Below are positions 1 through 47,868 of a stretch of DNA of 47,868 bases, piece after piece (positions within the stretch are counted from its first letter, which is position 1; the number at the start of each line of letters is the position of its first letter). The DNA comes from an uncultured Clostridia bacterium (GTDB taxonomy: Bacteria > Bacillota > Peptococcia > Peptococcales > Peptococcaceae): NCBI GenBank assembly GCA_944391625.1, contig CALXUG010000020.1, forward strand, positions 1 through 47,868, written 5' to 3'. A program made the translations under genes and the position numbers. The notes beneath the pieces are model-generated. The model saw only the letters and a program-made list of their open reading frames with translations, was not told where the DNA came from and searched no databases.

Positions 1-32
1 TAAGAGGCAGATGTTTTTTCCTCTGCCTCTTA
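1..32. terminator. Hairpin terminator at window edge
   Basis: An 11-bp perfect inverted repeat (TAAGAGGCAGA at 1-11, TCTGCCTCTTA at 22-32) encloses a T-rich loop and is followed by T-rich sequence. It probably ends a gene lying upstream of the window, which cannot be seen. Confidence 0.6.
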
Positions 33-60
33 TTCTCAACTTTTTTCTTTACCCCAACTA

Positions 61-88
61 TTGACAAAGAACCAAATAATCATATAAA
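61..88 (+). promoter_or_regulatory. Sigma-A-type promoter
   Basis: A perfect -35 TTGACA (61-66) and a TATAAA -10 (83-88) are separated by 16 bp. The predicted start, near 95, falls directly at the foot of the hairpin at 96-153. No open reading frame follows at once, so this promoter either makes a very short RNA or is a chance match. Confidence 0.4.
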
Positions 89-95
89 AGTAAAG

Positions 96-155
96 AAACC
101 GATGCCGAAAAACAAAGCATATCATGTTGTTTTGTTTTTTTGGTCATCGGTTTTT
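96..155 (+). terminator. Long hairpin with T-tail; terminator or short structured RNA
   Basis: AAACCGATG (96-104) pairs with CATCGGTTT (145-153). The stem continues inward through CC/GG and an A-rich/T-rich arm, and a run of T follows. As a terminator it is strong. Together with the promoter at 61-88 it could define an RNA of about 60 nt that is mostly hairpin. Confidence 0.5.
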
Positions 156-218
156 TGTTTATGCAAGGGGATAGATGAAAGAATTGTTTGGGATGAAATA
201 AGGTTATAAGCGGAATTC

Positions 219-365
219 AGGCAGGACTACCATTACCGCCCCCTCCGTAGTCTGGACAGCGGCTGGTCTGTTCTTCTCGGCCGGACAGGGGCTGTCCGCC
301 TCGATGAGAACAGCCTGCGCCCTAGTCCATCCTAAGTCGGAACGCGTGCAATGATAGTCTGCCTT
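219..365. repeat. Nested palindromic repeat, copy 1
   Basis: The outer arms at 219-234 and 349-365 are imperfect inverted repeats (AGGCAGGACTACCATT against CAATGATAGTCTGCCTT). Inside lie further complementary arms: TCTGGAC/GTCCA, GTCTGTTCT/AGAACAGCC and GGACAG/CTGTCC. It is noncoding. The TGGAC/GTCCA motif is shared with the copies near 477, 600, 5899, 20734, 47603 and 47798. Confidence 0.6.
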
Positions 366-400
366 GGTGGGAGTGAAAGAACTATTCTACGATTTAGACA

Positions 401-448
401 GGCAATAAACAATCTTCCAACGATGGAGCATCACAAACAAAATTGTTT
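401..448 (+). repeat. 48-bp direct repeat, first copy
   Basis: It begins GGCAATAAACAATCTTCC and ends AAACAAAATTGTTT. It matches 771-818 with only a few substitutions. The unit contains its own inverted arms (AAACAAT and ATTGTTT). Each copy borders one of the palindromic repeats. It is noncoding, and its function is unknown. Confidence 0.7.
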
Positions 449-476
449 AGTGGGAGAGATTGCGTAGTCGGCTTGT

Positions 477-608
477 CCTATCTTTGCCGATCCCTCAGTG
501 GTGCTGGACATCAACTTGATTGTTTTCCTCGCCATGGACTGTGTCCAGCTCGGATAAAACAATCTGCGTTGCTGACCATCCCAATTCGGAATTTTGGCAA
601 AGGATAGG
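477..608. repeat. Nested palindromic repeat, copy 2 (family A)
   Basis: The outer arms are CCTATCTTTGCC (477-488) and GGCAAAGGATAGG (596-608). The core has GATTGTTTT against AAAACAATC and a central TGGAC-TGT-GTCCA hairpin. About 98 nt of core (491-592) are nearly identical to 20757-20856, whereas the outer arms differ between copies yet remain self-complementary. It is noncoding. Confidence 0.7.
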
Positions 609-770
609 CCAGCCTTATGCGCGTCAACCAGGGAGATGTTTTGTTGCCGTTGTCGACATTGAAGCGGACAAGTGCGCAGTCTGTCTAGCCGAACTGGACG
701 CAGTCCAAAGTGAAGCAGACCGACAAGCAGATGTCTGTGCCCGACGCTTTTCTGGTCGGGTAGGAGGGTA
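609..770. repeat. Related palindromic sequence between direct repeats
   Basis: This stretch has the TGGAC-GCA-GTCCA core hairpin near 699-711. Further arms include GTCTGTC/GACAAGCAGATGTCTGT-type complementarity and a C/GGTCGGG arm. It looks like a more diverged member of the same palindromic family. No credible gene is seen on either strand. Confidence 0.4.
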
Positions 771-818
771 GGCAACAAACAATCTTCCGATGATGGAGCA
801 TTGCAAACAAAATTGTTT
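771..818 (+). repeat. 48-bp direct repeat, second copy, running into parS
   Basis: It starts GGCAACAAACAATCTTCC and is the second copy of the unit at 401-448. Its last bases, TTGTTTCA, form the left half of the parS site at 814-829. The first copy diverges there (TTGTTTAG), so only this copy carries a parS. Confidence 0.7.
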
Positions 819-829
819 CACGTGAAACA
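814..829. promoter_or_regulatory. parS: parS, ParB/Spo0J binding site
   Basis: TGTTTCACGTGAAACA is a perfect 16-bp palindrome identical to the consensus parS of chromosomal ParB/Spo0J proteins. Such sites usually lie in the origin-proximal part of bacterial chromosomes. It stands about 240 bp upstream of a RepA_N gene, so it could instead be the partition site of an integrated plasmid. No parA or parB is visible in the window. Confidence 0.85.
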
Positions 830-1066
830 ATCATAATAACCAAAGCAATCAAAATTAATTTGTGACAGAAAAAGATGATGATTTTTAAAAAGTTGTCATC
901 TTTTTCTGTCTTTCTTTTTTCCCTCTAAATGGCATGTTGCCGAAACTATAAATTGTATTTATGGAATTTTGCAAAAATTTTTTCATTTTAGGTAGCCGGT
1001 TTTTGCCTGTTTTTCTCCTGAGTAGTGAAAGCAACTTTTTTCATTTATATTCAGGAGGAGATTACT

Positions 1067-2155
1067 ATGACAACCACAAACACCTTTAACCAATATTTCT
1101 ACCAAAACCAACAAGATCAATATACCTTCTACCGCATTCCCAAAGCGTTGATTAAAGGAGTGCGCTACCAGCATGTTACCATGGAAGCCAAATTATTGTA
1201 CGGTATCTTATTAGACCGCATGAGCTTATCCGGCAAAAATGACTGGTGTGATGCCAATGGTAAAGTTTTCATCATTTATACAGTGGAAGAATTAATGGAA
1301 GATTTTGGCTGCTCCAATAAAACAGCCATCAAATTATTGCGGGAACTGGAACAGAGTGATTTAATTGTGCGTCAGCGGCAGGGATTGGGCAAGCCCAGTC
1401 TGATTTATGTGAAGCAGATTCAGCAGAGTGAACCGGCGGTATCTCCGCGTCGGCTTAGAAAGCAGCAGCAACGGCAGAGCAGAACCATGTATCGGGCATA
1501 TAACGATGCATCAAATTCTGCTGAAAAAACTGCTGATGATGTGCAAGAAACTCATAATGAGCGGGTGCAGAAAGATACTGATTATCAAGCAGAAAGTTAT
1601 GTAGCAAGTTGGAATGATAATGCTGCTGCAGATAGTCAGGAACAAAACATGGCATCCTTATGTCCGGTGACATGTAAAACATACAACTTCAGAAGTGAAG
1701 AAAGTACACTTCTGGAAGTGAAAAAAGTACGAGGTAATAAGACTGAGAGAAGTTATACTGAGCGAAATAAAAAAGAGGAGGGGGAGGCTGCGCCCCGCAG
1801 TTGGAAAAATATTGTGCAAGAGCAATTGGAATATGACTGGCTGTTAGAAAGTTATCCACACAATCAGTCTGCCATCAAGACAATGGTGACTATCATTGCC
1901 GATGCCATGAACAGCGTTGATGATGCCATTGTGAAAGTAGGCGGCAGAGAGCGCCGCATGGACGATGTGAAGGAGCAGCTGTTACAGTTGGACAGCGGTC
2001 ATATTGAATATGTGTTGGAATATTTGCAGTGCAATACCAGTAAGGTGCAGAATGTGTATGGCTATTTATTGACAATCTTGTACAATGCGCCGTTGACTAT
2101 GGATTTATATTATGAAAAGTTGGTACGCCATGACCAGGCTAAAAAAAGACGGTAG
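1067..2155 (+). CDS. RepA_N-family replication initiator protein
   Basis: The protein has 362 aa. Residues about 5-115 match the RepA_N (PF06970) winged-helix pattern: FYRIPKALIKG near the start, then KLLYGILLDRMSLS, then ELEQSDLIVRQRQGLGKPSLIYV. This domain binds iterons and starts replication of theta plasmids in Bacillota, and is also common in chromosomal elements. Residues about 130-250 are low-complexity, polar and probably disordered. The C-terminal ~110 residues, from WKNIVQEQ onward, resemble the DUF6017-type tail of such proteins. The ATG at 1067 is chosen because AGGAGG (1053-1058) sits eight bases before it; an in-frame GTG at 1025 has no such site. The parS and repeats upstream suggest a plasmid-derived segment. 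Whether it still initiates replication is unknown. Confidence 0.8.
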   Translation: MTTTNTFNQYFYQNQQDQYTFYRIPKALIKGVRYQHVTMEAKLLYGILLDRMSLSGKNDWCDANGKVFIIYTVEELMEDFGCSNKTAIKLLRELEQSDLIVRQRQGLGKPSLIYVKQIQQSEPAVSPRRLRKQQQRQSRTMYRAYNDASNSAEKTADDVQETHNERVQKDTDYQAESYVASWNDNAAADSQEQNMASLCPVTCKTYNFRSEESTLLEVKKVRGNKTERSYTERNKKEEGEAAPRSWKNIVQEQLEYDWLLESYPHNQSAIKTMVTIIADAMNSVDDAIVKVGGRERRMDDVKEQLLQLDSGHIEYVLEYLQCNTSKVQNVYGYLLTILYNAPLTMDLYYEKLVRHDQAKKRR

Positions 2156-2412
2156 GAATTGTTGCTAGAGCAATGGCAACATGAAAATGGTATACAGGAT
2201 AAAAGCACGCAAAATGATTGTGATTTATCATTGGTATTTAAAAATCTAAAATGCATGGTGCTGATGGGATATGGAAAATATTTCGTGTGAGCAACAGAAG
2301 AATACTGCCAACCACAAGGGTGTGATCGGCAGCTAAAATTTTTATTTTTTCTACTATCTAGTGATAGGAAGCGGTTTCGTTCATAACTGCACCGATGGCT
2401 TTTTGCCATGGA

Positions 2413-3315
2413 TTATAATGATTGCTGTGCAGAGGCGATTTTGAAAAAGCTCTGGGTAATAAAGGACTGGGCGGTTTCCGGTTTGCAGATAAAATAGGAG
2501 TGCAGCATGATATTTTCCTGAAACGGGATGGATAACAATTCGTTCTGGGTAATATCTGATACTCTGCCCAATGCCCAGTAATCGCCTTTTTGCAATAGTT
2601 CTGCCAGAAACATGGGGTTGTTGACAGTATATTTGATGTGGGGCGTTCCGTACTGGTGCAGATAGTGCAGCAGCGGATTTTCTTCCTGCTTGGCTGAAGT
2701 GTACAATACCAGTTCTTTTTCCAGAAAATCGTAGATAGAAATGGATGGATTCTGCTGGGCCTGTTTGTTTTGTTTGCTGGCAATGGCCAGTAGTTTTTGC
2801 GACAGGAACGGAATGCTATGTAAATCGGCAGGAATGGATGTGATTGCCCCATCGTCTACTGTATAAATCACGCCGATAGAATCGGGCGTTTGCCGCACAG
2901 CAGAAAAGATTTCCTCCTGTCCTTTTACATAAAGCTGAATGTCAATGTAAGGGAAATATTTGTGAAAGGTATCAATGATAGAAATCATTTTGCTGGAAGT
3001 GGTGACATCCTGAATATAGATGGGAATATCTTTGACCACATAAGAGAAATCCTGTTTGCTGGGATATAAATAGGGACTTTCCAGTTCCTGCAGTAATTGA
3101 TTGATTTGTTGGGTCCGTTCTAAAAAGAAACGGCCGTCATTGGTAATTTTAATGCCGCGGCGGCTTCTTTCAAAAATGGTAACGTCGTAATGGTTTTCTA
3201 TATTTTTGATGATGGTGCTGAGATATTGCTGCTTTAAATGTAATTTTTCAGCGGCCTGACGAATGGAGCGGCTTTCGGCCACTGTTTGCAAATATTGAAA
3301 ATATTCGATATTCAT
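2413..3315 (-). CDS. LysR-family transcriptional regulator (LysR-1)
   Basis: The protein has 300 aa, the usual LysR length. Residues 1-60 form the winged helix-turn-helix (AAEKLHLKQQYLSTIIKNIE, then FERSRRGIKITNDG), and the rest is the ligand-binding periplasmic-protein-like fold. GGGAGGAA precedes the ATG. It is divergent from the AlkP-superfamily gene at 3700, and a perfect 8-bp dyad lies between them (3442-3465), so it most likely controls that gene and perhaps the DASS transporter at 6162. The inducer is unknown. By analogy with other LysR proteins it is probably the transported anion or its breakdown product. Confidence 0.9.
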   Translation of the reverse strand: MNIEYFQYLQTVAESRSIRQAAEKLHLKQQYLSTIIKNIENHYDVTIFERSRRGIKITNDGRFFLERTQQINQLLQELESPYLYPSKQDFSYVVKDIPIYIQDVTTSSKMISIIDTFHKYFPYIDIQLYVKGQEEIFSAVRQTPDSIGVIYTVDDGAITSIPADLHSIPFLSQKLLAIASKQNKQAQQNPSISIYDFLEKELVLYTSAKQEENPLLHYLHQYGTPHIKYTVNNPMFLAELLQKGDYWALGRVSDITQNELLSIPFQENIMLHSYFICKPETAQSFITQSFFKIASAQQSL

Positions 3316-3441
3316 ATCAAGGGTTCCTCCCTATGCAGCTGTCAGATGGGTATGGCCTTTGTCTGCGCTATACGGTTCTGTCAGCAGAATGTGATGTAGT
3401 TCTATTATAAAAAGGGTTGCTTCATCGTGCAAGTGTTATTT

Positions 3442-3465
3442 AGTGAAACAAAAAAACGTTTCACT
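3442..3465. promoter_or_regulatory. Candidate operator between LysR-1 and AP1
   Basis: AGTGAAAC (3442-3449) and GTTTCACT (3458-3465) form a perfect 8-bp inverted repeat around an A-rich 8-bp spacer. It lies in the divergent region, about 50 bp upstream of a possible TTCACA (3497-3502)/TATAAT (3518-3523) promoter with a short 15-bp spacer. LysR-1 binding is inferred, not shown. Between 3316 and 3699 I see no convincing gene. Confidence 0.5.
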
Positions 3466-3699
3466 CTATGTCAAATCGGTAAAAATGTGGGGACTATTCA
3501 CAAATATCCTTGATAGCTATAATGAACTCATAACAATAACAGCGATAAGCCGGCATCGCAATCAGAAAAAAGCAGTAAGGAATAAAGAGTTTGCAGTAAG
3601 ATATAGCAAGAAAAACAGTGTTAACAAAAAGCAGAATTATAAGAAAATAATCATTGAGAAATAATTATTAAAAAATAATTTTAGAAGGGACGTTTTTGT

Positions 3700-5754
3700 A
3701 TGAGCAGAAAAGCATTGTCAGATAAAATCATTATTTTAGGCGTTGACGGGATGGACCCTGGCCTGACCAAAAAATTCTTAGCAGAAGGTATTATGCCAAA
3801 TGTAAAAACATTACTGGAACGGGGTGTGGCCCGTGAGGATTTAGTAATGCAGGGCGGACACCCAACCATTACACCGCCAATGTGGACCACCATGGCCACC
3901 GGTACTTGCCCTGGTACTCATGGTATTACCTGCTTCTGGAATCAGGACCATGAAAATCTGGATACCGTTGTATATTCACTGGATTCTCGCAAATGTAAAT
4001 CTGAACCATTGTGGAATGTGTTTGCCGAAGCTGGCAAGAAAACACTGGTATGGCACTGGCCTGGTTCCAGCTGGCCTCCAACCAGTGATAATCCAAACCT
4101 GTATGTAGTAGACGGCACACAGCCTGGTTTTCCGGGTATGGGCAATGCCGCTATCGACTGGGAAAAGAAAGTGATTGCTGATAAAAACTTTACCGAAGTA
4201 AAATATCAGCCAAGAATTCAGGTTTCTAACGGTGCCGGTTGTGTATTGACTGATGTGGATGCAGCTGATGATACATCTGCGCAGAGCGGCAGCGGCCAAG
4301 TAGTAAATGCAATGGCTAAAGGGAATGGCGCCAGCGGTGTTCAGAACGTAGAACTGAGTGAAGCAGACGGCGAACTGGGTCTGGATGATACTCCAATTGA
4401 TGTAGTAAACTCTCCAATCAAAGAAGCTAAAGGCTGGAGCATTGCTGTGCCAGCAGATGCGTTGGAATTCACCATGGTAACCGGCAATGGTTTTGTAAGA
4501 AGACCTTGCCTGATTTTGAAAAATGAACAGGGTGTTTATGATACAGTTGTTGTTTATGCTAGCAAAAAAGCGGAAGAACCACTGATTAGTTTGACAAAAG
4601 ATATGCCGTTGACTCAGTTTGTAGAAGAACTGCCTGTTGATGACAGAAGAGTGGGTTGCCTGCGCAATATGAAAGTAGAAGAACTGGCTGAAGACGGCAG
4701 CTATGTAAAGATTGCCATTGGGATTGCTACAGATAGCCATAACGATGCAGTATGGCATCCAAAAACATTTAACAAAGAAATTATTGAAAACGTTGGTTTA
4801 TTGCCAGGGGTTCCATGTAATGGTTCCAGAGATCCGAAAACAGCGAAGGATTTGATGATTGCAGGTTGGGAATATTGCTGTGACTATCAGAGCAGAGTGT
4901 TAAATTATTGTGCAACAGAAGGCGGCTTTGAAGTGATCTACAGCCATCTGCATAATGTAGACCATATGGGCCATAAATTCTGGCATCATGCCAAAGAACG
5001 GGAAAATACACCGGAAGGAATGGCAAGAGCAGAAGCATATCAGGAAAATATTCGTGACGTATATCGTCAGACAGACCGTTATCTGGGCAGTTTCCTGCAT
5101 TTGCTGGATGAAGGCTGGAGCATTTTGGTTATGAGTGACCATGGTTTGATGGTGATGGACGAAGAACATCCGCCACTGATTGGTGACGCATTTGGCTGCA
5201 ATGTACGTGTTATGGAAGAATTGGGCTATACGGTTGTGAAAAAAGATGCCCAGGGCAACGATCTGCACGAAATTGACTGGGAAAAAACCAGAGCAGTGGC
5301 GACCCGCGGAACCCACATTTATCTCAACCTGAAAGGCCGCGATACTCACGGTATTGTAGATCCGGAAGACCAGTATGCGCTGGAAGATGAAATTATTTCT
5401 GCATTGTACAGCTACAGATATAAAGGGGAACGGGTTATTCAGCTGGCTCTGCGCAATAAAGATGCCAAAGCGCTGGGTATGTATGGACCGGAATGCGGTG
5501 ACATCGTTTACTTTGTAAAAGAAGGTTTCAACCGCATCCATGGCGATTCTATGGCTACCACCCACGGATATTGGGGCAGCACCGTATCTCCAATCGTTAT
5601 CTTTGCCGGGAAAGGGTTTAAACAGGGCGAAAAAATCGACCGTATCATTCAGCAGGTTGACTTTGCGGCTACTGTTGCAGCATTAGGCGGTGTGCGTATG
5701 ACTCGTGATTGTGAAGGCGCTCCTGTATATCAGGCTTTTGCTGAAGAGTTTTAA
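3700..5754 (+). CDS. AlkP-superfamily phosphohydrolase/phosphodiesterase, COG3379-like (AP1)
   Basis: The protein has 684 aa and belongs to the alkaline-phosphatase superfamily, near type I phosphodiesterase/nucleotide pyrophosphatase (PF01663) and the predicted hydrolases of COG3379. The full two-metal site is visible: D16 (GVDGMD), nucleophile T58 (PTITPPMWTTMATG), D421 and H425 (DHMGH), D480 and H481 (SDHG), H622 (THGYWG). A large insertion of unknown fold occupies about residues 150-400. There is no signal peptide or membrane segment, so it should act in the cytoplasm on an imported substrate. GAAGGGA precedes the ATG. A terminator follows at 5818, then a DASS transporter. The superfamily cleaves phosphate mono- or diesters, phosphonates or sulfate esters; which one applies here cannot be told. 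Paralogues are at 12392 and 35106. Confidence 0.85.
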   Translation: MSRKALSDKIIILGVDGMDPGLTKKFLAEGIMPNVKTLLERGVAREDLVMQGGHPTITPPMWTTMATGTCPGTHGITCFWNQDHENLDTVVYSLDSRKCKSEPLWNVFAEAGKKTLVWHWPGSSWPPTSDNPNLYVVDGTQPGFPGMGNAAIDWEKKVIADKNFTEVKYQPRIQVSNGAGCVLTDVDAADDTSAQSGSGQVVNAMAKGNGASGVQNVELSEADGELGLDDTPIDVVNSPIKEAKGWSIAVPADALEFTMVTGNGFVRRPCLILKNEQGVYDTVVVYASKKAEEPLISLTKDMPLTQFVEELPVDDRRVGCLRNMKVEELAEDGSYVKIAIGIATDSHNDAVWHPKTFNKEIIENVGLLPGVPCNGSRDPKTAKDLMIAGWEYCCDYQSRVLNYCATEGGFEVIYSHLHNVDHMGHKFWHHAKERENTPEGMARAEAYQENIRDVYRQTDRYLGSFLHLLDEGWSILVMSDHGLMVMDEEHPPLIGDAFGCNVRVMEELGYTVVKKDAQGNDLHEIDWEKTRAVATRGTHIYLNLKGRDTHGIVDPEDQYALEDEIISALYSYRYKGERVIQLALRNKDAKALGMYGPECGDIVYFVKEGFNRIHGDSMATTHGYWGSTVSPIVIFAGKGFKQGEKIDRIIQQVDFAATVAALGGVRMTRDCEGAPVYQAFAEEF

Positions 5755-5817
5755 TTTGACTCATCGATTGTAATATTAGCAGGATTGCAGGTTTGTTCCT
5801 GTTACGCCGTATGATGT

Positions 5818-5868
5818 AGCAGAGCAGTTATATAGAGAGATCCATATAATTTGCTCTGCTTATTTTTT
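5818..5868 (+). terminator. Rho-independent terminator after AP1
   Basis: AGCAGAGCA (5818-5826) pairs with TGCTCTGCT (5852-5860), the stem is extended by GTTATAT/ATATAAT, and a T-rich tail follows. It separates AP1 from the transporter at 6162, which therefore needs read-through or its own promoter. Confidence 0.8.
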
Positions 5869-5898
5869 GACCGAATTTCTATTATTTTATACTCTATC

Positions 5899-6038
5899 GG
5901 ACAATATCTGTTGCACCGTCCACACGCTGCTCTGGACAGCAGCTGCACGTATTTTTGTCGCTTTGGACTTCGTCCAGCTCCATAAAATACCTTTGCCGCA
6001 GTCCATCCAGAGGTGGACTTTGTGCAAAGATATTGCCC
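5899..6038. repeat. Nested palindromic repeat (family B), copy 3
   Basis: The outer arms GGACAATATCTGTTGCAC (5899 on) and GTGCAAAGATATTGCCC (6022-6038) are inverted. Inside are GTCCAC/CTGGAC arms and a GTATTTT...TGGAC-TTC-GTCCA...AAAATAC hairpin. Both ends match the copies at 47603 and 47798 closely, while the middle differs. It sits between AP1 and the DASS gene and is noncoding. Confidence 0.7.
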
Positions 6039-6161
6039 TCTTTTCTAATAATTTTGATAAAGGCTATTGCCAATGAAGTGTAAGTTTTTTTAAAAGTCGT
6101 TTTTATAGAGTAGATACAGCACGAAATTATAAACAATACATAGATTTGGAAAGGAAGATGT

Positions 6162-7613
6162 ATGATGACAAATGTAGCAGCGCAGAAGCGTCAGTATAGT
6201 CAATATGTGCATGTAATTATAATGATGGCGCTCATCCTGTTTTTTAAATATGTACCGCCCATCGGCGCTTTGACACCGCTGGGCATGCAGACGCTGGGTA
6301 TTTTTGCAGGCGTTGTGTATGGCTGGAGCACGGTAGGAATGATATTTCCCAGTATGATTGGGATTTTGGCATTTGGTTTTTTGGGTGAAAATACGGTACT
6401 GGCCACATTGGGAGCGGCCTTTGGTGATCAATTAACTTTGATTGTACTGTTCTTTTTCCTGGTGTCTACATTGGTGAGCGAAGTGGGTTTGAGCAATTAT
6501 ATTGCCCAGTGGTGTGTAAGCCGCAAATTTGTAGTCGGCAAACCTTGGGGCATTGCAGTGATGTTTTGTATTGCCAGCGCTATCATCGCCGCTACAGTGA
6601 ATCTTTATGCAGCAATGTTTTTGATGTGGAGTATTTTTTACAGCTTTTGTGAGCAGGCAGGATTTAAACCGGGTGATAAATATCCGATGCTGGTGTTGGT
6701 AGCCATTTTATACAGCTGCGCTGTGGCCGGCGGAATTTTCCCTTATATGGGTCTGGCCATTATGGTAGTGGCGCAGCTGCAGAGTTTTTTGGGATTGGAA
6801 ATCAATTATTTTCTGTATACGGTTATGCAGCTGATTTTGGTATTTGTTTCTATCGGCGCGTATATTCTGATTGCAAAATATATCTTTCGTCCGGATGTCA
6901 GCCTGATTTTACATCAGAAAGAAACTTTGAACAACGACGAGGAATTAAAATTAACCAATCATCAAAAACTGGTAGCCGGTCTAATTTTATTATTGATTAT
7001 GATGCTGTTTTTGCCGGAGCTGCTGCCTACCTCTATAGCAATTATCGGTTTTTTTAAAGCATTGGGTATCGCTGGTGTGGCGTTGATGGTACTGATTCTT
7101 TATTATATTTTCATGCTGGGTCACAAAGATGTGGTTCCGATTACCAAATTGGCGCAGGGACTTTCCTGGGATATGATTTTTATGTTTGCCACCATTGCGC
7201 CGTTATCCAAGGCAATCAATAACCCTGATGCGGGAATTTTGGCCTTTGTCAATGAAAGCATGAGTTCTCTGCTGGCAGGTATGTCGCCATTTGTATTTAT
7301 TGTGGTATTATTCTTTGTCAGCTCCTGCATTACCCAGTTTGCGAATAATGCTGTGGTGATGTCGGTAATTGGGCCGATTATGTATACACTGGGCAATGCC
7401 ATTCAGGTAAACCCTTACGTGCTGACTGTGTTGGCAGTACCGTTTTTGAGCGTGGCCTTTATGACACCGGCTGCTTCGGTGCCGGCGGCAATGGCCTTCA
7501 GCAATAAGGAGTGGATTGGCACCAAGAACGCATATAAAATGGGCGCAGTTATTTTTATGGTGAATATGCTGATGCTGGTTGTGGGGATTCCTATTGCCGA
7601 GCTGCTCTTTTAG
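6162..7613 (+). CDS. SLC13/DASS-family anion transporter (DASS-A)
   Basis: An integral membrane protein of 483 aa with about a dozen hydrophobic segments. The N-terminal pattern ITPLGM/LTPLGMQTLGIFAGVVYGW followed by FPSMIGILAFGF is typical of divalent-anion:Na+ symporters (SLC13, citrate/succinate/sulfate type). The second substrate/sodium hairpin reads NNA (residues 395-397) where classical members have SNT, so the substrate may be unusual. Two ATGs in tandem (6162, 6165) follow GGAAAGGAAG; either could start. It lies downstream of AP1 and is the likely importer of the AP1 substrate, or exporter of its product. A terminator follows at 7680. Confidence 0.85.
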   Translation: MMTNVAAQKRQYSQYVHVIIMMALILFFKYVPPIGALTPLGMQTLGIFAGVVYGWSTVGMIFPSMIGILAFGFLGENTVLATLGAAFGDQLTLIVLFFFLVSTLVSEVGLSNYIAQWCVSRKFVVGKPWGIAVMFCIASAIIAATVNLYAAMFLMWSIFYSFCEQAGFKPGDKYPMLVLVAILYSCAVAGGIFPYMGLAIMVVAQLQSFLGLEINYFLYTVMQLILVFVSIGAYILIAKYIFRPDVSLILHQKETLNNDEELKLTNHQKLVAGLILLLIMMLFLPELLPTSIAIIGFFKALGIAGVALMVLILYYIFMLGHKDVVPITKLAQGLSWDMIFMFATIAPLSKAINNPDAGILAFVNESMSSLLAGMSPFVFIVVLFFVSSCITQFANNAVVMSVIGPIMYTLGNAIQVNPYVLTVLAVPFLSVAFMTPAASVPAAMAFSNKEWIGTKNAYKMGAVIFMVNMLMLVVGIPIAELLF

Positions 7614-7679
7614 CCTGTCCTTTGCGATGGAACGCAGTTCTATATAAAACGAAGATAAAACAGAAGATAAAACAGAAAG

Positions 7680-7726
7680 AAGCTGTGGGCGTGATCTAAT
7701 TGGTGATGCTTAACAGCTTTTTTTAC
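7680..7726 (+). terminator. Terminator after DASS-A
   Basis: AAGCTGT (7680-7686) and ACAGCTT (7713-7719) form a stem with a 26-nt loop, followed by a run of T. Confidence 0.65.
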
Positions 7727-7897
7727 TTAATGGCATCCATCATATTGGGCGCCTGTCTGGAATAAAAAGAGAGCAGGGGGACGTGCAGATGGGTTGCTTG
7801 CTGCCCACAGAGCAGAACCATTGGTCAGATTGGTGCGTGCAGAATGTTTCTTTGTGAATTTTCTTTGTATAAAAAACTACCCACTGGGAACGGAATG

Positions 7898-7906
7898 TGT
7901 TATAAT
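7898..7906 (+). promoter_or_regulatory. Extended -10 promoter of plsX-acpP
   Basis: TGT-TATAAT (TG at 7898-7899, TATAAT at 7901-7906) is a perfect extended -10 element; no good -35 is seen. Transcription would start near 7913, giving a leader of about 110 nt that contains a 15-bp palindrome (GTATATACTATATAC, 7968-7982). That palindrome is a possible operator but does not clearly match the FapR box. The 7614-8025 gap otherwise holds only the DASS-A terminator. Confidence 0.5.
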
Positions 7907-8025
7907 GGGCAACACAGAACAAAATGGATTGGCGTTTTTCGCAGGTTTGCTGCCGGGTTGCCTCGGCGTATATACTATATACTGAAGAAAAACGCAGTCC
8001 TGACCGCAGGAGAGGAAGATATCGC

Positions 8026-9036
8026 ATGAAAATCGCACTGGATGCCATGGGCGGCGACCACGCTCCCAAAGAGATTGTGCTGGGTGCTTTGGATGCACTG
8101 CAAAAGTATGAAATGCTGGATAAAATTTATCTGGTAGGACAGAGAGATAAAATTGAAGCAGAGCTGTCGCAGAATAATGGGCTGCAGCATGCAAAAATAG
8201 AAATTGTGGAGGCCAGTGAAGTGATTGAAATGGCCGACCATCCCGCCAATGCGTATCGGCGCAAAAAAGATGCGTCCATTACGGTGGCGACCCGACTGGT
8301 GAAGGAAGGCACTGCCGATGCGGTGGTATCAGCAGGCAGCACCGGCGGACAGATGGTGGCGGCATTGTTTGGGCTGGGCCGCATTAAAGGTGTCAGCCGA
8401 CCGGCCATCGGCTGTATGATTCCATCGCTGACCGGCGGCAAGCTGCTGGTGGATGCCGGCGCCAACACCAATGTGGATGTAGACAATCTGGTGCAGTTTG
8501 CGCAGATGGGCAGTATTTATATGAATTGCGTGATGGGCATGACAGCGCCGAAGGTGGGGCTGATTAACAATGGTTCTGAGGAAACCAAGGGCAGCGAACT
8601 GACCCAGGCGGCCTATCAGCGGCTGCAGGAGCTGCCGGATTTAAACTTTATCGGTAATATTGAAGGACGGGATGTGCCTGCCGGTGTAGCGGATGTGATG
8701 ACCTGCGACGGATTTACCGGTAATGTGGTGCTGAAAACCATGGAAGGTATGGGCAAGGTGATTATGACCATGCTGGAACAGGAAGTAATGGCTTCTGCCC
8801 GCTGTAAAGCAGGGGCCGTGCTGATGAAGCCGGCATTGCGCAGTTTGAAGCATAAAATGGATTATGCCGAATACGGCGGTGCTCCTTTGCTGGGTGTCAA
8901 CGGTGTAAGCGTGGTGTGCCACGGCAGTTCCAAGGCTAAGGCCATCAGCAAAGCCATTGAGGTTGCCTGCCATTGCTGTGAAAGTAAATTTGTAGAAAAA
9001 ATAAAAGGAAATTTTGAACAGCAGAGAGAAAAATAA
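8026..9036 (+). CDS. plsX: Phosphate acyltransferase PlsX
   Basis: The protein has 336 aa, full length for the family. It opens with the family signature MKIALDAMGGDHAPKEIV and keeps VSAGSTGGQMVAALF, DAGANTNVD and the GFTGNVVLK stretch. PlsX makes acyl-phosphate from acyl-ACP in phospholipid synthesis and is a peripheral membrane enzyme. The ATG at 8026 is chosen because GAGGAAG stands before it and it matches the conserved N-terminus; an upstream in-frame start at 7924 would add 34 unrelated residues. acpP follows 64 bp later. No fapR, fabH or fabD is adjacent, so the usual fatty-acid cluster is reduced to plsX-acpP here. Confidence 0.95.
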   Translation: MKIALDAMGGDHAPKEIVLGALDALQKYEMLDKIYLVGQRDKIEAELSQNNGLQHAKIEIVEASEVIEMADHPANAYRRKKDASITVATRLVKEGTADAVVSAGSTGGQMVAALFGLGRIKGVSRPAIGCMIPSLTGGKLLVDAGANTNVDVDNLVQFAQMGSIYMNCVMGMTAPKVGLINNGSEETKGSELTQAAYQRLQELPDLNFIGNIEGRDVPAGVADVMTCDGFTGNVVLKTMEGMGKVIMTMLEQEVMASARCKAGAVLMKPALRSLKHKMDYAEYGGAPLLGVNGVSVVCHGSSKAKAISKAIEVACHCCESKFVEKIKGNFEQQREK

Positions 9037-9100
9037 AGGAAAGACAGAAACCAGTTATACTATGAATTATGATATGAATTTTTGAAGGGAGGTGACGGGA

Positions 9101-9328
9101 ATGGATTATTTTGAAAAAATCAAAAGTATTGTTGCAGAACAGTTGAATGTAGACCCTGAAACAATCACCATGAATACACGGTTTGATGAACTCAATGCCG
9201 ATTCCCTGGATGTGGTAGAGGTTATCATGACACTGGAACAGGAATTTGATATTCAGATTCCGGATGAAGAAGCTGAAAAAATTAAAAATATCAGCGCAGT
9301 TGTAGATTATATTAGCGATCATGTGTAA
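9101..9328 (+). CDS. acpP: Acyl carrier protein
   Basis: A 75-aa acidic protein. The DSLD motif carries S35, the site for the 4'-phosphopantetheine arm that shuttles acyl chains in fatty-acid synthesis. Length and the helix pattern ([24 protein letters not shown]) are standard. The start at 9101 follows GGGAGGTG; an upstream in-frame GTG lies inside that ribosome site. It is probably co-transcribed with plsX, and a strong terminator follows. Confidence 0.95.
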
Positions 9329-9352
9329 TCATTTTAAATATGTTGCAGAGTA

Positions 9353-9380
9353 AGAGCGTGCCTTGCGGCGCGCTTTTTTT
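9353..9380 (+). terminator. Terminator of plsX-acpP
   Basis: AGCGTGCC (9355-9362) pairs with GGCGCGCT (9367-9374) across a TTGC loop, then seven T follow. Confidence 0.85.
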
Positions 9381-9456
9381 GTTGTGTAAATAAATTGCGA
9401 AATACGAATAGGGACATGCGGGATAGAATAAAATCTTGTATGGCTGGTAAGGCATC

Positions 9457-9499
9457 TATATTTTTCTTGTTAGACAAAAATGGTAGTGAACGATATAGT
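9457..9499 (+). promoter_or_regulatory. Promoter and shared operator-like box upstream of the MFS gene
   Basis: TAGACA (9471-9476) and TATAGT (9494-9499) are spaced by 17 bp. The -35 is embedded in TTTTTC-TTGTTAGACAAAA. The same box, with one different base in the middle, lies upstream of AP2 (12265-12283), again with a 17-bp spacing to its -10. The LysR gene at 11192 lies between the two promoters and is the obvious candidate to bind both. Confidence 0.55.
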
Positions 9500-9621
9500 G
9501 AATATATAAAAGAACTTTATATAAACGAGCTCATAAAAAAGTTTCTTTCAATAACATGGTAAAACAGGATCGGTATTATTGTATGGCATGAAAAGTTTTG
9601 CAGAAACAGGAGGCGAAAGCT

Positions 9622-11010
9622 ATGTCGAACGAACAAACAAAGGCAGGATGTGCGTATTTTGATAATATGAAGCAGATAGGAATCAAACATAAGCACATGT
9701 TTTGGATTTTTTCAGTATGTTATTTTTTTGATATGATGGATATGAATATGTTCGGCTCTATTGCATCGTCGGTGCAGGCCAGCTTTAACCTGACCAATGA
9801 GCATATCGCGCAGTTATCTTCGTTATCGTTTTATGGGATGTTTTTTGGCGGGCTGTTGGGCGGCTGGATGGCGGATAAAATCGGACGAAAAAAAGCGTTG
9901 CTGTATAATGTGTTGATTTTTTCTCTGGCGTCTTGGGGAAATGCCTTATTCAGCAACTATACGGTGTTTGCAATTTGCAGATTTCTGACAGGATTTGGTG
10001 TAATCGGGATGAATATTATTGCCATGGTTTACATTGCAGAAATGATGCCGGCTCATTCCCGGGGGAAATATCAGGGATTGATGGCAGCCATGGGATCGTT
10101 GGGCGTACCTTTTGCGATTATATTTTCGGCAGTGGTTGTACCACGCAGTCCTGAAGCGTGGAAAATTATGTTTATGTTAGGCGGTCTTGGTATCGTATTA
10201 TTCCCGATTGGTTTGAAATGGTTGTATGAAAGCCCCAGATGGTTGGTGGGCAGAGGCCGTTACGAAGAAGCGGACAGAGTGGTAGAAACCATGTCTGGCG
10301 AAGCATCTCATCTGGCTGAATTGGGAACCGTCTGCGTAGAAGCAAAGGTTAGCATGTTGGAAACTTTAGGATTTTTATTCAGTAAAAAACAGATTGGCAG
10401 TACAATAGCGTTGGCGATTATGGCAATTGGCTGTGTTGTAGGCGGCTTTTATATGGCCAACTGGATTGTGGTGATTTTGGTGCAGATGGGCTATGATTTA
10501 CAGACTGTACTGACCTTCTCTATTTTGGGTTGTTTCGGGGCGCCGTTGGGTGACTATATATCTTCTAAAGTTTCGGATATGGGCGGACGTAAGATTCCTA
10601 TTGTCGTTATGCTGTTTTTGGCGGCTGCAATGTGTGTAATCAGTGGTTTGATGCCGACTGTATTGGCTGGTACAGCAGCAGTCGCAGGCTATATGATCAT
10701 GAATCTGTTCCGTGCAGCTTGCGCAACTGGTGCGACTACCATGTATTGGACCTATCTGGCAGAAAATCTGCCAAACAAATACCGCAGTACCGGGACCGGT
10801 TTGATTATGTCTCTGTCCAGAGTATTGATTGGTGTTGTAACACCGACTGTACCGGTACTGATGGCTATGCAGGGTGTCAGTCCAATGTTCAATGTTTCTG
10901 CTGCCAATTCCTTGTTCTATGTGATTCCGGCAATTATTTGTCTGATCTGGGGCGGTAAGACAGCGCAGAAAACATTGGAACAGATTGAGGCGGAAGCAGC
11001 AGCCAAATAA
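9622..11010 (+). CDS. Major facilitator superfamily transporter
   Basis: A 462-aa protein with 12 predicted membrane segments. The MFS loop motif GGWMADKIGRKKALL lies between helices 2 and 3, and YIAEMMPAHSRGKYQG and the YESPRWLVGRGR stretch resemble the aromatic-acid:H+ and sugar-porter branches. AGGAGG (9608-9613) fixes the ATG at 9622. It shares a promoter box with AP2 and faces the LysR gene across a bidirectional terminator. It probably moves the AP2 substrate or product, taking the place that DASS transporters have beside AP1 and AP3. Its substrate is unknown. Confidence 0.88.
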   Translation: MSNEQTKAGCAYFDNMKQIGIKHKHMFWIFSVCYFFDMMDMNMFGSIASSVQASFNLTNEHIAQLSSLSFYGMFFGGLLGGWMADKIGRKKALLYNVLIFSLASWGNALFSNYTVFAICRFLTGFGVIGMNIIAMVYIAEMMPAHSRGKYQGLMAAMGSLGVPFAIIFSAVVVPRSPEAWKIMFMLGGLGIVLFPIGLKWLYESPRWLVGRGRYEEADRVVETMSGEASHLAELGTVCVEAKVSMLETLGFLFSKKQIGSTIALAIMAIGCVVGGFYMANWIVVILVQMGYDLQTVLTFSILGCFGAPLGDYISSKVSDMGGRKIPIVVMLFLAAAMCVISGLMPTVLAGTAAVAGYMIMNLFRAACATGATTMYWTYLAENLPNKYRSTGTGLIMSLSRVLIGVVTPTVPVLMAMQGVSPMFNVSAANSLFYVIPAIICLIWGGKTAQKTLEQIEAEAAAK

Positions 11011-11085
11011 CAAAGTGTATATTGATAACAGACCATACACAATATATGTCTGCTGATAAACTGTACACAAAAAGTATATAACAAG

Positions 11086-11148
11086 AAAAAGGCGCTTTCC
11101 CGGCCTGCGGCATTTGATGCTCAGCAGATTGGCGGAAAGCGCTTTTTT
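11086..11148. terminator. Bidirectional terminator between MFS and LysR-2 genes
   Basis: GGCGCTTTCC (11091-11100) pairs with GGAAAGCGC (11134-11142). A5 precedes the stem and T6 follows it, so it can work for both convergent genes. Confidence 0.85.
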
Positions 11149-11191
11149 GGTATTGTTTTTGTCGGACTTGATTACTGTAGAGATATGATTT

Positions 11192-12091
11192 TTATATATG
11201 CTGCAGAACAGAAGTTGTGATATCAATAAATGTCTGATACAGCGTATTGGAGGGTGAGTAGTCTGCTTTACGGCAGATCAGACAGGCTGTAACCGGTTTG
11301 GCATCCACAACGGGGATACAGCAAAATTCTTTTTTAGGATATAGCAATTTATAAGCTTGGTAAGGCATCAGGCAGACCGTTCTGTTCTCCATCATAAATT
11401 TCTGGTGAATGCTTGTATTGTTGGAGATATGAAGGCAGGAGTCATCTGATATAGCGCTGTTGCTGTAAGTGTACATGGTCTGTTTCACATTGGCAATATC
11501 CTGAAATGAAAGAATTTTTTCAGTAGAGAGCGGATTATTTTTAGACATGACACAAACCAGTTCGTCCTTGTAGAGTTTTTGAAAATGGAGCGGAACATCT
11601 GAATTCTTTTTTACGGTTGCCAGCGGCTCTGTCCAGCCTTCCAGAAAGCTTAGCAGACCGAAATTCAATTTTCCCTCTATGATCAGCTGTAAGATTGTTT
11701 CTGCCGAATGTTCCTGCGCATAAAGGATAATATCGGGATATGTATTATGCAGTTTGAGTAAAAGTTCGGTTAAAAGTGTGCTGGTTGCCAGCGGTGCAAC
11801 ACCGAGTGTCAGTTTTCCGCTGATTAGTGGCTGGGATGCTCCGTTAAAGTGCTGCAGCAAGGTGTTATACTGTGCAATCATATCGATTGCATGGGTAAGT
11901 ACGTACTTTCCATCGTCTGTCAGGCTGACACCGGTTTTTGAGCGGTTTAAAATGGTGCAGTTCAGCTCGTTTTCCAGGTGTTTGATGGATTCGCTGACAG
12001 CCTGCTGACTGGAAAACATGCGCTTGGCTGTTGCATTAATGGAATTGGTTTTAGCAATATCTATGAGATATAGCAACTGGTCGGAATGCAT
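11192..12091 (-). CDS. LysR-family transcriptional regulator (LysR-2)
   Basis: The protein has 299 aa. The helix-turn-helix occupies residues about 1-60 (INATAKRMFSSQQAVSESIK, LNRSKTGVSLTDDGKYVL), followed by the effector-binding domain. AGGAGGG precedes the ATG. It is divergent from AP2 and convergent with the MFS gene. Both neighbours carry the same TTGTTAGACAAAA promoter box, so LysR-2 most likely co-regulates transporter and enzyme. The effector is unknown. Confidence 0.9.
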   Translation of the reverse strand: MHSDQLLYLIDIAKTNSINATAKRMFSSQQAVSESIKHLENELNCTILNRSKTGVSLTDDGKYVLTHAIDMIAQYNTLLQHFNGASQPLISGKLTLGVAPLATSTLLTELLLKLHNTYPDIILYAQEHSAETILQLIIEGKLNFGLLSFLEGWTEPLATVKKNSDVPLHFQKLYKDELVCVMSKNNPLSTEKILSFQDIANVKQTMYTYSNSAISDDSCLHISNNTSIHQKFMMENRTVCLMPYQAYKLLYPKKEFCCIPVVDAKPVTACLICRKADYSPSNTLYQTFIDITTSVLQHI

Positions 12092-12264
12092 AAAAACCCT
12101 CCTCTTGAATTATGTTCATACAGCGATGCAAATATAAATTTTATTATAACATAAAATACCAGGTTTGTCGTGTTTTTTTATAATAGCTAAAAATACAATT
12201 TATAAAGTATGTGACTCCAATAGTCCTTTGTTGTTTTTTCTGTATCCTGAAAAGTGCATCCTGT

Positions 12265-12303
12265 TTTTCGTTGTTAGACAAAAGAGCCGGAATCCGCTAG
12301 GAT
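12265..12303 (+). promoter_or_regulatory. Promoter and shared operator-like box upstream of AP2
   Basis: TAGACA (12275-12280) and TAGGAT (12298-12303) are 17 bp apart. The preceding TTTTTCGTTGTTAGACAAAA box is nearly the same as that upstream of the MFS gene. It lies in the 300-bp divergent region between LysR-2 and AP2, which otherwise shows no gene. Confidence 0.55.
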
Positions 12304-12391
12304 AGATTTATAAAGAAATACACAGCTGCGTATACATTATGAATGGGATATTAAAAACATGTCAGAATATTATTTTTGAGGAGGAGATCGT

Positions 12392-14482
12392 ATGGCAAGA
12401 GAAGCAAGCACTGAAAAAGTTATGGTATTGGGGATTGACGCATTGGACCCACGGTTAACCAGAAAATATGTAGATATGGGCATTATGCCGGCAACAGCAG
12501 AGTTAATCAAACGGGGTTCTGCCCGTGAAGATTTGGTCTTGCTGGGCGCAATGCCGACTGTAACCCCACCGCAGTGGACCACACTGGCAACAGGAGCATA
12601 TCCTGAAACCCATGAAATTACCGCGTTCTTCCGGCAGGGCGGCGATTTGGACCTGGTTGATGTGAATTTCAGTTCTCTCAACTGTAAAGCGGAACAGATG
12701 TGGAATATTACAGCAGAAAATGGCAAAAAAACACTGGTATGGCACTGGCCGGGAAGTGCATGGCCGCCATCCTCCGACAGCCCTAATCTGCATGTGGTAG
12801 ACGGCACCAGCCCGGGGAGTGTTAATATGAGTACGGCGCAGTTAGATACCGAGTATCTGGTTGTAGCCAGTCCTAATAATGTAAAGGTTGCTTATCGCGC
12901 AGCAGCGGCCAATGGCAGCGAGGTGCCATGTGTTGTAACCGGTATGGATGAAGAAGACACCGGTTCCGGTTTAAATGTGGCGGATACATTTAAAGCAGTG
13001 GGCGGAGATGGATTCCCATTATATATTTACGATCCGCTGGTAGGCGGTCAGGGCGGCTATATTGAACAGCCGATTGATGCAGCTTTATCACCAATTCAGG
13101 ATGCAGATGATAAATGGGCTGCCGCTCCGGCTGGCGCTAAGGAATTCACCTTATTATATTCCGGCGGTTTGATTCGCCGTCCGGCGCTTATTTTGCAAAA
13201 TGAAGCCGGTGTTTATGACAGCGTGGCAATTTACAAAAATAAAAAGGCAACAGAACCAATGGCAGTGATTCATCGTGATGAATACGTACGTGATATTTTT
13301 GATGAAGCCATCAAAAACGATCAGCCGGTAAGAGTAAACCGGGATATGCGTATGATGGAACTGGCGGAAGACGGCAGCTATGTAAAACTGTGGGTTTCTT
13401 CTGCAATGAACAGTGACGTGAATATGATGTGGCATCCAAAAGAACTGCATCAGGAAATTTTAGATAATATCGGTTATCCACCACCAACTGCAACTCTGAC
13501 CATGGGAGATAAAACCTTAATGTTGGATTGCATGAACTTATGCTGGGAACATACTATGGATTGGCAGTCTGATGCATTGAACTATCTGATGGAAAACGAT
13601 GGCTATGAAGTTGTCTTCTCTCATTTCCATGCACCGGATTTACAGGAACATATGTTTATTCGTGATATGAAAAAAGGCCGCCCAAATTGTTCTCCGGCAG
13701 AATACGAAGAAATTATGCAGACTGTATATAAACAGGCTGACCGTTATATTGGAAAATTCCTGCACTTTTTGGATGAAGGATGGACCATTTTGCTGGTATC
13801 CGACCATGCGCAGGTTTGCCCAACCTGGGGAATTCGCGGCTTAGGGGATACCGGGCTGAATATTCAGCTGATGGAAGAGCTGGGCTTTACTGCACTGCAA
13901 AAAGATGAAAATGGTGAAACCATTTTTGTTGAACCAGTACCCGGTTATAAATTACCACGGATTGACTGGACCAAAACCAAAGCAGTGGCAAACCGTGAAA
14001 TGCATATTTATTTGAACTTGAAAGGCAGAAATCAGCATAAGCTGCCGGATGGCACAATCATTGACGGTATTGTAGATCCAGCGGACCAGTATCAGCTGGA
14101 AGAAGAAATTATGACTGCTTTGTATGGTCATAAAGATAAAGAATCCGGTCAGCGTATCATTGCATTTGCTTTACGTCGGAAAGATGCCAGACTGATGGGG
14201 CTGGGCGGTGAATATCCACAATGCGGCGATATTATTTATTGTATGGCTGAAGGGTATGAACATGACCATGATGACAGCCTGTCTACCTCTTGGGGTGAAT
14301 GCGATACTTCTGTATCTCCGATTTTTGTGGCAGCAGGACCGGGGATCAAAGAAGATTTCTACACAAAACGGGTTATCCGTCAAGTTGACGTAGCGCCAAC
14401 CATTGCAGCATTGCTGGGTATGCGGATGCCAGCGCAGTGTGAAGGTGCTCCGGTTTATCAGATTTTGGCTAATGAATTTTAA
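12392..14482 (+). CDS. AlkP-superfamily hydrolase, COG3379-like (AP2), with an altered metal ligand
   Basis: A 696-aa paralogue of AP1, colinear throughout. D16 (GIDALD), nucleophile T58 (PTVTPPQWTTLATG), D416 and H420, and D471 and H472 (SDHA) are kept. The last zinc-ligand histidine is replaced by W634: the segment reads STSWGECDTSVSP where AP1 has TTHGYWGSTVSP. Nearby histidines (YEHDHDD, just upstream) might substitute, or activity or metal use may have changed. There is no signal peptide, so it is cytosolic. AGGAGG precedes the ATG. It heads a transcript with the zinc-ribbon, ABC ATPase and 315-aa genes, broken by a hairpin at 14572. LysR-2 probably regulates it. Confidence 0.85.
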   Translation: MAREASTEKVMVLGIDALDPRLTRKYVDMGIMPATAELIKRGSAREDLVLLGAMPTVTPPQWTTLATGAYPETHEITAFFRQGGDLDLVDVNFSSLNCKAEQMWNITAENGKKTLVWHWPGSAWPPSSDSPNLHVVDGTSPGSVNMSTAQLDTEYLVVASPNNVKVAYRAAAANGSEVPCVVTGMDEEDTGSGLNVADTFKAVGGDGFPLYIYDPLVGGQGGYIEQPIDAALSPIQDADDKWAAAPAGAKEFTLLYSGGLIRRPALILQNEAGVYDSVAIYKNKKATEPMAVIHRDEYVRDIFDEAIKNDQPVRVNRDMRMMELAEDGSYVKLWVSSAMNSDVNMMWHPKELHQEILDNIGYPPPTATLTMGDKTLMLDCMNLCWEHTMDWQSDALNYLMENDGYEVVFSHFHAPDLQEHMFIRDMKKGRPNCSPAEYEEIMQTVYKQADRYIGKFLHFLDEGWTILLVSDHAQVCPTWGIRGLGDTGLNIQLMEELGFTALQKDENGETIFVEPVPGYKLPRIDWTKTKAVANREMHIYLNLKGRNQHKLPDGTIIDGIVDPADQYQLEEEIMTALYGHKDKESGQRIIAFALRRKDARLMGLGGEYPQCGDIIYCMAEGYEHDHDDSLSTSWGECDTSVSPIFVAAGPGIKEDFYTKRVIRQVDVAPTIAALLGMRMPAQCEGAPVYQILANEF

Positions 14483-14571
14483 TTTGGTTAATGAATTTTA
14501 AGGTTAAAGAATTTCAAATAGAACCCAGGGATTTAATACAGTTCACATAAAGCACATAACGAAAGAAGGGA

Positions 14572-14610
14572 AGGGACTATCGCAATAGCGTTTATATTGC
14601 GGCAGTCTCT
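14572..14610 (+). terminator. Hairpin between AP2 and the zinc-ribbon gene
   Basis: AGGGACT-AT-CGCAATA pairs with TATTGCG-GC-AGTCTCT. The tail is only moderately T-rich (TTCTGTTATTT), so it may be an attenuator or RNA-processing stem that lowers expression of the downstream genes rather than a full stop. Confidence 0.5.
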
Positions 14611-14642
14611 TTCTGTTATTTGGAAAGAAGGACGTGAAAAAG

Positions 14643-15107
14643 ATGAAAAAAGAAAAATCGTTGCGGGTGGAACGGCTCAAACAACGGGCTAAATATTGTT
14701 GTTGCCGATATTGCGGCGGTGAATTGCATGTACGGCAGATTGTGTTTCACACCCAGGCTGCCGCCAGAATCGAATTATACTGTGATCAGTGTCAGAAGAT
14801 AGAATATGGTGTTGAGCAAGAGGCTTATGCCAGCGCCAGAGCATTTGTAACAGCGACAGCGTTTAATCATTTTCCTGAACTGGAGGATAATGAACAGCGG
14901 TTTCAGATGAATGTGGCAAAGGTATGCAATTTAACCAGCTGGCAGCTGCGCTATCTGGGACTTACGGGAGAAAACGGGTTTATTGTGCCGACGCAAATAA
15001 AAGAATCTGGTATGGATATGTGTACGACAATAGATGAGGACAGTCTGGAACAATTATTGGAGGAGTCAGGCTTATGGATGGATCAATCATTACAGCAAAA
15101 GGATTAA
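14643..15107 (+). CDS. Small CCCRYCG zinc-ribbon protein (ZnR-1)
   Basis: A 154-aa soluble protein that I do not recognise as a named family. Two CxxC knuckles (C21/C24 in CCCRYCG and C47/C50 in YCDQC) suggest one zinc site. After them come a conserved IEYGVEQEAY and LEDNEQRFQMNVAKVCNLTSW. The same order and motifs recur in the protein at 32953-33309. An in-frame GTG at 14634 is an alternative start; ATG 14643 has the better distance from AAGAAGGA. Its end overlaps the ABC ATPase gene by 34 bp, so the two are co-translated. A role as partner or regulator of the ATPase is inference. Confidence 0.7.
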   Translation: MKKEKSLRVERLKQRAKYCCCRYCGGELHVRQIVFHTQAAARIELYCDQCQKIEYGVEQEAYASARAFVTATAFNHFPELEDNEQRFQMNVAKVCNLTSWQLRYLGLTGENGFIVPTQIKESGMDMCTTIDEDSLEQLLEESGLWMDQSLQQKD

Positions 15108-15865
15108 GCTGCCAGTGGGGCGAGCGTTATCGAATCAAACAGATTGACTGGGAGATTGAGGAAAAAAGCCGATGGATTGTACTTGGCATGAATGGCAGCG
15201 GAAAAACAACATTGTTAAGTATTTTGGCCGGCTATCAGGATTACAGCCATGGCACATTGTTGTATCGTGGAACCGATTATCGGGAACTGGATATTTTGAG
15301 TTTACGCAAACAGATGGGATGGATCAGCAATTCTTATTTCGATCGCATTTATCAGCACGAATCGGTGTTAGACCTGGTACTGTCGGGACTGAGCGGAACG
15401 CTTGGTTTGGAAGACGGTTGCATAACAGACGCACATATTCGTAAATTGAAACGGTTATTATTGCAAGTCGGTTTAGAGGACAAAATGGATAGTCCCTATA
15501 ATTGGCTTTCAAAGGGAGAACGGCAGAATATATTGATTTTAAGGGCGTTGTTGGGGCAGCCGGAGGTTCTGGTACTGGATGAACCAATGACTGGTCTGGA
15601 TGTGGTAAGCAAGCAGAGAATGATGGAATTTGTGCGGGGAATTGCGCAAAAACGTCAGCATACAATGCTGTATGTAACCCATCATTTTGAGGAAATATCG
15701 CCGGAATTGTTTGATAGATGTCTTCTGTTAAGGAATGGTCAGGTCTATCAGACGGGTTCGGTAGCAGAAGTAATCAACTCGGAAACGATCAGTGATTTTC
15801 TGCAGAAAAAAGTGCAGGTTGTGCAAATGAAAAACGGTTATTATCAGTTGGACTTTCAGCGGTAA
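15074..15865 (+). CDS. Orphan ABC-type ATPase (ABC-1)
   Basis: A 263-aa single nucleotide-binding domain: Walker A GMNGSGKTT (38-46), signature LSKGERQ (145-151), Walker B VLVLDEP (165-171) and H-loop VTHHFEE. No membrane-spanning partner is encoded nearby. The overall pattern is like the ModF/PhrA-type ATPases that also lack a dedicated permease. The signature has K where LSGGE is usual (LSKGE), a feature shared with its paralogue at 32141 (LSKGQ). It is translationally coupled to ZnR-1. It might energise an unlinked permease, or act as a soluble regulatory ATPase. Confidence 0.8.
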   Translation: MDGSIITAKGLSCQWGERYRIKQIDWEIEEKSRWIVLGMNGSGKTTLLSILAGYQDYSHGTLLYRGTDYRELDILSLRKQMGWISNSYFDRIYQHESVLDLVLSGLSGTLGLEDGCITDAHIRKLKRLLLQVGLEDKMDSPYNWLSKGERQNILILRALLGQPEVLVLDEPMTGLDVVSKQRMMEFVRGIAQKRQHTMLYVTHHFEEISPELFDRCLLLRNGQVYQTGSVAEVINSETISDFLQKKVQVVQMKNGYYQLDFQR

Positions 15866-15884
15866 GAGAAATGAGGTGTGAAAC

Positions 15885-16832
15885 ATGACCGGATCATTAA
15901 AAGATGTCAGCAGTGCAGAAATGGTGCGCAGTTTGGCAGAGATGAATTGTTTTGAGCAAGACTGTACGGTGTATGGGTATTCGTGGAAGTCGGAAACAGG
16001 AAAAAGAATGTATCGCATGAGTGAAGATGCGCTGCTGATACGGCAATCCTTTGAGTCACATTTTCTGCATGCTTATGCAATGACACCGCTGCAAAGCTGG
16101 ACACGAAAAGCGATTATAAAAGAGGAAACAAAAGAAGACTTATTTTTATCCTTAAAATTAGAATTGGCTGGACAGCTGAAGTCAGATTTTAACGAAACTT
16201 ATTTTTCTGGTTTGCAGAATATATTGGAAGCGCCGGGGGATAATCAGGCAGAACCGCTTTTGCTGCAGTGGAAGGAGGAGCTGGACGGTTATTTTGAGGA
16301 GGACAGCTTACAGTTATTTACCGGCGCTGTTGCGATTGCCTATGTTACAAAGCATTTACAGAAATGGCGGTATCAACAATTGATGCAATGGATTCAGCAG
16401 ACAAAAAAGCAAATGACAAACGGCATGCAGATTCAGGACAATTTTACACGTACCTTTTACGGAGTGGCTTGCAAACCGCCGCAGGCAACGTCTTATCGTT
16501 ATCTGTACAATGCCAATCAAAATGTCTTGTATGATCAGATAAAAGAGTTGGATGAAAAAGGAACGTGGCATACGCCGGTTTATTCTAAATGTTATTGGTA
16601 TCATAAAAGCGGTGATTTATCCAATGTGCGGAAGTTGTTTGAAGCGGATTTAAAAGAGCTTATGGATGAAACCTATTTGAATCGTATGATGGCGATACAG
16701 AGTTTTTCCAGTGCGATACCGCAGCAATTGTGGGACAGCAATCTTCAAAGGGTAAAAACGGAATGTTCTCCGATTGCATACAAAGGGTTTCTTTATTGGG
16801 GGCAGCGCTGGAATGTAGGGTTTATAGAGTAA
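15885..16832 (+). CDS. Uncharacterised 315-aa protein
   Basis: I recognise no family. It is predicted soluble and mostly helical, with no signal peptide or clear metal motif. It is rich in aromatic residues (for example WHTPVYSKCYWYH and GFLYWGQRWNVGF at the end). A GAGGTG ribosome site precedes ATG 15885, 19 bp after the ABC-1 stop, so it belongs to the AP2-ZnR-ABC transcript. No counterpart is present beside AP1 or AP3. A function tied to AP2 chemistry is possible but unsupported. Confidence 0.6.
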   Translation: MTGSLKDVSSAEMVRSLAEMNCFEQDCTVYGYSWKSETGKRMYRMSEDALLIRQSFESHFLHAYAMTPLQSWTRKAIIKEETKEDLFLSLKLELAGQLKSDFNETYFSGLQNILEAPGDNQAEPLLLQWKEELDGYFEEDSLQLFTGAVAIAYVTKHLQKWRYQQLMQWIQQTKKQMTNGMQIQDNFTRTFYGVACKPPQATSYRYLYNANQNVLYDQIKELDEKGTWHTPVYSKCYWYHKSGDLSNVRKLFEADLKELMDETYLNRMMAIQSFSSAIPQQLWDSNLQRVKTECSPIAYKGFLYWGQRWNVGFIE

Positions 16833-16836
16833 GGAG

Positions 16837-16880
16837 CATAACAATCTCTGTCTTTTATGGGACGGAGATTTTGTTATATG
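16837..16880 (+). terminator. Terminator of the AP2 operon
   Basis: CATAACAATCTCTGTC (16837-16852) pairs with GACGGAGATTTTGTTATATG (16861-16880). The stem is long and AT-rich, and its 3' arm is T-rich. Confidence 0.6.
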
Positions 16881-16907
16881 TATGGGGAGTGTTTTCTACT
16901 GTAGTTT

Positions 16908-17045
16908 TTACTGTATCTGCTGCACTTTGCCGATTTCAATTCGGAATATATGCAAAAACAACAAACGATACAAACAGATTTAAGTTTATGATGCTGTTGC
17001 TCAGGACATCCTGCCGCCCACAAATTGGAATATGCAGGATTTGTT
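16908..17045. repeat. Degenerate fragment of the palindromic repeat
   Basis: CTGCTGCACTTTGCCGATT and AATTCGGAATATATGCAAAA resemble the arms of the copy at 20734-20877. A second short inverted stretch follows (AAATTGGAATATGCAGGAT). The central TGGAC/GTCCA hairpin is lost. It is noncoding leader upstream of the AOR operon. Confidence 0.35.
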
Positions 17046-17102
17046 TCTGAATGAGACGAAAAAAATATAAAACAGCAATATGATTTTGATGGAGGTGCTG
17101 GT

Positions 17103-19040
17103 ATGGCAACTGCATACGGCGGTTATATGGGCAAGGTGCTGAAGGTGAACCTGACCACGCAGCAGGCAGAGGAATATCCGTTTTCCGACAGGGACAGGGA
17201 ATTATATATTGGCGGCAAAATGATGGCTGCTAAAATTTTGAGCGATCATCTGCGAGGGAATGAGAAGGCTTTTTCCGATAACAATCTGCTGGTGATCACC
17301 ACCGGACCGCTGACCGGTACAGGAGCGCCCAGTTCCAGCCGATTTAATATTTCTACGCTGTCGCCGCTGACCGGTTATGTGACGTCGTCCAACTGCGGCG
17401 GTAATTTTGGTTATTATTTGAAAAAGGCCGGACTGGACGGGCTGATTCTGTGCGGACACAGTGAAACGCCGGTGTGGCTGGAGCTGTGCAATGGACAGGC
17501 AGTGTTTCATTCTGCCGATGGGCTGTGGGGGCAAAAGACGGAGCAGACCCAGGCCATGCTGGATGATGCGCTGCGACTGCCCAATGGCAGAGTGCGCAAA
17601 AATGGTAAAATCTGCATTGGTCCGGCAGGGGAACATCAGGTGCTGTATTCCTGTGTGGTATCCAATGAGCGGGTGGCAGGCCGGGGCGGCGCCGGCGCTG
17701 TGATGGGCTGGATGAAGCTGAAAGCGGTGTGCGCCAGCGGTACGCAGACGGTGCAGGTGAAAGAGCCGGAACGGATGATAACCCATAATCAAAAATGGTT
17801 CCGGTATCTGCGCAAGCATCCGCTTACCGGCAGTCAGCTGCCCCAGCTGGGTACGGCAGGGCTGGTCAGCGCTATGCAGATGAAGGGGATTTTATCCACC
17901 AAGAACTACAGCGCCGGACAATATGCAGACTTTGAGCAGATTAGCGGTGAGCGTTTGGCAGAGCAGTATCACATTGTCAATAAGGGGTGCCTCAGCTGTC
18001 CCATTCGCTGCGCCCGCACGGTGGAAATTGACGGCAAGCAAGTAAAAGGGCCGGAGCTGGAAACGCTGGTGCTGCTGGGCAGCGGTATTTGCAATTCTAA
18101 TCTGGAAGCCATTTTGCGCTGGAACTATGAGCTGGATCAGTTGGGCATGGATACTATTTCCTGCGCCAATACCATTGCTTATGCCATGGAAGCCAACGAG
18201 AAGGGACTGTGGAATAACGGCCTGCAGTTTTCTAATATAGAAGAATTATCCCAATTATTTGAACAGATTGCCCATCGGCAAGGCATTGGCGATGAGTTGG
18301 CTGAGGGCAGCAAGCGATTGTCAGAAAAATACGGCGGCAAAGACTTTGCCATTCACGCCAAAGGGATGGAGCTGGCTGCGTATGAGCCCCGCAAAGCGGT
18401 CGGCCTTGGTTTGGGCTATGCGGTAAGCAATCGGGGCGGATGTCATTTGAACGGCGGTTATCTGGTCATTCTGGAAGGTCTGGGTTTATCCATTAACCCC
18501 ACCACTTATCATGGCAAAGCGGATTTGACTATGATGTTTCAGGATTTGATGGAGATGATATCGGCCACCGGGCAGTGCTTGTTTACCAGCTATGCCTTTT
18601 TCCCGTCGCCGTTGATGACCCATCCCAACAGCTGGTATACGCGGCTGGCCAATGGGGTGCTGCCTTACAGCGGTCCGGTGGTGCGGCTGATTAATAAATA
18701 TCCGCAGATTGCCCATCTGCATCTGCCGGTATTTCACCACACCAAAGCCTTTGAGTATGCTACCGGTATGAAGATGCCCTTTGGCAAGTATATTCGCTGC
18801 GGAGAGCGGGGCTATAATCTGGAACGGCAGATTAATATCCGGTTTGGAGCCGATGCCAGCAAGGACGGTCTGCCCAAACGGCTGACAGCCACATTGCAGA
18901 ATGCTGCCGATCCCCAGTCCAAGGTTCCGTTGGAAAAACTAAAACGGGTGTATTATCACGCCAGAGGCTGGAACCGCAACGGACTGCCCAAAAAACGGCT
19001 GCTGAAGAAGCTGAAGATTGGAGTGGATGACCATGATTGA
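17103..19040 (+). CDS. aor: Aldehyde:ferredoxin oxidoreductase (tungsten-pterin)
   Basis: A full-length 645-aa AOR-family enzyme that oxidises aldehydes to acids, or runs in reverse, with ferredoxin as partner. The four cluster cysteines are present: C296, C299 and C303 (CLSCPIRC) and C492 (ATGQCLF), at almost the same places as in the Pyrococcus enzyme. The N-terminal YIGGKMMAAKIL, TGPLTGTGAPSSSRF and GRGGAGAVMG stretches fit the tungstopterin-binding domain. GGAGGTG precedes the ATG. It is cytosolic and oxygen-sensitive by family. A MoaD/ThiS-like gene overlaps its end, followed by a ferredoxin and an alcohol dehydrogenase, which suggests an aldehyde/alcohol module. Which aldehyde is unknown. 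Confidence 0.92.
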   Translation: MATAYGGYMGKVLKVNLTTQQAEEYPFSDRDRELYIGGKMMAAKILSDHLRGNEKAFSDNNLLVITTGPLTGTGAPSSSRFNISTLSPLTGYVTSSNCGGNFGYYLKKAGLDGLILCGHSETPVWLELCNGQAVFHSADGLWGQKTEQTQAMLDDALRLPNGRVRKNGKICIGPAGEHQVLYSCVVSNERVAGRGGAGAVMGWMKLKAVCASGTQTVQVKEPERMITHNQKWFRYLRKHPLTGSQLPQLGTAGLVSAMQMKGILSTKNYSAGQYADFEQISGERLAEQYHIVNKGCLSCPIRCARTVEIDGKQVKGPELETLVLLGSGICNSNLEAILRWNYELDQLGMDTISCANTIAYAMEANEKGLWNNGLQFSNIEELSQLFEQIAHRQGIGDELAEGSKRLSEKYGGKDFAIHAKGMELAAYEPRKAVGLGLGYAVSNRGGCHLNGGYLVILEGLGLSINPTTYHGKADLTMMFQDLMEMISATGQCLFTSYAFFPSPLMTHPNSWYTRLANGVLPYSGPVVRLINKYPQIAHLHLPVFHHTKAFEYATGMKMPFGKYIRCGERGYNLERQINIRFGADASKDGLPKRLTATLQNAADPQSKVPLEKLKRVYYHARGWNRNGLPKKRLLKKLKIGVDDHD

Positions 19041-19257
19041 GGTGCAGTTATTTGGTGTGGCGCGGTTAAAAGCAGGTGTGCCGTCCTTTACTACCAATGT
19101 GCAGACCTTAGATGAACTGAAGGGTATGCTGCCCGGTATCAGCCGCAAAGAAGCCAGTCAGCTGGTGGTGCTGGTCAATGGCAGCAGCGTCGGCAAAAGA
19201 TATCGGTTTCAGGATGGCGATACCGTTGTGTTTTTGTCGCCGGCAGGAGGTGGTTGA
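19033..19257 (+). CDS. MoaD/ThiS-like sulfur carrier protein
   Basis: A 74-aa beta-grasp protein ending in AGGG, close to the GG tail that is adenylated and thiocarboxylated in MoaD and ThiS. LSP before the tail and DGDTVVFL are typical. The start at 19033 gives the best spacing from GGAG; ATG 19027 is possible. It overlaps aor by 8 bp. Within an AOR operon it most likely supplies sulfur for the tungsten pterin cofactor rather than for thiamine. Confidence 0.85.
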   Translation: MIEVQLFGVARLKAGVPSFTTNVQTLDELKGMLPGISRKEASQLVVLVNGSSVGKRYRFQDGDTVVFLSPAGGG

Positions 19258-19258
19258 G

Positions 19259-19480
19259 GTGGAAACGGTAAAGAAGAAAAAGCGGCCTGTGATTGATAAT
19301 CGTACCTGCGCAGGATGTTCTCTTTGTGTAGAAAACTGTCCGCTGGACTGTTTGCAGATAGAGCCGCCCAAGTATCATGGAGATATTCATACCATTGCCA
19401 GATTGATGGCGCCGGAACGCTGCACCGGCTGCGGTATCTGCGCCAAGGCGTGTCCGATCAGGGCCATTACAATCAAGTAA
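19259..19480 (+). CDS. 2[4Fe-4S] ferredoxin-like protein
   Basis: A 73-aa protein with two cluster motifs, C17-x2-C20-x2-C23-x3-C27P and C55-x2-C58-x2-C61-x3-C65P. The start is a GTG at 19259 after AGGAGGTGG, one base past the stop of the MoaD-like gene; the sequence upstream in this frame overlaps that gene and is not conserved-looking. It is the probable electron acceptor or donor of the AOR. Confidence 0.88.
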   Translation: METVKKKKRPVIDNRTCAGCSLCVENCPLDCLQIEPPKYHGDIHTIARLMAPERCTGCGICAKACPIRAITIK

Positions 19481-19517
19481 AATTGACAATATGAAACCTA
19501 GAAAGAAGGAACATCGT

Positions 19518-20720
19518 ATGGGAAAAAGATTTTGCCGCTTGTTTCAGACGGGAATGAAGGGCGCTATGTATCTGCTGCCCTGGTCCATGCCAAAGCTACT
19601 GGAAGGCCCCGGCAAAATAAAAGAATTGCCAGCGCTGATTAAGTCCAAGGGCTATGATAAGGTATTGCTGGTAACGGATAAAACACTGCTGCAGCTGCAT
19701 TTGGCCGATAGCCTGCTGGCTGCTTTGGATGCAGCCCAGGTGGAATATGTGCTGTATGATGGTGTATCACCCAATCCTACCGATGTGCAGGTAGAAGAAG
19801 GCGTTGCGCTGTATGGCAAACATCAATGCCAGGCGCTGATTGCCTTTGGCGGTGGATCGCCGATGGATTGCGCCAAAGTGATTGGCGCCCGCATTGCGCG
19901 GCCCCATAAGCCGGTGCGGCGTATGCAGGGGCTGTTGCGGGTATTGCGCCCCATTCCCACCATCTTTGCTGTGCCCACCACAGCGGGAACCGGTTCGGAA
20001 ACTACCATAGCGGCGGTTATCACCAGTTATACCACCCATCACAAGGCATCTATCACTGATTTGTCGCTGATGCCCAAGTATGCAGTGCTGGACCCGGAAC
20101 TGACCGTTGGTTTGCCGCCGCAGATTACGGCAACCACAGGGATGGATGCGCTGTGTCATGCGGTAGAGGCTTATACCAATCATACCTATAACACCAAATT
20201 GGAACAGGATTTGTGCCGCAAGGCGGTAAAGCTGATTTATGATAATCTGTATACCGTTTATCTGGACGGCAGCAATTTGCAGGCGCGGCAAAATATGCAG
20301 CGGGCCGCTTTTTATGCGGGCAGAGCCTTTACCCGCGGTTCGGTGGGTTATGTGCATGCCATCGGCCACACCTTGGGCGGTTTGTACGGCACACCCCATG
20401 GTTTGGCTATGTCCATTTTGCTGCCGCGGGTGATGCGTCAGTTTGGTCCGGCAGCGCACCAACGGCTGGCAGAACTGTGCGACGTGTGCGGCATTCCGGT
20501 AACAGAACATACAACAGCGGCCAAGGCAGAGGCGTTCCTCAGTTGGATTGAAGAATTGAACGAAAAAATGGGTATTCCCGCTTATCCGCCGGTGCTGAAA
20601 GTGGGAGATATTGACCAGATTGCCCAGTGGGCCTATCAGGAAGGCAATCCGCTGTATCCTGTGCCAGTGGTGTGGAGTAAAGATGAATTTAAGCAGTTTA
20701 TTCTGTCGCTGAAAGGGTAA
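19518..20720 (+). CDS. Iron-containing (type III) alcohol dehydrogenase
   Basis: A 400-aa protein of the FucO/AdhB/DhaT family, which interconverts alcohols and aldehydes with NAD(P)H. The cofactor loop is GGGSPMD (111-117). The metal ligands fall in the expected spacing: D210 and H214 (GMDALCHAVEAY), H280 and H294 (HAIGHTLGG...GTPHG). AAGGA precedes ATG 19518; an upstream ATG at 19491 lacks a site. It is co-directional with aor-moaD-fd, 37 bp behind the ferredoxin. The likely joint role is converting an alcohol through its aldehyde to the acid, or aldehyde detoxification. The N-terminal ~30 residues are longer than usual. Confidence 0.92.
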   Translation: MGKRFCRLFQTGMKGAMYLLPWSMPKLLEGPGKIKELPALIKSKGYDKVLLVTDKTLLQLHLADSLLAALDAAQVEYVLYDGVSPNPTDVQVEEGVALYGKHQCQALIAFGGGSPMDCAKVIGARIARPHKPVRRMQGLLRVLRPIPTIFAVPTTAGTGSETTIAAVITSYTTHHKASITDLSLMPKYAVLDPELTVGLPPQITATTGMDALCHAVEAYTNHTYNTKLEQDLCRKAVKLIYDNLYTVYLDGSNLQARQNMQRAAFYAGRAFTRGSVGYVHAIGHTLGGLYGTPHGLAMSILLPRVMRQFGPAAHQRLAELCDVCGIPVTEHTTAAKAEAFLSWIEELNEKMGIPAYPPVLKVGDIDQIAQWAYQEGNPLYPVPVVWSKDEFKQFILSLKG

Positions 20721-20733
20721 GACGAGGCAATAC

Positions 20734-20877
20734 ATGCCTGCTGCATTTTGCCCATTCCTCAGTGTTCTGGACATCAACTTGATTGTTTTCCTCGCCTTGG
20801 ACTTTGTCCAGCTCGGATTAAACAATCTGCGTTGCTGACCATTCCAATTCGGAATATGTGGCAAAAGTAGCAGGCAT
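20734..20877. repeat. Nested palindromic repeat (family A), copy 4
   Basis: The outer arms ATGCCTGCTGCATTTTGCC (20734 on) and GGCAAAAGTAGCAGGCAT (20860-20877) are inverted. The core 20757-20856 is nearly identical to 491-592, including GATTGTTTT/AAACAATC and TGGACTTTGTCCA. It is noncoding, between the adh gene and its terminator. Confidence 0.75.
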
Positions 20878-20917
20878 ATTTAAGCGAACATAATTATTTT
20901 ACTATGGATATTAGTGC

Positions 20918-20967
20918 AAAAAAGTGCTTATGCAGACACCGCAGACGGTGTATGTATAAGCACTTTT
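20918..20967 (+). terminator. Strong hairpin terminator
   Basis: AAAAAAGTGCTTAT pairs with ATAAGCACTTTTTT around a GC-rich loop that itself contains GACACCG/CGGTGT. It ends the aor operon and can work in both directions. From 20968 to 21203 I see no gene. Confidence 0.85.
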
Positions 20968-21203
20968 TTATTTGTCTAAAAGGCAGTATTAAAAATGAAA
21001 GCGGATTCTCTATTTGTTAACCCCAAGTTCATATGCCTGGGATTGATAAAATCCATTTCCTGAAATGTAATCTTTTACAACCTGTAGTTTTATTTTTGAT
21101 GATATTTCTCTAGGTATAATAAAATTCCCCTCTGGGTAAACAGCTTAATTATTTTAATTGTTTATCCAAAGAGGAACATATTAGAACTTGTCTTTCCTTT
21201 TCA

Positions 21204-22595
21204 TTAAGCTTTAATGTATTTTTGGTTCTTGCTTTTGGGTTTATCCGGAATGGTCATCTTTAGTTGTCCGGATTCCAAAAGAGGTTTTAATATTTTTTTG
21301 CGAAAATATTCTCTGCTGGAGATACCAAGATGGGATTGCATATCGTCTCTTGTTTTTGCAGTTTCACAGAAATTAAGTAATTTCATCATGCGCTCATCAT
21401 GCACTGTAACATGCGCGTTATCATGCGTTGTTGCACAGTACATGTTATAGTTTGCATTTTTTAAAACCACTCTAAAATCAGATGGAGTTGAGAAAAATTT
21501 TGGTTGCAGCTGCTCTGTATATCCTGGTAATTTTGCAGTTTCACTGATTATCTTCTTTAAACCGCTGCCACGCCGTTCCATAAATTTCATACGATGAAAT
21601 AAATCTGCAATCACGGGATTTCGACGTACAGATGTGATGGTATTGATATCGCATTCCTGAATTGGTTTCCCCTCAAACATTCCACCTGGGGAGTAGATTT
21701 CCAGACGGTCATCATACATATCAATGTGTATTTCGCTGCCAAGAACGATATAATCACGATGTATTAGCGCATTTACCAGAGCTTCAGTCACAGCGCGATC
21801 TGCATAATCAGGTTTGTCTACTCGGTATCTAGCTTCCTTTGAAAAGCGTACTTTTGAATTATTACGAACAAAATCGCTACCACTTTGCAAAAGATAAATT
21901 AAATTCCCTTCAAATTCTTTATCATCAAGAGCATCGTCAAAGATAGATCCTTTTTCAAGTCCATTCCAACGGGTGCAGAATAATCTTGAGTTGAACACAA
22001 TATGTTGATCGGTTAGTAGTTTTCCGGCATTCGTTAAAAAACCATTTTTATCTGCAAGTCCGAAAGAAATGTAGTTTGATGGTTCAAGTCGAATTTTAAC
22101 TCGTTCCAGATAGGTTGCCTCCAATAATGTAAAACTATAATCAGCTTTTTTCACATCTGTAATCAAAGCATCAAAGGAGCGATTAGTACCTTTTAAAATC
22201 AATTCGTTTACAACATAGTCTGGGGCAGAGATACTTTCATTTCCGACACGAATATAAGCTTCCATGATTCCATCAGCTTTGTAATAATAAGGTGTCGTAC
22301 GTCCAGCGGCAACCGCAAGAATCAGAATGTGCTTTCCATCTTCTTGAACTGGAGTCAGCACGAAATGCGGAAGTGGGGTAATACGTTCTTTGATTAAACG
22401 ACTGATGGCTTCTGCGTCGGTTTGCACATTAGCTAATCCGCAGATATGTCTATTATTATCGACACCAAAGACTAAGGTCCCACCAATACTATTAGCAAAT
22501 GCACTAACACTTTTGAGCCAACTTTTTGGTTTTTTTATTTCCAAAGCAACCTTGAAATCACATTCGGTTGCTTCAGCAATGAAGTGTTCTATCAT
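21204..22595 (-). CDS. AlbA_2 (Schlafen-like)/HATPase_c_4 DNA-binding regulator
   Basis: The protein has 463 aa. The N-terminal ~120 residues match AlbA_2 (KKPKSWLKSVSAFANSIGGTLVFGVDN). Residues about 280-370 match the HATPase_c_4 region of these proteins (ALVNALIHRDYIVLGSEIHI, SPGGMFEG). The C-terminus is a winged helix (SHLGISSREYFRKKILKPLLESGQL). AAAGGAGG precedes the ATG. Members of this family are predicted transcription regulators, often in mobile or defence-rich regions; the substrate or target is unknown. It stands alone, opposite in direction to its neighbours. Confidence 0.85.
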   Translation of the reverse strand: MIEHFIAEATECDFKVALEIKKPKSWLKSVSAFANSIGGTLVFGVDNNRHICGLANVQTDAEAISRLIKERITPLPHFVLTPVQEDGKHILILAVAAGRTTPYYYKADGIMEAYIRVGNESISAPDYVVNELILKGTNRSFDALITDVKKADYSFTLLEATYLERVKIRLEPSNYISFGLADKNGFLTNAGKLLTDQHIVFNSRLFCTRWNGLEKGSIFDDALDDKEFEGNLIYLLQSGSDFVRNNSKVRFSKEARYRVDKPDYADRAVTEALVNALIHRDYIVLGSEIHIDMYDDRLEIYSPGGMFEGKPIQECDINTITSVRRNPVIADLFHRMKFMERRGSGLKKIISETAKLPGYTEQLQPKFFSTPSDFRVVLKNANYNMYCATTHDNAHVTVHDERMMKLLNFCETAKTRDDMQSHLGISSREYFRKKILKPLLESGQLKMTIPDKPKSKNQKYIKA

Positions 22596-22849
22596 TTTAT
22601 GCCTCCTTTACCTGGGGCGATTTATCAATAAGGTCAGATATATTATATCCAGCTTTTAACTTTATTGCAATTATAAAGGGAAAAATTTTCATGGTGACTA
22701 CTAGAATCGTTTCGCTGCATATAGGCAAAGGTTGGATACGGTTTTCTTGGAAAACAAAATAATTAAACAACATATTTTTTGACAGAGGTAACTTATGTAA
22801 AAGAAAAAGATATTTTTCGACAAAAATATGGAAAATGGCGGGCAGTGTA

Positions 22850-22877
22850 TTGTCAGATTTTATTATTATGCTATAAT
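22850..22877 (+). promoter_or_regulatory. Promoter upstream of uvrB with a LexA-like half-match
   Basis: TTGTCA (22850-22855) and TATAAT (22872-22877) are spaced by 16 bp. Directly after lies GAACACATCTTC, one base from the GAAC-N4-GTTC LexA box of Bacillota, placed where a repressor would block initiation. It lies 260 bp from uvrB, with a noncoding or decayed stretch between them. SOS control is therefore plausible but not shown. Confidence 0.45.
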
Positions 22878-22936
22878 AGAACACATCTTCTATTTTCATT
22901 GCTGTTGTCGAAAAAACAGGTTTGAAGCAGCTCTGA

Positions 22937-23080
22937 AACAGGTATACTGTAATAGATGTAGTTTTCATCTATACAACAGAAAATATTACAGCTAGTGTAC
23001 TTGAAAGTGAAGCAGCTGGTGTGAATTTTGCAGCATCTGCTTTGGGTGGAAAATATCTTTTAGCAAGCAAGGCCAGTTAG
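22937..23080 (+). pseudogene. Possible decayed coding remnant upstream of uvrB
   Basis: One frame stays open for 47 codons without a start, ending in TAG. It reads protein-like ([18 protein letters not shown], then a glycine/alanine-rich stretch [15 protein letters not shown]). It could be the C-terminus of a lost gene. I do not recognise it, and it may be chance. Confidence 0.2.
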
Positions 23081-23139
23081 AAATAGTAAAAACAAAATTG
23101 TTATATATGTTTGGTACCAAAAATTATGGAGGTGGAACA

Positions 23140-25113
23140 ATGCCGGATTTTAAACTTGTTTCAGAATATAAACCTACCGGTGATCAGCCCAAGGCCATTG
23201 CCGAGCTGATAGATGGGTTGGATTCGGGCTTGCCCAAGCAGATTATGCTGGGTGTGACCGGTTCGGGTAAAACCTTTACCATGGCCAATATCATTGCGGA
23301 AGCCAATCGGCCTGCGTTGATCATCGCCCACAATAAAACGCTGGCGGCGCAGCTGTACAGTGAGTTTAAGGAGTTTTTTCCTGAAAATGCAGTGGAATAC
23401 TTTGTCAGCTATTACGACTATTATCAGCCGGAAGCCTATGTGGCATCCACCGATACATATATAGAAAAAGATTCGCAGATTAATGAGGAAATTGAAAAAA
23501 TGCGTCACTCGGCTACAGCAGCGCTGCTGGAGCGGCGGGACGTGATTATTGTGGCCAGTGTGTCCTGCATTTACGGGGTAGGTTCACCGGAGGAATACCG
23601 CAAACAGACGCTGTCGCTGCGGGTGGGCTCGGTACATGATCGGGATGCTATTTTGCGCAAGCTGGTGGATATTCAATATGAGCGCAACGATGTCAACTTT
23701 CATCGCGGCGCATTTCGTGTGCGGGGCGACAGCATTGAGGTGCTGCCGGCAGGAGCCAGTGAGCGGGCTATCCGCATTGAACTGTTTGGTGATGAGGTTG
23801 ACCGTATTGCAGAAATTGATGTGATCACCGGACAGGTGCTGGGGCTGCGCAACCATGTCAGCATTTATCCAAACACCCATTATGCCACTGATCCGGAATA
23901 TTTGGAAACAGCCATTGCTGCCATTGAGGAAGAATTGGAGCAGCAGGTGGACTATTTTAAATCCCAGAATAAGCTGATAGAAGCCCAGCGCATTGAGCAG
24001 CGCACCCGTTATGATATGGAAATGCTGCGGGAAGTGGGTTTTTGCACCGGCGTGGAAAACTATTCCCGGCCTTTATCGGGGCGGGAACCGGGTTCTACAC
24101 CCAATACGCTGCTGGACTTTTTCCCTGAGGATTTTATTACCTTTATTGATGAATCGCATGTTACTGTGTCGCAGATTGGAGGCATGTATGCGGGGGACCG
24201 TTCCCGTAAGGAAAATCTGGTCAATTTTGGTTTTCGGCTGCCTTCGGCGTTGGACAACCGTCCGCTGCGGTTTGGCGAGTTTGAGCAAAAGAGCGGCCAG
24301 ACTATTTATGTCAGCGCCACACCGGGCAAATATGAACGGGAGTACAGCCAGCGGGTGGTAGAGCAGATTATCCGTCCTACCGGTCTGGTGGATCCGGAGG
24401 TGGAAGTGCGGCCTGTGCAGGGACAGATTGATGATTTGCTGGAAGAAATCCGCATTCGTGTAGAAAAAAATCAGCGGGTGCTGGTAACTACGCTGACCAA
24501 GAAGATGTCCGAGGATTTAACCGATTACATGAAGAGTGTGGGTGTGCGGGTGCGTTATCTGCATTCGGAGGTAAAAACCATAGAGCGTATGGAAATCCTG
24601 CGGGATTTGCGCAAAGGTGAGTTTGATGTGCTGGTGGGCATTAACCTGCTGCGGGAGGGGCTGGACTTGCCGGAGGTATCGCTGGTAGCTATTTTGGATG
24701 CCGACAAAGAAGGCTTTTTGCGTTCGGAAACATCTATGATTCAGACCATCGGCCGTGCGGCTCGTAATGCGGAAGGCAAGGTTATCATGTATGGTGATGT
24801 GATTACAGGCTCTATGCGCAAGGCCATTGATGAAACTGAGCGCCGTCGGGCCATCCAGATGGCTTATAACAAGCAGCACGGCATTACGCCGAAAACCATT
24901 GAAAAAGATATCCGTGCGGTGATCGAAGCCACTATGGTGGCGGAGGAAACTGCCGATTATACAGTAGAACGTCCGGTTTTGAGCGCCAAAGAGCGGGAAA
25001 AACAGATTCGCATACTGGAAAAGGAAATGAAAACGGCAGCAAAGCAGCTGGAATTCGAACGGGCTGCGCAGCTGCGTGACCAAATTGCAAAACTGCGGGA
25101 GGAGCAGGATTGA
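23140..25113 (+). CDS. uvrB: Excinuclease ABC subunit B
   Basis: UvrB is the damage-verifying helicase of nucleotide excision repair. It has 657 aa, normal length. Walker A GVTGSGKT lies at 38-45, the beta-hairpin [13 protein letters not shown] near 90-103, the helicase stretches TFIDESHVT and QTIGRAARN follow, and the C-terminal UVR motif ([24 protein letters not shown]) binds UvrC. The start at 23140 is chosen for GGAGGTGG and the conserved [14 protein letters not shown]; an upstream in-frame start has neither. uvrA follows with a TGATG overlap. Confidence 0.97.
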
Positions 25114-27995
25114 TGATGACAAGCAATACACCAAAAAATACCATCCGAATTCAGGGTGCCCGTGTGCATAACCTGAAAAATATTGATATTGAACTGCCAA
25201 GAGATAAATTTATTGTCATGACCGGGCTCAGCGGCTCCGGAAAATCTTCGCTGGCTTTTGACACCATTTATGCCGAAGGGCAGCGCCGTTATATGGAATC
25301 GCTGTCTTCTTATGCCCGTCAGTTTTTGGGGCAGATGGAGAAGCCGGATGTGGACTATATTGAAGGATTATCTCCGGCGGTATCCATTGACCAAAAGACC
25401 ACCAGCCGCAATCCCCGTTCCACAGTGGGGACTGTAACAGAGATTTATGATTATCTGCGTTTGCTGTTTGCCCGGGTGGGGACACCCCATTGCCCCAAAT
25501 GAGGCAAACCCATCAGCCATCAGACGGTAGAGAAGATGTTGGATCAGATCATGGCTTATCATGAGCGCACCAAGATTCAGGTATTGGCGCCCATTGCCCG
25601 AGGCAAAAAAGGAGAGTTCCAGAAAACCTTTGAGCAGCTGAAAAAGAGCGGCTATGTTCGTGTGCGGGTAGATGGGGAAATGCGGGAGCTGGAAGAGGAA
25701 ATCAAGCTGACCAAAACCAAGAAGCATGACATTGAAGTGGTGATAGACCGGATCATCTTAAAAGAGGGTGTAGAAGGCCGTCTGGCCGATTCGCTGGAAA
25801 CGGCGCTGAAGCTGGCAGAAGGCATTGTGCTGATTGATGTGATGGAGCAGGAAGTGCTGACCTTAAGCTCCAACTTTGCCTGTGCGGACTGCGGTATCAG
25901 CATTGGGGAGATTAACCCTCGCATGTTTTCTTTTAACAATCCTTATGGCGCTTGCCCTGCCTGTGATGGCTTGGGCAGCAAAATGGAGATTGATCCGGCG
26001 CTGGTGGTGCCGGACGAGTCGCTTTCTATCCGGCAGGGTGCGTTGGCTCCATGGGGCAAGGGCAGCATCAGCACCTATTATGTTAAAATGCTGGAAGCCA
26101 TTGCAGAAAAGAAAGGCATTAACCTGGATGTACCATGGGCTGAGCTGACCGATGCGCAGAAGGAAGTTATTTTATATGGCGCCGGTGAAGAGCGCATCAG
26201 TTTTAAATATATCAATTTGTTTAACGAGGAAAAGACCCATACCAGTTTATACGAAGGGGTGATTCCCAACCTGACCCGCCGCTATCGGGAAACCAATTCG
26301 GATTATTCCCGGGAGGATATTGAAACCTACATGACCGAGAATCAGTGTCCTGTCTGCAAAGGCAAGCGATTGAAACCGGAAGTGCTGGCAGTAAAGATAA
26401 ACGGAGCTAACATTGCTCAGGTTACTGATATGACCATTTTGGAAGCGGCAGATTTTTTTGAACAGCTGCAGCTTACCGAACGTCAGCTGTTGATTGGTCA
26501 TCAGATTTTAAAGGAAATTAAGGCGCGGCTCAACTTTTTAGTGAATGTCGGCTTGGATTATCTGACATTAAGTCGGGCTGCTGGCACTTTATCCGGCGGC
26601 GAGGCGCAGCGTATCCGGCTGGCTACCCAAATTGGCTCCGGGCTGGTGGGTGTGCTGTATGTGCTGGATGAGCCCAGCATTGGCCTGCATCAGCGGGATA
26701 ATGCCCGTTTGATTGAATCGTTGGAGCAGCTGCGTAATCTGGGTAATACGCTGATTGTAGTAGAGCATGATGAGGATACCATGTATGCTGCTGATTATAT
26801 TGTAGATATTGGCCCAGGGGCCGGTGTGGAAGGCGGTGAAGTGGTGGCTGCCGGTACGTTGGCAGAAATTATGGCTAATCCCCGTTCGGTGACCGGGCAG
26901 TATATGTCCGGCGCCAAACAGATTCCCATTCCGCCGGTGCGCCGTCAGCCTCAGGAAGATAAATGGCTGGTGATTGAAGGGGCAGAGGAAAATAACCTGA
27001 AAAAAATTGATGTAAAAATTCCGTTGGGTGTATTTACCTGTGTGACCGGTGTATCCGGCTCCGGGAAAAGTACGTTGATTAATGAAATTTTGTATAAGGC
27101 GTTGACCCGCAGTCTGTACAAAAATGCCAAGATGCATCCGGGTAAGCATAAAGGCATCAAAGGGTTGGAGCATATCGACAAAATCATTAATATTGACCAG
27201 TCGCCTATCGGACGGACACCCCGTTCCAATCCTGCCACCTATACAGGGGTATTTGACGCTATCCGCGAATTGTTTGCCCAGACCCAGGAAGCCAAAATGC
27301 GGGGCTATAAAGCAGGACGGTTCAGTTTTAATGTGAAAGGCGGCCGATGCGAAGCCTGCGGCGGCGATGGCATTATCAAAATTGAGATGCACTTTTTGTC
27401 CGATGTGTATGTGCCATGTGAGGTGTGCAAAGGCAAACGGTACAACCGGGAAACGCTGGATGTGCATTATAAAGGCAAAAATATTGCCGATGTGCTGGAT
27501 ATGACAGTGAATCAGGCAGTAGACTTTTTTGAAAATATGCCCAAGATTTACCGCAAGCTGAAAACATTGCAGGATGTAGGATTGGGCTATGTGAAGCTGG
27601 GGCAGCCGGCTACCACATTATCCGGCGGGGAAGCGCAGCGGGTAAAATTGGCTACCGAACTGTCCCGCAAAAGTACGGGTAAAACCCTGTATATTCTGGA
27701 TGAGCCTACAACAGGGCTGCATATTGCCGACATTCATAAATTGCTGGAAGTGTTGAATCGTCTGGTGGTGGACGGTGACAGCGTGCTGGTGATTGAACAC
27801 AATATGGATGTGATCAAATCGGCAGACTATATTATTGATTTAGGTCCGGAAGGCGGTAAAGGCGGCGGTCGGATTGTAGCATCCGGTACACCGGAGGAAG
27901 TGGTGAAGGTGAAGAAATCTTATACCGGCCAGTTCCTCAAAAAATTTATGGAACGGCAGCAGCATAATCAAGTAGCTGCCCAACCGGAAGCATAA
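25113..27995 (+). CDS. uvrA: Excinuclease ABC subunit A, interrupted by an in-frame UGA
   Basis: UvrA is the damage-recognition ATPase of excision repair. The reading frame is that of a full-length protein (960 codons) except for one TGA at 25500-25502. Before it come Walker [10 protein letters not shown] and residues up to HCPK; after it [16 protein letters not shown] continues at once. Downstream are [28 protein letters not shown], a second Walker [10 protein letters not shown], the [16 protein letters not shown] zinc module, [15 protein letters not shown] and [12 protein letters not shown], all intact. In many relatives the interrupted position is Cys, in others His, so a Cys codon changed by one base is the simplest explanation. 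Restart at ATG 25536 would give an 819-aa protein lacking the first Walker A. It may be a recent nonsense mutation, a sequence error or recoding. Confidence 0.9.
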
Positions 27996-28091
27996 ATCTT
28001 CGATAAGACATGGCAAAGCCGTTCATGATTAGAAGAAAGAAGCTGGGAGAAACAGCTTAGAGCAGAATAGAAACTCGCATAAATAAAGAAG

Positions 28092-28146
28092 CGCCGAAGC
28101 CGCTGTAACAGCACAATGCTGATGCAGCGGCTTCGGCGTTTTTTTG
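28092..28146 (+). terminator. Terminator of uvrBA
   Basis: CGCCGAAGCCGCTG (28092-28105) pairs with CAGCGGCTTCGGCG (28125-28138), a perfect 14-bp GC-rich stem, then seven T. Confidence 0.92.
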
Positions 28147-28190
28147 CAGTTTCTATGGATATTATGAAACAGATTTTGGTGAGCGATGCA

Positions 28191-28817
28191 TTATTCGCCC
28201 AGCTTGACATAGGCAGATAACCGCTCCATGTCGTAAATAACGATGCCTTCTTTTTTGCGTTCCAGAATGCCTTCATGGGTTAGCTTGGTCATCAGACGGC
28301 TGATGGAAACAGTATGAATGCCGCAGAATTTGCTCAACTCTACATTGGTAAACATGGGATGGAGCCAATAGTGGCCATCTTGCCGCAAAACAGAGGACAT
28401 TTTTAAAGCCAACGCCAGCACAGAAATACCGCCGCCCAATGTATAAGCGATATAAGAAGCTGACCAGAATTCACAATCATTCACCAATTCCTCCATCAGG
28501 CTGTGGCATAAGGCATTATTTGTGCGTACTTGCTCATCTACCAGTTTCCAGGGAATTTTATAACAGGTGCAATCGGTTTTTGCCACGAAATCTAACGTGG
28601 TTTCGTCTCCAAATTGCCGCAGGTGCAGCCCCAGCATTTTGCCTGGCTGATGATATTGCAGAATGATATCTTCACCATCTATGGTAGGATTGATTCTGGC
28701 GCAGATGCCATCAATCAGGTAATAGTTATATTGAATGGTTTCTCCCATTGTAAAAATTTTTTCTTTGGCTGAAAAGGTCACTTTGGGAAATTGCTGAAGC
28801 CAGTTTTTATCCCACAT
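28191..28817 (-). CDS. Crp/Fnr-family transcriptional regulator
   Basis: The protein has 208 aa. Residues about 10-120 form the cyclic-nucleotide-binding-like barrel (IQYNYYLIDGICARINPTIDGEDIILQYHQPG), then a dimer helix, then the Crp-type helix-turn-helix near 165-200 (ELSKFCGIHTVSISRLMTKL, EGIVIYD). The barrel lacks a clear cAMP-binding phosphate cassette and has no N-terminal Fnr cysteine cluster, so it probably senses some other ligand, as PrfA- or CooA-like members do. It is divergent from DASS-B, with a palindromic box between them at the right place for activation. Confidence 0.88.
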   Translation of the reverse strand: MWDKNWLQQFPKVTFSAKEKIFTMGETIQYNYYLIDGICARINPTIDGEDIILQYHQPGKMLGLHLRQFGDETTLDFVAKTDCTCYKIPWKLVDEQVRTNNALCHSLMEELVNDCEFWSASYIAYTLGGGISVLALALKMSSVLRQDGHYWLHPMFTNVELSKFCGIHTVSISRLMTKLTHEGILERKKEGIVIYDMERLSAYVKLGE

Positions 28818-28860
28818 AAAACCACATCCATTCTATAATTTTGTGAAAATAAGAGCTATC

Positions 28861-28874
28861 ATAACAAATGTTAT
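28861..28874. promoter_or_regulatory. PrfA-like box upstream of DASS-B
   Basis: ATAACA-AA-TGTTAT fits the TAACA-N2-TGTTA pattern of PrfA-type Crp/Fnr regulators. A promoter follows (TTGTAA 28874-28879, 18-bp spacer, TAATAT 28898-28903). The predicted start is near 28910, so the box centre lies about 42 bp upstream, the classical class II activator position. The adjacent Crp/Fnr gene is the likely binder. Confidence 0.55.
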
Positions 28875-28966
28875 TGTAAAGATAAATATTTTTGTATTAA
28901 TATAAACACAGCAAATCTTTTGTACAAAAGAAATCAGATTGATATTTTTTGAGGTGACTGTTTGAA

Positions 28967-30418
28967 ATGACTGCTGCAAAACAAACAAATATAAAATATT
29001 GGATTCATACAATCATAGGTCTGGTTCTGATGTTTGGAATCCAGCACATTCCACCTGTAGCACCGATTACGGAAATCGGGATGCAGATTGGCGGTATTTT
29101 TATCGGGGCCATTTATCTTTGGTCCACAGTGGGCACATTTTGGCCTAGTTTAATAGGTATTCTTGCGTTGGCATTTACCGATTATGCCGATATGGACGTG
29201 ATGTTTGGCGCATTCACAGGCTTTTTACCATTGATTATGCTGTTCTCCATGATTTTATTTGGCGCTGTGGGTGATTGCGGTCTGACCCATTACATTGCCC
29301 GCTGGTTCTTAACCAGAAAGGTAATCAATGGTCGTCCGTCTGTATTCAACTTCTTTATCATGCTGGCAGCCTTTGTGGTGTCTGCCTTTATTGATCCATT
29401 GATGGCATTGCTGGTATTGTGGCCATCATTATACGTAATTTTAGATGAGGTTGGCTACACTGCAAAAGATGAGTATTCAAAAATTTTAGTGGTAGCTACC
29501 TTCCTGGCAGTGGTGTTGGGCCAGTGTACTATGCCATTTTTCGGCGGTCAGCTGGTCATCCTGGGCGCTTTTGAAGCTGCCACCGGCATTCCCACCGATT
29601 ACGGCGCCTATATTTTATTTAATATTGTAACCAGTGTTGTGATTATCTTGGCTACTGCGCTACTGATAAAATTTGTGCTGCGTCCGGATATGCAAAAAAT
29701 GGCCAGCATTACCATTGAGCAGATTAATAAAAATCCATTGCCGCCGATGAATCTGCAGCAGAAAATTTATACCGTTGCTGCATTGAGCATTGTGGTATTT
29801 GCCTTAGCGCCATCTATTCTGCCGGCAGAGTGGGCGATTGTAGGCTGGATGAATCGTTTGAATCTGGTCGGTTTTACCATGCTGGTGATTGCCCTTTTGG
29901 TTATCATTCAGGTAGATGGCAAACCAGTGCTGGATCCGGTGCATATTACCAAAGAATATGTCATGTGGGATTTGTACCTTCTGGTTGTGCTGGCGGTATT
30001 CCTGTCCAACTGCCTGCTGGATGATGCCACAGGAATTAAACCATTCCTGATTCAGCTGCTGAATCCAATTTTTGAAGGCCGCGGCACCATGTTCTTTATG
30101 ATTTTTATGATTGTGTTTGGTGCATTGCTTACTAACGTGGCTAACAATGCGGTTTCCGGTGCTGTGCTGATGCAGGTAATTGCTGCGCTGTCCCCATCCT
30201 TGGGTATTGACAATCCGGCTCCGCTGGCGATGACGGTAACCATGGCCATGTTCCTGGCAATTTTAACACCGGCTGCTTCTCCATATGCGGCAGTGCTGCA
30301 TTCCAATAAGGAACGGGTATCCATGGGTGATATCGGTAAGTACGGCGTTATCTTTATGGTTCTGGCAACGATTCTGTATATTGTAATTGGTTTACCTCTG
30401 GCCAATATTTTATTCTAA
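28967..30418 (+). CDS. SLC13/DASS-family anion transporter (DASS-B)
   Basis: A 483-aa polytopic membrane protein, paralogous to DASS-A and DASS-D (IPPVAPITEIGMQIGGIF, then TFWPSLIGILALAF). The second hairpin again has NNA (393-395) in place of SNT. GAGGTGA precedes the ATG. It has no AlkP-superfamily neighbour, and a Crp/Fnr gene instead of LysR is divergent from it. It may serve the same substrate class under a different signal. A strong terminator follows. Confidence 0.87.
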   Translation: MTAAKQTNIKYWIHTIIGLVLMFGIQHIPPVAPITEIGMQIGGIFIGAIYLWSTVGTFWPSLIGILALAFTDYADMDVMFGAFTGFLPLIMLFSMILFGAVGDCGLTHYIARWFLTRKVINGRPSVFNFFIMLAAFVVSAFIDPLMALLVLWPSLYVILDEVGYTAKDEYSKILVVATFLAVVLGQCTMPFFGGQLVILGAFEAATGIPTDYGAYILFNIVTSVVIILATALLIKFVLRPDMQKMASITIEQINKNPLPPMNLQQKIYTVAALSIVVFALAPSILPAEWAIVGWMNRLNLVGFTMLVIALLVIIQVDGKPVLDPVHITKEYVMWDLYLLVVLAVFLSNCLLDDATGIKPFLIQLLNPIFEGRGTMFFMIFMIVFGALLTNVANNAVSGAVLMQVIAALSPSLGIDNPAPLAMTVTMAMFLAILTPAASPYAAVLHSNKERVSMGDIGKYGVIFMVLATILYIVIGLPLANILF

Positions 30419-30481
30419 TCAACCATTGGCATTATAGCATAAAATTTACGGATAACCTATCTATTTTAGGAAAAATAAAAG

Positions 30482-30537
30482 AGCGATACGTATCTTGAGA
30501 GAACTCTCAGTTGAAAAGGTAACGTATCGCTTTTTTG
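30482..30537 (+). terminator. Terminator after DASS-B
   Basis: AGCGATACGT (30482-30491) pairs with ACGTATCGCT (30522-30531), with an inner GAGAG/CTCTC stem, then T6. It can serve both strands. The 30538-30673 stretch beyond it is AT-rich and shows no gene. Confidence 0.85.
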
Positions 30538-30673
30538 TGATTGATACAATAAATAACTCCGATTTTTATAACGTTAGTTTATTGCAAATTATATTGAGAG
30601 GAAAGCCGTTTTATCAAATTAAATTATAGAGAAAAAATGATAAAACAATCTGAATAGGTAAAGCTAAAAGACC

Positions 30674-32107
30674 TCAAAATGGAAATGGCACAAAACCATT
30701 AAATAGACCAATGAGATTCCAATATGGCACAGCTACAATAAGAATCCAAATAAATACTATAACACTTCTAATAGTAAATATTTTTATAAACTGTTTCATG
30801 CTCATATATCCAAATGCGTAAAGGAAAACATATAATGCACCTTCATAAGGGAGCAACACATTATTTAGGCCATTAATTAATGCATACATGACAGGAACTG
30901 GATAAATCCCCGCTGAGGAAATTACCTCAGCAACAGGTCCTGAAATCATTGCAATACCTGCCATTGGTGTTAAAATTAAATTTATAATGTATCCTAGTAT
31001 ATATGCCATACCGCAATTCATAAAAGGCCCACTACCTAATAATGGTGTCAAAAACTGTCCTATAAGTGCAGCGGATCCTGTATTGTTACCAACTACTCCA
31101 ACGGACATTGTTCCACAAACAAAGAAAATCATTGTGAAATTTATGTTTTTAATTATTTTTTCCGTTTCAAGACCTGAAAACGGAAAAAAACTAATAATGA
31201 CAGGAACCATCAAACAAAGATATATACCCAACCCGTGCCACCTTTGTGTTAATAATAAAATAAATATTAAGAATAGGACAATAGCACCGCTTATTTCTTT
31301 TTTCTCTAGTTTACCTAGTTGCTTATATTCTTCAGCAAAATATTTTTTATTAAATTTATTGGTATATTCTATTTCCGGTTTAAAAAAGAGAATAGTGATA
31401 ATTAGCAGCAAAATGGCGCATGGTAAGAATATGACATTATGATAAATATAATCTAAATAAGATACTTCAAAAGTAAATGTTTGTAATGGAGCAAATCCAC
31501 TAGCAGCAGAATTGCGTATAGTATTTAGTGCAGTATCAAACATCCCATCATAGGATAACATAACACTTAAAGCGGCTCCAGCAATATAGCAAATAAAGAA
31601 AAGTGCTATAGCAGCATTACTTTTAGGCGCAATATTTAAGGCCTTCGATATGCTATATGCAAAAATAATAAATAATGCTCCATTCCCTGGACTCATGTAT
31701 GCTAAAATGATGCCAAAGAACATAATACATGCTAAAATAGCGTTGAAACTGCCACCTAATTTTGCAAAGAAAAAATATGCAATGCGTTTAATGATACCAC
31801 TTTCATCTAAAATGACACCTAGAATAACAGATGCCATAATCATCCAGGCAGTTGACTGTGTCCAAGGTGAAAAAATTTGTGCTGGAGTTCCAAGATTAAA
31901 TACCAAATATGCGAATGGTATAAAAAGAGAAACGGCTAGTACAGAAATTAATTCAAATGCTAACATAAATACTGCAAAAATTGTGATTATAAAAAACAAT
32001 TTGATTTGTGAAGTAAAGTTCTCAGAATATGGAATAAAGCATATGATTGTGCATACAAAAAATGTAAGGAGCCATTTGAGTCGTGTTGTATCAATATGTT
32101 TAATCAT
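30674..32107 (-). CDS. SLC13/DASS-family anion transporter (DASS-C)
   Basis: A 477-aa polytopic membrane protein resembling the 2-oxoglutarate/malate/citrate translocator branch of SLC13. It is more distant from DASS-A, -B and -D than they are from each other: the N-terminus starts KHIDTTRLKWLLTFFVCTII, and the second hairpin reads LILTPMAGIAMISGPVAEVI rather than NNA. GGGGGAA precedes the ATG. It is the third gene of a leftward operon after ZnR-2 and ABC-2 (34-bp gap). AT-rich codon use matches its neighbours and differs from the flanking uvrA and PBP genes. Confidence 0.83.
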   Translation of the reverse strand: MIKHIDTTRLKWLLTFFVCTIICFIPYSENFTSQIKLFFIITIFAVFMLAFELISVLAVSLFIPFAYLVFNLGTPAQIFSPWTQSTAWMIMASVILGVILDESGIIKRIAYFFFAKLGGSFNAILACIMFFGIILAYMSPGNGALFIIFAYSISKALNIAPKSNAAIALFFICYIAGAALSVMLSYDGMFDTALNTIRNSAASGFAPLQTFTFEVSYLDYIYHNVIFLPCAILLLIITILFFKPEIEYTNKFNKKYFAEEYKQLGKLEKKEISGAIVLFLIFILLLTQRWHGLGIYLCLMVPVIISFFPFSGLETEKIIKNINFTMIFFVCGTMSVGVVGNNTGSAALIGQFLTPLLGSGPFMNCGMAYILGYIINLILTPMAGIAMISGPVAEVISSAGIYPVPVMYALINGLNNVLLPYEGALYVFLYAFGYMSMKQFIKIFTIRSVIVFIWILIVAVPYWNLIGLFNGFVPFPF

Positions 32108-32140
32108 TTTAATTCCCCCTTTATTGAAGCATGATAATTG

Positions 32141-32953
32141 TTAATACATGATACCAGATAAATCTAGTGGTTGGTTATACATACGAATCGAAACATTATC
32201 ATTTTTCCAAGAACATTTTACCGGTGTATTAAAATATTCAGAAAGAACCTGATCTGAAAAAATATTGATTGTTTTTCCAAAGGCAAAAATTTCACCATCG
32301 CGAATTAGCATAGCATTTTCAAAACATGAAGATATTTCATTAGCATGATGTGTTACAAAAAGAATAGTGATAACAGAACTAGCACATAAAGCTTCTATTG
32401 TTGATATAATTTTGGAGCGAAAGACAATGTCTAAACCAGAAGTTGGTTCATCTAGAATTAAAAGAGAAGGTTTGCTCATGAGCGCTCTCCCTATGAGAAC
32501 ACATTGCCGTTGCCCTTTTGATAATAAATCATACGGAAAATCCATTTTATCGTATAGATGAAACTGTTTCAAAATATGCTTTGCTTTTCTTACATCTTTT
32601 GCTGTAATATCAAATGGGACAGATAACATTCCTGTTATGCCGCTAAGAACAATTTCCAATGCAGTTTCGTGAGAAAAGCATTGATCAAAAAAAGAACTGC
32701 TGACAAAACCAATGTTTTGATATATTTGATAAATTGTATTAGGTGAATATAAGTCGTTTAGAAAATACAATTCACCAGAAGATGGTTTTAAGTATCCTGC
32801 AAGTACATTTAATAAAGTTGTTTTGCCACTTCCGTTATTGCCAAAAACAATCCAATGTTGCCCTGGATATATTTCTATATTAATGTTTTTTAAAAGATAA
32901 GTGTTTCCACTTTTTTGAGACACTTGTTTTGCACTGATTATGGCATCAGACAT
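32141..32953 (-). CDS. Orphan ABC-type ATPase (ABC-2)
   Basis: A 270-aa paralogue of the ATPase at 15074. Walker A GNNGSGKTT lies at 38-46, exactly as there, followed by the variant signature LSKGQRQ, Walker B LLILDEP and VTHHANE. No ABC permease is present; the next gene encodes a DASS carrier, which does not need ATP. Its ATG overlaps the ZnR-2 stop (TAATG), so they are translated together. That fixed pairing across two loci argues that the zinc-ribbon protein and the ATPase work as one unit. The unit's function is unknown. Confidence 0.8.
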   Translation of the reverse strand: MSDAIISAKQVSQKSGNTYLLKNINIEIYPGQHWIVFGNNGSGKTTLLNVLAGYLKPSSGELYFLNDLYSPNTIYQIYQNIGFVSSSFFDQCFSHETALEIVLSGITGMLSVPFDITAKDVRKAKHILKQFHLYDKMDFPYDLLSKGQRQCVLIGRALMSKPSLLILDEPTSGLDIVFRSKIISTIEALCASSVITILFVTHHANEISSCFENAMLIRDGEIFAFGKTINIFSDQVLSEYFNTPVKCSWKNDNVSIRMYNQPLDLSGIMY

Positions 32954-33309
32954 TATAGCACCACCTCATTGTTTTCAGTAGGGTATTTTAGTCCATTTTT
33001 ATCTAACCAGCCTAATGACTTACCACCCCAACTGAGAATATCGCAAACTTTTGCAATATTCAGTTGGTAAGTGCGTTCATTATCCTCTAGATTAAAATAG
33101 TGAGAGAAATCCATCTCATCAACAAAATCTTTTGCAGCTGTGTATATTGCTGGTTCTGTACCGAATTCAATTTTATTACAATTTGGACAATAGAGTTCTG
33201 CTCCAGCACCACCATATTGATTAAATATAACAACGTGAATTGCTAACTTGCTACCACAATAACGACAACAACAACGTTCTGAACGAGATTTCATTTCTTG
33301 TGTTAACAT
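32953..33309 (-). CDS. Small CCCRYCG zinc-ribbon protein (ZnR-2)
   Basis: A 118-aa protein homologous to ZnR-1: CCCRYCG (C15/C18), AELYCPNC (C41/C44), KIEFGTEPAIY, LEDNERTYQLNIAKVCDILSW. It lacks the acidic C-terminal extension of ZnR-1. ATG 33309 follows AAGGAGG; a longer in-frame extension upstream has no ribosome site and is AT-rich noise. It is the first gene of the leftward ZnR-ABC-DASS operon, divergent from LysR-3. The family is not known to me. Confidence 0.7.
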   Translation of the reverse strand: MLTQEMKSRSERCCCRYCGSKLAIHVVIFNQYGGAGAELYCPNCNKIEFGTEPAIYTAAKDFVDEMDFSHYFNLEDNERTYQLNIAKVCDILSWGGKSLGWLDKNGLKYPTENNEVVL

Positions 33310-33459
33310 AATCTTAACCTCCTTATCCATATATATATATAAATTATATCTAGATATAATTTCAGCTGCAATCAACCAGAAGTTTTTACAGTTCATATCA
33401 TCAACTGTGAGTTTTATTAAAATAAGAAAAACTGATTTGTAAATTATAATAGCAATAGG

Positions 33460-33476
33460 CTATGATAATATCATAG
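33460..33476. promoter_or_regulatory. Palindromic operator candidate upstream of ZnR-2
   Basis: CTATGATA-A-TATCATAG is a perfect 17-bp palindrome about 150 bp upstream of the ZnR-2 start, in the 528-bp divergent region shared with LysR-3. It is a candidate LysR-3 site. I see no convincing gene in 33310-33837. Confidence 0.4.
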
Positions 33477-33660
33477 TTGAAAATTGTACCGTCTAAATTT
33501 ATATTCTGTGCACAATGCATATATGTTTTTAACCGCTGTATAGCTTCTATTAATGAAATATCAAAAAACATTAAGTAAAGGGGGTACATATCATATTTGC
33601 TACGATCTCAATGTTTCTTCCAGCGTAAAATTTTTATGATTGCACGAACAATTTGCGTTT

Positions 33661-33699
33661 TTATTACTGAGCAATCAGGAGATTATTGCTCAGTAATAA
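33661..33699. repeat. 15-bp perfect inverted repeat in the divergent region
   Basis: TTATTACTGAGCAAT (33661-33675) and ATTGCTCAGTAATAA (33685-33699) are perfectly complementary around a 9-bp spacer. No T-tail follows on either strand, so it is not an obvious terminator. It may be an operator or a small cruciform. It lies about 140 bp upstream of LysR-3. Confidence 0.5.
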
Positions 33700-33837
33700 T
33701 CTCTGTAACATAGAAAAGCATTCGTATTTCATAGCGATAGAAGGGATTTTCCATGGCCCTATAATGTACTTAACATTTCCATATTTTTCTGTTTTTCTCA
33801 TGACTATCTTATAATATGCATTTGTGAGGTGATCTTT

Positions 33838-34803
33838 ATGCGTCTTGAGCAATTAATATTTGTGCAAGAAGTAAATAAAACAAAATCTATGAGTACAGCT
33901 GCTGCTAATCTGTTTGTTACGCCACAATATATCAGTAAAGCAATTAAACAGTTGGAGGATGAATTATCAGTAGCAATATTCAGACGTTCAAAAAGTGGAA
34001 CATTTCCCACTTTGAAAGGTGAGCAGATTTGCAAACTTATTGAAGATATTTTACATCAGATTGATTCGTTAAGCTCTGTAACAGAAAATAACATTAATAA
34101 TCAATGTACTAGAGATACAAAAAAAATTACTATTTATCTCCCACAGATTGTGGACTATATTTTAAAGCCTCTTTATAAAGCTTTCTTACAAAAATATCCC
34201 GATACTACCTTAAACATTTATCAGGAGGAATCGCTTGCACTTCTATTAACTGTGGAAAAAATATATCCTGATATCTTTATACTGAGCCAAGAAAAAGGCG
34301 AAACAGTTTTCATTCAAAATGTTGATCCTTTATATGACGTATATTATCTTTACGAAGACACCCTCTCTTATTGGTGCTTGCCAGGTAATATACATAATGA
34401 AAAAAGCACAGTTCCTATGAAAGCTCTTGCAAAAACTTCAGGGCTAATAGTTTATGCTGATATACGGCAAAAAACTTGTATGATAGAAAAGTTGTTTCTT
34501 AAAAGAGGGTTAATACTGAAACCTCAAATGAAAATAAACAATGTGGAGGAATGTGTGGCCCTGGCATTGATAAACGAAAAGTATGGATTTGTAGAAAGTT
34601 CTCACCTTTCGGATTATTTGCGATTTCAAGAAGACGGGATATGTTTAATGCCGATTCCGTTAAAAGAAAAACCCATTATTATCTACCGTTTGTTTGTAAA
34701 AAAAGATTTGTCTAATGATACTACCACACAAAATTTTTTGTATGCAATAAAAAAAGTGTTTTCCAAAACATTCCGAAAAATAAGTATTTCTACACAATCA
34801 TAA
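33838..34803 (+). CDS. LysR-family transcriptional regulator (LysR-3)
   Basis: The protein has 321 aa. The N-terminal helix-turn-helix (MSTAAANLFVTPQYISKAIK, FRRSKSGTFPTLKGEQI) is followed by an effector domain. GAGGTGA precedes ATG 33838. A TATAAT at 33810-33815 is a likely -10. It is divergent from the ZnR-2/ABC-2/DASS-C operon and directly upstream of AP3/DASS-D, so it can coordinate the two transcription units. The sequence is AT-rich like the rest of the block. Confidence 0.88.
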   Translation: MRLEQLIFVQEVNKTKSMSTAAANLFVTPQYISKAIKQLEDELSVAIFRRSKSGTFPTLKGEQICKLIEDILHQIDSLSSVTENNINNQCTRDTKKITIYLPQIVDYILKPLYKAFLQKYPDTTLNIYQEESLALLLTVEKIYPDIFILSQEKGETVFIQNVDPLYDVYYLYEDTLSYWCLPGNIHNEKSTVPMKALAKTSGLIVYADIRQKTCMIEKLFLKRGLILKPQMKINNVEECVALALINEKYGFVESSHLSDYLRFQEDGICLMPIPLKEKPIIIYRLFVKKDLSNDTTTQNFLYAIKKVFSKTFRKISISTQS

Positions 34804-34807
34804 TCAT

Positions 34808-34983
34808 ATAAGTTTAAGTAAAAGGGGCTGTCGGTTAATACCGATTTTAAAAGTTCCTACACCAAAACAAGCATATCTGACAGAATAACCCTGGCTGAAA
34901 AGCAAGGTGTTCTGCGGGATATGCTTATTTTTTCTTTCGTCATCCTATTTTAGGGCGCAAAAACCCCTTTTACTTAAACTTAT
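34808..34983. mobile_element. 176-bp element with 20-bp perfect terminal inverted repeats
   Basis: ATAAGTTTAAGTAAAAGGGG (34808-34827) is repeated inverted at 34964-34983. Inside is a second hairpin (AAGCATATC with GATATGCTT, then T6) that can act as a terminator for LysR-3. The size and inverted ends suggest a MITE; I found no clear target-site duplication, so it may instead be a purely structural element. The region 34804-35105 holds no gene; the AP3 promoter probably lies at 35010-35060. Confidence 0.45.
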
Positions 34984-35105
34984 GGTTGATACCTTTTCGA
35001 CCTGTTCTAACTAGTTGTTTTACATAAAAATGATTTATATGATATATTTTTAAATGACAAAGGGACTGCGTCAATGAACAATCAAAAGAACAGGAGGTTT
35101 TTATT

Positions 35106-37238
35106 ATGGGAAAAAAACGTGCGATGATGATTGGACTAGACGGTGCCGATCCACTGGTAGTGAAAAAAATGATTCAAGAAGGACGGTTACCAAATTTAAA
35201 ACGAGTAATTGAAGAAGGGGTGGCAAATGATACATTGAGTATGATTGGTGCTTTCCCATCAGTAACTCCACCGAACTGGGCATCCATTGCAACGGGAAAC
35301 TGGCCACGAACCCATGGAGTAACAGACTTTTTTAACCAAACATTAGGTAAAGAATTAAATTTATGCGAATTGAACTGGGATTCTCGTCGTGTAGAATCTG
35401 AACTGATTTGGGAGGCATTCAGTAGAGAAGGAAAACGTAGTATTATGCTCAATTATTGTGAAGCATGGCCACCAAGAATTGAAAATGATCCACATGCAGT
35501 TTATATTGATGGCTCTGGTGTTATTCCATTCATTCGTTGTGAGTTGGATGCGCCTCAGTTAATCCATTTGAAAGAAGGCAATTTCCCAACAGAAGTAATT
35601 CCACATGCTGTGAAAGATAATGCAAACGATTGCATTATCAGTACAGAAATGCTGGAAAAAATGATGGACGGAAGCGAGATTTCAGGAAGTGCAGTTGAAA
35701 CCGCGACTGTAGATGAAGAAAGTGATGATCCATTTATCACAATGCCAATTGTTGAATTTCCATTCCCGATATTAACTCCAAAAGTTGTGGAAAATCAGTC
35801 CGGACCTGGGCATGATGAATGTGATAGAGTAAATGCCGCATTAAAAGCACCAGAAAAATGGAGTGTGGAATTGCCGGAAGGTGCAAAAGTTGCTATGATT
35901 CCATTATGTCAGAGTACCTTAAGACGATTCTTTGTAATAACCAAAAACAAAAATGGAGTTTATGATACCGTTCATGTATATGCCAATAGAAAAACGGAAA
36001 GTCCATTGGGTTCTTGTAAAGTTGGAAAATGGAGTGAAAATATTTATGATACTTATGTAAAAAACAATGTACCGGTGAAAGTATCTTATAAATTACGTGT
36101 TGTGAGCATGGCCGAAGATGGTTCTGATGCCGTAATTGTAATGTCTCATGCTATGGATATTGGCAACGATGATTATTTCTATCCACGTGAAATAGGTCAT
36201 AAACTGTTTAACGATATTGGTGCAATGATGCCACATATCCGTTTGGATGCTTACGGTAAAGAACTAAGTAAGATTGAACTTGAAACATGGGAAAATCTTT
36301 TCAATTGGCATATTGATGCAACAAAATGGTTGTTTAACGAATATAGCGATTGGCAATTATTCTATGTACATTTACATGGAATTGATATTTATAACCACTG
36401 GTATATCAATAAGACATTACCTGGTTGGTCGGATGAATCTGATCGCTACCAAGAAATGCTTTATAAAATGTATGAATTTAATGATAAATATGTTGGCGCA
36501 ATGCTAGAATATTTGGACGATAACACCAACATTATCATTACATCTGACCATGCTGCGATTCCAAATTCTCCTAGCGATGAAAACCCTGGTATTGGTGCAT
36601 TAAGTGGTATTGCCACAAAAGTAATGGAAGATTTGGGGTACACCGTTTTGGTGCCAGAAACAGCATATACTATGAAACCACAAATTGACTGGGAAAAAAC
36701 AACAGCAATTAGTGCAAGATTAACACATATTTACCTAAACTTAAAAGGAAGAGACCCTCATGGTATTGTTGCCCCGGAAGATTATCAAAAAACAGTCGAA
36801 AAAATTATTGAAGATTTATACAGCTATCGTCATCCTGAAACCGGGAAACGCGTTGTTGCATTCTGTATGACCAGAAATGAAATGGAAATGGTAGGTATGG
36901 GAGGACCACACTGTGGTGATATTTTCATGCAGTTAATGCCAACATATTGCGAAACACATGGTAACGTTCCAAGTACTGTTGAACATGAAGGCTATTCTAT
37001 GAACAACTTATGCATGATGATTGGCGGCGACTTCAAAAAAGGCGAAAAAATCCGTCGTATTATTAGAATTACAGATGTTGTGCCAACTTTATGCTATTTG
37101 TGTGACAATAGTGTCCCAAGTAATTGTGAAGGTGGGGTAATTTGGCAAGTGTTGAAAGATTTTACTGAAGAGCAATTTACTCGTAAAGTAAAAAGAAATA
37201 ATATTCAAAAAAATAGATATACACGAATTGGAGATTAA
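35106..37238 (+). CDS. AlkP-superfamily phosphohydrolase/phosphodiesterase, COG3379-like (AP3)
   Basis: A 710-aa paralogue of AP1 and AP2 with the complete metal site: D12 (GLDGAD), nucleophile T54 (PSVTPPNWASIATG), D427 and H431, D481 and H482 (SDHA), H627 (VEHEGYS). The middle insertion differs from AP1: the KTLVWHWPGSSWPP stretch is here RSIMLNYCEAWPP, which may mark a different substrate. There is a basic C-terminal tail of about 25 residues (FTRKVKRNNIQKNRYTR). It has no signal peptide. AGGAGG precedes the ATG. DASS-D follows 73 bp later and is probably co-transcribed; LysR-3 lies upstream. Confidence 0.85.
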   Translation: MGKKRAMMIGLDGADPLVVKKMIQEGRLPNLKRVIEEGVANDTLSMIGAFPSVTPPNWASIATGNWPRTHGVTDFFNQTLGKELNLCELNWDSRRVESELIWEAFSREGKRSIMLNYCEAWPPRIENDPHAVYIDGSGVIPFIRCELDAPQLIHLKEGNFPTEVIPHAVKDNANDCIISTEMLEKMMDGSEISGSAVETATVDEESDDPFITMPIVEFPFPILTPKVVENQSGPGHDECDRVNAALKAPEKWSVELPEGAKVAMIPLCQSTLRRFFVITKNKNGVYDTVHVYANRKTESPLGSCKVGKWSENIYDTYVKNNVPVKVSYKLRVVSMAEDGSDAVIVMSHAMDIGNDDYFYPREIGHKLFNDIGAMMPHIRLDAYGKELSKIELETWENLFNWHIDATKWLFNEYSDWQLFYVHLHGIDIYNHWYINKTLPGWSDESDRYQEMLYKMYEFNDKYVGAMLEYLDDNTNIIITSDHAAIPNSPSDENPGIGALSGIATKVMEDLGYTVLVPETAYTMKPQIDWEKTTAISARLTHIYLNLKGRDPHGIVAPEDYQKTVEKIIEDLYSYRHPETGKRVVAFCMTRNEMEMVGMGGPHCGDIFMQLMPTYCETHGNVPSTVEHEGYSMNNLCMMIGGDFKKGEKIRRIIRITDVVPTLCYLCDNSVPSNCEGGVIWQVLKDFTEEQFTRKVKRNNIQKNRYTRIGD

Positions 37239-37254
37239 ATCAGTTAATTTTTTT

Positions 37255-37280
37255 GTAGCCGATACATGTGTATTGGCTAC
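37255..37280 (+). promoter_or_regulatory. Hairpin between AP3 and DASS-D
   Basis: GTAGCCGATACA pairs with TGTATTGGCTAC (one G-U pair) with almost no loop. It is not followed by a T-run, so it is probably an RNA-stability or processing stem setting the ratio of enzyme to transporter, or a protein-binding palindrome. Confidence 0.4.
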
Positions 37281-37311
37281 AGAAAAATTAAAGTTGAAAG
37301 GAGAGACATTT

Positions 37312-38736
37312 ATGAATAACATAACAATAAAAAAATATATAAATTCTGCAATTGCAATTATTGTTATGATTGGTTTTGGTTACTTACCAGTGCTTGATCC
37401 AATTACACCACTAGGAATGAAAATTTTAGGTATCTTTTTAGGGTGTATTTATGGATGGTTAACTGTGGATGTCTTTTGGCCAAGTATTTTAGGCTTAGTG
37501 CTTTTAGGGCATACTGGATATATGCCTGTCAGTCAAGTGTTTGCGTCGGCATTTTCCAATACAACACTTTTGCTGATGTTGTTTATGATGATGCTCGGTG
37601 GCTTAATTTCGGCTTCTGGTGTAGCTGATGTATTGACGTTAAAATTACTTTCTACGAGAGGGCTGCAAGGGAAACCTTGGATTATAGCGTTTGTATTATT
37701 TGTTGCATCTTTCTTAATATCTGCGCTTTGTGGTGGGGCAGTTGCAGCGGTTGCAATTTGCTGGGTTCTGTTATACAAAATTTCTGCCCAAGTGGGGTAT
37801 AAACCTGGTGATGCTTATCCAATGTTAGTTGCAAGCGGTATCGTTTTCATTGGTTCATGCGGGAACCATGTGTTACCATTCCAGGGCTCTGTTGTCATGT
37901 GTATGGGCTTTTCACCAGTTTCGATAGAATACAGTGCACCGTTTACAATCTTTTCACTTATCTTTACAGTAATAATGATAGCAATCTATATCGTTATTCT
38001 GAAATATATTATTAAACCTGATGTGACACCGATGACCAAAGAATTTAGACTGGACGAATCAACAATTTTTACTGGTGAACAAAAAATTGTATTGGGTATT
38101 GTTACTGTATTATTTCTGCTTTTATTAATTCCAAGTTATTTGCCAGCTACCAATGGATTCAGAATTTTTATCAAAGGCATTGGCGATCATGTGTTAACAC
38201 TTTTGGCATTAGCGCTTGCAAGTTTTGTAATCTATAAAAATAAGTCGGTATCAAATGTTCAAACTATGATGCATGAGGGTGTTGCATGGAATGTATTCTT
38301 TATGGTAATGGCTGCGTTTACCCTTGCAACGGCATTAACCAGTAAAGATACAGGTGTTATTCCATTCATTAACGCAACAATTTCTCCACTGTTTGTTGGT
38401 AAAAGCGAGTTCTTCTTTGTGGCAATCTCCTTAATTATTGCTGCATTTGCGACAAACGTGATTAACAATGCTGTTGTTGCATCGCTCATTGTACCAGTGT
38501 GTACAACAATTGCTATAGAAATGTCGCTTAACCCAGCAATTATTGCAACGTTACTTACTTATGCATGCATGGTCGGTGTTGCATTGCCAACTGGTTCTCC
38601 CGTAGGCGCCATGATGTTCGGAAATAAGGAATGGATTCCTGGGAATAATGCACTAAAGTTAGGTGTTGGTTCCGTAGTGTTCCATACATTGTTGCTAATC
38701 ATAATTGGATACCCATTGGCTATACTAGTATATTAA
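37312..38736 (+). CDS. SLC13/DASS-family anion transporter (DASS-D)
   Basis: A 474-aa polytopic membrane protein close to DASS-A (LDPITPLGMKILGIFLGCIYGW, DVFWPSILGLVLLG). The second hairpin reads NNA (385-387). The ATG at 37312 is used because GAAAGGAGAG stands before it; the open frame reaches back to 37228, overlapping the AP3 stop, but that part is non-conserved and codes across the hairpin at 37255. It is downstream of AP3 and the likely importer for it. Confidence 0.87.
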   Translation: MNNITIKKYINSAIAIIVMIGFGYLPVLDPITPLGMKILGIFLGCIYGWLTVDVFWPSILGLVLLGHTGYMPVSQVFASAFSNTTLLLMLFMMMLGGLISASGVADVLTLKLLSTRGLQGKPWIIAFVLFVASFLISALCGGAVAAVAICWVLLYKISAQVGYKPGDAYPMLVASGIVFIGSCGNHVLPFQGSVVMCMGFSPVSIEYSAPFTIFSLIFTVIMIAIYIVILKYIIKPDVTPMTKEFRLDESTIFTGEQKIVLGIVTVLFLLLLIPSYLPATNGFRIFIKGIGDHVLTLLALALASFVIYKNKSVSNVQTMMHEGVAWNVFFMVMAAFTLATALTSKDTGVIPFINATISPLFVGKSEFFFVAISLIIAAFATNVINNAVVASLIVPVCTTIAIEMSLNPAIIATLLTYACMVGVALPTGSPVGAMMFGNKEWIPGNNALKLGVGSVVFHTLLLIIIGYPLAILVY

Positions 38737-38995
38737 ACTTTGAAGATATCAATTAAAATTTGAAATCAAGACTAGGATGGAACCAGCAATATAAAATGTG
38801 CATTTATATATGTTTTAGAAACCTTGGTCAAAGTGATTGATGATATAATTGAATACTTTTTATGTTATATTTTTGACATTAGAAATTTGATATATTCATT
38901 CTAGAAGGTTATAAAAAAGACATTTAATTTGTTGTAAAATAGATGGTTCTATGTCAAGATTTTGTACAAATTAAAATGAGAAAAACCTCCTCATA

Positions 38996-39148
38996 TTAGC
39001 TCACTAAAAGCAAATCATCTTTCAGAACATGTTTAAACAACTTTTTAAAGTTATTTGGAGACATATAATTACAATGACTATGGATACGTTTTGTATTATA
39101 AAAAGCTTCTATATATCCGAATACTAACTGATATGTTTGATAAATCCA
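38996..39148 (-). pseudogene. IS3-family transposase (OrfB) C-terminal remnant
   Basis: Fifty codons ending in TAA encode WIYQTYQLVFGYIEAFYN, then TKRIHSHCNYMSPNNFKKLF. This is the typical end of IS3/IS150 OrfB integrases (IE-FYN-KR-H---Y-SP). The catalytic DDE core is missing; the frame breaks at a stop just beyond 39148. It abuts the integrase remnant on the other strand. The gap 38737-38995 is AT-rich with no gene. Confidence 0.75.
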
Positions 39149-39528
39149 TGACTTACGTCATACGTATGTAGCATTATCACTTCAGGAGAATATGGGATAT
39201 CATTCGGCTGCATTTACAATGGAAACATATGGTCATCGCACGGAATTGATGAGTTACAATAGTTCTGAGCGGATGGACAGGGCAATCGCTTACGAAATTT
39301 TAAAAATAAAAATTTAGCATGATTTGCAATTAAAATCGAAAAACAGTATTTATAACGCTATTTTTTTACCTATTTTATGGGAAATAAAAGGATATTATTT
39401 CATAATTGTTTCGTCATGATGAAATTAAATGACAAAAGAACCATTATATTTTTCGTAAGCGATTGCCCTGGCGGATGGAGAAGTTTTTTGAAACATTGCA
39501 AGAAACAAAAACCAAAATGAAACGATAA
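39147..39528 (+). pseudogene. Tyrosine recombinase (phage-type integrase) C-terminal remnant, split by a MITE
   Basis: The remnant starts HDLRHTY, the catalytic box with the second Arg, and continues to MGYHSAAFTMETYGH, the box with the catalytic Tyr; about ten residues between the boxes seem deleted. After SSERM the frame is broken by the 193-bp insertion at 39278. Removing that insertion and one 9-bp duplicate restores SSERMEKFFETLQETKTKMKR and a stop at 39526. The gene lies 90 bp from the 3' end of tRNA-Pro, the usual position of an integrase beside its attachment site. Confidence 0.8.
39278..39470. mobile_element. 193-bp MITE with 20-bp perfect TIRs and 9-bp target duplication
   Basis: The ends are CAGGGCAATCGCTTACGAAA (39278-39297) and its exact complement (39451-39470). 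GCGGATGGA flanks both sides (39269-39277 and 39471-39479). It has no coding capacity and an AT-rich interior. The empty site can be read directly from the interrupted integrase. The parent transposase family is not identified; a 9-bp duplication occurs in IS4/IS10-like and IS256-like groups. Confidence 0.88.
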
Positions 39529-39567
39529 GGGTACAATAAGGATCAATTTTTAATGGGATAAAAGATG

Positions 39568-39609
39568 AGAGGGCAATAAATAGCTTAGTTAAACTATTTA
39601 TTGCCCTCT
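39568..39609. terminator. Terminator of tRNA-Pro
   Basis: AGAGGGCAATAAATAG (39568-39583) pairs perfectly with CTATTTATTGCCCTCT (39594-39609). T-rich sequence flanks both sides; it lies just beyond the tRNA 3' end. Confidence 0.75.
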
Positions 39610-39616
39610 TATTTTA

Positions 39617-39690
39617 TCGGGACGACAAGATTTGAACTTGCTACCTCTGCAACCCCAATGCAGCACTCTACCAAACTGAGCTACGCCCCG
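39617..39690 (-). tRNA. tRNA-Pro (anticodon GGG)
   Basis: On the minus strand the cloverleaf is CGGGGCG (acceptor), TA, GCTC-AGTTTGGTA-GAGT (D arm), G, CTGCA-TTGGGGT-TGCAG (anticodon arm, GGG at 34-36), AGGTA, GCAAG-TTCAAAT-CTTGT (T arm), CGTCCCG (acceptor) and discriminator A. The 3' CCA is not encoded. The 74 nt have all stems paired apart from G-U pairs. Confidence 0.95.
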
Positions 39691-39764
39691 ACGATGAATA
39701 CTATTGTATGATTTTTTCCTGTTCCTGTCAAGGGAAAAATAAGAAAGAAATAAAGTCAGAAAAT

Positions 39765-39843
39765 AAAACCAGATGGTTGGTATCAGATTTCTTCGTTTAT
39801 TTAAAGTATTTGAAGAAATCGGAGCGATACGCCATCTGGTTTT
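39765..39843 (-). terminator. Terminator of the PBP1A gene
   Basis: AAAACCAGATGG (39765-39776) pairs with CCATCTGGTTTT (39832-39843), and inside it GATTTCTTC pairs with GAAGAAATC. Read leftward, T-rich sequence follows. Confidence 0.8.
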
Positions 39844-39880
39844 GCATTTGTATAAAGGTTGTGCTGATAAAAATCAGGCG

Positions 39881-42736
39881 CTAGTTTTGAATCGAAAGAT
39901 TACCGGAGCGGGCTACTTCTTCCTGGGTAGCCAAATCCTTGCAGATTACCATATAGGAGTACGCTGCGCCAGCTTCGGCTGTGCTGTCGGTATAGCTGGT
40001 GCCGGTGATAATATTTTCTTTTCCGATCTGTGCGCCGTCACGGAACACATAATACTGATAACTGCCGTTGCCGGGTGCGTTCCAGCTTAGAGAAACGGAA
40101 CCGCTGTTGCTGCTGCCGTTTAAGGAAATATTGCTGGAGACAGCCGGTTTTTGCTGTTCCGGCGGTGCATCTACAGTTGTGTCGCCGCCGGTGTTATCCG
40201 CTGGCGGTGTGGTGCTTGTCTGGTCTCCGCTGGTTTGTGCAGCAAAAGACATAATGGAGGAAACACCTAACTGTTCTGACGTCTGACTATCAATAGCAAC
40301 GATTTTATAATAGTTGGTTACGCCGCTGACTGGGGTTGCATCGGTATAGCCGGTGGATGTGGTAGCATCCAGCGCATCGCCGTCGGTAAAGTCCGGCGTG
40401 GTAGAACGATGAATCATATAAACAGCATTTTCATTTTCTAATCCTGTCCATTGTAACTGTACAGAGCGTAATGTATGGCTGGAGTCGTACTGTCCGTTAC
40501 CGGATAAAGTAATGGCAGGTGCGGCGCCGCCGCCATGCACTTCACATTCGGTTGTCAGTTCCAGAGATGCGTCGGCAGGAACCTGACCATCAATTGGTAC
40601 CCATGGTTCGTGACGTTTTAAGGCTACTCTTGTTTCAGCAGGGCCGGGACAAGCCGGACTCAATTTCTGACCGGAAACAGGGCAGACAGAGGTTGGTTCC
40701 CATACATCGGATATTTCGTTCGGTACATACTTGCTGTTGAACAGCTCCGATTTGATATATTCGGATGGTGTATACTGGCTTGGTTTCATACCTGATTTGG
40801 TATCAATGCTGACAGTGGTGATACCGGAAGGCGCTGTAAAGTTTTCAGCAGGAAGTCCTTGGTGAATGTTGTTCATGACCTTGCTGAAGATTGGCGCACA
40901 GACAGTACCGCCGAATACGCTGTTCCCTAATTTTTTTGGTGTGTCATATCCCATCCAGACAATACCGACATAATGTTTGGTATAGCCGGAGAACCAGGCA
41001 TCTTTATTGTCTGATGTGGTACCGGTTTTACCGGCGGTCTGATGACCGTTTACTTTGGCGCGGGATCCTGTACCGCTGCTGGCTGCATCAGTCAGACAGC
41101 TGGTTAACAGATAAGCGCTTTGTTCACTCATTGCAACTTTCTTTTCGGTTTTGTGTTCCCACAATACTTTACCGTTTTTATCGGTAATTTGGGTAATGGC
41201 ATATGGTTCAATATAAACGCCGTTATTGGCAAAGGTGCCGTATGCGCCGGCCATTTCCAGCGGGGATACCCCTGTGGTCAAACCACCCAATGCGGTAGAA
41301 AGATTGCGGTCAGAATCAACCAGTTTAGAGAATCCCAGCCCTTGTGCAAATTTGTAACAAGCGTCAATACCGGTCATTTCCATGGTTTTTACTGCTACCA
41401 CGTTCAGAGATGATGTAATCCCTTTGCGGATAGTAACCAGGCCGTTATAGGTACGGTTGCTGTTTTTAAATACGTGTCCGTTATAATCTTTCGGATAGTC
41501 ATCCACCACTGTGCCTGGGCCGTATCCGGCTTCAAAAGCCGGTGCATAGACGGCTACCGGTTTAAAGGAAGAACCAGGCTGCCGGAATGCCTGCGTTGCA
41601 CGGTTTAATTCACGGGCAGATTTCTGATGCCGTCCGCCGACAATCCCGCGTATCTCCCCGGTATCCGGTTCGGTAATGATCATAGCGGACTGTACGTCCT
41701 GATTTGGGAAATTGGCATCGTTGTTGTATACAGTTTCCATTGCCTGCTGTACTTTGGTATCCATTGTGGTATGAATGATATAACCGCCGGTGTACAGCGC
41801 TTTTGCGTTTTCTTCATTTAATTCCAGTGCAGTTAACGCTTCTTCAATGACATGGTCTACAAAGGATTGATAGGCCATGTTGTTGCCGGTTTCTTTGGCA
41901 GTTACCCGCACTTCAGACAGTTGGATCTCGGTGGCTTTATATTGTTCTGCTTCATCAGCAGTAATGAATTCGCATTCAGCCATCTGATCCAATACCAGGT
42001 TGCGTCGTTTCAGCGCATTTTCCGGATTACCAATTGGAGACCATTTTGACGGATTTTGAATACATCCAGCCAATGTGGCTGCTTCAGGCACAGTTAATTC
42101 GCTGGCATGTTTGGCAAAGAAATATTCTGATGCAGCTTCAATCCCGTAAGCACCGCCGCCGTAATAAGCGCGGTTCATGTAATGGGTAATAATTTCATCT
42201 TTACTGCACTCTTTTTCGATTTTCATGGCCAGCACAGCTTCTTTAATTTTTCTGGTATAGGTCTTTTCAGTACGGTCCAAGAAGACCAAACCGACCAGCT
42301 GCTGTGTAATGGTGCTGCCGCCCTGCACAATGCCGCCGGCTTTGATATTGGCCACCATAGCGCCGGCAATACGAATCGGGTCTACGCCGTTATGGGTGCG
42401 GAACCGTTGGTCCTCAATGGCAATCAGAGCATTGACTGCATTGGGCGAGATTTCGTTATATTCTACTGGTACACGGTTTTCTTCGGCATGTAGATTGCCG
42501 ATTTGGTTGCCATCCTTGTCTAAAATGACACTGGTGACAGAGTAATTGTCCAAATCGACGCTGTCCAAATCAGGCACATCTTTGGATACGCTTGCCCATA
42601 CGCCGGCAAACACACCGCAGCCAATGATCCCCAATACGACAATGATAGCTAATAAAATTCGGAACCAATGAATTTTATATTTTCTTTTTTTCTTTTTTGG
42701 TTGAGACGCGTGTTGACTTCTCCTGTTTTCAGTCAT
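39881..42736 (-). CDS. Class A penicillin-binding protein 1A (bifunctional) with C-terminal FN3-like domains
   Basis: A 951-aa bifunctional peptidoglycan synthase. It has a basic cytoplasmic N-terminus and one membrane anchor (about 25-48). The GT51 glycosyltransferase carries catalytic E108 (IEDQRF) and GGSTITQQL. The transpeptidase has S389xxK392 (GSSFKP), SSLN and KTGTTSDN. After about residue 700 come a Cys-containing linker and two fibronectin-III-like repeats (LQWTGLENENAVYMIHRST; LSWNAPGNGSYQYYVFRDG) separated by a Thr/Pro-rich stretch. AAAGGAGG fixes the ATG at 42736. FN3 tails are common on PBPs of Bacillota and may bind wall polymers. It is divergent from gerA. Confidence 0.93.
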   Translation of the reverse strand: MTENRRSQHASQPKKKKRKYKIHWFRILLAIIVVLGIIGCGVFAGVWASVSKDVPDLDSVDLDNYSVTSVILDKDGNQIGNLHAEENRVPVEYNEISPNAVNALIAIEDQRFRTHNGVDPIRIAGAMVANIKAGGIVQGGSTITQQLVGLVFLDRTEKTYTRKIKEAVLAMKIEKECSKDEIITHYMNRAYYGGGAYGIEAASEYFFAKHASELTVPEAATLAGCIQNPSKWSPIGNPENALKRRNLVLDQMAECEFITADEAEQYKATEIQLSEVRVTAKETGNNMAYQSFVDHVIEEALTALELNEENAKALYTGGYIIHTTMDTKVQQAMETVYNNDANFPNQDVQSAMIITEPDTGEIRGIVGGRHQKSARELNRATQAFRQPGSSFKPVAVYAPAFEAGYGPGTVVDDYPKDYNGHVFKNSNRTYNGLVTIRKGITSSLNVVAVKTMEMTGIDACYKFAQGLGFSKLVDSDRNLSTALGGLTTGVSPLEMAGAYGTFANNGVYIEPYAITQITDKNGKVLWEHKTEKKVAMSEQSAYLLTSCLTDAASSGTGSRAKVNGHQTAGKTGTTSDNKDAWFSGYTKHYVGIVWMGYDTPKKLGNSVFGGTVCAPIFSKVMNNIHQGLPAENFTAPSGITTVSIDTKSGMKPSQYTPSEYIKSELFNSKYVPNEISDVWEPTSVCPVSGQKLSPACPGPAETRVALKRHEPWVPIDGQVPADASLELTTECEVHGGGAAPAITLSGNGQYDSSHTLRSVQLQWTGLENENAVYMIHRSTTPDFTDGDALDATTSTGYTDATPVSGVTNYYKIVAIDSQTSEQLGVSSIMSFAAQTSGDQTSTTPPADNTGGDTTVDAPPEQQKPAVSSNISLNGSSNSGSVSLSWNAPGNGSYQYYVFRDGAQIGKENIITGTSYTDSTAEAGAAYSYMVICKDLATQEEVARSGNLSIQN

Positions 42737-42763
42737 AAAAAGACCTCCTTTAATCAGTTCATT

Positions 42764-42792
42764 ATTATAGCACACAAGTCATAATTAGGCAA
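42764..42792 (-). promoter_or_regulatory. Promoter of the PBP1A gene
   Basis: On the minus strand TTGCCT (42792-42787) and a perfect TATAAT (42769-42764) are separated by 17 bp. Transcription would start about 20 bp before the ribosome site. Confidence 0.7.
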
Positions 42793-42861
42793 AAGTTTTA
42801 GTTAGATTCTGGCGTATAGTGGATAAAACTGTGGGAACACTAAGGAAAAAAGGAGGACAGC

Positions 42862-44478
42862 ATGAAAAAACTCACATTACAAAAACCGCAAACTGTTGCG
42901 GAATCATCCTCTTCACCCCAACCGGAAAAACCGTTTACCGGTATTTTAAAACAAGATATGACCTGGCTGCAAGACCGTTATGTACGCTGCAGTGATTTGA
43001 TTTACCGGCAGTTCACTGTAGGCGGCCAGCGCGGACGGCAGGCTGCTGTTTTTTATATTGACGGCATGACCAGCAGTAAAGTTGTGCATGATAACATTTT
43101 ACAACCTTTATTAATAGACGCAGAAATTGCCAAATATGATGCAGAACATGAGCAGGAAAATTATTTTTCTTTTGTGAAGCAGCATTTGCTGCCTGCCGGC
43201 GAAATTACCACTGCCGATGATTTGGAGCAGGGCAGCCTTGCTATGATGAACGGCGATGTACTGCTGTTGCTGGATGGTTGTCAGCAGGGATTCATTATTG
43301 ACGCCAAGGGATTTCCCCATCGTTCCATCGGTACTTCACAGAATGAAATGGTGCTGCGTGGCCCGCAGGAAGCGTTTACAGAAACGCTGCGGGTAAATAC
43401 GGCGCTGATTCGCCGCCGGCTTCGCACAGACCAGCTTAAGCTGGAAGAAAAGACACTGGGCCGTTATACCCAAACCCAGGTGGCCGTTGTTTATCTGGAT
43501 GGCGTGGCCAATAGCAATATTATTGCCGAATTGCACCGCCGTTTAGACAATTTAAAAAATGTAGACAGTATTCTGGACAGCAGTTGCATTGAACAATATA
43601 TTGAGGATTCACCCTTTTCGGTGTTTCCGCAGATACAGTACACAGAACGGCCGGATAAAGTAGCTGCCTCATTATTGGAAGGCCGCATTGCGCTGGTGGT
43701 GGACGGATCGCCCGAAGTGCTGCTGCTGCCGCTGATGTTTGTGCAGCTTTTACAGTCGCCGGAGGATTATTATAATCGGGTGGTATCCGGCACCTTTATG
43801 CGCTGGATTCGTTATATGGGTGTGTTGATTGCCACCACCTTTCCTTCTTTGTATGTGGCCATTACGTCCTTTCATCCGGAAATGCTGCCCCTTAATTTAT
43901 TTCTCAGTATTTCGTCGGCCCGAGAGGGCGTGCCCTTTCCTGCTTTTGTGGAGGCGCTGATTATGGAGCTGGCCTTTGAGTTATTGCGGGAGGCCAGCAT
44001 TCGTTTGCCCGGCGCCATCGGCAATACCATTGGGATTGTAGGAGCGCTGGTAATCGGCGATGCAGCGGTCAGCGCCCATCTGGTAGCGCCGCAGATGGTG
44101 ATTGTGGTAGCCATTACGGCTATCGGTTCCTTTACGGTGCCGTCTATGGAGGCTTCTTATCCCATTCGGCTGCTGCGGTTTCCGCTGATGCTGCTGGCGG
44201 CTACCTTTGGCCTTTACGGTGTGATGTTTGGCTGGTTGATCATTTTAATGCATCTGCTGCATCTGCGTTCCTTTGGGTTCCCCTATCTGGAACCATTGGC
44301 GCCGTTAAAGCTTAACGAATTGCGGGATGTATTGGTGCGGGCGCCGCGCTGGCAGATGATGATCCGACCCCAGTTTCGGGAACCAAATCAACAGGTAAAA
44401 GCCGATGACGGCGGACGGTTCTGGCGTCGTCGGATACAACCTGTGACGCAGAGGGGAGATGATAGTCGTGGGCAGTAG
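42862..44478 (+). CDS. Spore germination receptor subunit A (GerA family)
   Basis: A 538-aa inner-membrane subunit of a nutrient germination receptor. The N-terminal ~300 residues are the cytosolic GerA domain (AVFYIDGMTSSKVVHDNIL; VAVVYLDGVANSNII). Four to five membrane segments follow, with the family stretches EALIMELAFELLREASIRLP and GNTIGIVGALVIGDAAVSA. AAGGAGG precedes the ATG. It is the first gene of gerA-gerB-gerC. A weak sigma-G-like pattern (GTATAG near 42814 and CACTA near 42838) stands upstream, fitting forespore expression but not convincing by itself. The germinant is unknown. Confidence 0.92.
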   Translation: MKKLTLQKPQTVAESSSSPQPEKPFTGILKQDMTWLQDRYVRCSDLIYRQFTVGGQRGRQAAVFYIDGMTSSKVVHDNILQPLLIDAEIAKYDAEHEQENYFSFVKQHLLPAGEITTADDLEQGSLAMMNGDVLLLLDGCQQGFIIDAKGFPHRSIGTSQNEMVLRGPQEAFTETLRVNTALIRRRLRTDQLKLEEKTLGRYTQTQVAVVYLDGVANSNIIAELHRRLDNLKNVDSILDSSCIEQYIEDSPFSVFPQIQYTERPDKVAASLLEGRIALVVDGSPEVLLLPLMFVQLLQSPEDYYNRVVSGTFMRWIRYMGVLIATTFPSLYVAITSFHPEMLPLNLFLSISSAREGVPFPAFVEALIMELAFELLREASIRLPGAIGNTIGIVGALVIGDAAVSAHLVAPQMVIVVAITAIGSFTVPSMEASYPIRLLRFPLMLLAATFGLYGVMFGWLIILMHLLHLRSFGFPYLEPLAPLKLNELRDVLVRAPRWQMMIRPQFREPNQQVKADDGGRFWRRRIQPVTQRGDDSRGQ

Positions 44479-45565
44479 CAAGCTGATTTCCAACAGAGAA
44501 TTATTTCATATTGTACTGATGCTGCACCAGGGCCGTATATTTTGGATGCTGCCTTATTTTATTGTGAAGGACAACGGTACATCGGGACTGCTTACTTTGG
44601 CGCCCGGTTTTTTGGCCGGCGCTTTGATTATTGCGGTTTGCAGTTTTTGGGGAAGGCGGTGCCGCGAGCAGGGGTTTGTGGAGGCGCTGCCCTGTTTGCT
44701 GGGCAAACCCTTTGGTAAATTTTTGGCGTTATTGTTAATTTTGTTTTACATGTCCTTTGTCATTGTTTGCCTGTGCAGTTTTGTGGAAATGCTGCGCAGT
44801 CAGCTATTGGAGGAAACACCAAGGATTGTGTTATTGTGTACTCTGTTCTTTTTGGTGGGGTGGATGAGCTGGAACGGCTTAGAAGATATGGCTCGTTTTG
44901 CAGTGCTTTGCACCGTTGTGACAGTTTTGCTGCTGGTGCTGGTTGTGGTCGGAAATGCAGATGTATTTTCGCTGGAACACTTGCTGCCTGTGGAAATAAA
45001 AAATCCTGACCTGCTGCCGCAGTCCGTTTTTCACGGCATCTATGGATATGGGGGCTTGCTGGCATTGTTTATGATTTATCCCGCGTTAAACACAAGAAAA
45101 GGGATAAAAAGACAATTGTGGTTTTCTTTGCTGTTATCCACAATCATCGTGCTGGCGTGGCTGGTGATGTCGTTGGGCGTCTTTGGGCAGGCCGGCGTGG
45201 GCACTGCTGTGTGGCTGCCGCTGGAGCTGGCGCGCATGGTGCAGCTGGGGCCGTTTTTAGAGCGCACAGAGGCGTTGTTTTCTGTGCTTTGGATGGTCAT
45301 TATTTTTATGAACGGCAGTTTGCTGATTTGGTGCGCATCTCAGGGAATGCATCAATTATTAGAGCAGCGGAAAAATCCATGGATTCACTGGGGTATGGTG
45401 CTGCTGTTGTTACTGATAAGCATTTTGATAAAGAATGCGGTGCAGCTGTTTCAGTTGGAACAGCTATTATCTGTGCTGTATATGGGATTGCTGCCGGTCT
45501 TATTGCTGCTGATTGCGGCTGGTACCGTGATATATAACAAAAGGAAGGGGGAATCCCGGCAATGA
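44468..45565 (+). CDS. Spore germination receptor subunit B (GerB family permease)
   Basis: About 365 aa with ten membrane segments, an APC-superfamily-like protein that forms the germinant-binding and transport subunit. GTG 44468 is preferred because GAGGGGAG lies nine bases upstream; ATG 44459 in the same frame is almost on top of that site. It overlaps gerA by 11 bp and gerC by 4 bp (ATGA), so the three are translationally coupled. Confidence 0.88.
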   Translation: MGSSKLISNRELFHIVLMLHQGRIFWMLPYFIVKDNGTSGLLTLAPGFLAGALIIAVCSFWGRRCREQGFVEALPCLLGKPFGKFLALLLILFYMSFVIVCLCSFVEMLRSQLLEETPRIVLLCTLFFLVGWMSWNGLEDMARFAVLCTVVTVLLLVLVVVGNADVFSLEHLLPVEIKNPDLLPQSVFHGIYGYGGLLALFMIYPALNTRKGIKRQLWFSLLLSTIIVLAWLVMSLGVFGQAGVGTAVWLPLELARMVQLGPFLERTEALFSVLWMVIIFMNGSLLIWCASQGMHQLLEQRKNPWIHWGMVLLLLLISILIKNAVQLFQLEQLLSVLYMGLLPVLLLLIAAGTVIYNKRKGESRQ

Positions 45566-46674
45566 CAGCAAAAAAAATACAGTTGGCAGTGCTGCTGCTG
45601 ATTACTGTACTGCTCTGCAGCGGCTGTTGGGATAAAAAAGAATATAACCAGCTGGCTCTGGCGCAGGCCATTGCCATTGATTATACTGACGGTCAGTATC
45701 AGCTCACCATGCAGTTGATTATGCCCAAAGCATCGGAGGAAACAGTCAGCAGTGAAAATATATGGATCATTGACGGGCAGGGCGATTCTGTGGGAGATGC
45801 GCTGGAGCAAATTGCTTTGCGGGCGCCGCGGGAAATTTATCTGGATCATCTGGATATTGTACTGTTGGGAGAAGCTTTGATGCAGCAGGATATTGATAAT
45901 GGGCTGGAGTATTTGATGAAGCAGAATGTTTTGCGCCGCCGGACCAATCTGCTGGCAGTAGAGGGAATGGCCGGCGATATTCTGCAGGCGAAGCCGGATC
46001 TGGCGGAGGTTGATATTTTTTATCTTGCCAATCTGTTAAAGGGGCAAAATCGCCGTATGAAGGGCAGCAATACCATTATCAACGACTATTATGTTAATGC
46101 GGGAACAAAATTGCAGGAAGCACTTGTGATTCCGAAAGTATCTGCCAAAGATGAAAAAGAGCTGCAGCTCAGCGGCGGAGCGTTATTGAAAGACGGTGTC
46201 CTGTTATGCTGGGTGGAGCCGGAATGGATGGTGAGCTATCGATGGATTGTGGGCGGTTTGGAACTGACCACATTGCCAAACGCCGGTTTGGAGCAGCAGG
46301 ATATTACCATGGAAATACACAAGAGCAAATGTCAGTGGGAATTGCTATCCCAAGAACCGTTGAAGATACGCGCCAATATAAAAGGAGATTTATATGTGGT
46401 AGAAAATAAAAATTTGACAAAGGCGGTTTCTCCGGAGGAGATAGAGTCTTTTTGTCAGCATGTGCAGCAGCAGGCTGTACAGCAAATGAAACCGCAAATC
46501 GAGTCTGCCATTGCGCTGGCGCAGGAGCATGGGGGAGATGCTTTTGGGCTGGGGCAATGGCTTCATGCCTGGCATCCGGAACTGGTAGAGGGCAAGGACT
46601 GGCCGCAGTTGTTTTCTAAGGCAGAGATTGAAGTGAATATGGACACAGCGGCTGTATTATTTGAGTATCGTTAA
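45562..46674 (+). CDS. Spore germination receptor lipoprotein (Ger(x)C family)
   Basis: A 370-aa lipoprotein. The signal peptide ends in LLCSGC with lipid-accepting C22, followed by the family hallmark WDKKEYNQLALAQAIAID. The three-domain GerC body follows (EIYLDHLDIVLLGEALMQ, and the C-terminal EIEVNMDTAAVLF). It is the third receptor subunit, anchored on the outer face of the inner spore membrane. Its start overlaps the gerB stop. Confidence 0.92.
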   Translation: MTAKKIQLAVLLLITVLLCSGCWDKKEYNQLALAQAIAIDYTDGQYQLTMQLIMPKASEETVSSENIWIIDGQGDSVGDALEQIALRAPREIYLDHLDIVLLGEALMQQDIDNGLEYLMKQNVLRRRTNLLAVEGMAGDILQAKPDLAEVDIFYLANLLKGQNRRMKGSNTIINDYYVNAGTKLQEALVIPKVSAKDEKELQLSGGALLKDGVLLCWVEPEWMVSYRWIVGGLELTTLPNAGLEQQDITMEIHKSKCQWELLSQEPLKIRANIKGDLYVVENKNLTKAVSPEEIESFCQHVQQQAVQQMKPQIESAIALAQEHGGDAFGLGQWLHAWHPELVEGKDWPQLFSKAEIEVNMDTAAVLFEYR

Positions 46675-46783
46675 AATGAAAGGTATCCGTCATAATTGAA
46701 AATCTGCTGAATATACTGTAACAGAACTGGCTGGACAGCCTAAGCTGTGCAGCTGAATTGGATTATAGACGGAGGGAAACGAT

Positions 46784-47440
46784 ATGAGAAGAGTATGGAG
46801 TGCAGTATTGTTGGCAGCGGTGCTGATTACCGGTGCCACAGGGTGCAGCCGCGCCAGTGAAACCTTATCCAATCTGAAGCAGGATTTGAAACAGGATGTG
46901 GCGTTAAACGTGGCAGATGAGAATGCAGTGCAGGAAGAAAATACCCTGGAAGTGCCGGATCCCAATGATATCAGCATTGAGGAAACCTATGAACCGGTGC
47001 AGACCATTGGAGAGGCTGTGCCGGAAGTTACAGTCAGCCTGTATTTTGCAGATGCTGATGGAGAAAAATTGGTAAAAACAGAGAAACAGATTCCCAAGGT
47101 GGAGGGCATGGCGCGGGCTACCATAGAAACATTGCTGGAAGGACCGGAACAGGGTAGCGGTTTGTTGGCGGCAGTGCCGACAGGCACCCAGCTGTTGGAT
47201 ATTAATGTGAAGCCGGACGAAAAGAAATGTATTGTAGATTTTAGTCAGGAGCTGCGCAATCAATTGGCTGCCAATAGTGCCAGCGAAGAACTGGCTGTTT
47301 ATTCTATCGCCAATACGCTGTGTCAGTTTGCTACCATTGATGAGGTGGAATTTCGTATAGAGGGGCAAACGGTGACTACACTGGCAGGAAATGCCGACCT
47401 TAGCGGCGCAGTGACAGCAAACAGCAGTATAGTGAAATAA
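46784..47440 (+). CDS. GerMN-domain lipoprotein
   Basis: A 218-aa protein. The lipobox ITGATGC gives C21. A Glu-rich linker (25-75) is followed by one GerMN domain (EVTVSLYFADADGEKLVKTEKQIP, ETLLEGPEQGSGLLAAVPTGTQLL, DEVEFRIEGQ). GerM of Bacillus has two such domains; a single one is found in many clostridial proteins. It sits 109 bp after gerC with its own GGAGGG site, so it may be co-transcribed. A role at the spore envelope or in SpoIIQ-type complexes is inferred from the family. Confidence 0.88.
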   Translation: MRRVWSAVLLAAVLITGATGCSRASETLSNLKQDLKQDVALNVADENAVQEENTLEVPDPNDISIEETYEPVQTIGEAVPEVTVSLYFADADGEKLVKTEKQIPKVEGMARATIETLLEGPEQGSGLLAAVPTGTQLLDINVKPDEKKCIVDFSQELRNQLAANSASEELAVYSIANTLCQFATIDEVEFRIEGQTVTTLAGNADLSGAVTANSSIVK

Positions 47441-47462
47441 AAAGATACTGTCTATAGCAAAG

Positions 47463-47509
47463 AAGATCTTACCAATGGGCAGATGCTGCAATGGGGTAAG
47501 GTCTTTTTT
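47463..47509 (+). terminator. Terminator after the GerMN gene
   Basis: AAGATCTTACC (47463-47473) pairs with GGTAAGGTCTT (47495-47505), then T4. Confidence 0.8.
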
Positions 47510-47602
47510 GCAGTTGGTACATAGTTGTGATGTTTGTAAGGAGGGCGGTGTATTGGTGTATCTGAAAATATAACTGATTTTCTATTAGTATGTACGTTTA
47601 TC

Positions 47603-47742
47603 GGACAATACCTGTTGCACCGTCCACACGCTGCTCTGGACATTTCCTGGCCTGTCCATCTTAGTCAGACTGCGTCTGCCGCGATTGGGACAGCCTGCAG
47701 AAATTTCCATCCAGAGGTGGACTTTGTGCAAAGAGATTGTCC
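47603..47742. repeat. Nested palindromic repeat (family B), copy 5
   Basis: The outer arms GGACAATACCTGTTGCAC and GTGCAAAGAGATTGTCC are inverted. GTCCAC...CTGGAC and GGTGGACTTTGT arms lie inside. Both ends match 5899-6038 closely, while the centre (GCCTGTCCATCTTAGTCAGA) differs. It is noncoding. Confidence 0.75.
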
Positions 47743-47797
47743 TCTTGGTGATTTGGGAGAAAAGTTGTGATAGATGGGATGAACGTGCAGTTTATCG

Positions 47798-47868
47798 GAC
47801 AATACCTGTTGCACCGTCCACACGCTGCTCTGGACATTTCCTGGTCTGTCCATCTTAGTCAGACTGCG
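47798..47868. repeat. Nested palindromic repeat (family B), copy 6, cut by the window end
   Basis: The first 71 bases repeat 47603-47673 with one difference (GGTCTGTCC for GGCCTGTCC). It is a tandem neighbour 195 bp from the previous copy, which suggests a cluster of these elements continuing beyond the window. Confidence 0.75.

Follow-up and report, generated by a model that had tools for sequence, protein, structure and literature searches.

Two loci with an overlapping gene pair

What does a small zinc-ribbon protein do beside an ABC ATPase that has no permease, when the two genes overlap and the arrangement occurs twice in one contig? This study addressed the question in a 47,868-nt stretch of DNA (the window) from an uncultured member of the Peptococcaceae and compared both loci with related ones in other genomes. 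At locus 1, the gene of Zn1, a long (type I) zinc-ribbon protein recognized from its translation (14643..15107, plus strand; alternative GTG start at 14634), overlaps by 34 nt that of ABC1, a permease-less ATPase of the YlmA/2IHY type identified by profile matches and motifs (15074..15865, plus strand). The gene of X5, a third and soluble member with two homologous halves, follows (15885..16832, plus strand) and is conserved beside the ABC gene in the main lineage. At locus 2, the genes of the short (type II) protein Zn2 (32953..33309, minus strand), assigned from its translation and its place in the type II clade, and of the permease-less ATPase ABC2 (32141..32953, minus strand), assigned by family profile matches, overlap by 1 nt. 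Both pairs were thus found where a preliminary description had placed them, with overlapping starts and stops, and the CCCRYCG motif of both Zn proteins and the LSKG signature of both ATPases were confirmed. The permease was also absent as described: no ABC membrane subunit adjoined either pair, none dedicated to the ATPases was found in the mapped contexts, and only DASS and MFS carriers recurred there as membrane families.

The surroundings had been described as different at the two loci. Gene order and orientation do differ, but both pairs are set among genes for AlkP-superfamily hydrolases, LysR regulators, and DASS or MFS carriers. The locus 1 cassette comprises an MFS carrier gene (9598..11010, plus strand; MFS_1), which clusters with the MFS genes of other cassettes, a LysR regulator gene (11192..12091, minus strand; HTH_1 and LysR_substrate), and the gene of a type I, NPP-type AlkP hydrolase predicted to be cytosolic (12392..14482, plus strand; PF01663). 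A hairpin resembling an intrinsic terminator (14569..14621, plus strand; -22.1 kcal/mol, with a T-rich tail) lies between the AlkP gene and Zn1. At locus 2, a DASS-family carrier gene stands downstream of ABC2 (30674..32107, minus strand; Na_sulph_symp, with TIGR00785 below the cutoff), and the cassette includes a LysR gene that clusters with other cassette LysR genes (33829..34803, plus strand), a type II AlkP gene (35106..37238, plus strand; PF01663), and a DASS/CitMHS carrier gene (37228..38736, plus strand; CitMHS).

Several other features were observed in the window. An additional LysR-AlkP-DASS cassette at 2413-7613 contains no Zn, ABC, or X5 gene, and a CRP-type regulator gene (28191-28817) is divergent from a DASS/CitMHS carrier gene (28967-30418) with no adjoining AlkP gene. 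An aldehyde ferredoxin oxidoreductase gene (17103-19040) lies 3' of X5, followed by those of a 4Fe-4S ferredoxin (19178-19480) and an iron-containing alcohol dehydrogenase (19491-20720). At 21204-22595, the window encodes a protein of the Schlafen/AlbA_2 type whose C-terminal domain resembles RecG. An Rfam scan of the window returned one tRNA only and no riboswitch.

Members and distribution of the module

All 53 Zn relatives carried the cysteine pattern C-x-C-x2-C-G...C-x2-C, which forms two knuckles with ribbon spacing, and from this spacing we infer that Zn is a zinc ribbon; zinc binding is predicted. No Pfam or NCBIfam family matched Zn above its cutoff; the zinc-ribbon families of Pfam matched at E values of about 0.001 or worse only, and a PDB profile search gave weak, chance-like matches. 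An AlphaFold model of Zn1, computed from few input sequences, had a mean pLDDT of 52 and was too poor for use. The Zn tree separated a short type that occurs without X5 (15 members including Zn2; support 0.993) from the long type that occurs with X5 and includes Zn1, and this split into two lineages was less clear-cut in the ABC tree. Zn2/ABC2 belongs to the minor lineage without X5 and Zn1/ABC1 to the main lineage with it.

The closest solved structures to the ABC protein were 2IHY and 4HZI, which scored 262 and 210 bits in a PDB profile search against at most 177 for any other chain, and 160 and 125 bits in a single-sequence search against 112 for the next. By these matches, the protein is a soluble ATPase of the YlmA/2IHY type. 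The signature was LSKG or MSKG in 38 of 53 cassette ABC proteins, LSQG in three paralogs outside the cassettes, and LSTG in 2IHY. In transporters, the Q-loop glutamine communicates with the permease. Walker A, Walker B, and the H-loop were all intact in the cassette proteins, and this glutamine had given way to other residues, chiefly Ser, Ala, or Asn (His in 2IHY); the combination fits a presumably active ATPase that is not coupled to a permease. Caf16 is grouped with the same YlmA/ModF-like soluble ATPases. The cassette proteins resemble 2IHY and 4HZI in having a single ABC domain, no membrane partner, and, as in 2IHY, no Q-loop glutamine, but they differ in their Zn and X5 partner genes, their SKG signature, and their copy number of up to about 13-15 per genome. 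Each of three genomes checked with the ABC profile also keeps one ordinary copy of the same type without Zn, and these partnerless copies stand beside plsY/gpsA-like genes (in the window's genome, for example, at C6:73280).

Other assignments of the ATPase were also considered. The protein is not a ModF equivalog: NF008186 comprises two ABC domains and at least 459 bits, whereas the proteins here have one domain and scored 113.5 and 126.5 bits. An ABC transporter is defined by a cognate permease gene, and none occurs in the window or the mapped contexts. The PADLOC matches of the ABC proteins, which might have indicated a role in defence, look like generic ATPase similarity, and Zn and X5 match nothing in that collection, so that this role was dropped. 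The 25 best NCBIfam matches listed for the ABC proteins did not include PhnK or PhnL, and PhnGHIJ was not among the annotated genes of the window, the cassette contexts elsewhere being only partly annotated.

X5 is about 315 aa long and has no predicted membrane segment. Its gene lies 3' of the ABC gene in the main lineage and 5' of the Zn gene in a few cassettes. No relative was found in Pfam, NCBIfam, PHROGs, or PDB, the PDB profile search yielding only weak, chance-like matches, and an AlphaFold model from few input sequences (mean pLDDT 37) was too poor for use. The N-terminal and C-terminal halves matched each other in hhalign with an E value of 1.3e-12 (reversed control, 0.09), and two homologous halves would suit a twofold ABC dimer.

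The genome survey for Zn covered Bacillota. Zn genes numbered 12 in the window's genome and approximately 60 across 13 genomes of the same family, with up to 13 in each; a further 47 relatives that were searched had none. Sampling 398 genomes across the phylum brought in one more, distant Zn-bearing genome, and among 83 genomes of its class, the Desulfitobacteriia, five had single copies. These distant genomes carry the complete cassette of AlkP and module, often with an MFS or DASS carrier plus LysR, as expected after transfer. A viral collection scanned with Zn yielded nothing, X5 offered no segment of sufficient conservation for such a scan, and our literature search found no paper on the cassette. 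The named members of the Zn-bearing family are the Peptococcaceae MAGs UBA7185 and RGIG151, the former reported from dairy cattle gut (PMC9863278).

Wherever a contig end did not intervene, the gene maps placed Zn next to an ABC gene of the cassette type, mostly with an overlap or a gap of at most 30 nt; the order was mostly Zn-ABC and, in one branch, ABC-Zn. All 12 Zn genes of the window's genome had an ABC neighbor, which contradicts a chance pairing, and the profile searches proposed in the preliminary description did not find the two genes mostly apart. Within genomes, the pairwise distances of the module members in cassettes with X5 were correlated (Zn-ABC, 0.68; Zn-X5, 0.64; ABC-X5, 0.70; permutation p<0.0005 each). 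The complete pairing, the two gene orders, and the correlated divergence strongly support the functional unit proposed earlier, but in the main lineage this unit consists of three proteins including X5 rather than of two.

The AlkP hydrolase and its cassette

An AlkP gene lay within 6.5 kb of the module in 29 of the 30 contexts with enough flanking sequence, and all 12 modules of the window's genome had one no more than about 4 kb away. Of the same 30 contexts, 24 contained LysR, 24 contained X5, and 27 contained a carrier, which included a main-type DASS gene in 24; three had no carrier nearby. The carriers varied among cassettes between DASS, a second DASS type, and MFS. The neighboring AlkP proteins formed two types, about 30% identical to each other, and 40 of 42 cassettes combined AlkP and Zn of matching type (Fisher 3e-8, an optimistic value since the sequences are non-independent); of the two exceptions, one (L054) has as its nearest AlkP gene that of an adjoining cassette.

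All 18 Zn-bearing genomes found also carried the AlkP family, and the module never occurred in an AlkP-less genome among the Bacillota genomes searched. Of 32 Desulfitobacteriia with AlkP, 27 had no Zn, and the same was true of two other AlkP-bearing genomes from the class of the window. The dependence runs in one direction: the module is tied to the AlkP cassette, but AlkP is not tied to the module. At a finer scale, the distances of Zn, ABC, and X5 were uncorrelated within genomes with those of the AlkP proteins of the same cassettes (r, -0.08 to 0.12). The three module members, correlated among themselves but not with AlkP, therefore have a common history from which AlkP departs at this scale.

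The AlkP proteins matched PF01663 above its cutoff and retained the NPP-type nucleophile Thr and the Asp/His metal ligands without exception. Their closest solved relatives were the phosphonoacetate hydrolase 3SZY, the NPP 2GSN, and PafA 5TJ3 (profile E values, 6e-12 to 3e-8). The cassette AlkP proteins share the catalytic residues of these enzymes but differ in their length (about 690 aa, including a large insertion), their predicted cytosolic location, and their number, 32 full-length paralogs in the 2.97-Mb genome of the window, which is an unusually large expansion of the superfamily. Hydropathy indicated no membrane segment, and the N-terminus begins directly in the catalytic domain. We infer that anionic substrates are imported by the DASS or MFS carriers and then cleaved intracellularly by AlkP.

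Terminator-like hairpins occurred at 15 of 22 junctions between an AlkP or carrier gene and the module (68%), compared with 35% of other junctions (p=0.007). The idea of a conserved attenuator at the AlkP-module boundary was not retained, the difference from AlkP-carrier junctions (68% vs 44%) not being significant (p=0.10).

Possible roles of the module

The repetition of the module beside cytosolic hydrolases suggests an ATP-driven enzyme helper rather than a transporter. We tentatively favor, well short of conviction, a soluble Zn-ABC-X5 complex that acts on AlkP or its substrate, which is proposed because of the analogy to PhnK/PhnL and the pseudo-twofold X5. Zn and ABC, joined by X5 in the main lineage, would constitute a soluble satellite module of the LysR, AlkP, and DASS/MFS cassettes; most likely, an ABC dimer would be capped by the pseudo-twofold X5 and carry Zn, and its ATP hydrolysis may remodel or service the cytosolic AlkP or its substrate. 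In favor of this reading are the invariant pairing, the shared divergence of the three proteins, the steady AlkP neighbor of matching type, the presence of AlkP in every Zn-bearing genome, the soluble ABC type with its intact ATPase motifs and no permease, and the lack of a predicted membrane segment in X5. PhnK and PhnL remodel the C-P lyase core, a soluble phosphonate enzyme, under ATP turnover (PMC9947105). The likeness is that ABC ATPases with no permease are encoded alongside a soluble enzyme of phosphorus compounds, here judged so by homology; however, the ABC subtype differs, the enzyme is an AlkP-superfamily hydrolase, and no PhnGHIJ genes were seen among the annotated genes of the cassettes. 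Moreover, in vivo phosphonate use requires ATP hydrolysis by PhnK/PhnL, whereas AlkP also occurs without the ABC protein. Because many genomes have AlkP without the module, the module is probably dispensable for basic AlkP activity, and the uncorrelated phylogenies of the type I module and type I AlkP within genomes argue against a tight one-to-one fit. The hairpins often found between AlkP and the module also count against action on AlkP.

A regulatory module that responds to substrate, metal, or the energy state by tuning cassette expression, with or through LysR or at the RNA level, is possible but doubtful. LysR genes accompany most contexts (24 of 30), many transcription factors contain zinc ribbons, and the module, often placed behind a terminator-like hairpin, may form its own transcription unit. 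A precedent exists in yeast, where the soluble ABC protein Caf16 is one of the subunits of the transcription regulator CCR4-NOT (PMC6071951). Nevertheless, no significant correlation linked the module and LysR phylogenies within genomes (r, 0.07-0.28), Pfam showed no DNA-binding family in X5 or Zn, and most cassettes already own a regulator.

We consider it unlikely that Zn and the ATPase instead serve AlkP maturation by loading metal into its binuclear active site or aiding its folding. NPP-type AlkP enzymes need two metal ions, the ligand residues are conserved here, the Cys set of Zn is invariant, and the AlkP and Zn types match; however, 27 genomes have AlkP but no module, and zinc in zinc ribbons is usually structural.

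ArsA energizes the secondary carrier ArsB, and the preliminary description had suggested a comparable role toward the nearby carriers. The idea of a soluble ATPase energizing a secondary carrier is shared, but ArsA is not an ABC protein, and the cassettes have exchangeable DASS and MFS carriers with no constant carrier family. A carrier was within reach in 27 of the 30 contexts, and Zn and DASS were somewhat correlated in cassettes with X5 (r=0.50, n=16, p=0.01); conversely, the ABC-DASS correlation within genomes was 0.11-0.14 and not significant, and three contexts had no nearby carrier. Because the same module sits beside unrelated carriers (DASS, the second DASS type, and MFS), this role is weakened and appears improbable: the carriers switch, whereas AlkP is constant and its type tracks that of Zn. 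Least probable is passive co-duplication of the module with the AlkP cassettes, its cellular role being unrelated, which would agree with the strong lineage-specific expansion of the cassettes and with the fine phylogenies uncorrelated with AlkP in the main lineage but not with the matching Zn and AlkP types, the absence of the module from AlkP-less genomes, or the whole cassette in distant genomes.

Action on the hydrolase or its substrate thus remains our preferred reading. A broader version, which we hold to be rather unlikely, would make the module a new class of soluble ABC machine in which the X5 adaptor replaces the membrane domains, remodeling AlkP hydrolases or loading their substrates, and which would have been amplified with a hydrolase repertoire for degrading many phosphorus or sulfur esters in the gut. 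What is new here is the Zn and X5 families, absent from the libraries searched, a soluble ABC subtype whose partners are new, and a cassette that has undergone strong amplification. A soluble ABC ATPase with an enzyme-linked role is rated as an already known kind; the function is a proposal here, and hence no new category is claimed. To our knowledge, soluble ATPases of the YlmA type are widespread and mostly have no known job. A member with two dedicated uncharacterized partners and a tied enzyme, repeated a dozen times in a single genome, offers a concrete partner to test, and the genomes with and without the module constitute a natural experiment. In gut Peptococcaceae, the analysis also exposes an uncharacterized repertoire of carriers and hydrolases, the latter in 32 copies. 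In several cassettes, a thioredoxin-like protein is encoded after X5 (L109, 12372-13934; L095, 7438-7773; L062), and in one genome, a thioredoxin reductase-like gene follows it.
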